In this document: positions 1 to 64,000 of the stretch, piece after piece
How positions within the stretch are numbered: the stretch's first letter is position 1
How the letters are laid out: each line of letters opens with the position of its first letter
DNA from: an uncultured Rhodobacterales bacterium
GTDB taxonomy: Bacteria > Pseudomonadota > Alphaproteobacteria > Rhodobacterales > Rhodobacteraceae
Length of the DNA: 64,000 bases
Assembly: GCA_903873585.1 (NCBI GenBank)
Contig: CAIQOV010000022.1
Location: forward strand, 1-64,000
Direction: 5' to 3'
Translations under genes and position numbers: made by a program
Notes under the pieces: generated by a model
What the model saw: only the letters and a program-made list of their open reading frames with translations
The model's database searches: none
Told to the model about the DNA's origin: nothing

Positions 1-669
1 CCGGCCTTTGAAGCTGCCATCCCAATGCTGTCGCAACTCTTGAAGGCTGAATTGGCCGAACGCGAGGTCCGATCCATTGCTTATCACATGAAGTCGGCGC
101 GGTTCCCGGCCTACAAGGACCTCTCGGGCTTCGACTTCGCCGCCAGCGAGATCAACGAGGCCACTGTCAGGACCCTGCACCGTTGCGAGTTCATGGACGG
201 CGCCCAGAACGTGGTCCTGATCGGTGGCCCGGGCACCGGCAAAACCCATGTCGCCACAGCCCTTGGTATCCAGGCAATCGAGCATCATCGCCGCAAAGTC
301 CGCTTCTTCTCGACCATTGAATTGGTCAATGCCCTCGAGCAGGAAAAGGCCAAAGGCAAGGCCGGCCAGATTGCCGAAAGCCTGACCAAGCTCGACCTCG
401 TGATCCTGGATGAATTGGGATACCTGCCGTTCAGCGCATCCGGTGGGGCGCTGCTGTTCCACCTGATGAGCAAGCTTTACGAGCGCACCAGCGTTGTCAT
501 CACCACCAACCTCAGCTTCAGCGAATGGGCAACGGTCTTCGGGGATGCAAAGATGACCACCGCATTGCTCGACCGTCTTACCCACCGCTGCCACATCTTG
601 GAAACCGGCAACGACAGCTTCCGATTCAAGGCCAGCTCAGCCGCAGCAGCCCGAAAAAAGAAGGAGTGA
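1..669 (+). CDS. istB: IS21-family helper ATPase IstB (5' end outside window)
   Basis: AAA+ ATPase that helps the IS21 transposase IstA choose and capture target DNA. Walker A (GGPGTGKTH) and Walker B (LVILDELGY) are both intact, and the C-terminal arm ends in a basic tail. The reading frame is open through base 1, ahead of the first internal ATG at 25, so the N-terminus and istA lie to the left. The length visible is close to the usual 240-260 residues. The IS21 right-end repeats follow within 50 bases of the stop, which fixes the element's orientation. The family call is certain; whether the element is active cannot be judged from one end. Confidence 0.93.
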
Positions 670-714
670 AACCCGCCCTTGACCCAAGCATGAACCGAAA
701 TCCATAATCAGAGG

Positions 715-764
715 TGGCTCACTTCTCGGTGAAAAAACCGGCTCAGTTCTGGGTGAAAATCAAC
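715..764 (+). repeat. IS21 right-end terminal repeats
   Basis: Two imperfect copies of one motif lie in tandem: TGGCTCACTTCTCGGTGAAAA at 715-735 (given from its second base, GGCTCACTTCTCGGTGAAAA) and GGCTCAGTTCTGGGTGAAAA at about 740-759, followed by a CA-rich edge near 764. Multiple terminal repeats inside the ends, where transposase binds, are typical of IS21-family elements. The exact element boundary and any target duplication cannot be fixed without the left end. Confidence 0.75.
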
Positions 765-769
765 ACACT

Positions 770-1220
770 TACGTATACGGGAGGGCATTGCGCGCGATAT
801 CGCCAGCGTCAGGGCTGGTTTTTTGGGAAGCCACCCCCTCGGGAATCCACGCCAACTCGTCAGATAACCGCACAATAACAGCGGCTTGTCTGCTGGCTGC
901 CGGAGTGGATACCTGCTGGACCCCGGAGTCCAGCTGAGAAGCAACTGGACACCGTACCGCTGGAAGCCACCGCTGCTGACTGAAACCTATCGAACAGGCG
1001 TCCCTTATGACCCTCAGCTTCGCACCGGAGCGCGTCGAGCACTGGCCGCTCGTGCGCTTACAGCCCTAGCGCGCACAATCAGACTAAACTGTTCCAAGGC
1101 AACTGATGGCGGACACAACGCTGATCGATCTTCAAAGAACACCCGGTGCAGTGCCGCAGCCTGCTTTATCGTTCGGCGTGATGCTGGTATCGTGATGGGC
1201 GGCGGAAATTGGGGGATGCG
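770..1220. other. Gene-free stretch beside the IS21 end
   Basis: About 450 bases with no convincing gene. Short open frames on both strands lack ribosome binding sites and resemble no family I recognise. The region is probably flanking DNA disrupted by the IS21 insertion. A GGGGG run at 1211-1215 serves as the ribosome binding site of the next gene. Confidence 0.5.
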
Positions 1221-1727
1221 ATGAGCGGGACAGAGCGCCTTGTTTGGGAACTGGAACAGCGCAGGCTGATTGCAGAGGTGCTGATGGACTATAGTCATTT
1301 TGTGGACCGCAACGACCCGGCAGGGCTGGTCGCACAGGTGTTCTGCGAGGATGGGTGTTTCGAGTTGGGGTCACGGCATGCGGTGATCGGGCGGGCAGAT
1401 CTGGCCTTGATGTTTGCCCGGACTCTGGCGCCGTTCCGTCGGACCAGCCATCATGTGTCAAATATCAGGGTCACCTTCACCGGGCCGGATACGGCGGCGT
1501 CGACGGCCTATGTCTATGCTTGGCATGTCATGGCAGAGGACGGGCTGCGGGTGGAGGTTTGGGGGCGGTATCATGACCGGCATCGGCTGACCCCCGACGG
1601 GTGGCGGATTGCGAACCGGCGGTTGACGGTGGCGGGGAGTGACGGGTGGATTGACCCGCCGTTTGAACTGGCCGAGAGATTGCCAAGTCCGGCCGAGACG
1701 CCTTCACCCAGGATAACGCGGCGATAG
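1221..1727 (+). CDS. SnoaL-like / NTF2-fold protein
   Basis: A 168-residue protein of the SnoaL_4-type NTF2 fold, a cone-shaped alpha+beta barrel used by small isomerases, cyclases, hydratases and dioxygenase beta subunits. The N-terminal helix pair (LIAEVLMDYSHFVDRND) and the conserved DG(C/x)FE strand are typical, as is the late GRYHDR...WRIANRRL strand. I chose ATG 1221 over the in-frame TTG at 1209 because the GGGGG site at 1211-1215 sits five bases before it. It stands alone between IS21 and cassette A and converges on the latter. Substrate unknown; it could act on the product imported by that cassette, but this is only inferred from position. Confidence 0.75.
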   Translation: MSGTERLVWELEQRRLIAEVLMDYSHFVDRNDPAGLVAQVFCEDGCFELGSRHAVIGRADLALMFARTLAPFRRTSHHVSNIRVTFTGPDTAASTAYVYAWHVMAEDGLRVEVWGRYHDRHRLTPDGWRIANRRLTVAGSDGWIDPPFELAERLPSPAETPSPRITRR

Positions 1728-1806
1728 GGTGTTTCACGCGTGAAAAGATATAATTCTACATTAAAATCAATGAGATAGCGGAAATCTATAACCGAGTGGA
1801 AATCAT

Positions 1807-3297
1807 TCAGTGCACGGCGGCGTACATGATCGTCTCTTCGGTTGCGTCCTGGGGGGCGAACTCCTCGACGATGCGGCCCTGGCGGGCGACAAGAATGCGG
1901 TCGGACAGGTTCAGAACCTCGGGGAGGTAGGAGGAGATGACCATGACGGCGAGGCCGTCATCGGCAAGGCCCTTGATGATGGCGTGGATCTCGGCAATCG
2001 CGCCCACGTCGACGCCGCGGGTGGGTTCGTCGAAGATCACCAGTTTCGGGCGCTGGACCAGCGATTTGGCGACCACCACCTTTTGCTGATTGCCGCCCGA
2101 CAGTTCGACCACCCGCGCCCCCGGATCGATGGCGCGGATGTTCAGCTTGTCGCGCCAGGTGCTGGCTAAATCGCGCATCTGGGCGGGGCTGACGATACGG
2201 GGGCCACGGGCGGTCAGGTGCCCGGCAAAGATGTTTTCGGCGATGGACATGCCTTCAAAAAAGCCCTCGATCTTGCGGTCTTCGGTGACGTAGACCACGC
2301 CGTCCAGCATGGCCTGACGCGGCATTCGGTAGCGGACGGCGCGGGAAAAGAGGCTGACCTTGCCGCCGTGAAAGAGGTTACGCTTCAGGACCCCCGCCAC
2401 GACCTTGGCGGTTTCGGTGCGGCCTGACCCGATCAAGCCAAAGATGCCGGTCACTTGGCCCGCATAGACGGAAAACGAGGTGTTGCGGACCATCGAGCCC
2501 ATCGACAGGTTCTGCACCGACAGGACAAGGTCCTGCGGTGGGCGGGTTTGGCCATCCTTGCGGGTGTAAAGCTCGTCCGACAGGGTGCGGCCCACCATCG
2601 CGCGGATGATCGAGGCGCGGTCAAAGCTGCTTGCGGCGTCGGTCGTCACGATTTCGCCGTCACGCAGAACGGTGATACGGTCGGCGATTTGCAGCGCCTC
2701 TTCAATGGCGTGGGAGATGAAAACCACGGCGACGCCGCTGGTTTTCAGACGCTCGATCAGGGCGAAGAAGTGGTGTTTCTCTTCTGGGGTCAGGGCGGCG
2801 GTGGGTTCGTCAAAGATGATCAGCCGAGCCTTGCGCAACACGGCGCGGGCGATTTCGACCATCTGTTTCTGGGCCGCGCCAAGGCCCGCGACCGGGGTCA
2901 TGGGATCGACGTTGAAGTTCAGGGACTGCAGGAATTGCTGGGCGGCGATATACATGCCGCGCAGGCGGGTGAAGAAATGTTCCTGACCCAGATAGAGGTT
3001 CTGCGCCACGGTCATCGAGGGCACGAGGCTGGTTTCCTGAAAGACCATTGCAAGGCCGAGGTTCAGCGCCTCGGCCGGGCTACGCAGGGTGACGGGGGTG
3101 CCGTCAACGGCGATGGTGCCGGAGGTGGGGGCGGTGATGCCGACCATGACCTTGGTCAGGGTGGATTTGCCGGCGCCGTTTTCGCCGACAAGGGCATGAA
3201 CCTCGCCCGCAAGCACGGTGAAATCGACGGCGCGGATCGCGGGGACGCCAAAGTATTCCTTGGTGACCTGGGTCAGGCGGACAAGGGGTTCGGTCAT
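1807..3297 (-). CDS. Sugar-type ABC importer ATPase, cassette A (double NBD)
   Basis: 496-residue RbsA/MglA-like protein with two fused nucleotide-binding domains that powers cassette A. NBD1 has Walker A GENGAGKST (residues 38-46), a divergent signature (LGAAQKQ) and Walker B LIIFDEPTA. NBD2 has the relaxed Walker A usual for this family (GLIGSGRTE), a full LSGGNQQKV signature and LVIFDEPTRGVD. It is the last gene of the cassette and its ATG overlaps the preceding stop by four bases (ATGA). Its paralogue at 30809-32299 is the same length and closely similar along its entire length. Family and role are certain; the substrate is not known. Confidence 0.95.
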   Translation of the reverse strand: MTEPLVRLTQVTKEYFGVPAIRAVDFTVLAGEVHALVGENGAGKSTLTKVMVGITAPTSGTIAVDGTPVTLRSPAEALNLGLAMVFQETSLVPSMTVAQNLYLGQEHFFTRLRGMYIAAQQFLQSLNFNVDPMTPVAGLGAAQKQMVEIARAVLRKARLIIFDEPTAALTPEEKHHFFALIERLKTSGVAVVFISHAIEEALQIADRITVLRDGEIVTTDAASSFDRASIIRAMVGRTLSDELYTRKDGQTRPPQDLVLSVQNLSMGSMVRNTSFSVYAGQVTGIFGLIGSGRTETAKVVAGVLKRNLFHGGKVSLFSRAVRYRMPRQAMLDGVVYVTEDRKIEGFFEGMSIAENIFAGHLTARGPRIVSPAQMRDLASTWRDKLNIRAIDPGARVVELSGGNQQKVVVAKSLVQRPKLVIFDEPTRGVDVGAIAEIHAIIKGLADDGLAVMVISSYLPEVLNLSDRILVARQGRIVEEFAPQDATEETIMYAAVH

Positions 3298-4328
3298 GGC
3301 AGGTCGCCTTCGACGCTGAGGATGGCGTTGCCGCCGTGCGAGGCAACCAGCACGCGGTTCCCCATGTCCAAGGCGGCGGTGATGCCGTGGCGGGTGCCGT
3401 CGGCGCGGCTGTGATAGCTGCGGATCGGTCGGAAGCGGGCGTCAAGGCGCACCAGCAGGCCATAGGAATTGGACGGGGCCCAGGGTTTGGCAAAGCCGTG
3501 GGTCCGCAGCGCCCCGCCCATCATGGGTTCAAGGAAGCTTTTGGGCGGCGACAGGGCGGGGGCGAGCCAGTTGTCGGGTTCAATCTCGGCCATCATGCGG
3601 GTGCAATAGCGGCGTTCGCGCAAGACAAACTCGACCAGTTGGCCGCGCGGGGCGAAAATGGACAGCCACCAGCCGTTTTGCGCCGGTGACAGGCGGGCGG
3701 GGTAACCGGGAAGGTCGGCGAGGATGGGGTTTGGCTGGCCAAGGCGGATCAGGCGGTGGCGCCAGCTTTCCGCGATGACGATGCCGCCCTCGGTGATCGC
3801 GATGCCGTTGGGCCATGCAAGTCCCGTGGCGAGGGGTTTTGGCGGGCTGCCGGGGGCGATTTGCCAGACGGCCCCGCTGGAGCCGCGCTGCATCAGGTCG
3901 TGCTTCCACTGGGCCGGGGTATTGTGGCTGGACCCTTGGGTGGCGATGAGGGTGTCGCCCATGAACGCTAGGGCCGTGGGGCATGGGACGGGGAGGGTAG
4001 TTTCGGTCACGCCTTGCAGGAGGAGGATGTGGTTCGGCTGGCCCACCGCGAGCCGGTCGCCCTGGGCGGCGAGGCTGGTGACCGGTTCGGCAAAGTGGCG
4101 GAAGGGTTCGGTTGTGCCAGCAGGGCCAAGACGGTAAACGGTATTGCCGCTGGAGACATAGGTGGCGTCGCCTTGGGCGATGTCGTTGGGGGTAGGGATC
4201 TGTGCGATCAGGTCGGCGCGGTCGAGCCGAGTGTTGGGCGACAAGGCGCCGTCCATGGGTGGGACGGTCACGGCGGCGTCGCCTTGTCCGAGGAAGCTGT
4301 CAACGCGGGTGCGGAGCCATGCGATCAT
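3294..4328 (-). CDS. Stand-alone beta-propeller protein (SMP-30/strictosidine synthase-like), cassette A
   Basis: 344-residue protein without signal peptide or membrane segment, so probably cytoplasmic. It contains the strictosidine-synthase/SMP-30 blade signatures: GLAWPNGIAI, ESWRHRL and LPGYPARLS, which match the equivalent ligand-gate blades of lactonases and arylesterases of the six-bladed propeller class. I start it at ATG 4328, which overlaps the upstream stop (ATGA); the open frame continues upstream but only as a shadow of the fusion gene. Cassette B has an equivalent gene (29769-30812) in the same position. A lactonase or ester hydrolase acting on the imported compound is the simplest inference; a non-enzymatic scaffold is possible. 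Confidence 0.8.
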   Translation of the reverse strand: MIAWLRTRVDSFLGQGDAAVTVPPMDGALSPNTRLDRADLIAQIPTPNDIAQGDATYVSSGNTVYRLGPAGTTEPFRHFAEPVTSLAAQGDRLAVGQPNHILLLQGVTETTLPVPCPTALAFMGDTLIATQGSSHNTPAQWKHDLMQRGSSGAVWQIAPGSPPKPLATGLAWPNGIAITEGGIVIAESWRHRLIRLGQPNPILADLPGYPARLSPAQNGWWLSIFAPRGQLVEFVLRERRYCTRMMAEIEPDNWLAPALSPPKSFLEPMMGGALRTHGFAKPWAPSNSYGLLVRLDARFRPIRSYHSRADGTRHGITAALDMGNRVLVASHGGNAILSVEGDLP

Positions 4329-6445
4329 TTGGGGGCGCCCCAATAGGCGGATTGTGAGGTCCAGCTTTGATCGGCGTCGGGCAGGCGGATGCGGCCGATG
4401 CGGTTGTTGAAGATGCCACCAAGGTAAAGCCAGCCCTTGTGTTCGCGCATCGAGGTGACCTGGGGGTGGCTGCCGCCGTCGCCGTCCCACAGGGATTGCA
4501 GCACTTGTCCCGTCAGGTCGAATTTGATCACCCCGCCAGTGTTGAGGTTGGGGAAAACCCATTGGTCGCGGGCGACCTGCATGGCCATGCGGCGGCGGAA
4601 GCCGGGCATGCGTTGCGACAGATCGAAGGCCGGGGTGCGCATGCCGATCATGGCCAGCCAGAAGGTGCCATCCGAGGCGCGGTTGATGTTGTCGGGATAG
4701 CCCGGCAGATCGGCGATGACGACTTCGGTGCGGCCTTTTTTCGGGCCGTCAAAGTAGTATCGGCTGACACGACAGCCCCAGGTTTCGGCGTACAGGAAGG
4801 ATTGGCCGTCGGGCACCATGCAGATGCCATTGGGGAATTGCAGGCGAGGCAGGACGGTGCGCGAGGACCCGTCGTGGGGGTCATAGCAGATGATGCGGCC
4901 ATTGCCGCGCCCTTCCAAGGCGTCGATCATCCAGTCGTGGAGGGCGTAGCGGATGGTGGCTTCGGAGAAGAAAACGCGGCCATCGGGGGCGATGTCCAGA
5001 TCGTCTGCGAGGCGCATGCGGCTGTCGTCGATGATGGAAAACAGGGTGCGGTTGGTTTCGTCCGAGAGTTTGACGACTTCGCGGTTGGGGCGGACCATGT
5101 AGAGGCCCATGCCGGCGACGCAGGTCACGAGGTTGCCGCCGCGGTCGAAGGCAAGGCCAAGGGGTTGGCCGCCGATATGGACGTAGGGTTCAACGCGCGT
5201 GTAGTCGGGGGCCATCAGGCGCAGTATGTTGCCATCGCGGCTGCCGGTGTAGAGGTTGTCATCGGCGTCCAGGATGACATCCTCGGGGCCATCCAACAGG
5301 CCAAGGCCGATGGGTTCGGCGGTGGCGAGGTGGTCGTTGACGGCATAGGGGGTGGCGGCGCCTCTGCGGGCGTCGGGCAGCGGCGGCAGTTCGAAATAGG
5401 TGGGGGCGACGTAGGTTTGGTCCAACACCTTGCGTTTGTTCTTCACCCAGCGGACGTCAATGGCGACGGCCAGCAAGAGGATGATGCCAAGGGCGAGGGG
5501 GGAAGAGCCGCTGGGCAGGTTGAAGCGCAGCAGGCTGTTGTTGATGACGACGACGATGGCGACGCCGAGGACGGTCTTGACGACCGAGCCGCGCCCACCG
5601 CCGAGCGAGGTGCCACCCAGGACGACAGCGGTCAGGATGGTGATCTCCAGGCCCACGCCGGTTTCGGCACCCAGGCTCATCAGGCGGGCGGCGTAGAATA
5701 CACCGGCAAGGGCCGCGAGGGTGCCAGAGGCGACATAGGTCAGGCAGACCGTACGACGGACGTCGATACCCGAGTTATGGGCCGCGCGGCGCGATCCGCC
5801 GACGGCGATGATGTGCCACCCGGGGCGCAGGCGGGTCAGGACGACATGGACCGCGACGGCCAGGGCGACGGCGGTCAGAAAGCTGACCGACATGCCGTAC
5901 ACGGTGCCGAAGGCCAGGTAATCCCAAAAGGCGGAAAAGATCGGGGCGGCGCCGATTTCCTGAGAGTAGCTGAGCAAAAGGCTGTCAACCAAGGCGCGCA
6001 CGACGATCAGGGTGACAAGCGTGGTCAGGAAGGCGCGCAGGCGCAGGTAGCCCACAAGGATGCCATTCACGAGTCCGACCAATGCGCCAGACAACAAGGC
6101 AATGGGGATGGCAACACCCATCGGCAGGCCTGCCCAGCCAACAAGGGCGATCATCACCAGATTGGCCAAGGCAAAGACCGACCCGACCGAAAGGTCGATG
6201 CCGCCCGCCATCACGACGATGGTCAGACCCAGGCCCATCAGCAGATACTCCCCCACCGTCTGGGACAGATTGCCGAGATTGCCAAGGGTCAAAAGGTTCG
6301 GGACCAGCGTGCCGAAAACGGCCAGAAGGACGGCCAGCATCAGGACCGGGACGGCGTTGTCGATCCAGGGTTTGGACAGGATCTCGCCCACCACAGTGTT
6401 GGGGATCAGGCGATACCGCCAGCGGACAAGGTCGTCACGGGTCAT
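4325..6445 (-). CDS. ABC permease fused to C-terminal beta-propeller (SMP-30/APMAP-like), cassette A
   Basis: 706-residue fusion. Residues about 25-340 are an RbsC-type permease (BPD_transp_2) with the hallmark GGIDLSVGSVFALANL and GGTSLGGGRGS loops. After a roughly 30-residue linker, residues about 375-706 form a strictosidine-synthase/SMP-30-like propeller: DDLDIAPDGRVFFSEAT, GRIICYDP, QFPNGICM, AETWGCR and LPGYPDNI are typical blades. The start is ATG 6445, which gives exactly the length of its paralogue in cassette B. RbsC-like permeases usually have both ends in the cytoplasm, which would put the propeller at the inner mouth of the channel. The fusion is real, not an artefact, as it occurs twice. 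Hydrolysis of substrate on entry is inference. Confidence 0.88.
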   Translation of the reverse strand: MTRDDLVRWRYRLIPNTVVGEILSKPWIDNAVPVLMLAVLLAVFGTLVPNLLTLGNLGNLSQTVGEYLLMGLGLTIVVMAGGIDLSVGSVFALANLVMIALVGWAGLPMGVAIPIALLSGALVGLVNGILVGYLRLRAFLTTLVTLIVVRALVDSLLLSYSQEIGAAPIFSAFWDYLAFGTVYGMSVSFLTAVALAVAVHVVLTRLRPGWHIIAVGGSRRAAHNSGIDVRRTVCLTYVASGTLAALAGVFYAARLMSLGAETGVGLEITILTAVVLGGTSLGGGRGSVVKTVLGVAIVVVINNSLLRFNLPSGSSPLALGIILLLAVAIDVRWVKNKRKVLDQTYVAPTYFELPPLPDARRGAATPYAVNDHLATAEPIGLGLLDGPEDVILDADDNLYTGSRDGNILRLMAPDYTRVEPYVHIGGQPLGLAFDRGGNLVTCVAGMGLYMVRPNREVVKLSDETNRTLFSIIDDSRMRLADDLDIAPDGRVFFSEATIRYALHDWMIDALEGRGNGRIICYDPHDGSSRTVLPRLQFPNGICMVPDGQSFLYAETWGCRVSRYYFDGPKKGRTEVVIADLPGYPDNINRASDGTFWLAMIGMRTPAFDLSQRMPGFRRRMAMQVARDQWVFPNLNTGGVIKFDLTGQVLQSLWDGDGGSHPQVTSMREHKGWLYLGGIFNNRIGRIRLPDADQSWTSQSAYWGAPK

Positions 6446-6467
6446 CGGAGGGGTCCTTCGGGGAAAG

Positions 6468-6491
6468 GGGCGGCCCTGTGGCGGGCCGCCC
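6468..6491 (-). promoter_or_regulatory. Perfect GC hairpin after binding-protein gene, cassette A
   Basis: A 9-bp perfect stem (GGGCGGCCC / GGGCCGCCC) with a six-base loop lies in the 53-base gap between the binding-protein stop and the fusion start. No long U-tract follows on the minus strand, so it is better read as an mRNA-protecting or partial attenuating hairpin than a full terminator. Cassette B has a hairpin at the same place. Such elements commonly let the binding protein be made in excess of the membrane parts. Confidence 0.6.
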
Positions 6492-6498
6492 GCAGAGG

Positions 6499-7515
6499 TT
6501 AGCCGCCGATCTGGGCCAGCTCTTCCAGGGTCCAGCACGACGAGGGCGTCATGTTTTCCTTGGTTATGCGGATCAGGGGCGAGACCAGGTCAAAGGGCTT
6601 GCTGCCCGGTTCCGGCATGGTCTGCAGCAGGGTGCGGATGATGGCGTTCAGGTCGCGGCCCTGACCTGCGGTGTTGTAGCTGGTGTAATGGGAAAAATCG
6701 CCCGCAGCGATCTTGTCGCAGGCCGATTCGCGCGCGCCACTGCCCGAGGTGATGACAGCGACCTTCCCTTGCAGGTTCGCCTCTTTCACAGCCGAGGCGA
6801 TGCCCGCGTCGGCCACATCCCAGAAGCCGACGATGCCGCAGATATCGGGATTCTGCTGCAGGACGGTGGTGGCGATCTGATAGGCCTTGGTGGCATCCCA
6901 ATCTGCGGCCTGATTGGACACGACGGTGATTTCGGGATGATTCTTCAGCGCCTCATCGATGCCGGCCATTTGCAACAGGCTGGCGGGGGCGGTCAGGGCG
7001 CCTTGGATGATGGCGACCTTGCCATTCTTACCGCTATCCTTGCCGCAGGCCTGGACCATGCCCTCGACTGCATTGCGGCCCATCTCGTTCCAGTCCGGAC
7101 CCATGTACGCGTCGCTGGGAATCTCTGAGCGCTGCTGGGTCTGGACGGTCAGGATGCCCGCCGCGATGGATTTTTGCACCATGCGGTTGTAGGAGCGGTT
7201 ATCGATGTTCTCGATGATCAGGATGTCGGGCTGTTCCTGGATCAGCGAATCGATGGCCTGAATTCCGGCCTCGATGCTCCAGTTCGGGTCGCGCACGATG
7301 ACTTCATAGCCCAGTGCTGCCCCCTGCCGTTCCATTGCGATCCGCCAGGCCTGGGTTTCGTTGAACCCCATGGCAATCGGCACGAAGCCGATCTTCTTGC
7401 CTTTGAGCGCGTTGTAAAAGCCCGCGCTGGGCGAGGCGTCTTGCGCGGCAAGGGGCCCCGCGACCACGGCAAGGCAAAGGGCCGAGGCAGTGACAAGTTT
7501 GGTGGTGATCTTCAT
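6499..7515 (-). CDS. Periplasmic binding protein (RbsB-like), cassette A
   Basis: 338-residue substrate-binding protein of the sugar-binding Peripla_BP_4 type. An N-terminal Sec signal peptide (hydrophobic stretch ending GPLAAQ, residues about 8-25) is followed by the mature two-lobe fold, with KKIGFVPIAMGFNETQAW opening lobe 1. A conserved cysteine pair near the C-terminus (SACDKIAAGD, SSCWTLEEL) may form a disulphide. AGGGAGG precedes ATG 7515. It delivers substrate to the two permeases of cassette A. The paralogue at 26578-27588 shares the same motifs and the same PSSCWTL(E/D)E tail. The fold suggests a polar ring-like ligand, but the ligand is unknown. Confidence 0.9.
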   Translation of the reverse strand: MKITTKLVTASALCLAVVAGPLAAQDASPSAGFYNALKGKKIGFVPIAMGFNETQAWRIAMERQGAALGYEVIVRDPNWSIEAGIQAIDSLIQEQPDILIIENIDNRSYNRMVQKSIAAGILTVQTQQRSEIPSDAYMGPDWNEMGRNAVEGMVQACGKDSGKNGKVAIIQGALTAPASLLQMAGIDEALKNHPEITVVSNQAADWDATKAYQIATTVLQQNPDICGIVGFWDVADAGIASAVKEANLQGKVAVITSGSGARESACDKIAAGDFSHYTSYNTAGQGRDLNAIIRTLLQTMPEPGSKPFDLVSPLIRITKENMTPSSCWTLEELAQIGG

Positions 7516-7551
7516 TTTTGTATCCTCCCTGATTTGGTTGTGTCGGTGGTC

Positions 7552-8529
7552 TTAGATGTCCCCCTGTTGGGATGTCTGCTCGTCCCTTGGGTTCACGAGG
7601 GAATCGATGGTCAGGGCGGCCAATAGGATCAGCGCCTTGATCACGTTCTGGGTGGTGTAGCCCAGGTTCATCATGGTCATCCCGTTCAGAAGGATGCCGA
7701 TCAGCAGGGTGCCGACGATGACGCTGCCCGCCCCGCCGCGCCCACCTGACAGGCTGATGCCGCCCAGAACGGCCACGAGGATGATGTCATAGACATAGGT
7801 AGACCCCACGATGCGGGTGTTCATGGTGGCGACCAGCGCTGCCATCAGCAGACCCGCGACCAGTGCCACCAGCGAGGTCAGCACATATTGCCCGACGATC
7901 ATCGGGCGGATCGGCACGCCGGTGATGCGGGCGGCCTGGGGATTGTCGCCCATCATGTAGATGTAACGTCCTTCGCGTGCGCCGCGCAGGAACAGGTGGC
8001 CCAGACCGCAGACGGCGGCAAAGCACAGGACCGATACGGGTATTCCCAAAGGCGCGGCGGTGGCGATAGTGTTCAGCCATTGCCAATCGTCGGGCAAGTA
8101 GTTGACGTCCGAGGCCAGCAGGAACACCCGGCCAAAGCCATAGATCGCGGTGCCCATGGCGAGGGTGGCAAAGATCGGCGGGATTTCGACATAGGCGATC
8201 AGAACGCCGTTGATCACCCCAACCGCGATGCTGAACAGCAGCGCAAAGCCAAATGCATGCGCGAACGAAGCGCCTGTGTTCATCTCGGCCAGCATCCAGG
8301 CGACCGAGACGGCCATTGAGGCGACCATCGACAGATCAATCCCGCGTCCGATGATCGACAGGGCCATGCCCATTGCAAGAATGCCCAGGATGGACACGTT
8401 TTGCAGCAGGCGCGAGACATTGCCCGCCGACAGGAAATCGGGGACCAGCACGGAAAACGTGGCAAAGGCCAGCACGGCGATGCCAAGGACGATACGGGCC
8501 TGGGTGAGTTTGGACCGGCTGCGGGTCAT
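7552..8529 (-). CDS. ABC importer permease (RbsC-like), cassette A
   Basis: 325-residue polytopic permease of the BPD_transp_2 family, with about nine or ten hydrophobic segments and the family motifs GRGIDLSMVASMAVS and GGISLSGGRGG. It is the first permease of the cassette and has no propeller extension, so it presumably pairs with the fused permease 4325-6445 as a heterodimeric channel. ATG 8529 overlaps the stop of the acyl-CoA synthetase gene (ATGA), which puts CoA activation and uptake in one transcript. It ends in a polar QQGDI tail that its cassette B paralogue also has. Confidence 0.92.
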   Translation of the reverse strand: MTRSRSKLTQARIVLGIAVLAFATFSVLVPDFLSAGNVSRLLQNVSILGILAMGMALSIIGRGIDLSMVASMAVSVAWMLAEMNTGASFAHAFGFALLFSIAVGVINGVLIAYVEIPPIFATLAMGTAIYGFGRVFLLASDVNYLPDDWQWLNTIATAAPLGIPVSVLCFAAVCGLGHLFLRGAREGRYIYMMGDNPQAARITGVPIRPMIVGQYVLTSLVALVAGLLMAALVATMNTRIVGSTYVYDIILVAVLGGISLSGGRGGAGSVIVGTLLIGILLNGMTMMNLGYTTQNVIKALILLAALTIDSLVNPRDEQTSQQGDI

Positions 8530-10115
8530 GATTTGGCTGGCGCCTCCCACGCCGCAGCGGTGCCGGAGGCGCGCAAGGTCGCCTTGACGGTTTTGCCGGT
8601 GGGGGTTTTGGGCAGGTCGGTGGACAGAATCTCGATATAACGGGGCACCATATAGGCGGGCAGACGCGGGATCAGATAGGCGTAAAGGTCGGGGGCGGTC
8701 AGGGTGGCGCCGGGTTTCAGGGCGACGACGGCCTTGATGTCATCCTCGCCCATCCCCGATGGCACGGCGACGGCGGCGGATTCCAGAACGTCGGGGTGGC
8801 TGTCAAGTTCCCGTTCGACTTCGAAGGACGAGATGTTTTCGCCGCGGCGGCGGATGGCGTCCTTCAGGCGGTCGACAAAGTAGAAATTGCCCGCGGCATC
8901 GGTGCGGAAGGCGTCGCCGGTGTGGAACCACAGGTTGCGCCAGGCCTCGACTGTCTTGGTGGGGTTCTTCCAATAGCCAAGGCAGAAATCCCATGGGCGG
9001 TCGGCGCGCAGGACCAGTTCGCCGGTACTGCCGGGCGGCAGGGGGGTGTCGGTGTCATCGACGATACGGGCGGTGATGCCGGGGCGGGGGCGGCCGGCCG
9101 AGGTGGGGTTGGTCAGGGTGAAGCCGTCCGAGCAGAGGGGGACGGAAACCTCGGTCATGTTGAACCAGGTGGCGACTTGCAGGCCAAAGCGGGATTTGAG
9201 GGTGTCAAGGTCGGCGGGCAGCGGGATTACGATGGCCTTGGTCAGTGTGTGGTCGCGGTCATCGGGGCTCGGCGGGCGGGACAGCAGGAAATTGGGCATC
9301 GAGGACAGAAGGATGGTCATGGTGGCGCCGTGGCGGCGCACGTCTGGCCAAAAGGCGCTGGCGCTGAAGCGGGGGCGGATGGCCATTGTTGCGCCCGCCA
9401 GCAGGGTCAGGCCGAACATCTGTGACAGTCCGACATGGAACATCGGGAGGAACATGTAGAACACGTCATCTGGGGCGCACCACCCGGCAGGAACCTCGGC
9501 TGTCGTCCAGGCTTGGGCATAGGAATAAAGCACGCCCTTGGACGGGCCTGTGGTGCCCGAGGTGTAGAAAATAGCCATCGGGTCATGGGGTTGCACCACG
9601 CGGGGCAGAGGTGCGGCATTGGTGCTGTGCAGGGCGGCGGCGTCAGACCAGCCCCAGGGGGCGGGAGTGTCAGGGGCGGCGCCGTCAAGCACGGCGATCT
9701 GGCGCAGGTGCGGCAGGTCGGCGGCGAGGGCAATCCAGACGGGCACGTGATGGGCGGCAACGATGGCAAGCGTCGCTTCGGAATCATTGACCTGATGGCG
9801 GAGCATGGCCCCGTGATAGGCGTCATTGACCGGGACCATGATCGCGCCCAGTTTGCAGAGAGCCAGCCAGATCAGGATATGATCGATCCCGGACGGGATC
9901 ATCAGCAGAACCCGGTCACCCTGGGCCACCCCTGCGGCGGCAATACCGTTGGCCCAGCGGTTGACGTCAGCATCAGCCTCGGCCCAAGTCAGAGAGCGGT
10001 CGTCCATCACAAGGCAGGGCTTTTGGGCAGCCGATGCGGCGCGGTCTTCCAGCAGATAGTGAAAGACCCGACCAAAGAAGGGCTGATCGGTTGGGGCGAT
10101 ATCTGGCGTGGTCAT
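8526..10115 (-). CDS. Acyl-CoA synthetase (AMP-binding, class I adenylate-forming)
   Basis: 529-residue ligase that would form an acyl-AMP and then the CoA thioester of a carboxylic acid. The phosphate-binding loop FYTSGTTGPSKGV, the hinge region (WFHTGDAF...DRLKDAIRRRGENIS) and the C-terminal catalytic lysine motif PKTPTGKTVK are all present. It is the first gene of the minus-strand operon and overlaps the permease of cassette A by four bases. Sequence features place it with the crotonobetaine/carnitine-CoA ligase and cyclohexanecarboxylate-CoA ligase-like enzymes rather than with acetyl-CoA synthetases. The acid is not known; co-transcription with an importer implies activation of the imported compound. 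Confidence 0.9.
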   Translation of the reverse strand: MTTPDIAPTDQPFFGRVFHYLLEDRAASAAQKPCLVMDDRSLTWAEADADVNRWANGIAAAGVAQGDRVLLMIPSGIDHILIWLALCKLGAIMVPVNDAYHGAMLRHQVNDSEATLAIVAAHHVPVWIALAADLPHLRQIAVLDGAAPDTPAPWGWSDAAALHSTNAAPLPRVVQPHDPMAIFYTSGTTGPSKGVLYSYAQAWTTAEVPAGWCAPDDVFYMFLPMFHVGLSQMFGLTLLAGATMAIRPRFSASAFWPDVRRHGATMTILLSSMPNFLLSRPPSPDDRDHTLTKAIVIPLPADLDTLKSRFGLQVATWFNMTEVSVPLCSDGFTLTNPTSAGRPRPGITARIVDDTDTPLPPGSTGELVLRADRPWDFCLGYWKNPTKTVEAWRNLWFHTGDAFRTDAAGNFYFVDRLKDAIRRRGENISSFEVERELDSHPDVLESAAVAVPSGMGEDDIKAVVALKPGATLTAPDLYAYLIPRLPAYMVPRYIEILSTDLPKTPTGKTVKATLRASGTAAAWEAPAKS

Positions 10116-10282
10116 TCTGGCCCCCGTGTCATGCTGGCCCCCGTGAAAGGACGCAGGGCGCAGGGCGGTGCTGCAGCATCCCGAAGCCCAAGGTCATGAC
10201 CATCCCCCCGCTGAGCGCCCAAGTTGCAGCCATGCCGTTTTGCGGGGCTTTGGGTTTCGGATGCGCCCGCAATCGGCTTGTC

Positions 10283-10419
10283 TACCTTTTGGTATTTATG
10301 GCTACTGACTAGTATGATGTCAACAGCCTTGTACCCTAACCCAACTGCGGCCAGAACAGAATAAGGTGCCACAGCAGTTGACAACCTACCGACCAGTATA
10401 TCATGATACTAAAAGGTAA
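10283..10419. promoter_or_regulatory. Four-site operator array between divergent operons
   Basis: Four 12-mers fit TAC(C/T)-N4-(A/G)GTA: TACCTTTTGGTA at 10283, TACTGACTAGTA at 10303, TACCGACCAGTA at 10388 and TACTAAAAGGTA at 10408. They form two pairs, each spaced 20 bp start to start, and the pairs are offset by exactly 105 bp. The array sits in the 367-base gap between the divergent starts at 10115 and 10483, so it can control both operons. The dyad form fits a TetR-type dimer; either TetR gene at 24011 or 24713 is a candidate. The motif is seen; the regulator is inferred. Confidence 0.65.
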
Positions 10420-10482
10420 CCCCGCAAGTCCTGTGCGGCATGGGTGCGTCTTTGGCGGACCCGGGGGGATGGGAGGTAGATC

Positions 10483-11646
10483 ATGAACTTTGATTTCACT
10501 GAGGATCAGCTCGCTCTGCGCGATCTGGTGCGCAAGTTCGTGGAACGGGAAATGCCCAAGGACGCGGTGGCCGAATGGGACGCCAAGGGTGCCTTTCCGG
10601 ACGGATTGCTGGACAAGATGGCCGAAATCGGCCTGATGGGCGCCTCGGTTCCCGAAGAGTTCGGCGGCACGGGCGGTGGCGTGGTCGAAGAGACCATCGT
10701 GCTGGAGGAGTTGGCGCGGCATTCATCCACGGTGGCGTTGGCCTATGGTCTGGATATTTCGTTTGGCGCGGTGACGATTGAACGGCATGGGAGTGAGGCG
10801 CAAAAGCAGGAGTTTCTGCCGCGGATTGCCACGGGGAATGTGCATTTTGCGCTGTCGATGACCGAACCCGATGGCGGGACCGACATTCTGGGTGCGATGA
10901 AGACCAAGGCTGTGGTGGATGGCGACGACTTTATCATCAACGGCGCCAAGATCTGGACCACGGGCCTGAACATCGCGTCCTGGCTGTTCGTCGTGGCGCG
11001 CACCTCGCGCAACCCGGAGAAGCCGTCACAAGGTTTGACGGTGTTCCTGATCCCCAAGGACACACCCGGCATCACCTATCGCAAGATCGAAAAGCTGGGG
11101 TCCAAGTTTCTGCATTCCTATGAGGTCAGTTACAAGGACGTCCGGGTGCCAAAATCGTCGATAGTGGGGACGGAGGGCCGGGGGTGGCATGCGATCATCG
11201 ACACGCTGAACAACGAGCGGATCTTTGTGGCGGCGGTCTGTGTAGGCTTGGGACAAGGGGCACTGGATGATGCAGTGCAGTATGCCAAAGAGCGCAATGC
11301 CTTTGGTCGGCCGATTGGGCAGTTTCAGGCGGTGCAGCATCCGCTGGCCGACAGTCTGACGGAAATCGAGATGGCGCGGTTGATGACCTACAAGGCGTCG
11401 TGGATGCAGGATCAGGGGCAGGATTGTTCGATACCCGCATCGATGGCCAAGTATTTCGCGTCCGAGGCGGCGTTTCGCACAACGGACCGGGGGATGCGGG
11501 TGCTGGCGGGGTACGGCTTTGCGATGGAATACCACATGCAGCGCTATTACCGTGATATACGGCAGCTGATCTTTGCCCCCATCACCAATGAGATGGGCAA
11601 GAACTATATCGCCCAGGTCGGGTTGGGTCTGCCGAAGAGCTATTGA
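10483..11646 (+). CDS. Acyl-CoA dehydrogenase (GPITNE-type)
   Basis: 387-residue FAD-dependent acyl-CoA dehydrogenase that would introduce an alpha,beta double bond into a CoA ester. The N-terminal helical domain, the FAD strand motif (ALSMTEPDGGTD, IINGAKIWTT) and the C-terminal helices with RNAFGRPIGQFQ are complete. The usual catalytic Glu of the EGT(N/S)E loop is replaced by FAPITNE. A Glu at residue 245 (LNNERI) occupies the alternative helix position used in isovaleryl- and long-chain-CoA dehydrogenases. It opens the 13.5-kb plus-strand operon; GGGAGG precedes the ATG. The substrate is unknown, but the alternative Glu hints at a branched one. Confidence 0.92.
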   Translation: MNFDFTEDQLALRDLVRKFVEREMPKDAVAEWDAKGAFPDGLLDKMAEIGLMGASVPEEFGGTGGGVVEETIVLEELARHSSTVALAYGLDISFGAVTIERHGSEAQKQEFLPRIATGNVHFALSMTEPDGGTDILGAMKTKAVVDGDDFIINGAKIWTTGLNIASWLFVVARTSRNPEKPSQGLTVFLIPKDTPGITYRKIEKLGSKFLHSYEVSYKDVRVPKSSIVGTEGRGWHAIIDTLNNERIFVAAVCVGLGQGALDDAVQYAKERNAFGRPIGQFQAVQHPLADSLTEIEMARLMTYKASWMQDQGQDCSIPASMAKYFASEAAFRTTDRGMRVLAGYGFAMEYHMQRYYRDIRQLIFAPITNEMGKNYIAQVGLGLPKSY

Positions 11647-11653
11647 GGGCACC

Positions 11654-12601
11654 ATGACGCAGGATCCGATCACGCTGTACCAGTCCATGCTGACGATCCG
11701 CGAATGCGAGGCGCAGCTGAATGACCTGTTCGCCAAGAACCTGTTTCCGGGGTATATACATTCGTATCTGGGGCAAGAGGCCTGCGCGGTTGGCATCTGT
11801 TCTGGCTTGAACGACACCGATTACATCGTATCGAACCACCGGGGGCGCGGGCATTATCTGGCCAAAGGCATGGCGTTGAAGCCGATGATGGCTGAAATGC
11901 TGGGCAAGGCGACGGGCATTTGCGGCGGGCGGGGCGGCGAGATGCACGCGGCGGACCCGGCGCTGGGCATTCTGGGCGGCAACGGGATTGTGGGCGCGGG
12001 GATGCCGATTGGCGCAGGCGCGGCGCTGGCGGCGCAGATGGATGGTCTGGGTGCCGTGGCCGTGGTGTTCTTTGGCGAGGGGGCCAGCAACAATGGTGCC
12101 TTTGGCGAGACGCTGAATGTGGCGGCGGCGTGGAAGCTGCCGCTGATCCTGGTGTGCGAGAACAACCTTTATGCCGAGATGACGCCTTTTGCCGAGACAG
12201 TCGGCCAGCCCGATGTCGCGGCGCGGGCGACGGGATACGGCGTTGCGTCTGAGATTGTAGATGGCAATGATGTGCTGGCGGTGCGGGCCGCTGCGGGCCG
12301 TGCGGTTGACCGGGCACGGGTTGGGGCGGGCCCTACCTTGCTGGAGTTGAAGACCTATCGCTGGGGCGGGCATTTTGAGGGGGATCCGCGCAAGTACCGC
12401 ACCCGCGAGGAAGAGGCCGAGTGGAAGGCGCGTTGCCCGGTGGCGCGGTACCGTCGGCATCTGGTCGATTTGGGGGTTGAGGAGGACCGGCTGGGGTCGT
12501 TGGAGGCTGTCGTGGCTGCCGAAGTGGCAGAGGCGGTGACCTTTGCGCTGGACAGCCCTTTGCCCCCGCCCGAATCCGCGCTGCTCAAAGTTTTCGCCTG
12601 A
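11654..12601 (+). CDS. Thiamine-dependent 2-oxoacid dehydrogenase E1 alpha subunit
   Basis: 315-residue E1 alpha chain of the pyruvate/acetoin/branched-chain 2-oxoacid dehydrogenase class. The thiamine-diphosphate motif begins GEGASNNGAFGE and ends in CENN; the substrate-side GNGIVGAGMPIGAGAAL loop and the RGRGHYLAKG loop are present. The start at ATG 11654 is supported by position, eight bases after the preceding stop. With 12611-13588 (E1 beta) and 13598-14785 (E2) it would decarboxylate a 2-oxoacid and pass the acyl group to CoA. The same family includes acetoin dehydrogenase, so acetoin-like cleavage is the alternative. No E3 gene lies nearby. Confidence 0.9.
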   Translation: MTQDPITLYQSMLTIRECEAQLNDLFAKNLFPGYIHSYLGQEACAVGICSGLNDTDYIVSNHRGRGHYLAKGMALKPMMAEMLGKATGICGGRGGEMHAADPALGILGGNGIVGAGMPIGAGAALAAQMDGLGAVAVVFFGEGASNNGAFGETLNVAAAWKLPLILVCENNLYAEMTPFAETVGQPDVAARATGYGVASEIVDGNDVLAVRAAAGRAVDRARVGAGPTLLELKTYRWGGHFEGDPRKYRTREEEAEWKARCPVARYRRHLVDLGVEEDRLGSLEAVVAAEVAEAVTFALDSPLPPPESALLKVFA

Positions 12602-12610
12602 GGGGGCCCC

Positions 12611-13588
12611 ATGCCGACCAAGACCTATTGCTGGGCGATCATCGACGCGATGCGCGAGGAAATGGCGCGGGATGACCGGGTTTTCCTGATGGGTGAGGAC
12701 GTGGCGGCGGCGGGCGGGGCTTTTGGGGCGTCGCGGGGATTGCTGGATGCGTTCGGGCCTGCGCGTGTGCGAGATACGCCGATCAGTGAAGAGATCATCG
12801 TCGGGATGGGCGTTGGGGCCGCGATGGCGGGGAAGCGGCCGATTGTCGAGATCATGTTCATCGACTTTCTGGGCCTGTGTCTGGACCAGATCGCCAATCA
12901 GGCGGCCAAGACGCATTACATATATGACGGGATGTTCAAGATGCCCTTGGTGATCCGGACATCGTCAGCCGTGGAAATGGGGATCGGCCCGCACCACAGC
13001 CAGGCCTGGGAGGCGTTGGTGGCGCATATTCCGGGGTTGAAGGTGGTGATGCCGTCGACGCCGCGCGATGCCAAGGGGCTGCTGAAGTCGGCGATCCGGG
13101 ATGATAACCCTGTGATTTTTATCGAGCATATCGCCATGCACCGGATCAAGGAAGAGATCGAGGACGACGAGGATTTCCTGATTCCGCTGGGCCGGGCGGA
13201 CATCAAAAGGATGGGGTCGGATGTAACGGTGGTGGCCTCGGGGCTGATGGTGGCGCGGGCCTTGGCGGCGGCGGAGCAGGTGGCGGGGGAGGGGATATCG
13301 GTGGAGGTGATTGACCCGCGCACGATATCGCCCCTGGATTTCGACACGATCGCGGCGTCGGTGTCCAAGACGAACCGCTGTCTGGTTGTCAGTTCCTCGC
13401 ACAAGAATTTCGGCTTTGGGTCCGAGGTGGCGGCCGAGATTGGCGAGCGTTGTTTCTTTGATCTGGACCAGCCGGTTAGGCGGTTGTCGCCACCATTCAC
13501 GCCGGCGCCTTTTGGCCGGCAGTTCGACCAGTTCCTGAACCCCGACGCCGATGCCATCGTGGCGGCGGTGCGGGATCTGATGGCGTGA
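12611..13588 (+). CDS. 2-oxoacid dehydrogenase E1 beta subunit
   Basis: 325-residue transketolase-type E1 beta chain. The N-terminal GEDVAAAGGAFGASRGL segment, the catalytic-site ISEEIIVGMGVGAAMAG strand with its thiamine-activating Glu, and the C-terminal swivel domain (VIDPRTISPLDFDTI) follow in normal order. It would form an alpha2beta2 E1 with the preceding gene, which ends nine bases upstream. In the pathway inferred here it could convert 3-methyl-2-oxobutanoate or a substrate-derived 2-oxoacid into an acyl-CoA such as isobutyryl-CoA. That substrate is inferred only from the isobutyryl-CoA genes further down the operon. Confidence 0.9.
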   Translation: MPTKTYCWAIIDAMREEMARDDRVFLMGEDVAAAGGAFGASRGLLDAFGPARVRDTPISEEIIVGMGVGAAMAGKRPIVEIMFIDFLGLCLDQIANQAAKTHYIYDGMFKMPLVIRTSSAVEMGIGPHHSQAWEALVAHIPGLKVVMPSTPRDAKGLLKSAIRDDNPVIFIEHIAMHRIKEEIEDDEDFLIPLGRADIKRMGSDVTVVASGLMVARALAAAEQVAGEGISVEVIDPRTISPLDFDTIAASVSKTNRCLVVSSSHKNFGFGSEVAAEIGERCFFDLDQPVRRLSPPFTPAPFGRQFDQFLNPDADAIVAAVRDLMA

Positions 13589-13597
13589 GGTTGGGTC

Positions 13598-14785
13598 ATG
13601 GCGCATGAAGTCGCGATACCGAAGCTGGGCCTGACGATGGTCGATTGCACCCTGACGGGGTGGTCCAAGGCCGATGGCGACCGGGTGGAAAAGGGCGAGG
13701 TGCTGTTCGAGATCGAGACGGACAAGATCACGTCTGAGGTCGAGGCGGATGCCGCAGGCTATCTGCGCCGTTTTGCCGAGGTTGATACGATGCACACTGT
13801 GGGTGCAGTGATCGGCGGGCTTTATGAGACGCGGAACGCGGCGCTGGCTGCGACCGGTGTGGTGGCGGTGGCTCTAGAAGCAGTGGAGGCCGAGCCTGTC
13901 GAGGCTGCGCATGTTGTGGTGCCTGCGGCGGCCGCGGCGGGGCGATTGCGGGTGTCGCCATTAGCGCGGCGGATTGCCAAGGGGGCGGGGATTGATCCGG
14001 GAGGGTTGACGGGCACCGGCGCGCGTGGGGCGGTTCTGCGGCGGGATGTGGATGCTGCGATCGCGGGGCGGGCTATGGTGGCGGGGCCGGGGCCAAAGCG
14101 GCGGCCCCTGGCCGGGCTGCGCAAGACCATCGCGCGTAACATGATGCAAAGCCTGCAGATGTCGGCGCAGATGACGGCTTTTGCGCGGGTGGATATGGCG
14201 GAAGTGGTGGCGCTGCGGGCGTCATTGGTGGCGAATGAGGCCGCGTTGGGGGTGCGGGTGTCGTTCACCGACATCGTGCTGAAGGCCTGCGCGGTGGTGT
14301 TGGCGCGCATGCCGGACATCAATTCGTCGATCATCGGGGACGAGATTGTGACCTGGGATGAGGTCAATATCGGGCTGGCGGTGGCCTTGGACGATGGGTT
14401 GGTGGTGCCGGTCGTCAGACGTGCGGACCGCAAGTCGCTAGTCGAGATTGCGCAGGAGCGGCTGGATCTGGCGGCGCGGGCAAGGGCGGGGCGCTTGGGG
14501 CATGAGGATATGGTGGCGGGGACGTTCACCCTGTCGAACTTTGGCTCTTATGGCGGGGATTTCGAGACGCCGTTGTTGAACCCGCCGCAATCGGCGATTC
14601 TGGGGATAGGCGCGATCACGGATGAGGTGGTTGCGCGCGACGGGCAGATTGTGATCCGGCCCATGATGATGCTGAGCATGACCTTTGACCACCGCCTGAT
14701 TGACGGGGCGGTGGCTGGGCGGTTCCGCGCCGAGTTGCGGGCACTGTTGGAGCGGCCTGCCACGATGTTGGCGGGGCTGAGGTGA
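13598..14785 (+). CDS. 2-oxoacid dehydrogenase E2 (dihydrolipoyl acyltransferase)
   Basis: 395-residue E2 core protein. Residues 1-80 are a single lipoyl domain with the lipoylated lysine K43 in ETDKITSE. A linker rich in Ala and Val leads to a peripheral subunit-binding domain (VSPLARRIAKGAGIDPGGL, residues about 120-150), then the catalytic acyltransferase domain with the active-site DHRLIDG motif near the C-terminus. It carries the acyl group from E1 to CoA. E3 (lipoamide dehydrogenase) is missing from the operon and must come from elsewhere in the genome. Its stop overlaps the GTG of the next gene. Confidence 0.92.
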   Translation: MAHEVAIPKLGLTMVDCTLTGWSKADGDRVEKGEVLFEIETDKITSEVEADAAGYLRRFAEVDTMHTVGAVIGGLYETRNAALAATGVVAVALEAVEAEPVEAAHVVVPAAAAAGRLRVSPLARRIAKGAGIDPGGLTGTGARGAVLRRDVDAAIAGRAMVAGPGPKRRPLAGLRKTIARNMMQSLQMSAQMTAFARVDMAEVVALRASLVANEAALGVRVSFTDIVLKACAVVLARMPDINSSIIGDEIVTWDEVNIGLAVALDDGLVVPVVRRADRKSLVEIAQERLDLAARARAGRLGHEDMVAGTFTLSNFGSYGGDFETPLLNPPQSAILGIGAITDEVVARDGQIVIRPMMMLSMTFDHRLIDGAVAGRFRAELRALLERPATMLAGLR

Positions 14786-15189
14786 CGAACCCTTTGACCA
14801 CCTATGCTGGGGCGGAACTGGGGCGCGAGGTGTGCCGGGGGCAGATCACGCTGAACCAGACCGAGATTGACCGGTTTTGTGGGCTGATGGGCTATGACAG
14901 TACCCATTATCAGGGTTTGGCACCGACCTCGATGTGTCTGGCCTTTGGGCTACGGCTGGGGTGGGAGGCGCAGGTGTTTCCGCGCGGGGTGATCCGGGTG
15001 GGGGATGAGAACACCTATGGCGTTCCGGCGCGGGCGGGGGATGTTTTGGTGACCACTCTGGTGATCACGGACCGGTTTGAACGCAAGGGGCGGCGATTTT
15101 TGACCTATCAGATGGACACGACCAATCCGGCGGGGCAGCAAGTCTGCCGGGTCAAGTTCACGGCGATCATTCCGGCGGGCGCGGCGTGA
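14782..15189 (+). CDS. MaoC-family hot-dog protein, FAS1-type N-terminal half
   Basis: 135-residue hot-dog-fold protein resembling the N-terminal, catalytically poor half of two-part MaoC hydratases. It has the opening EIDRFCGLMGYD helix and the RVGDENTYGVPARAGD strand. It starts with GTG, overlapping the E2 stop (GTGA). The next gene, overlapping by four bases, encodes the catalytic half, so the two probably form a heteromeric enoyl-CoA hydratase of the kind used for bulky or branched acyl-CoAs in sterol side-chain breakdown. Substrate assignment is inference. Confidence 0.75.
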   Translation: MTNPLTTYAGAELGREVCRGQITLNQTEIDRFCGLMGYDSTHYQGLAPTSMCLAFGLRLGWEAQVFPRGVIRVGDENTYGVPARAGDVLVTTLVITDRFERKGRRFLTYQMDTTNPAGQQVCRVKFTAIIPAGAA

Positions 15190-15554
15190 CCCCCAGCATC
15201 ACCGTCAGCCAAGCGATGATTGACGCTTATGCGGCGATCTCGGGGGATTTCAACCCGGTTCACGTGGACCCGGAGTTTGCCGCTGGAACGCCATTTGGCC
15301 AGACCATCGCGCACGGCTGCATTCCCATGGAGCCGATCTTTCAACTGGTGCAGGGGCGACTGGGAGTGGCGGTGCTGCCGCAGGGGACGGGAATGACGCT
15401 GCGCTATCTGCGGCCCTGTCATCCGGGCGATACGATCGAGATTGTGGTCAAGGCGGACGGCCCGGAGGAGGGGATGGCGTTTCAATGCGTCAATCAGCGG
15501 GGCGAGGCGGTGATCGAGGGCGTGGTAAGGTTGGCGCAAGGAGGGGCGGGCTGA
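15186..15554 (+). CDS. MaoC-family enoyl-CoA hydratase, catalytic half
   Basis: 122-residue hot-dog enoyl-CoA hydratase 2. The hydratase-2 motif is intact, with catalytic Asp21 and His26 in SGDFNPVHVDPEFA, followed by PFGQTIAHG. It starts with GTG overlapping the preceding stop. It would hydrate an alpha,beta-unsaturated acyl-CoA to the (R)-3-hydroxyacyl-CoA, probably together with the non-catalytic partner encoded just upstream. Its stop overlaps the next start as TGATG, so translation is likely coupled. Confidence 0.85.
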   Translation: MTPSITVSQAMIDAYAAISGDFNPVHVDPEFAAGTPFGQTIAHGCIPMEPIFQLVQGRLGVAVLPQGTGMTLRYLRPCHPGDTIEIVVKADGPEEGMAFQCVNQRGEAVIEGVVRLAQGGAG

Positions 15555-17104
15555 TGGATGTGGCGGGGACCATGACCGTTCCGGGGTTGCTGCACCTGCA
15601 AGTGGCGCGAAATCCGGACAAGCTGTTCGTGGTGTTCGAGGATGAGGCGGGGGCGGTCACGGAACTGACCTATGCCGCCTTTGGCGAAGGGGTGAACCGA
15701 CTGGCAGGCCATCTGGCGGCGCGCGGGGTTGGGGCGGGGCAGACGGTTGCTGTCATGCTGGTGAACTGCCCGGAATTCCTGCAGGCGTGGTTTGCGATCA
15801 ATCAGATCGGCGCGGTGATGGTGCCGGTGAATGTTCATTACTCGCCCGACGAGTTAGCCTATCTGCTGAACGATGCGGGCTGTGTGGGGCTGGTCACCGA
15901 GCCTGTGTTTCTGCCGAAATTCCTGGCGGTTGAGGCTGGGTGCGGGGCGGTCGCAGTCCGGGTTCTGGCGCGGGATCAGGGGGCGGAGGCGGGGTTTGAC
16001 CTGTTGGCGGGGTTGCCGGAGGCAGAGCGCGTGCCGGGGCCGGTAGCGCCGGGGGATGCGTCGCAGATCATCTATACTTCGGGCACCACGTCGCGGCCCA
16101 AGGGGGCAATTTTGGGCCATCATGGCAGCGTGGTGCAGGGGATTGCGCTGGCGCAGCACTTTGGGCTGCGCGGGGATGAGCGGACTTGCGTCGTGTTGCC
16201 GCTGTTCCATGTGAACGGGCAATTCGTGGGGGTGATGCCGACGCTGACGGTGGGGGGCACGGTGGTTTTGCTGCAGACCTACAGCGCCAGTCGGTACTGG
16301 GCGCAGGTCCGGCGGCACCGCTGCACCTTTATCAGCATCGTGCCGATGATCCTGCGGACGCTGCTGGCGCAACCGGCGCTGGAAACGGATGCCGAGCATG
16401 GGGTCAGGACGTCATTCTATGCCTTGCCGACCTCGGACGCGGAGTGGAGCGCGTTTGAAGGGCGGTTTGGGGTGCAGTTGATCGAGGGGTATGGGTTATC
16501 CGAGACCTTTGGCATCTGCACGGCGAACCCGGTTTTGCAAGGGGTGACCAAGCGGCATTGCATCGGGTTGCCGGTGCTGGGGCGGCAGATCCGGGTGGTG
16601 GATGAGGCCGGACGGGACCTGCCTGCGGGGCAGAGCGGGGGGATTTTGGTGAAGGGGGCGCCGCTGTTTCTGGGGTATTTCCGGAACCCGGAGGCCAGCC
16701 TTGCGGCAATGAAGGACGGCTGGCTGATCACCGGCGATAATGGCTGGTTTGACGACGACGGCTATCTGCACTTCCTCGACCGGTCAAAAGACGTGATCAA
16801 GCGGGCGGGCGAAAACATCGCGGCGGGCGAGGTTGAGCGGGTCTTGGGCGAGCATCCGGCTGTGGCGGAGTGTGCGGTGATTGGGGTGTTTGATCCCTTG
16901 CGGGATGAAGCGGTGAAGGCGGTGGTGGTGCTGCGGTCTGCGGCGTCGGAGGCCGAGTTGGCCGAGTGGTGCGCGCTGTCACTGGCGCGGTTCAAGGTGC
17001 CGACACTGTTTGAATTCCGCGACGCTTTGCCCAAGACCTCGATCGGGAAGATCATGAAATATCAGTTGCGGGCGGATCATCTGGCCCAGAACCCCAAGAG
17101 TTGA
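15554..17104 (+). CDS. Acyl-CoA synthetase, second copy
   Basis: 516-residue AMP-forming acyl-CoA ligase. It has the P-loop [15 protein letters not shown], the adenine-binding [11 protein letters not shown], the hinge [29 protein letters not shown] and the C-terminal lysine motif [10 protein letters not shown]. The start is ATG 15554, inside the TGATG overlap with the MaoC gene; the open frame upstream of it is a shadow. It is distinct from the ligase at 8526-10115, so the pathway has two CoA-activation steps, perhaps of the intact substrate and of an intermediate acid after ring or ester cleavage. Confidence 0.9.
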
Positions 17105-17115
17105 AGGAGCCTGTC

Positions 17116-18297
17116 ATGGCCGAAGCTGTTTACATCCTGTCTGGCGTGCGCACGGCGATTGGGGCCTTTGGCGGCGGAATGATGGGCAAGACACCGGATG
17201 AGTTGGGAACCTTGGTCGCCTCCGAGGCGATGGCGCGGGCGGGGGTTGTGGCAGGGGATATGGGCCATGTGGTGTTCGGCAATGTCATCCCGACCGGGCC
17301 AAAGGATGCCTATCTGGCCCGTATCGCGGCGATGAATGCCGGGGTGCCGCGTGAGGTGCCGGCGATGACGCTGAACCGGCTGTGCGGGTCTGGTGTGCAG
17401 GCGATCATCTCGGCCGCGCAGGGGATCATGCTGGGGGATTATGGGATGGCGCTGGCTGGCGGGGCCGAGGTGATGAGCCGGGCGCCGCATTATGTGCAGG
17501 TGGCGCGGTTTGGCCAGAAGATGGGCGATGTGGGGCTGGTGGATGGGTTGCAGGGCGTGCTGACGGACCCGTTTGGCAACGGGATCATGGGGATCACGGC
17601 GGAGAATGTAGCCGAACGATACGAGATATCTCGCGCCGATCAGGATGCCTTTGCGCTGGAGAGCCAGCGGCGGACGGCGGCGGCGCAAGCGGCGGGGCAT
17701 TTTGCGGGGCAGATCCTGCCGGTTGAGGTCATGGTCGGGCGGAAGGCGGTGACGGTGGCGGTGGATGAGCATCCGAAAGGCGAGACGACCGCCGAGACGT
17801 TGGCCGGCCTGCGTCCTGCGTTCCGCAAGGAGGGGACGGTGACGGCGGGGAATGCGTCGGGGATCAATGACGGGGCGGCGGCGGTGGTGTTGGCCTCGGG
17901 GGCCGAGGTCACGGCGCGGGGGTTGCGGCCACTGGCGCGGATTGTGGGCTATGCCCATGCGGGGGTTGATCCGGGGGTTATGGGGATTGGGCCGGTGCCT
18001 GCGGTGCGGGCCTTGCTGGCGCGGACCGGGATGGCGGTGGGGGATTTCGATGTGGTCGAGTCGAATGAGGCCTTTGCCGCGCAGGCGCTGGCGGTGAACC
18101 GGGAGTTGGGGCTGGACGCGGCGCGGGTCAATCCGGATGGCGGTGCGATTGCGTTGGGGCATCCGGTGGGGGCGACGGGGGCGATTTTGGTGGTCAAGGC
18201 GATGGCCTACTTGCAGCGGACGGGCGGGCGGTTTGGGTTGATCACCATGTGCATCGGCGGTGGTCAGGGGATTGCTTTGGCGATCGAGCGGGTCTGA
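17116..18297 (+). CDS. Acetyl-CoA C-acyltransferase (thiolase)
   Basis: 393-residue thiolase that cleaves 3-ketoacyl-CoA with CoA. The nucleophile Cys90 is in [11 protein letters not shown]; the second-site motifs [22 protein letters not shown] and the late Cys in MCIGGGQG are intact. I start it at ATG 17116 because AAGGAG lies seven bases upstream; a TTG at 17101 is open but has no site. The sequence is of the degradative/acetoacetyl-CoA type rather than SCP2. It would finish a beta-oxidation round begun by the dehydrogenases and hydratases of the operon. Confidence 0.93.
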
Positions 18298-18298
18298 C

Positions 18299-19441
18299 AT
18301 GGACTTTGCCCTGACCCCGGACCAGCAGGCGATTGTCGAGATGACGCGGAGCTTTGCTGCGGACAGGATTGCGCCCTTTGCGGTGCAGTGGGATGCGGAC
18401 AAGCATTTCCCAGTGGATGTGCTGGCCGAGGCTGGGGCGCTAGGGCTGGGCGGAATATACACCCGCGAGGATGTGGGCGGCACGGGGCTGGGGCGGCTGG
18501 ATGCGGTGCTGATATTCGAGGCGCTGGCCGAGGCGTGTCCTACGGTCGCGGCCTATATCTCGATCCACAACATGTGCGTGTGGATGATTGACCGGTTTGG
18601 GACGGAGGGCCAACGGCGGCAGTGGTGTCCGGAACTAGTGGGGCTTGGCAACCGTGCGTCTTATTGCCTGACCGAGCCGGGGGTGGGGTCGGATGCGGCA
18701 GCCTTGACCACGCGGGCCGAGAGGGATGGCGATGGCTGGAGGCTGACGGGGCAGAAGCAGTTCATCTCGGGTGCCGGGTCTTCTGCCGTTTATCTGGTGA
18801 TGGCGCGGACCGGGGGGCCGGGGGCCAAGGGGATATCGTGTTTCCTGATGCCGGGAGATGCGCCGGGGCTGACCTTTGGGGCCAATGAGCGGAAGATGGG
18901 CTGGAATGCGCAGCCGACGCGGGCCGTGATCATGGATGGGGTGCGGCTGGGCCCTGAGGCGCTGCTGGGCACAGAGGAGCAGGGGTTTTCGATTGCGATG
19001 GCGGGGTTGGATGGCGGGCGGCTGAATATCGCGGCCTGTTCGCTGGGCGGGGCCGGGGCGGCGTTGGGCAAGGCGCTGGGGTACATGGGCGAGCGGCGGG
19101 CCTTTGGCAAAAAGCTGTCCGAGATGCAGGCGCTGCAGTTCCGGCTGGCGGATATGAAGATCGGGCTGGAGGCGGCGCGGAGTTTTCTGTGGCGGGCGGC
19201 GTCGGCGCTGGATTCTGGTGCGGCCGATGCGACAGTTCTATGTGCAGCAGCCAAGCGGTTTGTCACGGATACGGGCTTTGACATCGCAAATGAGGCGCTG
19301 CAGCTGCATGGCGGCTATGGCTATCTGGCGGACTATGGGATTGAAAAGATCGTGCGGGATTTGCGGGTGCATCAGATATTGGAGGGCACCAATGAAATCA
19401 TGCGGTTGATCGTGGCGCGGTCGCTGGTGGAGGGCAAATGA
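18299..19441 (+). CDS. Isobutyryl-CoA dehydrogenase-like acyl-CoA dehydrogenase
   Basis: 380-residue acyl-CoA dehydrogenase that resembles the ACAD8 (isobutyryl-CoA dehydrogenase) group along its length: LGLGGIYTREDVGGTGL, AYISIHNMCVWMID, KQFISGAGSS, GWNAQPTRAVI and HQILEGTNEIMR match segments characteristic of that group. The canonical catalytic Glu in LEGTNE is present. It would oxidise isobutyryl-CoA to methacrylyl-CoA. The next two genes encode the hydrolase and dehydrogenase that follow in the same route, which strengthens the assignment. The ATG lies two bases after the thiolase stop. Confidence 0.88.
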   Translation: MDFALTPDQQAIVEMTRSFAADRIAPFAVQWDADKHFPVDVLAEAGALGLGGIYTREDVGGTGLGRLDAVLIFEALAEACPTVAAYISIHNMCVWMIDRFGTEGQRRQWCPELVGLGNRASYCLTEPGVGSDAAALTTRAERDGDGWRLTGQKQFISGAGSSAVYLVMARTGGPGAKGISCFLMPGDAPGLTFGANERKMGWNAQPTRAVIMDGVRLGPEALLGTEEQGFSIAMAGLDGGRLNIAACSLGGAGAALGKALGYMGERRAFGKKLSEMQALQFRLADMKIGLEAARSFLWRAASALDSGAADATVLCAAAKRFVTDTGFDIANEALQLHGGYGYLADYGIEKIVRDLRVHQILEGTNEIMRLIVARSLVEGK

Positions 19442-20460
19442 GCCCGGTTCTGATCTCGGTTCATGGCGCGTTGGGGCGGGTGCATCTGAACCGGCCCGAG
19501 GCGTTGAACAGTCTGAATCTGGAAATGGTGCGGCTGATCTGGGCGGGGTTGGACCGGCTGGAGGCGGACCCGGCGGTCAAGGTGATTGCCCTGACCGGCG
19601 AGGGGGAGCGGGCGCTGTGCGCGGGAGGCGACATCAAGTCGATCTGGACGCATGGGCGCAGCGACCCCGCAATTCCGATGGGGTTCTGGGCTGAGGAGTA
19701 CCGGCTGAACGCACGGATTGCGCGTCTGGACAAGCCTTGGGTCGCGGTGATGCACGGGATTTGCATGGGCGGCGGGGTGGGTCTGTGTATCCACGGGCGG
19801 CACCGTGTGATGACCGAGACGGTCCGCTTTGCGACGCCCGAAGTGACGATTGGTTATTTCCCCGATGTGGGCGCGACCTGGGCCTTGCCCAAAACGCCGC
19901 TGGGCTACTGGATCGGGCTGACCGGGGCCACGATCGGGGCGGCGGACGGGATTGCGGCGGGGCTAGCGGATGCGATTGTGCCGACGGGTGCAGTCCCTGC
20001 GCTGCTGGTCGATCTGGCGGCGGGGGTTGCGCCCGACGTGGCGATAGCGGCGCATCAGGCGGATGCGGGGCCGTCGCGGTTGATGGCTGAGGTGGGGCTG
20101 ATCGAGCGGGCCTTTGCGCGGCGGGATATGCTTGAGATCATGCGGGCGCTGCAGGCGGATGGGTCGGCCTTTGCGGTGGAGACGCTGGGGCTGCTCGCCA
20201 AGAACTCGCCTTCCGGGTTGGTCATGGCGCTGCATCTGCTACGGGCCGGTGCGGGGTCGGCGGATCTGGAGACCTGTCTAGACCGGGAGTTTGCAGCCAG
20301 TGCGCTGTTCCTGAAAGGCAGCGATTTCTATGAGGGCATAAGGGCAGCGGTGATCGACAAGGACCGTGCACCAAAATGGCATCCGGCGACGCTGGAGGCG
20401 GTGGATCAGGGCGCGCTGGTGGCGGGCCTTGTGCCGCTGCCGTCGCTGTTTGCGACATGA
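19438..20460 (+). CDS. 3-hydroxyisobutyryl-CoA hydrolase
   Basis: 340-residue crotonase-fold hydrolase of the HIBCH group, longer than ordinary enoyl-CoA hydratases by about 80 residues. Diagnostic stretches are ALCAGGDIKSIW, EEYRLNARIARLDKPWVAVMHG (given here in part), GICMGGGVGLCIHG and the catalytic PEVTIGYFPDVGATW. It would release free 3-hydroxyisobutyrate from its CoA ester. The ATG overlaps the stop of the isobutyryl-CoA dehydrogenase gene (ATGA), and mmsB follows. An enoyl-CoA hydratase/isomerase annotation is the likely mis-call; the long C-terminal part and the neighbours argue for the hydrolase. Confidence 0.88.
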   Translation: MSPVLISVHGALGRVHLNRPEALNSLNLEMVRLIWAGLDRLEADPAVKVIALTGEGERALCAGGDIKSIWTHGRSDPAIPMGFWAEEYRLNARIARLDKPWVAVMHGICMGGGVGLCIHGRHRVMTETVRFATPEVTIGYFPDVGATWALPKTPLGYWIGLTGATIGAADGIAAGLADAIVPTGAVPALLVDLAAGVAPDVAIAAHQADAGPSRLMAEVGLIERAFARRDMLEIMRALQADGSAFAVETLGLLAKNSPSGLVMALHLLRAGAGSADLETCLDREFAASALFLKGSDFYEGIRAAVIDKDRAPKWHPATLEAVDQGALVAGLVPLPSLFAT

Positions 20461-20472
20461 GAGGGAAATGAG

Positions 20473-21345
20473 ATGAAGATCGGGTTTATCGGCTTGGGCA
20501 ATATGGGTGGCCCGATGGCGGCCAATCTGGTGCGGGCCGGGCATGAGGTTGCGGGCTTCGATCTGGTGGCGCCTATGCCAGAAGGTATCGGTCGGGCTGG
20601 GTCGGCAGCCGAGGCGGCGCGGGGTGCGGAGGTGGTGATCACCATGCTGCCGAATGGGGCCATTCTGCGGTCGGTGGCGGATGAGGTTATCCCGGTGATG
20701 TCGCAGGGTGCGGTGCTGTGTGACAGTTCCACGGTGGATGTGGCAAGTGCGCGGGCGGTTGCGGATCAAGCAGCGGCAGCGGGGTTGCTGGTCTTAGATG
20801 CGCCGGTGTCGGGCGGCATTGGCGGGGCGGTGGCAGGGACGCTGACCTTTATGGTGGGCGGGACCGAGGCGGCCTTTGCGGTGGTGCAGCCCTTGTTTGC
20901 TGTGATGGGGCAGAAGGCGGTGCATTGCGGGGCCTCGGGCGCCGGGCAATCGGCCAAGATTTGCAACAACATGATCCTGGGCGTCACGATGATTGCAACC
21001 TGCGAGGCCTTTGCCCTGGCCGACAAGCTGGGGCTGGACCGGCAGAAGATGTTCGATGTCGTGTCAACTTCATCGGGTTATAGCTGGACGATGAACGCCT
21101 ATTGCCCCGCACCGGGGGTTGGGCCGAAGTCGCCGGCGGACAATGGGTACAAGCCCGGCTTTGCCGCCGAACTGATGCTGAAGGACCTGAGCCTGTCGCA
21201 GATGGCGGCAGAGGGGGTGAATGCGGATACGCCGATGGGGCAGTTGGCGGCGGCGCTGTACCGGCAGTTTGTCGAGGATGAGGGCGGGCGGGGCATGGAT
21301 TTTTCGGCCATGTTGCCACGGTTCGAAGGCCGGGGGCGGGGATGA
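20473..21345 (+). CDS. mmsB: 3-hydroxyisobutyrate dehydrogenase
   Basis: 290-residue NAD-dependent beta-hydroxyacid dehydrogenase. The Rossmann motif GFIGLGNMGGPMA opens the protein; the substrate-binding DAPVSGGIGGA and the catalytic-lysine segment SGAGQSAKICNNM follow, and the C-terminus GMDFSAMLPRF is typical of MmsB. It oxidises 3-hydroxyisobutyrate to methylmalonate semialdehyde. The next enzyme, MmsA, is not encoded in the window. A GAGAGGGA site precedes the ATG. Confidence 0.92.
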   Translation: MKIGFIGLGNMGGPMAANLVRAGHEVAGFDLVAPMPEGIGRAGSAAEAARGAEVVITMLPNGAILRSVADEVIPVMSQGAVLCDSSTVDVASARAVADQAAAAGLLVLDAPVSGGIGGAVAGTLTFMVGGTEAAFAVVQPLFAVMGQKAVHCGASGAGQSAKICNNMILGVTMIATCEAFALADKLGLDRQKMFDVVSTSSGYSWTMNAYCPAPGVGPKSPADNGYKPGFAAELMLKDLSLSQMAAEGVNADTPMGQLAAALYRQFVEDEGGRGMDFSAMLPRFEGRGRG

Positions 21346-22103
21346 TCGAGGTTTCACGCGAGGGGGCGGTTGCGCTGATCCGGCTGAACCGGCCCAAGCA
21401 GTTGAACGCGCTGAATTCGGCCTTGGCCGCGCAGATGATTGCGGCTGTGCGGGAGTTGGATGCCGATGTGGAGGTTGGCTGTCTGGTGATCACCGGCAAT
21501 GAGCGTGCCTTTGCCGCCGGGGCGGATATTGCCGAGATGGCGGGGCTGTCGGCGCAGGAGATGGCGGCGCAGGACTTCTTTGGCGAGTGGGAGGTATTTG
21601 CGCGGTCGCGCAAGCCGAAGATCGCGGCGGTCAACGGTTATGCCCTGGGGGGCGGGTGCGAGTTGATGATGATGTGTGATTTCGCGATTGCCGGTCAGGG
21701 GGCCAAGTTTGGTCAGCCCGAGGTCAAGCTGGGCGTGATGGCGGGGATTGGCGGGACGCAGCGGATGGCGCGGCTGATCGGTCGGGCGCGGGCTATGGAC
21801 ATGCATCTGACGGGGCGGATGATGGATGCCGCCGAGGCGTTGCAGGCGGGCCTGGTGGCGCGGGTTGTGCCGGACACCGAGGTTCTTCCGCAGGCGATGG
21901 AGGCGGCGCGGGTGATCGCGTCCTATTCTCGGCCTGCGGTGCGGCTGATCCGCGAGGCGATTGGCCGGGCCGAGGAGGTTTCGCTGGCCGAGGGGTTGCT
22001 GTTTGAGCGGCGGGTGTTTCACGGGTTGTTCGGCACGCCTGATCAGCAAGAGGGCATGGCGGCGTTTCTGGAAAAGCGTGCGGCGGTGTTTCGGGGCGAT
22101 TGA
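21342..22103 (+). CDS. Enoyl-CoA hydratase
   Basis: 253-residue crotonase. It has the oxyanion-hole motif FAAGADIAEMAG, the ALGGGCELMMMCD strand, the first catalytic Glu in GQPEVKLG and MAGIGGTQRM; the second acidic position is Asp (AMDMHLTG), which is common among proteobacterial members. It probably hydrates methacrylyl-CoA to 3-hydroxyisobutyryl-CoA, the one step otherwise missing between 18299 and 19438, though it may serve other enoyl-CoAs. Its ATG overlaps the mmsB stop. Confidence 0.88.
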   Translation: MIEVSREGAVALIRLNRPKQLNALNSALAAQMIAAVRELDADVEVGCLVITGNERAFAAGADIAEMAGLSAQEMAAQDFFGEWEVFARSRKPKIAAVNGYALGGGCELMMMCDFAIAGQGAKFGQPEVKLGVMAGIGGTQRMARLIGRARAMDMHLTGRMMDAAEALQAGLVARVVPDTEVLPQAMEAARVIASYSRPAVRLIREAIGRAEEVSLAEGLLFERRVFHGLFGTPDQQEGMAAFLEKRAAVFRGD

Positions 22104-22136
22104 CCGGGACCACGTCGCGAAAGGGAGGGAAGAAGG

Positions 22137-22943
22137 ATGGACGGGGCAGAATATCAGACGATTGTGCTGGCCTTTGAGGGACGGATCGCGCGGCTGACAC
22201 TGAACCGGCCCGACCGGTTGAACGCGCTGAACCCGCAGATGCTGGAGGAACTGGTGGACGCGCTGGAGCGGGTGCGGGCGCGAGAGGGGCTGAACGCGCT
22301 GTTCCTGCAGGGGTCGGGGCGGCTGTTCTCGGCCGGGGTCGATCTGGACACGCCGCATTTCATGGAGCACGTGGACGATCCGTCTGTGTTCGCGGGCTCA
22401 CGGTTGTTGACCGGACAGCACCGGGTGATCACGGCGCTGTTTGAGCAGGACATCGTGACGATTGCGGCGCTGAATGGTCATGCCTGCGGGGGTGGGGGCT
22501 TGGGGCTTGCGATGGCCTGTGACCTGCGGGTTTCTGTCAGGGCGGCGCGGTTCTGGATGGTGCCCCTGATGTTGGATGTGGTGCAGGATTTCGGGCTGTC
22601 GTGGATGGCGCAACGGGTCATCGGGCCGTCACGGGCGATGCAGATGGCGGTGCTGGGGCAGAAGGTCGATGCCGAGACGGCGCTGGTCTGGGGGCTGGTG
22701 AATGAGGTGGTCGAGGATCCGGGGGCGTTGGCGCTTCGGATGGACGCGCTGGCTGCGCAGATCGGTGGAATGGGCTCGGATGCGCTGCGGATGATGAAGA
22801 TGGTGTTGCGCAACGGCGAGCGGAGCGATTTGCGCGGGCAGTTGGCGCTGGAGGCGGTGGCGAACGGACTGACCTTCCAGTCGGACGAGTTCAAGGCCAA
22901 GAAGGCGGGCTATCTGGCGGCCCTGAAAGAGGGGCGGAAATGA
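22137..22943 (+). CDS. Crotonase-family protein
   Basis: 268-residue enoyl-CoA hydratase/isomerase-fold protein. The FSAGVDLDTP loop and the HACGGGGLGLAMACD strand make the CoA pocket and oxyanion hole. Where hydratases carry PE(I/V).LG it has WMVPLMLDVV, so the usual first catalytic Glu is absent; a different reaction, such as isomerisation or C-C bond hydrolysis of a cyclic or branched acyl-CoA, is plausible. A strong GGGAGGGAAG site precedes the ATG. It is co-transcribed with the alcohol dehydrogenase, which overlaps its stop. Confidence 0.82.
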   Translation: MDGAEYQTIVLAFEGRIARLTLNRPDRLNALNPQMLEELVDALERVRAREGLNALFLQGSGRLFSAGVDLDTPHFMEHVDDPSVFAGSRLLTGQHRVITALFEQDIVTIAALNGHACGGGGLGLAMACDLRVSVRAARFWMVPLMLDVVQDFGLSWMAQRVIGPSRAMQMAVLGQKVDAETALVWGLVNEVVEDPGALALRMDALAAQIGGMGSDALRMMKMVLRNGERSDLRGQLALEAVANGLTFQSDEFKAKKAGYLAALKEGRK

Positions 22944-23995
22944 GTGGCGTGATGCGGGCGGCGCGGCTGCATGCGGGGGCGGGCGGACAGGCGGAGTTGC
23001 GGCTGGATACCGATGTGCCAATCCCGGAGGCGGGGGCGGGTGAAGTGTTGATCCGGGTCAGGGCGTGCGGCCTGAACCAGGTGGACCTGCTGACCAAGGA
23101 TGGCCAGACCCCGCAAGAGGTGCTTCTGCCTCACATTTCCGGCACCGAGGTGGCGGGGGACATTGTGGTGCTGGGTGCGGGGGTGACCGATTGGCAGGTT
23201 GGCGCGCGGGTGGTGGTGGACCCGATCATTGCCTGTCGGCACTGCGAAAACTGTATCCGGGGCGAGACAAATATGTGCCGCAACAGCCGGGTTTTTGGCG
23301 TGCAGACGGAGGGCGGTTATGCCGAATATGCGGTGGCCCCAGCGCGGCAATTGTGGATGCTGCCCGAGGGGCTGGACTATGCCGCTGCCGCCGCCGTGGC
23401 GGTGACGGGACCCACGGCATGGCACATGTTGCGCGACCGGGCAAAGGTGGTGCTGGGCGAGGATGTGCTGATCATCGCGGGTGGATCGGGCATTGGTGTG
23501 CTGGGCATGCAGATCGCCAAGGCGGCGGGGGCGCGGGTGATTGCGACGGCGGGGGGCGCTGACAAGGTGCAGCGCTGTCTGGAGGTGGGCGCGGATTTCG
23601 CGGTGGATCACAACGACCCGACCTGGCCGCAGAAGGTGAGGCAGGTCACAGGCGGGAGGGGTGTGGACATCGTCTTTGAGCATGTCGGTCAGGCGACCTG
23701 GGAGGGCAGTCTGAAAGCGATGGCGCGCGGTGGGCGGTTGGTCACTTGCGGCGGGCATTCGGGGTTCATGGTGGGGTTCAACCTGTGGCACTTGTTCGTC
23801 AAGGAACACACGCTGATCGGCTCTTTCGGCGGCACGCGGCGGGATTTTCTGGATGTGATGAAGATGGCCGGACAGGGCAACTTGCGGCAGGTGGTGCAAC
23901 AGGTGGTGTCGTTGGCCGATGTGCCGATGGCGCAAGACCTGCTGCGGCAGCGCAAGGTTTTTGGCAAGCTGATGCTGGACCCGACATTGGCCTGA
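22940..23995 (+). CDS. Zinc-binding alcohol dehydrogenase (MDR family)
   Basis: 351-residue medium-chain dehydrogenase/reductase. The structural-zinc cysteines CRHCENCIRGETNMC are present, and the Rossmann motif is IIAGGSGIGVLGMQIA. The catalytic zinc site is modified: CGLNQVD stands in place of CGSDxH, as in quinone-reductase-like members. It would oxidise an alcohol or reduce an enone. It is the last gene of the operon; its stop faces the TetR gene at 24011 on the opposite strand, only 15 bases away, so the operon ends here. Confidence 0.85.
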   Translation: MSGVMRAARLHAGAGGQAELRLDTDVPIPEAGAGEVLIRVRACGLNQVDLLTKDGQTPQEVLLPHISGTEVAGDIVVLGAGVTDWQVGARVVVDPIIACRHCENCIRGETNMCRNSRVFGVQTEGGYAEYAVAPARQLWMLPEGLDYAAAAAVAVTGPTAWHMLRDRAKVVLGEDVLIIAGGSGIGVLGMQIAKAAGARVIATAGGADKVQRCLEVGADFAVDHNDPTWPQKVRQVTGGRGVDIVFEHVGQATWEGSLKAMARGGRLVTCGGHSGFMVGFNLWHLFVKEHTLIGSFGGTRRDFLDVMKMAGQGNLRQVVQQVVSLADVPMAQDLLRQRKVFGKLMLDPTLA

Positions 23996-24010
23996 AGCAG
24001 GGCTACTGCC

Positions 24011-24640
24011 CTAGCTTGCCGTCACGGCCCCGACCGAGCGCAGAACATGCGAGACCATCTGGTCGCAGATCTGATCCTTAGATAGACGCGACGGCTCGCG
24101 GTACCAGGCGAAAATGAAGCTGACCATCCCGGTCACGACCTGACTGGCAACGGCGAGATCGTCAAATTCGAACACGCCGGCCTTCTTGCCTTCGGACAGG
24201 ATCGCGCGGACCTGTGTGTCAATCTCGCGGCGCATGCGGGCAATTTCTTCGGCGACTTCGGTGGGCAGGTTCAACTGTTCGCGGAAGTAGATCGAGACGA
24301 ATTTGTGCATGTCCAGCACGATCAGGGTGAACTGATGGGTGGCGAGCGACAGGGCCTCGGTCGGGGGCAGCGACTGTTCGATAACCCAGGTGGTGACGCC
24401 GAGCCATTCGCGCAGGGTGCGCCGGGCGATTTCGGACAAGAGCTCGGCCTTGTTCTTGAAGTGGTAATAGACAAAGGGCTTGGTCGCGCCGACGCTTTCG
24501 GCGATGTCGTCCATCGTTGTGGGCAGATAGCCGCGCGCATAAAACAGGTCCACTGCGCTTTGCAGGATCTTTTGGCGCTTCAACTCGCTGACCTCGTCCC
24601 AGACCGAGGCGGGTTTTGGGGTGTTTTGCGCTTTTGACAT
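24011..24640 (-). CDS. TetR/AcrR-family regulator (regulator 1)
   Basis: 209-residue one-domain-plus-HTH repressor. The N-terminal HTH spans about residues 23-68 (ILQSAVDLFYARGYLPTTM, DDIAESVGATKPFVYYHFKN), followed by an all-helical ligand domain similar in layout to regulators of acyl-CoA and sterol catabolism. The effector is therefore perhaps a CoA thioester, as inference. It lies downstream of regulator 2 on the same strand, 72 bases away, and may share its transcript. It is a candidate to bind the four-site array at 10283-10419. Confidence 0.88.
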   Translation of the reverse strand: MSKAQNTPKPASVWDEVSELKRQKILQSAVDLFYARGYLPTTMDDIAESVGATKPFVYYHFKNKAELLSEIARRTLREWLGVTTWVIEQSLPPTEALSLATHQFTLIVLDMHKFVSIYFREQLNLPTEVAEEIARMRREIDTQVRAILSEGKKAGVFEFDDLAVASQVVTGMVSFIFAWYREPSRLSKDQICDQMVSHVLRSVGAVTAS

Positions 24641-24712
24641 CTGTCTTCCTTGCAGGGCCTAACGGATACCATGAGAACCGGAATGGGGGCAATTCATTCC
24701 AAGGATCTGCTG

Positions 24713-25414
24713 CTACTGCGGCCGCGCGATGGCGCGGTTGACGAAGCCGGTCACGGCCTCGACATAGGCGGCGCTGGCCATGCCGCGTTTGCGGAATTTC
24801 CAGCGCTTGATGTACCAGTCTTGCAGCAAGGGCATGATCATGCCTGCGAGGGTCAGCGGCGGCAGGTCGATGAAGATGCCCTTGGTGATTCCGTCGGCGA
24901 TGGCATCGGCCATCACCCGTTCGTTGTGCAGTTCGGATTGCAGCACGATGTCGCGGGCATCCTTGTCAAAGGCCTTGATTTCCAGAAAGGCAAAAGCGAA
25001 CCAGCGTTGTAGAATGTCGGACACTTCGATGTGGCGCCGGATCAGCCCGTAAAGGCGCAGCGCCGGGTCATCCTGTTCGCCTTTGTCATAGGGCAGAATG
25101 GCATGTTCGACGGCATAATCGACCCCGGCCAGAATCATCCGAAGCAGAGTCTCTTTGCTTTCGACATAGTTATAGATCGCGCCCATGCTGAGGCCGCTTG
25201 CCTCGGCCAGGTCGCGGGTGGTGGTGGAGTGAAAGCCCTTGCGACGACCGATGTCCAAGGCGGCCAGGATGATCTTTTCCAAGTTCGGTACGGCGACATG
25301 CTCTTTTTGTACGCGGATCGTGTCACCGAACTGGCGGAATATCACGGTGCAAAGCACGCCAGAGGTCAACTCGCGCGGACGCAATTGCAGCAGTGGGGTC
25401 GCGGTTACGTCCAA
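24713..25414 (-). CDS. TetR/AcrR-family regulator (regulator 2)
   Basis: 233-residue TetR-type repressor. The HTH begins unusually late, at about residue 44 (NLEKIILAALDIGRRKG, TTRDLAEASGLSMGAIYNYV), leaving a 40-residue N-terminal extension. The start is TTG 25414, supported by a GGGAG site six bases upstream; GTG codons at 25357 and 25345 lack a site. It is divergent from cassette B, with a perfect 14-bp palindrome between them, so autoregulation and control of cassette B are likely. The extension could be an artefact if translation really starts later. Confidence 0.82.
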   Translation of the reverse strand: MDVTATPLLQLRPRELTSGVLCTVIFRQFGDTIRVQKEHVAVPNLEKIILAALDIGRRKGFHSTTTRDLAEASGLSMGAIYNYVESKETLLRMILAGVDYAVEHAILPYDKGEQDDPALRLYGLIRRHIEVSDILQRWFAFAFLEIKAFDKDARDIVLQSELHNERVMADAIADGITKGIFIDLPPLTLAGMIMPLLQDWYIKRWKFRKRGMASAAYVEAVTGFVNRAIARPQ

Positions 25415-25476
25415 TCCTGTCTCCCTTAGCCCCCATTTAGCGGAATTGACAGAAACCGAAAGGGGGGGTACAAAAA

Positions 25477-25490
25477 AGCGAGCGCTCGCT
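25477..25490. promoter_or_regulatory. Perfect palindrome, probable TetR operator
   Basis: AGCGAGCGCTCGCT is a perfect 14-bp palindrome in the 131-base gap between divergent regulator 2 (start 25414) and cassette B (start 25546). Its place and size suit a TetR dimer. It is unrelated to the TACYN4RGTA motif at 10283-10419, implying that cassettes A and B are not controlled by the same site. Confidence 0.65.
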
Positions 25491-25545
25491 CACTTTCAAC
25501 AAATGTAGACGCGAGTCAAGGCGGTTGCACGGGGGGCGGGCAGGC

Positions 25546-26529
25546 ATGTCAGGCAGCAGCGGACGCGGGCGGTTTGGCCAGGAAGAGATCATCTTCGCGA
25601 TTGCCGTGATCGTGTTTGGCGTGTTCTCGGTTATGGTTCCCGATTTCCTGTCGGCGGGCAATATTGTGTCGATGGTGCAAAGCGTGTCGGTGCTGGGAAT
25701 TTTGGGCCTGGGCATGGCGATCACCATTCTGGGCCGGGGGGTTGACCTGTCGATGGTCGCCTCGATGTCGGTGGCGATTGCATGGATGCTGGTGCAACTG
25801 AACGCTGGTGCGCCGTTGGTGCAGGCATTGCCGATGGCGATTGCTTTCAGCGTTCTCGTCGGCATCATCAACGGGGTCCTGGTGGCCTATGTCGAGATTC
25901 CAGCAATTTTTGCAACCTTGGCGATAGGGGTTACGGTTTACGGGTTTGGCAAGTTCTTCCTGGTCGAATCGGATGTGAACCACCTGCCCGAAGCATGGCG
26001 CTGGTTGGCGGATATGGTGGCGGCGCGGCCATTGGGCGTGCCGGTGCCGGTGATTGCCTTTCTGGGCTGTGCGGCCGTGGCGCATCTGGGCCTGCGCTAT
26101 CTGCGCGACGGGCGGTTCATCTATGCGATGGGCGACAATCCCATTGCCGCCCGCACGACCGGGGTTCCGGTGCGGGTGATGATGGTTCTGCAATATGTCA
26201 TCTCGGCGTTGATCGCACTGCTGGCGGGGCTGATCATGACCATGCTGGTGACCAGCATGAACACCCGGATCGTGTCGGGCACGCTGGTTTACGATGTCAT
26301 TCTGGTCGTCGTTCTGGGCGGCATATCGCTGTCGGGCGGGCGCGGCGGCATCCTGAGCGTGGTGGTGGGCACCCTGCTGATCGGAATCATGCTGAACGGC
26401 ATGACCATGCTGAACCTGACCTACACCGCCCAGAACGTCATCAAGGCGCTGATCCTGTTGTTGGCGCTGGTGCTGGATACGCTGATCAACCCGCGCGACG
26501 AACAGACGGCGCAGCAGGGAGATATCTGA
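25546..26529 (+). CDS. ABC importer permease (RbsC-like), cassette B
   Basis: 327-residue polytopic permease closely similar to 7552-8529, with GRGVDLSMVASMSVA, GVPVRVMMVLQYVISAL and GGISLSGGRGG, and the same C-terminal PRDEQTAQQGDI tail. ATG 25546 is preferred to the upstream in-frame TTG 25525 because GGGGGGCGGGCAGG precedes it. It is the first gene of cassette B and would pair with the fused permease at 27652-29772. Unlike cassette A, no acyl-CoA synthetase gene precedes it. Confidence 0.92.
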   Translation: MSGSSGRGRFGQEEIIFAIAVIVFGVFSVMVPDFLSAGNIVSMVQSVSVLGILGLGMAITILGRGVDLSMVASMSVAIAWMLVQLNAGAPLVQALPMAIAFSVLVGIINGVLVAYVEIPAIFATLAIGVTVYGFGKFFLVESDVNHLPEAWRWLADMVAARPLGVPVPVIAFLGCAAVAHLGLRYLRDGRFIYAMGDNPIAARTTGVPVRVMMVLQYVISALIALLAGLIMTMLVTSMNTRIVSGTLVYDVILVVVLGGISLSGGRGGILSVVVGTLLIGIMLNGMTMLNLTYTAQNVIKALILLLALVLDTLINPRDEQTAQQGDI

Positions 26530-26577
26530 CCCCGGATCGGGGCTGACACTGGAAGATCAATCAAGGGAGGAAACCTG

Positions 26578-27588
26578 ATGGATTACAAGAAGATAGTGAA
26601 GATGGGGCTGGCTTGTGCGGTTCTGTCAATGACAGCGGGTGTGGCCTTGGCGCAGGACTCGGTTGCGCCCGGCTATTATGAAGCGTTGAAGGGTAAGAAG
26701 GTGGGCTTTGTGCCGATCTCGATGGGTTTTGACCTGACGCAAGGCTGGCTGGCGGGGATGCAGCGGCAAGCGAATGAACTGGGGTACGAGATCATCGTGC
26801 GCGACCCGAACTGGAGCGTAGAATCGGGCATTCAGGCCATCACCTCGTTGATCGAGGAGGCGCCGGACCTGTTGATCATCCAGAACAACGACAACCAATC
26901 CTATAACCGTTTGGTCCAGCAGGCCGCTGCCGCTGGCATCCCGGTCATTCAGGTGCAGCAAAGTGTCGAGACCAAGTCGGACGCTTATATCGGCCCCGAT
27001 TGGTTCAACATCGGCACGGTGACGGCGCAGGCTTTGGTCGACAAGTGCGGTGCGGGCACGTCTGGCAAGATCGCCGTGGTTGAGGGGGCAACAGCAGCTC
27101 CGGCGTCGATCCTGATGAAGGCCGGGATCGAGGCGCTGGTGGCCCAGCACCCCGAGGTCAAGATCGTGTCCAGTCAGGCGGCGGATTGGGATGCGTCCAA
27201 GGCCTTTGCCATCACCGCGACGGTTCTGCAGCAAAACCCCGACCTGTGCGGTATCGCCGGGTTCTGGGATGTGGCGGATACCGGCACGGCGGGGGCGATC
27301 CGCGAGGCGGGGCTGGAGGGCAAGGTTGTCTTGGCCACTTCGGGTGGGGGCAGCCGGGATGCGGGCTGCGCCAAGGTCACATCGGGCGAATTTGCGGTCT
27401 ATCACAGCTATAATGTGGCCGGTCAGGCGCGCGATCTGAACGATGCGATCAAGATGCTGTTGCAGGCCAATTTGCCCGCGGGTTCGGCCCCGTTTGCGCT
27501 GCTGAGCCCGTTGGTGCAGGTGACCAAGGACAACATGACCCCGTCGTCATGCTGGACCCTGGACGAGATCGGCAAGACCGGCGGTTGA
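26578..27588 (+). CDS. Periplasmic binding protein (RbsB-like), cassette B
   Basis: 336-residue sugar-type substrate-binding protein with a Sec signal peptide (residues about 1-25, cleavage after VALAQ). Lobe 1 opens with KKVGFVPISMGFDLTQGW; the cleft segments VRDPNWSVESGIQA, QAADWDASKA and GFWDVADTG are nearly the same as in the cassette A protein, so both probably bind related ligands. A GGGAGGAAA site precedes the ATG. A terminator-like hairpin follows its stop at once. Confidence 0.92.
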   Translation: MDYKKIVKMGLACAVLSMTAGVALAQDSVAPGYYEALKGKKVGFVPISMGFDLTQGWLAGMQRQANELGYEIIVRDPNWSVESGIQAITSLIEEAPDLLIIQNNDNQSYNRLVQQAAAAGIPVIQVQQSVETKSDAYIGPDWFNIGTVTAQALVDKCGAGTSGKIAVVEGATAAPASILMKAGIEALVAQHPEVKIVSSQAADWDASKAFAITATVLQQNPDLCGIAGFWDVADTGTAGAIREAGLEGKVVLATSGGGSRDAGCAKVTSGEFAVYHSYNVAGQARDLNDAIKMLLQANLPAGSAPFALLSPLVQVTKDNMTPSSCWTLDEIGKTGG

Positions 27589-27598
27589 TCTGACATAT

Positions 27599-27630
27599 GC
27601 CGGGCGGGTTGCGGCCCGCCCGGCATTTTT
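27599..27630 (+). terminator. Intrinsic terminator-like attenuator inside cassette B
   Basis: A perfect 10-bp stem (GCCGGGCGGG / CCCGCCCGGC) with a six-base loop is followed by ATTTTTA. This is a textbook intrinsic terminator, but it lies between the binding-protein gene and the rest of the cassette. It should end part of the transcripts, giving excess binding protein. The hairpin at 6468-6491 is its counterpart in cassette A. Confidence 0.75.
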
Positions 27631-27651
27631 ATGGACCCGATGGAAGCAGGC

Positions 27652-29772
27652 ATGGCAAGCGACCTTTTCACCCGCTGGCGATACAAACTTGTCCCGGACA
27701 AGATCGTAGGCGAGATCCTGTCGAAATCATGGGTCGATAACGCCATCCCCTTTCTGTTCCTGATGATCGCGCTGGCCGTCTTTGGTGCGCTGCTGCCCAG
27801 CATGTTCACCGCAGGCAGCATGAGCGGGATGACCCGGACGGCGGGTGAATATCTGCTGGTGGCGCTGGGACTGACGATTGTGATCATGGCGGGTGGGATT
27901 GACCTGTCGGTCGGGTCGGTTTTTGCGCTCGCGAACCTGTCGATGCTGGCGCTCGGCGGGGTTGTGGGCCTGCCGTGGGGCGTGGCTGCGCTGGTGGTGC
28001 TGGCAATGGGCGGGCTGATCGGGTTGGTCAACGGGGTGCTGATTGGCTATCTGCGGCTGCGGGCGTTTCTGACGACGCTGGTCATGCTGATCATCGTGCG
28101 GGCGGTGACGGATACGTTGCTGCTGTCCTACTCCAAAGACATCACCAGCGTTCAAATCATGAGTCCGGTCTGGGAATTTCTGGCCTTCAAGACCGTATTT
28201 GGCGTGGCCCCCAGCTTTCTGGTGGCTTTGGCACTGGCCGCTCTGGCGCATTTCGTGCTTACCCGGTTGCGGCCCGGATGGCATATTCTGGCGGTCGGCG
28301 GATCGCGGCGTGCGGCGCATAATGCGGGCATCGACGTGCGGCGGACGGTGTGTCTGACCTATGTGATTTCGGGTGCGTTGGCGGCGGCTGCGGGGATATT
28401 TTATGCAGCTAGACTGGCCAGTCTGGGTAATGACACTGGCCTTGGGCTGGAGATTACCATTCTGACGGCGGTCGTTTTGGGCGGCACCAGTCTGGGTGGC
28501 GGGCGTGGGTCGGTGTTCAAGACTGTGCTGGGCGTGATCATCGTGGTGATCATCACCAATAGCCTGATCCGGCTGGGCCTGCGTTCGGGGGCATCGTCTC
28601 TGGTTTTGGGGACGATCCTGCTGATGGCCGTGGCGATTGATGTGCGCTGGCTGAAGAACCGGGCCAAACTGCTGGCACGGTCCTATGTCGCGCCCACCTA
28701 TTTCGCTTTGCCGCCGCTGCAAAAGGTCAGCCGCGCGCCGGATACGCCCTATGCGATCAATGACCTGTTGTCGGATGCCGAGCCGATTGGTGTGGGTCAG
28801 GTCGACGGCCCCGAGGATGTGATCTTGGACGCCGAGGGGAACCTGTATTGCGGCAGCCGGGACGGCGACATCATCCGGTTTCTGGCCCCCGACCATAAGG
28901 TGCGCGAGGTTTATGCGCATATCGGCGGGTCCACCTTGGGACTGGCCTTTGACCGAGATGGCAGTTTGCTGGTCTGCGTGGGGGGGATGGGTCTGTACAA
29001 GGTCACCCGCGCCCGCGAGGTGATCAAGCTGTCGGATGAAACCACCCGGTCGTGGCTGTCGATTGTCGATGACAGCCGGATGAGGCTGGCCGACGATCTG
29101 GATATTGCGCCGGATGGGCGGGTCTTTTTCTCGGAAGCGACGATCCGGTATGAAATGCACGACTGGATCATTGACGCGCTGGAAGGGCGCGGGAATGGGC
29201 GGATCATCTGTTACGATCCGCGTGACGGGTCATCGCGGACCGTGCTGTCGGGACGGCAGTTTCCGAACGGGATTTGCATGGTGCCGGATGGACAATCCTT
29301 CCTGTTTGCCGAAACCTGGGGCTGTCGGATCAGCCGCTTTTACTATGACGGGCCAAAGCGGGGCCGGGTTGAGGCGGTTATTCCCGATCTGCCGGGGTAT
29401 CCTGATAACATCAACCTCGCTTCGGACGGCAATTTCTGGTGCGGTATCATCGGGATGCGCGCCCCCGCCTTTGACCTAGCGCAGAAGATGCCCAAGTTCC
29501 GCAAGCATATGGTTATGCAGATCGCGCGCGATGAGTGGCTGTATCCCAACATGAACACCGGCGGGGTGATCAAGTTCGATCTGTCGGGCAAGATTGTGCA
29601 ATCGCTGTGGGATGGGGTGGGCGAGCGGCATCCGCAGGTCACCTCGATCCGCGAGCACAAGGGGTATCTGTATCTGGGCGGCATCTTCAACAACCGGATC
29701 GGGCGCTATAAAATCCCCGGGGCCGACCCGGAGTGGACGGGACCGGGCGCCTATTGGGGGGCCAAGCCTTGA
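27652..29772 (+). CDS. ABC permease fused to C-terminal beta-propeller, cassette B
   Basis: 706-residue paralogue of 4325-6445 with the same two-part build. An RbsC-type permease (residues about 20-345; GGIDLSVGSVFALANL, GGTSLGGGRGS) is joined through a short linker to a strictosidine-synthase/SMP-30-like propeller (residues about 375-706; DDLDIAPDGRVFFSEAT, QFPNGICM, AETWGCR, LPGYPDNI, NTGGVIKFDL). ATG 27652 is preferred to 27631 because it gives the same length and N-terminal alignment (RWRYKLVP) as cassette A. Conservation of both halves and the junction in two diverged copies shows that the fusion is maintained by selection. Confidence 0.88.
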   Translation: MASDLFTRWRYKLVPDKIVGEILSKSWVDNAIPFLFLMIALAVFGALLPSMFTAGSMSGMTRTAGEYLLVALGLTIVIMAGGIDLSVGSVFALANLSMLALGGVVGLPWGVAALVVLAMGGLIGLVNGVLIGYLRLRAFLTTLVMLIIVRAVTDTLLLSYSKDITSVQIMSPVWEFLAFKTVFGVAPSFLVALALAALAHFVLTRLRPGWHILAVGGSRRAAHNAGIDVRRTVCLTYVISGALAAAAGIFYAARLASLGNDTGLGLEITILTAVVLGGTSLGGGRGSVFKTVLGVIIVVIITNSLIRLGLRSGASSLVLGTILLMAVAIDVRWLKNRAKLLARSYVAPTYFALPPLQKVSRAPDTPYAINDLLSDAEPIGVGQVDGPEDVILDAEGNLYCGSRDGDIIRFLAPDHKVREVYAHIGGSTLGLAFDRDGSLLVCVGGMGLYKVTRAREVIKLSDETTRSWLSIVDDSRMRLADDLDIAPDGRVFFSEATIRYEMHDWIIDALEGRGNGRIICYDPRDGSSRTVLSGRQFPNGICMVPDGQSFLFAETWGCRISRFYYDGPKRGRVEAVIPDLPGYPDNINLASDGNFWCGIIGMRAPAFDLAQKMPKFRKHMVMQIARDEWLYPNMNTGGVIKFDLSGKIVQSLWDGVGERHPQVTSIREHKGYLYLGGIFNNRIGRYKIPGADPEWTGPGAYWGAKP

Positions 29773-30812
29773 TCGGTTGGGTCACAGACCGGATTGACCG
29801 GTTCCGCGGGCGGGGAGCCTATGCCGCGACAGTGCCGCCGATGGACGGGGCGCTGCGGCCCAACACAAGGCTGGAAGATGCGGATGTGGTGGCGCGGATC
29901 GCGGCGCCGGACAATCTGGTAGTGTACCGGGGGCAGGTGCTGTTTTCCTCGGGCGCCACGATCATGGCGCTGGATTTGGCCAGCGGTGCGATGACGGACT
30001 GGCGGCGCTGTCCAACCGAGGTGTCGGCGCTGGCAGTTCAAGGGGAGACTTTGGCCATTGGGCTGACGGATGGCAGTTTGATTTTGGCGGGGGACAGTGA
30101 CAGGACGGTCAAGGCACCGGGGGGGTGCATCACAGCGCTGGTCGATGGGGGGGATGGGCGACTGATCCTGTGTGTAGGATCGGCGCGAAACCCGTCTGGC
30201 GAGTGGAAACGGGATTTGTTGCAGGGCGGGGCGACGGGGGCGCTGTGGTCCATTGGCCTTAATGGTGTGGCACAGAAGTTGAGTGACGGTCTGGCCTGGC
30301 CCAGTGGAGCGGCGGTGGCGGGCAGCGGGGTTGTGGTGGTCGAGGCGTGGCGGCACCGGCTGACACAGTCCGGCGCGCCGCTGGTGACCGACCTGCCCGG
30401 CTACCCCTCGCGCTTGTCACCCGCGCCGGGGGGGTGGTGGCTGACGGTCTTTGCCCCGCGCAACCAGTTGATCGAACTGGTGCTGCGCGAACGCGATTAC
30501 CGTGAAAGGATGATGCACGAGGTGGCGCCGGATCACTGGATTGCCCCCAGCCTGTCACCTGCCGTAGATTTCAACGAGCCGATGCAGGGCGGCGCCATCC
30601 GCACGCATGGCATCATCAAACCCTGGGCACCGACGCGGTCTTACGGTCTGCTGGTGCGGCTGGATGCGCGATTTCAACCGATTGCCAGTTATCACAGCCG
30701 GGCAGATGGGCGGTTCCACGGGGTGACCTCGGCCTTGCAAGTGGGGGACAAGGTGTTGGTGACCAGCCGGGGCGGCAATGCTGTCTTGGCCCTGACCGAG
30801 GTGCAGCCATGA
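29769..30812 (+). CDS. Stand-alone beta-propeller protein, cassette B
   Basis: 347-residue SMP-30/strictosidine-synthase-like protein matching 3294-4328. It opens MIGWVTDRIDRF and carries GLAWPSGAAV, EAWRHRL, LPGYPSRLSPA and the C-terminal RSYGLLVRLDARF blade. The start is TTG 29769, whose position overlaps the fusion stop (TTGA) exactly as ATG 4328 does in cassette A. There is no signal peptide. A soluble lactonase, esterase or substrate-handling partner of the fused propeller is likely; no enzyme activity can be proven from sequence. Confidence 0.8.
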   Translation: MIGWVTDRIDRFRGRGAYAATVPPMDGALRPNTRLEDADVVARIAAPDNLVVYRGQVLFSSGATIMALDLASGAMTDWRRCPTEVSALAVQGETLAIGLTDGSLILAGDSDRTVKAPGGCITALVDGGDGRLILCVGSARNPSGEWKRDLLQGGATGALWSIGLNGVAQKLSDGLAWPSGAAVAGSGVVVVEAWRHRLTQSGAPLVTDLPGYPSRLSPAPGGWWLTVFAPRNQLIELVLRERDYRERMMHEVAPDHWIAPSLSPAVDFNEPMQGGAIRTHGIIKPWAPTRSYGLLVRLDARFQPIASYHSRADGRFHGVTSALQVGDKVLVTSRGGNAVLALTEVQP

Positions 30813-32299
30813 CCACGCCTTTGGTTGAGATGACCGCGATCACCAAGGAATACCGCGGCGTTCCTGCGGTGAAGAATGTCAGCTTTACCGTGCTACCCGC
30901 CGAAATCCATGCCCTGCTGGGCGAGAACGGGGCGGGCAAATCGACCCTGACCAAGATCATTGCCGGGGTCACCGGGGCGAGTTCGGGCATCCTGAAGGTT
31001 GGGGGACAAGAGGTCGCCTTCCGCTCGCCATCCGAGGCGCTGGCGCATGGCGTGGCGATGGTGTTTCAGGAAACCAGCCTGGTGCCGTCGATGACGGTGG
31101 CGCAGAACCTGTATCTGGGCAACGAAAAGTTCTTCAACCGTTTGCGGGGCCTGACAATTGCTGCGCAGCAATTCCTGCAAACGCTGAACTTCAACGTTGA
31201 CCCCTTGGCGATGGTGGCGGGTCTAGGGGCCGCGCAAAAACAGATGGTCGAGATTGCACGCGCCGTGTTGCAAAAGGCCCGGCTGATCATCTTTGACGAG
31301 CCGACCGCGACCCTGACGCCCGAGGAAAAGCGCTATTTCTTTGCGCTGGTCAAACGGCTGCAGCAGGACGGCGTGGCGATTGTGTTCATCAGCCATGCGA
31401 TTGAAGAGGCGCTGATGATCGCCGACCGCATCACCATTCTGCGCGACGGCGAGTTGGTGGTGACGGGTCAGGCCAGCGCATTCGACCGCGACAAGGTCAT
31501 TCAGGCGATGGTCGGGCGCACGCTGTCGGGGGCGCTGTACCAGCGGCACGCGGGCCGCGTGCGGACGCCGGGGGCCAAGGTGTTGTCGGTACAGAACCTG
31601 TCGATGGGGGCGATGGTGCGCAACACCTCATTCACCGTTTATGCGGGCCAGGTCACCGGGGTCTTTGGGTTGATCGGGTCAGGCAGGACGGAGGCAGGCA
31701 AGATCGTGGCGGGGGTGCTGAAGCGCAATTTCTTCAACGGGGGCGAGGTGCGGCTGAACGACCGCCCGGTGACTTACCGCCTACCCCGCCATGCCGTGCT
31801 GGATGGCGTGGTCTATGTGACCGAGGATCGCAAGTTGGAGGGATTCTTCGACCAGATGTCGATTGCCCAGAACCTGCATCTGGGACAACTTGCCGCCAAG
31901 GGGCCACCGATTGTCAGCCATGCCGAGATGACGGCTCTTGCCGAGGCGTGGCGCGGCAAGCTGAACATCAAGACGATCAACGCCGATGCACGGGTCATCG
32001 AACTGTCGGGCGGCAATCAGCAAAAGGTGGTGATCGCCAAATCTTTGGTGCAAAAGCCCCGACTGGTGATCTTTGACGAACCGACACGGGGTGTGGACGT
32101 TGGGGCGATTGCCGAGATTCACCAGCTGATCCAGAGCCTGGCGGATGATGGGTTGGCGGTTATGGTCATCTCGTCCTACCTGCCCGAGATTCTGAACCTG
32201 TCCGACCGCATTCTGGTGGCGCGGCAGGGGCGGATTGTTGAAGAGTTCACTCCGGCCGAGGCGACAGAGCAGAAGATCATGTATGCGGCCGTACATTAG
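30809..32299 (+). CDS. Sugar-type ABC importer ATPase, cassette B (double NBD)
   Basis: 496-residue double-ATPase, the same length as the cassette A protein. NBD1: GENGAGKST, LGAAQKQ, LIIFDEPTA. NBD2: GLIGSGRTE, LSGGNQQKV, LVIFDEPTRGVD. The NBD1 signature shows the same LGAAQKQ divergence as in cassette A, so this is inherited, not a new lesion. ATG 30809 overlaps the preceding stop. It ends cassette B; a strong hairpin and then an IS481 insertion follow. Confidence 0.95.
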   Translation: MTTPLVEMTAITKEYRGVPAVKNVSFTVLPAEIHALLGENGAGKSTLTKIIAGVTGASSGILKVGGQEVAFRSPSEALAHGVAMVFQETSLVPSMTVAQNLYLGNEKFFNRLRGLTIAAQQFLQTLNFNVDPLAMVAGLGAAQKQMVEIARAVLQKARLIIFDEPTATLTPEEKRYFFALVKRLQQDGVAIVFISHAIEEALMIADRITILRDGELVVTGQASAFDRDKVIQAMVGRTLSGALYQRHAGRVRTPGAKVLSVQNLSMGAMVRNTSFTVYAGQVTGVFGLIGSGRTEAGKIVAGVLKRNFFNGGEVRLNDRPVTYRLPRHAVLDGVVYVTEDRKLEGFFDQMSIAQNLHLGQLAAKGPPIVSHAEMTALAEAWRGKLNIKTINADARVIELSGGNQQKVVIAKSLVQKPRLVIFDEPTRGVDVGAIAEIHQLIQSLADDGLAVMVISSYLPEILNLSDRILVARQGRIVEEFTPAEATEQKIMYAAVH

Positions 32300-32313
32300 A
32301 GCGTGTCGCCTTG

Positions 32314-32348
32314 GATCGCCTTCAATCTGAATCAGATTGAAGGCGATC
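32314..32348 (+). terminator. 16-bp perfect hairpin downstream of cassette B
   Basis: GATCGCCTTCAATCTG pairs perfectly with CAGATTGAAGGCGATC across a three-base AAT loop. It begins 15 bases after the ATPase stop and could terminate or cap the cassette B transcript, but no T-tract follows; the IS481 element starts ten bases further on. It also resembles the short dispersed palindromes found between alphaproteobacterial genes. Confidence 0.55.
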
Positions 32349-32357
32349 GGCTCCAGG

Positions 32358-33368
32358 TGTTTGATCCCACGGTTTGATGGTGCGATCCTTTCTCAGCAAT
32401 GGAAGGAAGCAACATGGGACAAGTTCGTCACGGGAGCGCCACGACCACGCACGCCGTCAGAGCAGCAATACAGCGATCGCAAGCTTCGCTCGCGCAGTTG
32501 AGTCTGGAACTGGGGATCAACCCCAAGACGGTTGCTAAGTGGCGGAAGCGGACAACGGTCGAGGATATGAAGACCGGGCCAACGGAACCGCGCTCAACTG
32601 TTCTGAGTGAGGCGGAGGAAGCTGCAGTCGTCGCGTTCCGGCGCCACACTCTTCTGCCGCTGGACGACTGCCTCTACGCATTGCAGCCTTCGATCCCGCA
32701 CCTGACGCGCTCTGCGCTCCATCGCTGTCTTCAGCGGCATGGCATCTCGCGCTTGCCGGATATTGAGGGCGACAAACCCAAACGTCAGAAGTTCAAGCGC
32801 TACCCCATCGGTTTCTTCCACATCGACATTGCCGAGGTGCAAACCGCCGAGGGGAAGCTATATCTTTTCGTTGGCATCGACCGAACGGCCAAGTTCGCCG
32901 TCGTCCAACTCGTTGAAACAGCAGATAGAAAGACTGCTTGGGAGTTCCTTGAGCACCTACTTGAATCCGTGCCCTATCAGATCCACACCATTCTCACCGA
33001 CAATGGCATCCAGTTCGCCGAACAGCCCCGGAACCGCAACACAATCTATTCCCGGCCAATGCGCTTTGACATGGTCTGTGGGGCCAACAGGATCGAGCAC
33101 CGCCTGACCAAGCCCAACCATCCGTGGACTAACGGCCAGGTCGAGAGGATGAACCGGACGATCAAGGACGCGACTGTGAAACGGTTCCACTACGAAACCC
33201 ACGTTCAGCTGCGAACACACCTCGCCGACTTCCTGGCCGCCTACAACTTCGCCCGAAGGCTCAAGACGCTGAATGGCCTCACGCCCTACGAATACATCTG
33301 CAAAATATGGACATCAGAGCCAGAACGATTCATCCTAAACCCGATCCACCAGATGCTGGGACTGAACA
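32358..33368 (+). mobile_element. IS481-family insertion sequence
   Basis: The ends are imperfect inverted repeats: TGTTTGATCCCA at 32358-32369 and TGGGACTGAACA at 33357-33368. Three further bases (AGG outside the left end, CCT outside the right) extend the symmetry, so the true limits may be 32355-33371. One transposase gene fills the element. No target-site duplication is visible. The right end abuts a truncated IS256-family transposase fragment, so IS481 landed in, or recombined with, older element debris. Confidence 0.75.
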
Positions 33369-34354
33369 CCTATGGCGAACCCCGACCGGCCGGAGCAGCG
33401 CAACGGCTACCGCGAGCGGGATTGGCATATACGGGTTGGCACGGTGGAGCTGCGCATTCCGAAGCTCAGGAAGGGCAGCTACTTTCCGGACTTTCTGAAG
33501 CCGCGGCGGATGGCGGAGAAGGCTCTGACCTTCACCCAGTGGCGCGCGGCGTTGATCAATGTGCGCGCAAAATTGGCCAGTTGGCCCGTCTTGCGCTTAC
33601 CGTTGCGGTCATGCTGCACCCGCAGGGCGGCCTTCGCAGCCTCGGGGGCGACAAGGTCGCAGAGCCCCGTGATGGACTTGGGATCACGCCCACTTTGGGC
33701 AAGCGCGCTGGCCAGTTGATAAATGCGCAACTTCGTATCGCGCAGGGTGGTCGCTGCCATCGCCTTGCGCGGGGTCGCCTCAAACGGGTCAACTTCGGCG
33801 AGATGGTGGAGGTAGGCCGCAACATCCTGCACGAAGACTTCGGAGAAGTCTTCTTCCGCCAAAGCATAGGCGCGGCTGTGGTTGGGGACCTTGATCTCGA
33901 CGTCGGGCCAACCCGCCACCGTCGTCCCGCAGCGGCCCCATGCCAGTACCAGATCGCGGTGAACTGCCTTGGGGCGCTCGGTCAGGCTGCTGGTGCTGAG
34001 TGCCACCACAAAGCGGTCGACGTCACCTTGGCCTACATCCGCAGGCGCAATCCCCTCTGTGGTGCACCAGCTCATGAACCGCGACAGGCGCGCACGTTCG
34101 TAAGCACCCTCAACTTGATCCAAGAGCGCTGCCCATTCGGGCGCCAAGGCGCCACGCCGTTTACCGGCAATCACTTTGGCGCCGGTCAAAGACAGCGCCG
34201 TTGTCAGCCCGCTCTTCACATTCGCCCAACGCGGCGCAGACAGGCCCACCATCTGCGCCGTCATTCCAGCGATCTGCCGGTTCAACGCGCCGATATCCGC
34301 AGGGACCTGATCCGGTGTCTTGCCCATCACCTTGGCAAAGGTGCGCAAGCTTGA
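32414..34354 (+). CDS. IS481-family transposase whose frame runs past the element
   Basis: The transposase proper is about residues 1-319: an N-terminal HTH ([21 protein letters not shown]), then a DDE integrase core with Asp in HIDIAEVQ, Asp in LTDNGIQF and Glu in [11 protein letters not shown], ending in the usual HQMLGLNT. In this element family the stop codon appears to be completed by flanking DNA; here AACACC is followed by TAT, so the frame continues for about 325 more codons through an IS256 fragment and antisense to an integrase gene, down to 34354. The extension is meaningless sequence. The start is ATG 32414; an ATG at 32399 is also open. The core looks intact and may still be active. 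Confidence 0.8.
33372..33530 (+). pseudogene. IS256-family transposase fragment
   Basis: About 53 codons in a frame different from the IS481 gene spell an internal piece of an IS256-family transposase: [20 protein letters not shown] followed by [20 protein letters not shown] and KALT. Both ends are cut: the left by the IS481 right end, the right by a junction with an integrase gene lying on the other strand. It is a remnant only. Confidence 0.8.
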
Positions 34355-34462
34355 GCGCAGATCCAAACGGCGCTGATCGGTCAGATCGCTGCGCAAGGCG
34401 AGCGCGTCGATCACCTCTTGCAGGGTCGTAGGCGAAACTAGTGAGGTGTTCTTCGTAGACAT
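33479..34462 (-). pseudogene. Tyrosine-recombinase-like integrase lacking its catalytic domain
   Basis: A 327-codon minus-strand frame. Residues about 100-230 look like the SAM-like core-binding domain of phage-type integrases ([25 protein letters not shown]). The region where the catalytic R...HxxR...Y domain should follow is replaced: the last 15 or so codons are the antisense of the IS256 fragment. The start is ATG 34462 with AGGAG seven bases upstream. It is probably the front half of a longer integrase, cut by IS256. The family call is moderate because the diagnostic domain is missing; the excisionase-like gene nearby supports it. Confidence 0.6.
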
Positions 34463-34653
34463 GCGTAGACTCCTAGTGACTGACGTGGACATAGTAGGCA
34501 GTAACGTGAAAATCTAGATGCAAAGTTGCAAGTGGACTTGCGCAAAACCATAACTAATATAAAAAAAACAATGTATTGTAAGGTACGCAAAACCACCCAA
34601 AGCGACCCCCAAAACAGCGCCAAAATGGCCACATTCCCATCCCGAACGCCCCC

Positions 34654-34872
34654 TCAAGACCCAGTCCCAGATGCCACAAACTCCGCCAAATCCACCGACC
34701 GAATGCGCACCAAGCGGCCTACGCGGCAGTAGGGCAGCGCCCCACGCCAAATCAAACGCCAGACCGTTTTAGTCGAAACTGAAAGCTCAATGGCCACAGC
34801 CGAAACCGACAGAAGCGTTGGCAGAGGTATGTTGGGTGTGGCTGTAAGCGCATTCGGCTTAGTCTTCGTCAT
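34654..34872 (-). CDS. Excisionase/helix-turn-helix DNA-binding protein
   Basis: 72-residue protein consisting almost wholly of a winged HTH of the excisionase (HTH_17) type: LLSVSAVAIELSVSTKTVWR followed by LIWRGALPYCRVGRLVRIRS. ATG 34872 has GGAGGG eight bases upstream. It is upstream of the truncated integrase on the same strand, a usual xis-int arrangement of integrative elements. It could equally be a small regulator of the element. Confidence 0.75.
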   Translation of the reverse strand: MTKTKPNALTATPNIPLPTLLSVSAVAIELSVSTKTVWRLIWRGALPYCRVGRLVRIRSVDLAEFVASGTGS

Positions 34873-35062
34873 GGCCAGGCCCTCCCGCCGCTGATTGCTC
34901 CGCAACCCAACGCCGTGCTTCCGATCGTGCCAATGCCCGCACCAGTGCCACCAAAGCAGCATGCACCTCATCCGCCCCGTCAGCCGGAACTGCGGGTTGT
35001 GGTTGGGCCTTTGCGGCAGATGAAGGAACGTGATGCGTCATGCGAATCACGATACGCGACAC
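34859..35062 (-). CDS. Small hypothetical protein upstream of excisionase gene
   Basis: 67 codons from GTG 35062, or 60 from ATG 35041, overlapping the excisionase start by 14 bases. The middle is a predicted amphipathic helix (EVHAALVALVRALARSEARRW) flanked by Ala/Pro-rich sequence; no domain is recognised. Neither start has a clear ribosome binding site. The overlap and shared strand suggest it belongs to the xis-int unit. Confidence 0.45.
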   Translation of the reverse strand: MSRIVIRMTHHVPSSAAKAQPQPAVPADGADEVHAALVALVRALARSEARRWVAEQSAAGGPGHDED

Positions 35063-35107
35063 CCAAATGTCCCGCTGGCGAAAACCCCGTCACAGGGTCA
35101 GAAAGGG

Positions 35108-35401
35108 TTAGTTGCCCGCGGTTTGATCCGCTGCGGGATGAGTTCCAGCCCTGTCGGCCACCTTCGCCCAATACGCCCGCAAGCTGAACGTCGCCTTCTT
35201 TGAGCGGCCAATCCAGCCAAACACATCGTGGACCAACCCACTGAATGCTGAATGCCCATCGCGGCCCGCTTCAGGTTCAAACCCAGTCGCCAAATGCCAA
35301 TCCACAGCCAAATGCGCGATCAAACGCACCTCTGCATTATCCGCAGGGCGGCCGCCTTCAAGCTTGGGTAACCACTTTATGCCCCGTCCACGACCGAACA
35401 C
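35108..35401 (-). CDS. Hypothetical protein, possible fragment
   Basis: 97 codons from GTG 35401. The composition is protein-like (VRLIAHLAVDWHLATGF, SAFSGLVHDVFGWIGR), unlike the shadow frames around it, but I recognise no family and see no good ribosome binding site, so the 5' end may be lost. It lies upstream of the excisionase-like gene on the same strand and is probably part of the same mobile remnant. Confidence 0.4.
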   Translation of the reverse strand: MFGRGRGIKWLPKLEGGRPADNAEVRLIAHLAVDWHLATGFEPEAGRDGHSAFSGLVHDVFGWIGRSKKATFSLRAYWAKVADRAGTHPAADQTAGN

Positions 35402-35638
35402 AATAGGCTCAAGGTGACGTGCAGATGGGCGCCCTGTCGGGCGGTCCCGTCCAATTGGCCCAAGGATAGCAATCGAAGCGCCTCAAGTACTTGACATTTA
35501 TAGGCAGATGAACGCAAACTTTGTCGACACCTTATGCGGACTCCGAAGATCTTCGGCATTGGCGTAATGGAGCGCAAAAAAGCCTAACACAATCCTGACC
35601 AGTCTCTGTGATTTTCGGACGAATGTAAGTAGGAGCAG

Positions 35639-35971
35639 ATGATGAGAAACGTCCTGTTATCGACAGCGCTGGCGCTCATTATGTCATGTTCTCAATCGCT
35701 AGCAGAGCCATCAGTAATGTTTGGATTTGCTCTAAACTTCGGTGGCGAATCCAAACCGCAACTTGGTTTGACCGCTAAACTTCTATCTTCAAATCAGAAA
35801 AACCAACCCGTCGGAGCCATTGGCACAACCTATCTATTCGACGGTGGTTGGGGCATCGATGCTGGATTTGGCTATCTCTTTGATAAATCGGCAGCGACAT
35901 TAACTTATGATTTGGTTCAAAGAAGTCCGCAGCTGGCTATTGGATTGGCGACAATTAAAAGCGTTTGTTAA
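35639..35971 (+). CDS. Small exported hypothetical protein
   Basis: 110 residues with a clear Sec signal peptide (MMRNVLLSTALALIMSCSQS, then LAEPS); a Cys at residue 17 makes a lipoprotein conceivable, but the lipobox is poor. The mature part is Gly/aromatic-rich with alternating strands (VMFGFALNFGG, TTYLFDGGWGIDAGFGYLF), suggesting a small beta-rich or outer-membrane protein. AGGAG lies three bases before the first ATG and six before the second (35642). Its base composition is AT-richer than the window average, matching the following gene and suggesting transfer. Confidence 0.65.
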   Translation: MMRNVLLSTALALIMSCSQSLAEPSVMFGFALNFGGESKPQLGLTAKLLSSNQKNQPVGAIGTTYLFDGGWGIDAGFGYLFDKSAATLTYDLVQRSPQLAIGLATIKSVC

Positions 35972-36064
35972 CGTTGTTTGAAATATTAGATGTTTCTGTT
36001 GTGAAATAAGTCCTTTACTCAAGAAACTGTAATAAAACAATCTGGATGTTCATTTGGGAAAAAC

Positions 36065-37561
36065 ATGGCTATAGGTGATGCTAATCTGAGTTCAGTGCAA
36101 ATCTTTGAGATTGGTAGAAAACACCTGTCAAGCGGAAATTATAAGGACGCCTACTCTACATTTTTGCGAGCACTTGATGGAAGCTATCATGAGTTTGAAG
36201 TGTATGAAGCTCTAGGAGCCACTGCCCTTCTTCTTAATGATTCTGAAAATGCTGAACTTTGGTGGCTTAAATCGTTAGAGAAATCACCAAATCGAGCATC
36301 AAGTTTGGTTGGCTTGGGAACATCGCAGCTAACTCAAGACAAAATACAAGAATCTATTGAAAACTTCGAATTTGCACTTAGGATTGATCCAGGCATTGAA
36401 GGTGCTCGGTTATCACTTGCAATTGCCCTATTGAGACTTGATCGTTTCGAGGAAGCTATTTTTCATGCAGAACAAGGTGTTTTGTCGAATAACATCAATC
36501 CGGACTTTCGCCTTATTCGAGCAAAAGCACTTGTTTCATTAGGACGCCATGAAAAAGCAGTTTTTGACCTTGAATGGTTGCATCGTGTTGGTGCAAAACT
36601 CGGCGAGGTTGGCATTCTTGAATGTGAGGTAAATCGAGCACGAGGTGATTTTGAATTAGCTCTCGCGTTGGCTGCGGAACTCTGTGAAACATTCCCAACC
36701 CGTAATGAGCCACTAGCATGCTTCCGCGGTTTATTTTTCGATTTCATTAGTAGCGCTTCTCATGAGCGTGTTGCTGATTTTCTTGACAGCCTGAGTCTCC
36801 CACCGATAGAGAATGGGAAATTTGCGCGGTTGAATTGCGACATAACCTATGACTGCAAACAATCGGCAAAAATAGACATAATAATTCCAGTCCATGACGC
36901 GATAGAACATTTGGTTAAATGTATTGATAGCATCTATATCGCGCGAACATCACTTCTAGGTCGAATTATCATTGTCGATGATTGCAGCACTTCCGAGTCA
37001 ACTTCATGGATGCAGGATCTGGCTAAGCGGAGTTCTTACGTTCTTTATCTGAGAACACCTAAACGATTTGGGTTTTCCAATGCTCTATCATATGGAATTT
37101 CTGAGAGCACAACGTCTCGTTTCGTTGCTCTTAATAGTGATTGTATTGTTGGTGAAGGTTGGCTTGAGAAGTTGAGTGCTGCGATGAACCTTAACCAAAA
37201 GGTGGCAATGGTTGGCCCACTGTCCAACAATGCCGGTTGGCAGAGTGTGAGAGAGATATTTGACCCACAGGGAAACTTTGCTTTGCACTACATGCCCTCA
37301 GATGTGGGAATCTCTGAAACGCAGAAGCGATTAGAGCAACTGAAGATATTTGAGGCACCCAAAATAAGTCTAGTCCATGGTTTTTGTGTGTTAGTTGACC
37401 GTACAATATATGATAGATTGGACGGACTTGATTTGGATTTGTTTTCGCAGGGATATGGAGAATTCCAAGATCTTTCCATGCGTGCTTTAGATGCGGGTTA
37501 TGAATTACAACCCGACGTACAAAAGCGCTGCTGTGATTGCTATCTTCATAAATCGGCTTAG
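36065..37561 (+). CDS. TPR-repeat glycosyltransferase family 2 protein
   Basis: 498 residues. The first 220 or so carry tetratricopeptide repeats (GRKHLSSGNYKDAYSTFLRA, ALRIDPGIEGARLSLAIALL). The rest is a GT-A glycosyltransferase of family 2: IDIIIPVHDAIEHLVKCIDS, IIIVDDCST, the metal-binding LNSDCIV and a C-terminal GYGEFQDLSMRALDAGY. The protein stops soon after this last motif (YLHKSA), where homologues usually have a further tail, so the 3' end may be lost. Such fusions decorate surface polysaccharide or flagellin. The gene is far AT-richer than its neighbours and has no pathway partners, consistent with acquisition. Confidence 0.82.
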   Translation: MAIGDANLSSVQIFEIGRKHLSSGNYKDAYSTFLRALDGSYHEFEVYEALGATALLLNDSENAELWWLKSLEKSPNRASSLVGLGTSQLTQDKIQESIENFEFALRIDPGIEGARLSLAIALLRLDRFEEAIFHAEQGVLSNNINPDFRLIRAKALVSLGRHEKAVFDLEWLHRVGAKLGEVGILECEVNRARGDFELALALAAELCETFPTRNEPLACFRGLFFDFISSASHERVADFLDSLSLPPIENGKFARLNCDITYDCKQSAKIDIIIPVHDAIEHLVKCIDSIYIARTSLLGRIIIVDDCSTSESTSWMQDLAKRSSYVLYLRTPKRFGFSNALSYGISESTTSRFVALNSDCIVGEGWLEKLSAAMNLNQKVAMVGPLSNNAGWQSVREIFDPQGNFALHYMPSDVGISETQKRLEQLKIFEAPKISLVHGFCVLVDRTIYDRLDGLDLDLFSQGYGEFQDLSMRALDAGYELQPDVQKRCCDCYLHKSA

Positions 37562-38169
37562 GGTTTTCGCGCCAACTGCCGCCTGCAACCAATCGGCGCG
37601 CTTTTGGACAGTTGAACGCATTGCATAGGTCAAACACGGCGCAGTCCAGATGCTGCGCCAATTGCCCTGCGAGAGCGCGGAAAGATAAATCACGATCAGA
37701 CTCCAGTTTCTTGCAAGCGAACCGTAAGGCTCGCGGTTGGCAATAAAGAGTTAACTTAAAACCGCATCTCAACGCTCAACTGCCCGCTGGTGCGGGTTTG
37801 GGTGCAAGCGATTGGTGCCCGTAACCGCATCGGCTCGGCGCTTGGCGATAAGGATGCTAAGTGCCCGTGAAAAGGCCAAAACAAGGGGGGAAGCGGGCAT
37901 GGCAAATCCTTCAAAAAGCGTTGCCAGCATCGTAGTTAGGGCAAGGGGCAGCAAACAACCCTAGGGAGAGTCGCGGTGATCAGCTTTTCTGCGGTGACGT
38001 AAAATTATGAAATGCCGTGATAAAATGCGAACTTTTGTCTTTTCTTGCGACCCTTGATTAGTTTTCCCTTTTTTCCCAACGATTGTTTTCGCCCTGTGCA
38101 TCGTGGCGCCGCTGTGGTTATCATCGGGCGCAGTTGGTCATTTTTCACCCCCAAACGAGCCGTTTTCCA
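37562..38169. other. Gene-free stretch after the glycosyltransferase
   Basis: About 600 bases without a supportable gene. The first 200 bases are GC-rich again and contain minus-strand open frames that could be a decayed coding fragment, but I recognise no family. The composition break just after the glycosyltransferase stop suggests a junction of transferred DNA. Confidence 0.45.
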
Positions 38170-38760
38170 TTGAGCAAAAAAGTCAAAACGATGGAGATTA
38201 TCGCGGAAGAAAGCGTTCGCCTGATCCGCGAAAGCGGCGGTGAATTGCCAACCGCGCGTGAGCTGTCAAAGGCGACAGGCTTTTCCGCCGCGACGGTGTA
38301 TTTTCACTTCGGCTCCATTGGCAGCGTGATCCGCCATTTGGTGCGTGTGCGCGCGGCGGCATTACATAAAGAACTGGAAGACCTGATCACAGCGCATGAT
38401 CCAAAGACCCACCCCAGCGTTCTGTTCGACCAGTTTGTAGACCGAATGTTCGCAAGGGCACAGCAATACAACCCGACTTTGGTGCGCAAAGTGTACAAGA
38501 TCGCCTTGGAACACTCTGACCGATTGTCGGATATGGATGCTGCTGGCGAAAGTCTTTTGCCCCTCATAAAAGCCGCTATTGCCAGCGACGAAACAGGCGG
38601 GTTCAAGACATTGTCAAATGAGGAAATGATCTTTCTATTTCGCGGTTTGCTCACGATTATCCGATCCCCCATGATGGAGAAAAACCCGTTTTTTGGCACA
38701 CCAGCGCATATTCGACTGGCAAAAACATATGTCCGCAAAATGCTGCTGAACGAGAGTTGA
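38170..38760 (+). CDS. TetR-family regulator (regulator 3)
   Basis: 196 codons from TTG 38170. The HTH (EIIAEESVRLIRESGGELPT, ARELSKATGFSAATVYFHFG) is followed by an all-helical domain. ATG 38191 would cut into the first helix of the HTH, so an earlier start is needed; TTG 38170 is the best nearby candidate, though its ribosome binding site is weak and an upstream start at 38083 cannot be excluded. It stands alone, tail to tail with the LacI gene. Target unknown. Confidence 0.7.
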   Translation: MSKKVKTMEIIAEESVRLIRESGGELPTARELSKATGFSAATVYFHFGSIGSVIRHLVRVRAAALHKELEDLITAHDPKTHPSVLFDQFVDRMFARAQQYNPTLVRKVYKIALEHSDRLSDMDAAGESLLPLIKAAIASDETGGFKTLSNEEMIFLFRGLLTIIRSPMMEKNPFFGTPAHIRLAKTYVRKMLLNES

Positions 38761-38870
38761 GCGGTAATGAATAGCAAATTTCACTTTAACTCGGTTCGCT
38801 GATATTTTGAGGGCAAACACCGTGTCATATCTTCGATCAACAGACGCACTCGGATGTCGCGATATCTGCC

Positions 38871-39890
38871 TTACCGCGAGGATCCGCGAATAAGGAGTTC
38901 GGTTTCAATGCGGATGGTTTGGGGGCCTTCCAAAAGGCCATCAAGGGCTGCGACAATCAAATCCGCGCTCAACGCGCCGATCTTGCTGGGAAAGGGGTTG
39001 ATGGTTGTCAGCGGCGGCACCGAAATGCTGGCAATTTCATAGTCGCCAAATCCGGCGATCAAAACCCGTTCTGGCACGTCGACGCCACGTCGCTGGCATT
39101 CGGTTAAGGCGCCGTAAGCCGACAGATCGGAAACACAGATCACCGCCTGCGTGTCGGGAAGGGTTTCCAACAGGTGGCCCATCGCCTCGGCCCCTTCGCG
39201 CATCGAAATCGGCGGTGTGCCTGCCGCGATAAGGCGGGTGGCATCGCACCCATGCGCCTGCATCGCCGCGATGAAGCCGGCGCGCCGGTCGGCCCCTCTG
39301 GTGTCGCGTGTGGTATCGCCACCGATGAAAGCGATGCGTGTCAGACCCAGTGCCACAAAATGGTCAACCATGTCGCGCACAGCGCCCGCATTGGAAAAGC
39401 CCACAACATGGCCAATCGGCGCTTCGGGCAAATCCCAAGTTTCCACCACGGGAATTCCGGCATTTTCCAGCAAGCGCCGCGCGCGCGGGGTGTGACGCCC
39501 CCCTGTGACAACGATGGCTTCGGGGCGGCGGCGCAGAAATTGCTCGATCAACCGCTCTTCTTCGGCCATGTCGTAATCGGTGTAGCCCAGCAGAATTTGC
39601 AATCCGCGCGGCTTGAGCCTTTCGGACAGGCCGCGGACAGTTTCGGCGAAGTTGGCATTGTTGATAGAGGGAACTGTGACGGCGACGAAATTGGTTTTCT
39701 GCGAGCGCAGATTGGACGCCGTGCTGTCAAAAACATAGCCCAGATCGTCGGCCGCCTTTAAGATAGCTTCGCGCGTTGCTCCGCTGACCGAGGTTTCAAC
39801 CTTGAACGCGCGGCTGACGGTCATGGGTGACACACCCGCAAGGCGGGCGACATCAGCCATGGTCGGGGCTTTGCGGGGCGCGGTGGTCAT
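38871..39890 (-). CDS. LacI-family repressor, GntR/IdnR-like
   Basis: 339 residues. The HTH (MADVARLAGVSPMTVSRAFK) and hinge are followed by a periplasmic-binding-like effector domain. Sequence and position resemble the gluconate/idonate repressors of the LacI family. It follows the minus-strand idonate genes after a 39-base gap. Three copies of a TGTTATCGATAACA-type palindrome lie upstream of the idonate and transporter genes and are its likely operators; this half-site is close to the known GntR site of enterobacteria. The effector would be gluconate, 5-ketogluconate or a 6-phosphate, by inference. Confidence 0.85.
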   Translation of the reverse strand: MTTAPRKAPTMADVARLAGVSPMTVSRAFKVETSVSGATREAILKAADDLGYVFDSTASNLRSQKTNFVAVTVPSINNANFAETVRGLSERLKPRGLQILLGYTDYDMAEEERLIEQFLRRRPEAIVVTGGRHTPRARRLLENAGIPVVETWDLPEAPIGHVVGFSNAGAVRDMVDHFVALGLTRIAFIGGDTTRDTRGADRRAGFIAAMQAHGCDATRLIAAGTPPISMREGAEAMGHLLETLPDTQAVICVSDLSAYGALTECQRRGVDVPERVLIAGFGDYEIASISVPPLTTINPFPSKIGALSADLIVAALDGLLEGPQTIRIETELLIRGSSR

Positions 39891-39929
39891 AGCGTGCTGG
39901 TACCCGTATTTTTGGAAGAAATCCAGACT

Positions 39930-40277
39930 TTAGGCGTTTGGGTGCACCGGATCGAAACGGTGTGCAGTGGTCACATGGTGATGAATGCGCCCGACGAAAA
40001 AGCGCGACAAGACCGCTTCGGTCGCTGCACGGCCCTCTTTGCGGATCGGATGGTCAAGGAAAGCGTCAACCGTTGCGCGGTCGGGCCATTCGATTGCCAA
40101 TATCAGCGGAAACTCGGGCGCATCTGGGTCACGGTCATCAGCAAAGGTGACATGCACCGCCAACGCGCCGGGAAAGCGCCGCCACACGGGCAGAATCTCG
40201 GCCAGCACAGCGGCGCGGAACGCTTCGGTTTGGCCGTCGTGAACTTTGCCTTCAAACAGGGCGTAGCGGGTGATCAT
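39930..40277 (-). CDS. Dimeric alpha-beta barrel (ABM-like) protein
   Basis: 115 residues with the ferredoxin-like fold of the ABM/EthD/Dabb group: an opening ITRYALFEGKVHDGQ strand-loop, a central AIEWPDRATVDAFLDHP segment and a His-rich end. Such small proteins act as monooxygenases, isomerases or mutarotase-like helpers. Its ATG overlaps the stop of the upstream dehydrogenase gene, so it is the last gene of the idonate minus-strand operon. A role in sugar-acid epimer handling is possible but unproven. Confidence 0.7.
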   Translation of the reverse strand: MITRYALFEGKVHDGQTEAFRAAVLAEILPVWRRFPGALAVHVTFADDRDPDAPEFPLILAIEWPDRATVDAFLDHPIRKEGRAATEAVLSRFFVGRIHHHVTTAHRFDPVHPNA

Positions 40278-41161
40278 GATGACAGGTCCTTTCGCGGGCC
40301 CTTAAAGAATTCCATCAAGGCGGCTTGATCTTCACCGCCCAAGCCAGCCGAGGTCAGCATCCGGTGAATTTCGGCGCAAAGGGCTGTCAGCGGCATGGGG
40401 GTGTGGGTCAATCGCGCCAGATCGGCTGCGGCGTTCAGGTCTTTGACCATGTTATCAATGCGCCCCGTGCGCCGGTAATCGCGGGCCGCAAAGCGGGGCA
40501 TGTATTCTTGCAACAAGGCGCTGTCGGCACGGCCGCCCTTTAGCGCCTGCGGGATCATCGTGGCATCCACACCCGCCGCTTCGGCCAAGGCGGTGGCTTC
40601 GGCGACGGCCATAAAGGTCAGCCCGCACAGAACCTGATTGATCAGCTTGGTGGTTTGGCCTGCACCGGCATCGCCCATCCGCGTCTGATGGCTGGCCACG
40701 TTTGCTAGGATTTGCTGCGCTTCGGCCACATCTGATGCGGTTCCGCCTTGCATCAGGGTCAATGCGCCGCTGGTTACTTTGGGAATTCCGCCCGAAAGTG
40801 GGCTGTCGACCCAGCGCAGACCACGCGCTGCTGCCTCTTGGGCCAGCGCCTTGGTCGATTCAGGGTCGATGGACGACATGTCGATGATCAACGCGCCGGG
40901 CGTCGCCCCTTCGGCGACACCCCCTGCGCCAAAGACGGCAGCCCGCACGATCTTGGCAGAGTTTAGCGACAAGATCACCGCCTGCGCACCCGCGACTGCA
41001 GCCGAGGCGCTGGTGGCCTCGGTGGCACCCTGTGCCACCAGAACGGCGCGCTTTTCGGGGTCTAGGTCAAAGACCATCAGCGGCGTGCCGGTGGCCAACA
41101 GCCGCGCACCGATGGCACCGCCCATGGCACCTGCACCGATCAGGGCGATCTTTCGCGTCAT
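40274..41161 (-). CDS. NAD(P)-dependent beta-hydroxyacid dehydrogenase
   Basis: 295 residues of the 3-hydroxyisobutyrate / tartronate-semialdehyde reductase family. The Rossmann motif is IALIGAGAMGGAIGARL; substrate motif DSPLSGGIPKVTSGA and catalytic-lysine region GAGQTTKLINQVL follow. It differs from mmsB at 20473 and sits in the idonate operon, overlapping gntK by four bases. Likely substrates are sugar-derived acids such as threonate, glycerate-type or 6-carbon aldonates. The exact reaction cannot be told from sequence. Confidence 0.85.
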   Translation of the reverse strand: MTRKIALIGAGAMGGAIGARLLATGTPLMVFDLDPEKRAVLVAQGATEATSASAAVAGAQAVILSLNSAKIVRAAVFGAGGVAEGATPGALIIDMSSIDPESTKALAQEAAARGLRWVDSPLSGGIPKVTSGALTLMQGGTASDVAEAQQILANVASHQTRMGDAGAGQTTKLINQVLCGLTFMAVAEATALAEAAGVDATMIPQALKGGRADSALLQEYMPRFAARDYRRTGRIDNMVKDLNAAADLARLTHTPMPLTALCAEIHRMLTSAGLGGEDQAALMEFFKGPRKDLSS

Positions 41162-41655
41162 GCAACCTCTCCTGATAGGTGCCCAAGGATTTGCGCCACG
41201 ATGTCGGGCAGGGGTTGGTCAATGGTGACCGTGACAGCCTCGTCCGGCCCCGGCGGCTCTAGGGCGGCAAACTGGCTATCCAGCAGGGACAGCGGCATAT
41301 AGTGCCCTTGGCGCTGCGCCATGCGGGCGGCAATCAGGTCGCGGTCGCCTGACAGGTGCACAAAGGCGACCTCGCCCTGCACACCGCCGCGAATACGGTC
41401 GCGGTAGGCGCGCTTCAGGGCCGAACACCCCACGATCACGGGCGCGCTGTTTTGCAGGCAAGCGGCCACCTGACCAAGCCATGGCCAGCGGTCATGGTCG
41501 CTAAGCGCCACACCGCGCCGCATCTTGTCGACATTGGCAGCGGGGTGCAGATCATCGCCGTCGACATAGGTCACGCCCAAAGCCGCCGACAGCGCGGCCC
41601 CGACGCTGGATTTGCCACAGCCCGCCACGCCCATAATCACCACCCGCAGCGTCAC
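41158..41655 (-). CDS. gntK: Gluconokinase
   Basis: 165-residue P-loop kinase that phosphorylates D-gluconate to 6-phosphogluconate. Walker A is GVAGCGKSS (residues 9-17); the family signature VDGDDLHPAANVDKMRRG followed by SDHDRWPWL is intact, as is the GCSALKRAYRDRIR segment. The start is GTG 41655, overlapping the stop of the SDR gene (GTGA); the longer open frame upstream is a shadow of that gene. It takes the product of gluconate 5-dehydrogenase into the Entner-Doudoroff route. Confidence 0.93.
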   Translation of the reverse strand: MTLRVVIMGVAGCGKSSVGAALSAALGVTYVDGDDLHPAANVDKMRRGVALSDHDRWPWLGQVAACLQNSAPVIVGCSALKRAYRDRIRGGVQGEVAFVHLSGDRDLIAARMAQRQGHYMPLSLLDSQFAALEPPGPDEAVTVTIDQPLPDIVAQILGHLSGEVA

Positions 41656-42407
41656 AGCGAAGCCGTTATGCCGCCGTCGACATACAGGATATGCCCATTC
41701 ACAAAGCTGGATGCGTCCGATGACAGAAAGATGCAGGCCCCGACCAGTTCTTCTACTTTGCCCCAACGTCCGGCAGGGGTGCGCTTTTCCAGCCAAGCCG
41801 AAAAGGCGGGGTCGCTGACAAGCGCAGCATTCAACGGCGTGTCAAAATAGCCCGGTGCGATGGCGTTGCATTGCAGCCCGTGTTTGGCCCAATCGGTCGC
41901 CATGCCTTTGGTCAAATTGCCCACGGCCCCCTTGGTTGCCGTGTAAGGCGCGATCCCCGGACGGGCGAGGGCAGTTTGCACCGAGGCGATGTTGATGATT
42001 TTGCCCTTGTTGCGGGCAATCATATGGCGCGCGCAGGCTTGGCCAACATGAAAGACGGTCGCAATATTGGTTTGCAACAAGCGCTCGAAGGCATCGGCCG
42101 GAAACTCTTCTAGCGGCCCACGGTGCTGCATGCCGGCATTGTTCACAAGGATGTCGATGGGGCCCACATTGGCCTCGAATCCGTCGATGGCGGCGCGCAC
42201 GGCTTCATGGTCGGTCGCGTCAAAGGCCAATGTCTGCGCCCCCGCGATGCGCCCTGCCGCCTGCGCCAGTTTGGTGGCATCGCGCCCATTCAGCAAAACC
42301 TGCGCGCCGGCGGCGGCCAAGCCTTGGGCCAGCGCAAAGCCGATGCCCTGCGAAGACCCCGTGACCAAGGCGCGTTTGCCCGATAGGTCGAACATTTTCA
42401 GGCCCAA
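41652..42407 (-). CDS. idnO: Gluconate 5-dehydrogenase (SDR)
   Basis: 251-residue short-chain dehydrogenase that would reduce 5-ketogluconate to gluconate. Cofactor motif TGSSQGIG, NNAG, catalytic Ser in NIASVQ and YTATK, and the C-terminal VNGHILYVDGGITAS are all typical of IdnO. The start is TTG 42407, six bases after GGGGGAG; ATG 42395 is the alternative but has no site at the right distance. It is first in the minus-strand operon, divergent from the 2-hydroxyacid dehydrogenase gene, with an operator palindrome between. The neighbouring idnD and gntK genes support the assignment. Confidence 0.87.
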   Translation of the reverse strand: MGLKMFDLSGKRALVTGSSQGIGFALAQGLAAAGAQVLLNGRDATKLAQAAGRIAGAQTLAFDATDHEAVRAAIDGFEANVGPIDILVNNAGMQHRGPLEEFPADAFERLLQTNIATVFHVGQACARHMIARNKGKIINIASVQTALARPGIAPYTATKGAVGNLTKGMATDWAKHGLQCNAIAPGYFDTPLNAALVSDPAFSAWLEKRTPAGRWGKVEELVGACIFLSSDASSFVNGHILYVDGGITASL

Positions 42408-42460
42408 GACAGTCTCCCCCATTTCGAAATACACTCGACAAGTGTTGCGTGAAAAGACTA

Positions 42461-42474
42461 TGTTATCGATAACA
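42461..42474. promoter_or_regulatory. GntR/IdnR-type operator 1
   Basis: TGTTATCGATAACA, a perfect 14-bp palindrome, in the 96-base gap between divergent idnO (start 42407) and the 2-hydroxyacid dehydrogenase gene (start 42504). It resembles the ATGTTA...TAACAT operators of LacI-type gluconate repressors. Copies occur at 44968 and 46033. Confidence 0.8.
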
Positions 42475-42503
42475 CATCCGTCAAGGCCCGCGAAGGAAAG
42501 AAG

Positions 42504-43454
42504 ATGACAAAACCGCATATCCTGCAAGTCGGTCCCTATCCTGACTGGGATCAAGGGCCGCTGGACCATGAGTTTCACATGCACCGCCTGTTCGACGCCA
42601 GTGACCGCGCGGCCTTTCTAGCCTCGGTCGGCCCCCAAGTGCGCGGCATCGCCACGCGGGGTGAATTGGGGGCGAATGCGGCGATGATTGCGGCTTGCCC
42701 GAACTTGGAAGTCATCAGCGTCTACGGTGTCGGCTATGACGCGGTTGACCTGACCGCCGCGCGCGCACGTGGCATTCGCGTCACCAACACGCCCGATGTG
42801 CTGACCAAAGACGTCGCCGATCTGGGGGTGGCGATGATGCTGGCCCAATCACGCGGCATGATCAGGGCCGAGGCGTGGGTGCGCGATGGATCTTGGGCGG
42901 AAAAGGGGGGGTATCCTTTGCAGCGCCGTGTTTGGGGCAAGCGGGTCGGCATTCTGGGCCTTGGCCGCATCGGTCATGAAGTTGGCAAACGGCTGGCCGG
43001 ATTTGATCTTGAAATCGCCTATTCCACCGCAAGCGGCCCGAAAGACTTTGCCAAACAGTGGGAATTCATCGCCGATCCCGTTGCACTGGCGGCACGGTCG
43101 GATTTTCTGTTTGTCACCCTCGCCGCATCAACCGCAACACGCCACATCGTCAGCGCCAAGGTGATCGAGGCGTTGGGGCCGGATGGCATGCTGATCAACA
43201 TTTCGCGCGCCGCCAACATTGATGAAGAGGCCCTTCTTGCGGCCCTAGAAGATGGCAGGCTAGGCTCTGCCGCGCTGGATGTGTTCGAGGGAGAGCCGAA
43301 ATTGAACCCACGCTTTTTGTCTTTGCCCAACGTGCTGCTGCAACCGCACCATGCCAGCGGCACGTTTGAAACCCGCAAGGCGATGGGCAAACTGCTGCGC
43401 GACAATCTGTCAGCGCATTTTGCAGGCCAGCCCTTGCCAACGCCGGTGCTGTGA
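42504..43454 (+). CDS. D-isomer-specific 2-hydroxyacid dehydrogenase
   Basis: 316-residue NAD(P)-dependent dehydrogenase. It has the substrate-domain motif VYGVGYDAVD, the cofactor motif GILGLGRIGHEVGKRL, the catalytic Arg in NISRAANIDE, the Glu in DVFEGEP and the His in LQPHHAS. It resembles GhrB/2-ketogluconate reductase. In this context it may reduce 2-ketogluconate or a related 2-keto sugar acid to the aldonate. GGAAAGAAG precedes the ATG, and idnD overlaps its stop. Confidence 0.87.
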   Translation: MTKPHILQVGPYPDWDQGPLDHEFHMHRLFDASDRAAFLASVGPQVRGIATRGELGANAAMIAACPNLEVISVYGVGYDAVDLTAARARGIRVTNTPDVLTKDVADLGVAMMLAQSRGMIRAEAWVRDGSWAEKGGYPLQRRVWGKRVGILGLGRIGHEVGKRLAGFDLEIAYSTASGPKDFAKQWEFIADPVALAARSDFLFVTLAASTATRHIVSAKVIEALGPDGMLINISRAANIDEEALLAALEDGRLGSAALDVFEGEPKLNPRFLSLPNVLLQPHHASGTFETRKAMGKLLRDNLSAHFAGQPLPTPVL

Positions 43455-60301: not shown

Positions 60302-61335
60302 ATCAGGCTCCGCCCCGTTTCGGGGTCAAACCCGCTGCGGGCTTTGTTAAACTCTCGCATCCGGTCTAGCGGGTTCATGCCAAGTTGAGCAAATGCGTCG
60401 ATCAGATCAATCAGCACCCAATTCTCGCGGATCAGCCCCGCTTCGACACGCCAGAAATCAAGACTGGACAGGGTTATCAACTGACCAGTGGGGGCGATGC
60501 CCAACCATCCGCCTTGGCTTACGGTTTGGGCCATGTTGGGCCAACCCGTCACAGCCACGTAATCCCCTTCTCCAAAGAAATGCGCCTTGGTCAAATGCGG
60601 GCGTTGACCACGGTCTGGCATGGCGTTGAGGAATGGAATTTGGTGCCAATTGCGAAACCCCGCAATGCCGCGCCCTGTACCGATGCCTGCGGGGCCATAC
60701 CAGTTCATCCTAGGGTGCCAGTAGCGGGGCAAATCCATCACCTCTGGCCCGCCTTCAGACGGATGGCGCACCATGGCGGTGAGCATATCGCGCACAAGGC
60801 TCAGGCTTCGCGCGGTAGTAGCAGGGTCAGAGACAATCGCCAAACCATCCTGCGAGGCTGGCCCCGGCACAAAAAACTCACGCCCCAGCGAGGGCGCAAG
60901 GGGCCAGACGCCAGCTTGCATCATCACCTCGGGCACATCCCAGATCGCTTGCATTTCGACGATCTTGTTGCCGTCAAATCGGTAAAACTCGTGGTAGCGC
61001 ATCGTGACGACATGGCCCGTGGGCGCAATATCCAACCAAGGGCGGGCAAAGGTGCCGATGTAATGCCCACCCGCACCCAGCCACGTTTTGCCATCCTCAT
61101 CAACGCCCGCCATCACAATCCAGTCGCGGCGCTCAAGATCGGGCAAGGCCTGCAGCAAGGGCGCAAAGGCGCGGTCATAAAGCGCATCCGGCCCGGTCAT
61201 GTCACCCAAAGGTTGCGACAGGTGGATCACAGCCTCTGGCGTGAACACACCCCGCAAAGCCGCCCGTACCGGCGCTTCGGCAAAATCGCGCATGGCGTGC
61301 CGAATTGGGGCGAACACCTTTTTGGGGTCGGGCAT
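60298..61335 (-). CDS. Double-domain SnoaL/NTF2-like protein 2
   Basis: 345-residue protein with two SnoaL-like domains, about residues 10-140 and 165-320. Domain 1 contains VFTPEAVIHLSQPLGDMTGP and HEFYRFDGNKIVEMQAIWD; domain 2 contains the RMNWYGPAGIGTGRGIAGFR substrate-pocket loop and the closing VEAGLIRENWVLIDLIDAFA. The start is ATG 61335, nine bases after GGAAGG. It shares domain 2 motifs with protein 3 and with the partial gene at the window edge, so these arose by duplication. Probable cyclase, hydratase or ester-cyclase-like enzyme; reaction unknown. Confidence 0.82.
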   Translation of the reverse strand: MPDPKKVFAPIRHAMRDFAEAPVRAALRGVFTPEAVIHLSQPLGDMTGPDALYDRAFAPLLQALPDLERRDWIVMAGVDEDGKTWLGAGGHYIGTFARPWLDIAPTGHVVTMRYHEFYRFDGNKIVEMQAIWDVPEVMMQAGVWPLAPSLGREFFVPGPASQDGLAIVSDPATTARSLSLVRDMLTAMVRHPSEGGPEVMDLPRYWHPRMNWYGPAGIGTGRGIAGFRNWHQIPFLNAMPDRGQRPHLTKAHFFGEGDYVAVTGWPNMAQTVSQGGWLGIAPTGQLITLSSLDFWRVEAGLIRENWVLIDLIDAFAQLGMNPLDRMREFNKARSGFDPETGRSLI

Positions 61336-61337
61336 GG

Positions 61338-62363
61338 TCACACCTTCCTCCCATGTGCACGCATTCTGGCGAAAAGATCGACACCGAACTGGTTGAACAG
61401 GTCGATCATGTCGACGAACACCCAGTTTTCGGTGAACTTGCCCTCGGTTTTCAGCCAAAAGTCGATGCCGTTGAAGGCGATCTTGTTGCCGGTGGCGGCG
61501 GTGTCTTGATAGACGCCAGTATGGGTGGCCAGAACCCCCGGAAAGCTTGACGCGCCGACCATACGATCTTCGGCGATCAGGTTGTCTAAATCTTGCACCT
61601 GACGATCAGGGAAGGCCACAAGCCATGGGCGTTGGTGCAGATCTTCGAACTCTTTCAGGCTTAAGCACCCACCGATGCCACCGGGGCCGTACCATTTCAG
61701 GTTGGCATGGAAAAACCGCGCCATGCCCATGCTGGACAGGTCGTTTTTGTCAAACTTGTTCAAGCCGCCATAGATAAACACCCGCGAAAAATCGAGCGTT
61801 TCTTGCGTCATAGCAGGGTCCTGCGGCGCGGTCAGGATGCCGTCGTAGCCGGTGGGGGCAGGGAAAACAAAGGGCACGCCCTTGGGGCGGGGTAGGACGG
61901 GGCGGTCGATTTGTTCGAACCAATCGACGAAATCCAAAAGGAATTGCGATTGCACGATCTGGCCGTTTTCCACCCGCAAAAACTCGCCCCAGCGCAGGCG
62001 CAAGGGGCGCGTGCCGGCGGGGATGCCCAGAAAATCAGACACAGCCGTGCCTGTCATATAGCCCGTACCAGCGACCCAAACGGCCCCGTCGCCCGTGCCG
62101 TCCTTGCGCCCGTTCGACACACCAGCCATGAAGATGATCGTCTGGCGCTGCAGGTCGGGAATGGCCCGTTTAAGCGGGGCCAGATACTCGGCTGCCAAGG
62201 CATCGGGCCCATGCAATTCAGTATAGGGCGCAGGGCCTTGCCAGCGAAACCACTTTGGCAGATGAGCGCGGCACTTAGCCTGAAGGTCTTGTGCTGGGGC
62301 GCCATCAATGGCGGCCCAATAGGCCAGAACAAGGGCCTTGGCGTCTTGCAGAGCGGTCGTCAT
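61338..62363 (-). CDS. Double-domain SnoaL/NTF2-like protein 3
   Basis: 341-residue paralogue of the preceding product with the same two-domain layout. Domain 1: [40 protein letters not shown]; domain 2: [20 protein letters not shown], with the closing [20 protein letters not shown]. The ATG at 62363 overlaps the stop of the dehydrogenase gene (ATGA), and only two bases separate its stop from the next ATG. Two such proteins made side by side could form a heteromer. Confidence 0.82.
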
Positions 62364-63670
62364 TCGGCGGCTTCTCCATAGGGGATGTTGCGCTTGCCGT
62401 AGCGGCGCACGCGGATGTTGCATTGTTCGGCATGGCCCACAAACCCCTCAAGCATACACAGGCGCGAGCCATAGGCCCCGATCTCAGCTGCCGCTTCGTC
62501 GGTGGTGATGCGCTGGTAGGAATGGGTTTTGAGGAACTTGCCCACCCAAAGCCCGCCCGTATAACGCCCCGCTTTGCGGGTGGGCAGCGTGTGGTTGGTG
62601 CCAATCACCTTATCGCCATTGGCCACATTGGTGCGCGGCCCCAAGAAAAGCGCGCCGTAGCTGTGCATATGGTCCAAGAACCAATCGTCGCGGTCGGTCA
62701 TGATCTGCACATGTTCAGAGGCCACAAAGTTGGCCTCTGACAGCATTTCCTCATAGGTGTCGCACAAAATCACCTCGCCATAATCACGCCAACTGGCGCT
62801 GGCGGTTTCGGCGGTGGGCAGGATTTTCAGCAGCCGATCCACCTCGGCCATCGTGGCTTCGGCCAAGCGGCGGGAATTGGTGATCAAGACGGCGGGGGAG
62901 TTATAGCCATGCTCGGCCTGCCCCAAAAGATCGGTGGCGCAAAGTTCGCCGTCGACCGTGTCGTCTACGATGAGCAAGGTTTCGGTGGGGCCAGCGAATA
63001 GATCAATCCCCACACGGCCATAAAGTTGGCGCTTAGCCTCGGCCACATAGGCGTTACCTGGGCCGACCAGCATATCGACGGCTTGGATGGTCTGGGTGCC
63101 CAAGGCCATGGCCCCCACGGCCTGCATCCCGCCCAGCACATAAATCTCATGCGCCCCGCCCAGATGCATCGCGGCCACAATGGCTGGATGAGGTGCTCCT
63201 TTGACAGGGGGTGCCGCCGCAATGATGCGCGGCACACCTGCGACTGAGGCCGTCAGCACCGACATATGGGCCGAGGCCACCATGGGAAACTTGCCCCCCG
63301 GAACATAGCAGCCCACCGATTGCACCGGAATATGGCGGTGGCCCAGAATGACACCTGGCAGCGTTTCAACTTCAATATCGGTCATTGAGGCGCGTTGGGC
63401 TTGTGCAAAGCGGCGGATCTGGTCTTGGGCAAAGCGAATGTCGGCCATATCGCGGGCCGACACCTGCTGCATGGCGGCGGTAACTTCCGATGGCGTCAGC
63501 CGAAAGCTGGCGGGTTCATAATGGTCATACTTGGCCGAAAGGGCGCGCACGGCGGCATCGCCGTGGGTTTCGATGTCTTTCAACACCTCTCCCACGGTGG
63601 CGCGCACGCGGGCGTCATCCTCGGCGCGGTCAGCCCCCGATTTGCCGCGTTTTAGATAGGTGATTGTCAT
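62360..63670 (-). CDS. Histidinol dehydrogenase-family protein (HpsN-like)
   Basis: 436-residue NAD-dependent alcohol-to-acid dehydrogenase of the HisD superfamily. The [20 protein letters not shown] stretch, the [13 protein letters not shown] loop, the zinc-site QAEHGYNSP and the C-terminal GTNHTLPT are conserved. The C-terminal part ([19 protein letters not shown]) and the catabolic context fit the HpsN (sulfopropanediol 3-dehydrogenase) branch better than the histidine-biosynthetic one. It would oxidise a primary alcohol to the carboxylate in two steps. A dihydroxypropanesulfonate substrate is not supported by its neighbours. Confidence 0.87.
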
Positions 63671-63709
63671 CGGACCTCTCCTTGCCCTGCATGATTGCCC
63701 TAAGCGGGG

Positions 63710-64000
63710 TTAGTCAGCCTTAGGGGCTGGTTTGGGTGGAACCTTTTCGCCGCGATCGTAAGCTTCCCAACCGTTGCCACCAAAGGCATCCACGCCCAGC
63801 TGCGCCATGACATGGGGGAAATCAACCATGACCCAATTGTCGACAATTCTGCCGTCCACGACTTTCCAGAAATCCATATAGCGGATCTCAACTCGTTTGC
63901 CGGTGGCGGGGATGCCCATGAATTCGCCGCCATGGGTGGCCTCTTGCCGACCAAAGGCTGCAGCCCATTCGCCCATGAACAACCGCGCCTCATCGACGCA
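63710..64000 (-). CDS. SnoaL-like protein, 3' part only (runs off window)
   Basis: The last 96 codons of a SnoaL-like protein; the frame is open to the window edge, so the start lies beyond 64000. GGEFMGIPATGKRVEIRYMD (the ester-cyclase strand pair) and VVDGRIVDNWVMVDFPHVMA match the end of proteins 2 and 3. It is the furthest-upstream gene visible in the operon, 39 bases before the dehydrogenase start. Confidence 0.8.
   Translation of the reverse strand, partial: CVDEARLFMGEWAAAFGRQEATHGGEFMGIPATGKRVEIRYMDFWKVVDGRIVDNWVMVDFPHVMAQLGVDAFGGNGWEAYDRGEKVPPKPAPKAD

Follow-up and report, generated by a model that had tools for sequence, protein, structure and literature searches.

What would a membrane permease gain from carrying a six-bladed propeller on the same polypeptide? 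The question is raised by a gene on the reverse strand of the window, the whole 64,000-nucleotide stretch of DNA that was analysed. Its 706-residue product, for which an alternative in-frame GTG start lies at 6538, matches four Pfam families, all above the curated cut-offs: BPD_transp_2 (3.2e-34), SSL_N (1.7e-14), Str_synth (2.2e-19), and SGL (2.5e-12). The preliminary description had read the protein as a complete permease and a complete propeller in a single frame, which is borne out by these domains, by a 71% identical paralogue in the window, and by 49 distinct fusion proteins. The 49 aligned sequences share 42–99.7% pairwise identity (median 53%), counting a few near-identical ones and one cut by a contig end. 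A sequencing, frameshift, or assembly artefact is ruled out by this collection together with the paralogue, which lies ~21 kb off. Public records name such proteins either a permease or an SMP-30/gluconolactonase-type protein, and each label conceals one half of the molecule.

The fusion is gene three of a five-gene cassette with the order permease, binding protein, permease–propeller fusion, second propeller, and RbsA-type ATPase (Table 1). The second, degenerate propeller gene and the second copy of the cassette add to what had been described before. Open reading frames of the rve-integrase and IstB types flank both cassettes; because any match between them is 15 bases or shorter, a composite transposon is not proposed.

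Table 1. Coordinates of the two cassettes, the fusion domains, and the putative ligand codons in the window.
Feature	Position	Strand	Remarks
Permease–propeller fusion gene, copy 1	4325..6445	(-)	706 aa; stop 4325-4327, ATG 6443-6445
RbsC-type permease domain, copy 1 fusion	5417..6367	(-)	residues 27-343; ten TM helices, counted by the authors
Linker, copy 1 fusion	5318..5440	(-)	residues 336-376; basic KNKRK at 335-339, then YVAPTYFELPP
SSL-type (strictosidine-synthase-like) six-bladed propeller, copy 1 fusion	4385..5317	(-)	residues 377-687
Codon E388, putative metal ligand 1	5282..5284	(-)	E in 49/49 fusions
Codon D481, putative metal ligand 2	5003..5005	(-)	D in 38/49, N in 11/49 fusions
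Codon N539, putative metal ligand 3	4829..4831	(-)	N in 49/49 fusions
Codon D585, putative metal ligand 4	4691..4693	(-)	D in 49/49 fusions
Second, unfused permease, copy 1	7552..8550	(-)	
Periplasmic binding protein (Peripla_BP_4), copy 1	6499..7515	(-)	
Second propeller gene, copy 1	3294..4328	(-)	ATG overlaps fusion TGA (ATGA)
RbsA-type double ATPase, copy 1	1807..3297	(-)	Walker A motif found in first half only
Acyl-CoA ligase (AMP-binding) gene	8526..10115	(-)	overlaps start of copy 1 cassette
Unfused permease, copy 2	25525..26529	(+)	
Binding protein, copy 2	26578..27588	(+)	
Permease–propeller fusion, copy 2	27652..29772	(+)	71% identical to copy 1; ATG at 27631 also possible
Second propeller gene, copy 2	29769..30812	(+)	TTGA overlap
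RbsA-type double ATPase, copy 2	30809..32299	(+)	

The same domain order recurs in other genomes. The five-gene arrangement is intact at 46 of the 52 places read in bacterial genomes; four of the remaining six are cut by the ends of the contig or the retrieved stretch, and the other two are fragments of a single broken gene. When the propeller alone was used as a query against a 398-genome sample of the phylum, 18 matches of at least 447 bits all fell within open frames of at least 707 residues. The other 23 scored at most 222 bits, were 31–39% identical, and lay in frames of 354–520 residues except one (G731), which is listed as 956 residues and reads as 430. This gap in score and frame length marks the fused propeller as distinct from its unfused relatives. 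The fused permease domains score at least 200 bits and other permeases at most 137, among the matches listed.

The fused propeller qualifies for the SSL subgroup of the N6P superfamily by its SSL_N/Str_synth sequence and six-bladed fold, and the best 50 Foldseek matches to it include STR, DFPase, PON1, and the lactonase RPA3624. Four ligand positions of the SMP-30/PON/DFPase class (E388, D/N481, N539, and D585) are retained in the 49 distinct fusions, with the metal ligands of DFPase and SMP-30 as reference. TGW6, an SSL protein, has E, N, N, and D at these columns. The strictosidine synthases, in the alignments listed, have G at the N539 and D585 columns, on which ground synthase chemistry was rejected for the fused propeller. 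By sequence, then, the site appears to be of the hydrolase type, as the preliminary description had supposed. SSL proteins with four ligands are described as more likely hydrolases in the part of a review available here (PMC4215206). Counting against a hydrolase, the second position is Asp rather than Asn in most fusions (38/49). The putative metal site is read from residues and not from geometry, and propeller loops 465–478, 497–513, and 603–635 are modelled at pLDDT below 50. The cassette is on balance, and by no wide measure, probably an RbsC-class importer of five genes with a cytoplasmic, metal-dependent hydrolase domain that would cut and trap an imported lactone or ester.

The second propeller provides a natural comparison. 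The copy 1 protein has no Pfam match and is homologous to the fused propeller with the ligand positions lost. All four ligands are kept in none of 50 second propellers, two of which are partial rows in the alignment, and Asp occupies the D585 column in none of the 49 that cover it. Loss of the ligands is thus possible, and their retention in the fused propeller is selective. This bears on the strongest alternative, in which the fused propeller holds the imported compound together with its metal, leaves it uncut, and serves as a regulatory domain that gates transport by product level, with the second propeller as its partner lobe. Two propellers, one without ligands, are found wherever the stretch is long enough to show both, and invariant columns are more numerous in the propeller (52/310, including E388, N539, and D585) than in the permease (29/317); both points favour gating. 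Regulatory domains have indeed been described on ABC importers, but those in the portion of the source at hand sit on the ATPase, not the permease (PMC11466899). A pure sensor would also have no need of the full hydrolase-type ligand set, which the second propeller shows can be lost. Gating without cleavage is considered unlikely.

Neighbouring genes offer clues to the cargo of the proposed hydrolase-importer. Acyl-CoA genes lie near 11 of 26 test cassettes, compared with 2 of 40 loci of the ordinary RbsC type (Fisher p 3e-4); in the 12 genomes that give both locus types, they lie near 5/17 cassettes versus 2/36 controls (p 0.03). These p values are optimistic, since the genes were made queries after turning up beside cassettes and the loci are related to one another. 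The test cassettes come from 18 genomes and the controls, which are the better-scoring ordinary permeases among the matches listed, from 12 of these (36 loci) and from the genome of the window (4 loci), with compared stretches of 12 to 20 kb. By the queries used, 15 of the 26 cassettes have no acyl-CoA gene, and 6 of the 11 positives are in genomes without any control locus. A further set of 13 cassettes holds 8 positives, three of which (L010, L011, and L022) contain a query gene. When matched by genome, the bias toward acyl-CoA genes is modest. Since the contrast is weaker on that footing, confidence in the favoured explanation was lowered to its present level, slightly above even. An FGGY sugar kinase is near 1/26 test cassettes, 0/13 further cassettes, and 4/40 controls. 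The Pantoea cassette, which counts against the favoured explanation, is surrounded by sugar-type genes.

Of the 51 cassette stretches scanned, 6 hold a degradative HMG-CoA reductase and 5 an HMG-CoA lyase, and neither gene occurs in the 40 controls; in one clade with 100/100 support, the reductase is beside all five members. A TRAP DctM permease is near 7 of 11 degradative HMG-CoA reductase loci elsewhere, versus 0 of 6 cassette loci (p 0.03). The count covers DctM only, all seven genes are confirmed by Pfam, and a TRAP permease was not seen at the other 4 of the 11 loci. TRAP binding proteins reportedly require a carboxylate, according to the section seen of one study (PMC4646407). The acyl-CoA neighbours and the cassette in place of a TRAP importer indirectly support import of a lactone or ester with trapping of the acid. 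The neighbour tallies come from simple gene calls, include some antisense shadows, and were not used for frequencies: 85 upstream proteins (81 of 125 candidates and 4 window genes), 74 downstream (72 of 118 candidates and 2 genes from the record annotation), and 79 of 115 candidates around other reductase loci, none from L170. The tree-group label AMPlig was assigned by hand, and no result rests on it. Carboxymuconolactone decarboxylase was discarded as a lactone clue, as the PF02627 gene next to 9 of the 11 rows of one clade carries CxxC...H by eye and is presumably AhpD-like.

Operon linkage also suits a second alternative, in which the propeller catalyses nothing itself and acts as a scaffold or metal store that keeps the neighbouring catabolic enzymes tethered to the membrane; both propellers may build such a platform. 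However, the neighbours vary by clade (reductase, ligase, CoA-transferase, or CMD-family gene) while the ligand positions stay constant, which makes a scaffold quite unlikely.

The hydrolysis model places the propeller on the inner face. Predicted topology is N-in/C-in, with ten helices, basic residues mostly on loops assigned inside, and KNKRK immediately before the propeller. This pattern suggests that the propeller lies on the cytoplasmic side, in agreement with the preliminary description. That description also put the propeller at the channel exit; in RbsC-like transporters, however, it is the ATPase that lies over the cytoplasmic opening. The structure model of the fusion (pTM 0.53) gives low confidence to linker residues 336–352, part below 50 pLDDT, and does not fix the position of the propeller. 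A periplasmic propeller that prepares substrate before import, sharing the location that the single-helix-anchored stand-alone SSL proteins appear to have, would be consistent with the basic front and hydrophobic stretch that begin nine of nine stand-alone relatives by eye. It is judged very unlikely given the ten helices, the inside-assigned basic loops, and KNKRK, and the second propeller shows no signal peptide by eye. Processing of the product into separate permease and propeller, for which the low-confidence linker between the domains might speak, is highly improbable, as the gene is split at the domain border in none of 52 places, the sole broken fusion gene (L073) is broken inside the permease part, and linker motifs are kept across 12 aligned fusion proteins.

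For the favoured hydrolase-importer, the following cycle is envisaged. The binding protein would hand over a neutral lactone or ester, which the permease pair and ATPase would import. Hydrolysis by the tethered propeller would yield a charged acid, hydroxy or carboxylic, unable to exit, and an enzyme encoded nearby (a ligase, a CoA-transferase, or a degradative HMG-CoA reductase) would convert the trapped acid to a CoA thioester. In the asymmetric transporter, the second propeller, which lacks a metal site, would occupy the half opposite the fused propeller and pair with it, most likely as a structural or gating partner. We infer the cytoplasmic side, the catalysis, the trapping, and the propeller pairing from the features above. 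The substrate of the window cassette would be an ester or lactone of the acid used by the adjoining acyl-CoA ligase, and that of the HMG-CoA-reductase clade perhaps mevalonolactone or a mevalonyl ester. No paper on mevalonolactone transport was found among the matches listed. According to one source (PMC13064465), this lactone opens quickly in water unaided, so that an enzyme would be less necessary.

A broader idea, vectorial hydrolysis, is put forward tentatively and is doubtful as a whole. Import and opening of a neutral lactone or ester to a trapped acid would be coupled in one polypeptide, the dead second propeller would be a dedicated partner in the transport cycle, and in one clade the cassette would do for the lactone or ester what TRAP-driven uptake does for mevalonate. 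With an active fused domain, the cassette would form an enzyme-importer unit in which cutting the cargo makes uptake irreversible, and the cell may cut certain nutrients open on arrival. The HMG-CoA-reductase-linked clade supplies a named candidate substrate, and the presence of a TRAP importer or a cassette beside the same reductase gene would make the logic of acid versus lactone/ester uptake testable. In the literature searched, no published description of the permease–propeller fusion and no described ABC example of an enzyme-importer unit cutting its own cargo were found.

Among known systems, the cassette resembles the CUT2 sugar importers RbsABC, AraFGH, and MglBAC in its BPD_transp_2 permease, Peripla_BP_4 binding protein, and RbsA-type double ATPase, of which only one half has a Walker A motif. 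Membership in this class follows from the permease, with about ten helices, and from an operon that also encodes such a binding protein and such an ATPase. Unlike these importers, it has two different permeases, one bearing a propeller, and an extra second-propeller gene. All NCBIfam sugar equivalogs score far below cut-off (best 154 versus 398 bits, RbsC), and the search by sequence for a solved structural relative of the permease gave one chance match (E 1.7). The propeller shares SSL_N/Str_synth domains and fold with the SSL subgroup of N6P (TGW6, strictosidine synthase, and APMAP) and its ligand columns with TGW6, but differs from SSL proteins in being joined to a ten-helix permease and apparently cytoplasmic. 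The bacterial stand-alone SSL proteins (31–39% identical) are the nearest unfused propeller relatives found. In contrast to the fusion, they have a single N-terminal hydrophobic stretch (9/9 read); RbsC-type genes adjoin one of the nine genes (L106), and two others (L108 and L109) have weak ABC-ATPase matches of 58–64 bits. Finally, in group translocation (PTS) and vectorial acylation (FadD-type), the substrate is trapped because it is chemically changed at the inner side of the membrane. The cassette would work in the same way with no homology to either, the change being hydrolysis within an ABC permease polypeptide.

The fusion is a protein in which a permease runs in one frame into a beta-propeller, and it is encoded twice in the window (see table). 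Judged from its parts, the five-gene cassette that contains it is an ABC importer of the RbsC class, and a known sugar equivalog was ruled out as its identity. By sequence and fold, the fused propeller is an SSL/N6P propeller, and it is not a strictosidine synthase. The predicted model of the fusion has a pLDDT of 74.6 and a pTM of 0.53, with three propeller loops below a pLDDT of 50. No published description of a permease::propeller fusion was found in the literature searched, in which subscription journals are scarce.

Coordinates of the fusion, its domains and associated features (window positions unless a locus is named)
Feature	Position	Strand	Remarks
Fusion copy 1	4325-6445	-	single ORF, 706 aa counted from ATG
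Permease domain of copy 1	residues 27-343		BPD_transp_2, RbsC-class
Propeller domain of copy 1	residues 377-687		strictosidine-synthase-like (SSL)
Fusion copy 2	27652-29772	+	71% identical to copy 1
Cassette 1	1807-8550		
Cassette 2	25525-32299		
IS21-type IstB gene	25-669		contig start
rve-integrase ORF	32399-34354		
Ligase, acyl-CoA dehydrogenase, ECH_2 hydrolase, 3-hydroxyisobutyrate-dehydrogenase-like and enoyl-CoA hydratase genes	15485-23995		next to cassette 2
Fusion gene of L073	L073, 8432-10584		in two frames, break within permease part
SSL gene and RbsB-RbsA-RbsC-like genes of L106 (G731)	L106, 2203-7165		stand-alone SSL gene with N-terminal hydrophobic stretch, divergent from the others

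Both window cassettes have the order unfused permease, Peripla_BP_4 binding protein, permease::propeller (gene 3), separate second propeller and RbsA-type double ATPase. The second propeller has no Pfam match in either window copy, is homologous to the fused propeller (profile comparison: probability 100%, E 4.6e-40, 21% identity) and has the same fold in its predicted model (pTM 0.78). Its start overlaps the fusion stop by 4 bases in both window copies and in 8 of 10 other aligned loci; in the remaining two, L019 and L021, its first Met lies one codon further on. The two cassettes are paralogous, lie on opposite strands within 31 kb, and share DNA segments of which the longest are 72-75% identical. 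Acyl-CoA gene sets lie between them, and the pair is flanked by the IstB gene and the rve-integrase ORF; no shared match of more than 15 bases was found between these two flanks.

The complete order was found at 46 of 52 fusion places, counted by script in 50 stretches (two from the window, five plasmid records, 13 genome-contig loci and 30 from sampled genomes). Contig ends truncate three of the incomplete places (L014, L016, L087), and the end of the fetched stretch truncates one in L080. The last two, both in L073, are fragments of a single disrupted fusion gene, in an order that is otherwise identical. The operon truncated in L080 enters the count as complete through L081, in which the fetched end cuts its unfused permease; L075 is counted as whole despite a split second propeller, and L026, which holds only a fusion start (121-aa frame), was left out. 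Genome G376 (L080, L081, L150, L151) has five fused frames, and two of its frames were excluded from the place and ligand-conservation counts. Of the plasmid records matching the fusion, 15 of 16 span 80% or more of the query, with full-length fusions in Rhizobium, Shinella, Sulfitobacter, Salipiger, Celeribacter, Paracoccus, Paraburkholderia and Pantoea, among others. Full-length fusions are also present in 12 of 14 genome-contig loci (Pseudorhodobacter, Roseiarcus, Methylocapsa, Mangrovicella, Zhengella, Prosthecomicrobium and others). With the window's genome included, the fusion is carried by 10 of the 385 genomes in the class sample, where an eleventh match (G179) is a stand-alone propeller only, and by 11 of the 398 in the phylum sample, every one of them from the class to which the window belongs.

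The fused propeller has a putative metal site. At the predicted ligand positions (numbered on copy 1), E388, N539 and D585 are unvarying in an alignment of 49 distinct fusion proteins, and position 481 is Asp in 38 and Asn in 11, the latter being exactly all rows of one 100/100 clade. Mutants of E21, N120, N175 and D229, which we take to be the metal ligands of DFPase, appear in the titles of its structure entries. In the plant SSL protein TGW6 the four columns hold E, N, N and D, and the strictosidine synthases in the alignments shown have Gly at those of N539 and D585. SSL proteins retaining four ligands are regarded as more likely hydrolases in one review (PMC4215206). None of 50 second propellers keeps the four-ligand set (two rows, L016 and L075, are partial), and none of the 49 that reach the D585 column has Asp there. 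Invariant columns number 52 of 310 in the propeller and 29 of 317 in the permease.

The permease part of the model has ten membrane helices by our count. Family-mean K+R is 4.9 (residues 1-30), 1.9 (131-140), 5.6 (201-230), 1.9 (281-290) and 4.1 (331-340) in segments read as inside, and 0.2 (41-60), 0 (101-110), 0.5 (161-190), 1.0 (251-260) and 0.8 (301-310) in those read as outside. The helix number and charge distribution therefore predict an N-in/C-in topology with a cytoplasmic propeller. RbsC systems are grouped with BtuCD-like type II importers in one paper (PMC11466899). All nine stand-alone SSL relatives inspected have, by eye, a basic front followed by a hydrophobic stretch at the N-terminus, a sequence feature which suggests that their propellers face outward; the fused propeller would then have changed sides. 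No signal peptide was seen by eye in the second propeller. The genes of L106 are a possible unfused counterpart.

In the window, an acyl-CoA ligase gene overlaps the cassette start, and acyl-CoA dehydrogenase and E1/E2 dehydrogenase genes are divergent from the cassette and ligase. Within the 12-20 kb fetched around each locus, acyl-CoA genes lie near 11 of 26 test cassettes versus 2 of 40 ordinary RbsC-type control loci (Fisher p 3.1e-4), a lead rather than a clean test, given the relatedness of the loci and the choice of queries from genes already noticed near cassettes. The controls came from 12 of 18 test genomes and the window's genome; restricted to the 12 shared genomes, the figures are 5 of 17 versus 2 of 36 (p 0.03). 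A second set of cassettes, those from named organisms, gave 8 of 13. The genes next to window cassette 2 look like distal valine or branched-acid catabolism. A CMD-family (PF02627) gene is found near the cassette in nine of the 11 rows of the N481 clade (L009, L024, L072, L079, L084, L090, L097, L099, L100), and also in L150.

A candidate cargo, mevalonolactone or a mevalonyl ester, is suggested by six of 51 scanned cassette stretches, in which a degradative HMG-CoA reductase lies upstream. It adjoins the first cassette gene in L011 (Shinella sp. HZN7), L019 (Mangrovicella), L021 (Roseiarcus) and L080, and lies about 1.6 kb away in L022 (Methylocapsa) and 2.1 kb in L088. TIGR00532 matches are 404-443 bits in five scored loci (cut-off 260); the sixth, L080, was identified by phmmer and Pfam. 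An HMG-CoA-lyase-type gene, present in five of the 51 stretches, stands at the other end of the cassette in every reductase locus except L011, on the opposite strand in L088. Neither gene occurs in the 40 controls, and five of the six reductase-linked cassettes make up the whole of one 100/100 clade. In 7 of 11 loci lacking the cassette (L168, L169, L170, L174-L177) a TRAP DctM permease (Pfam-confirmed) sits at most a few genes away from the reductase, versus 0 of 6 cassette loci (p 0.03). Both with TRAP and with the cassette, the reductase is repeatedly accompanied by a MocR-like regulator, which combines GntR with an aminotransferase fold in the two cassette loci scanned.

TRAP binding proteins are reported to be carboxylate-restricted (PMC4646407). 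In the simplest reading, the cassette takes the place of an acid importer in cases where the compound comes in as a lactone or ester. Against this, most reductase genomes lack the cassette; of 12 among the 385 class genomes with a reductase above cut-off, only G376 has the gene next to a cassette. Mevalonolactone is reported to open rapidly in water (PMC13064465), and therefore the true cargo may be an ester or conjugate. The cassette would work in a manner resembling group translocation, in which hydrolysis serves as the trapping step.
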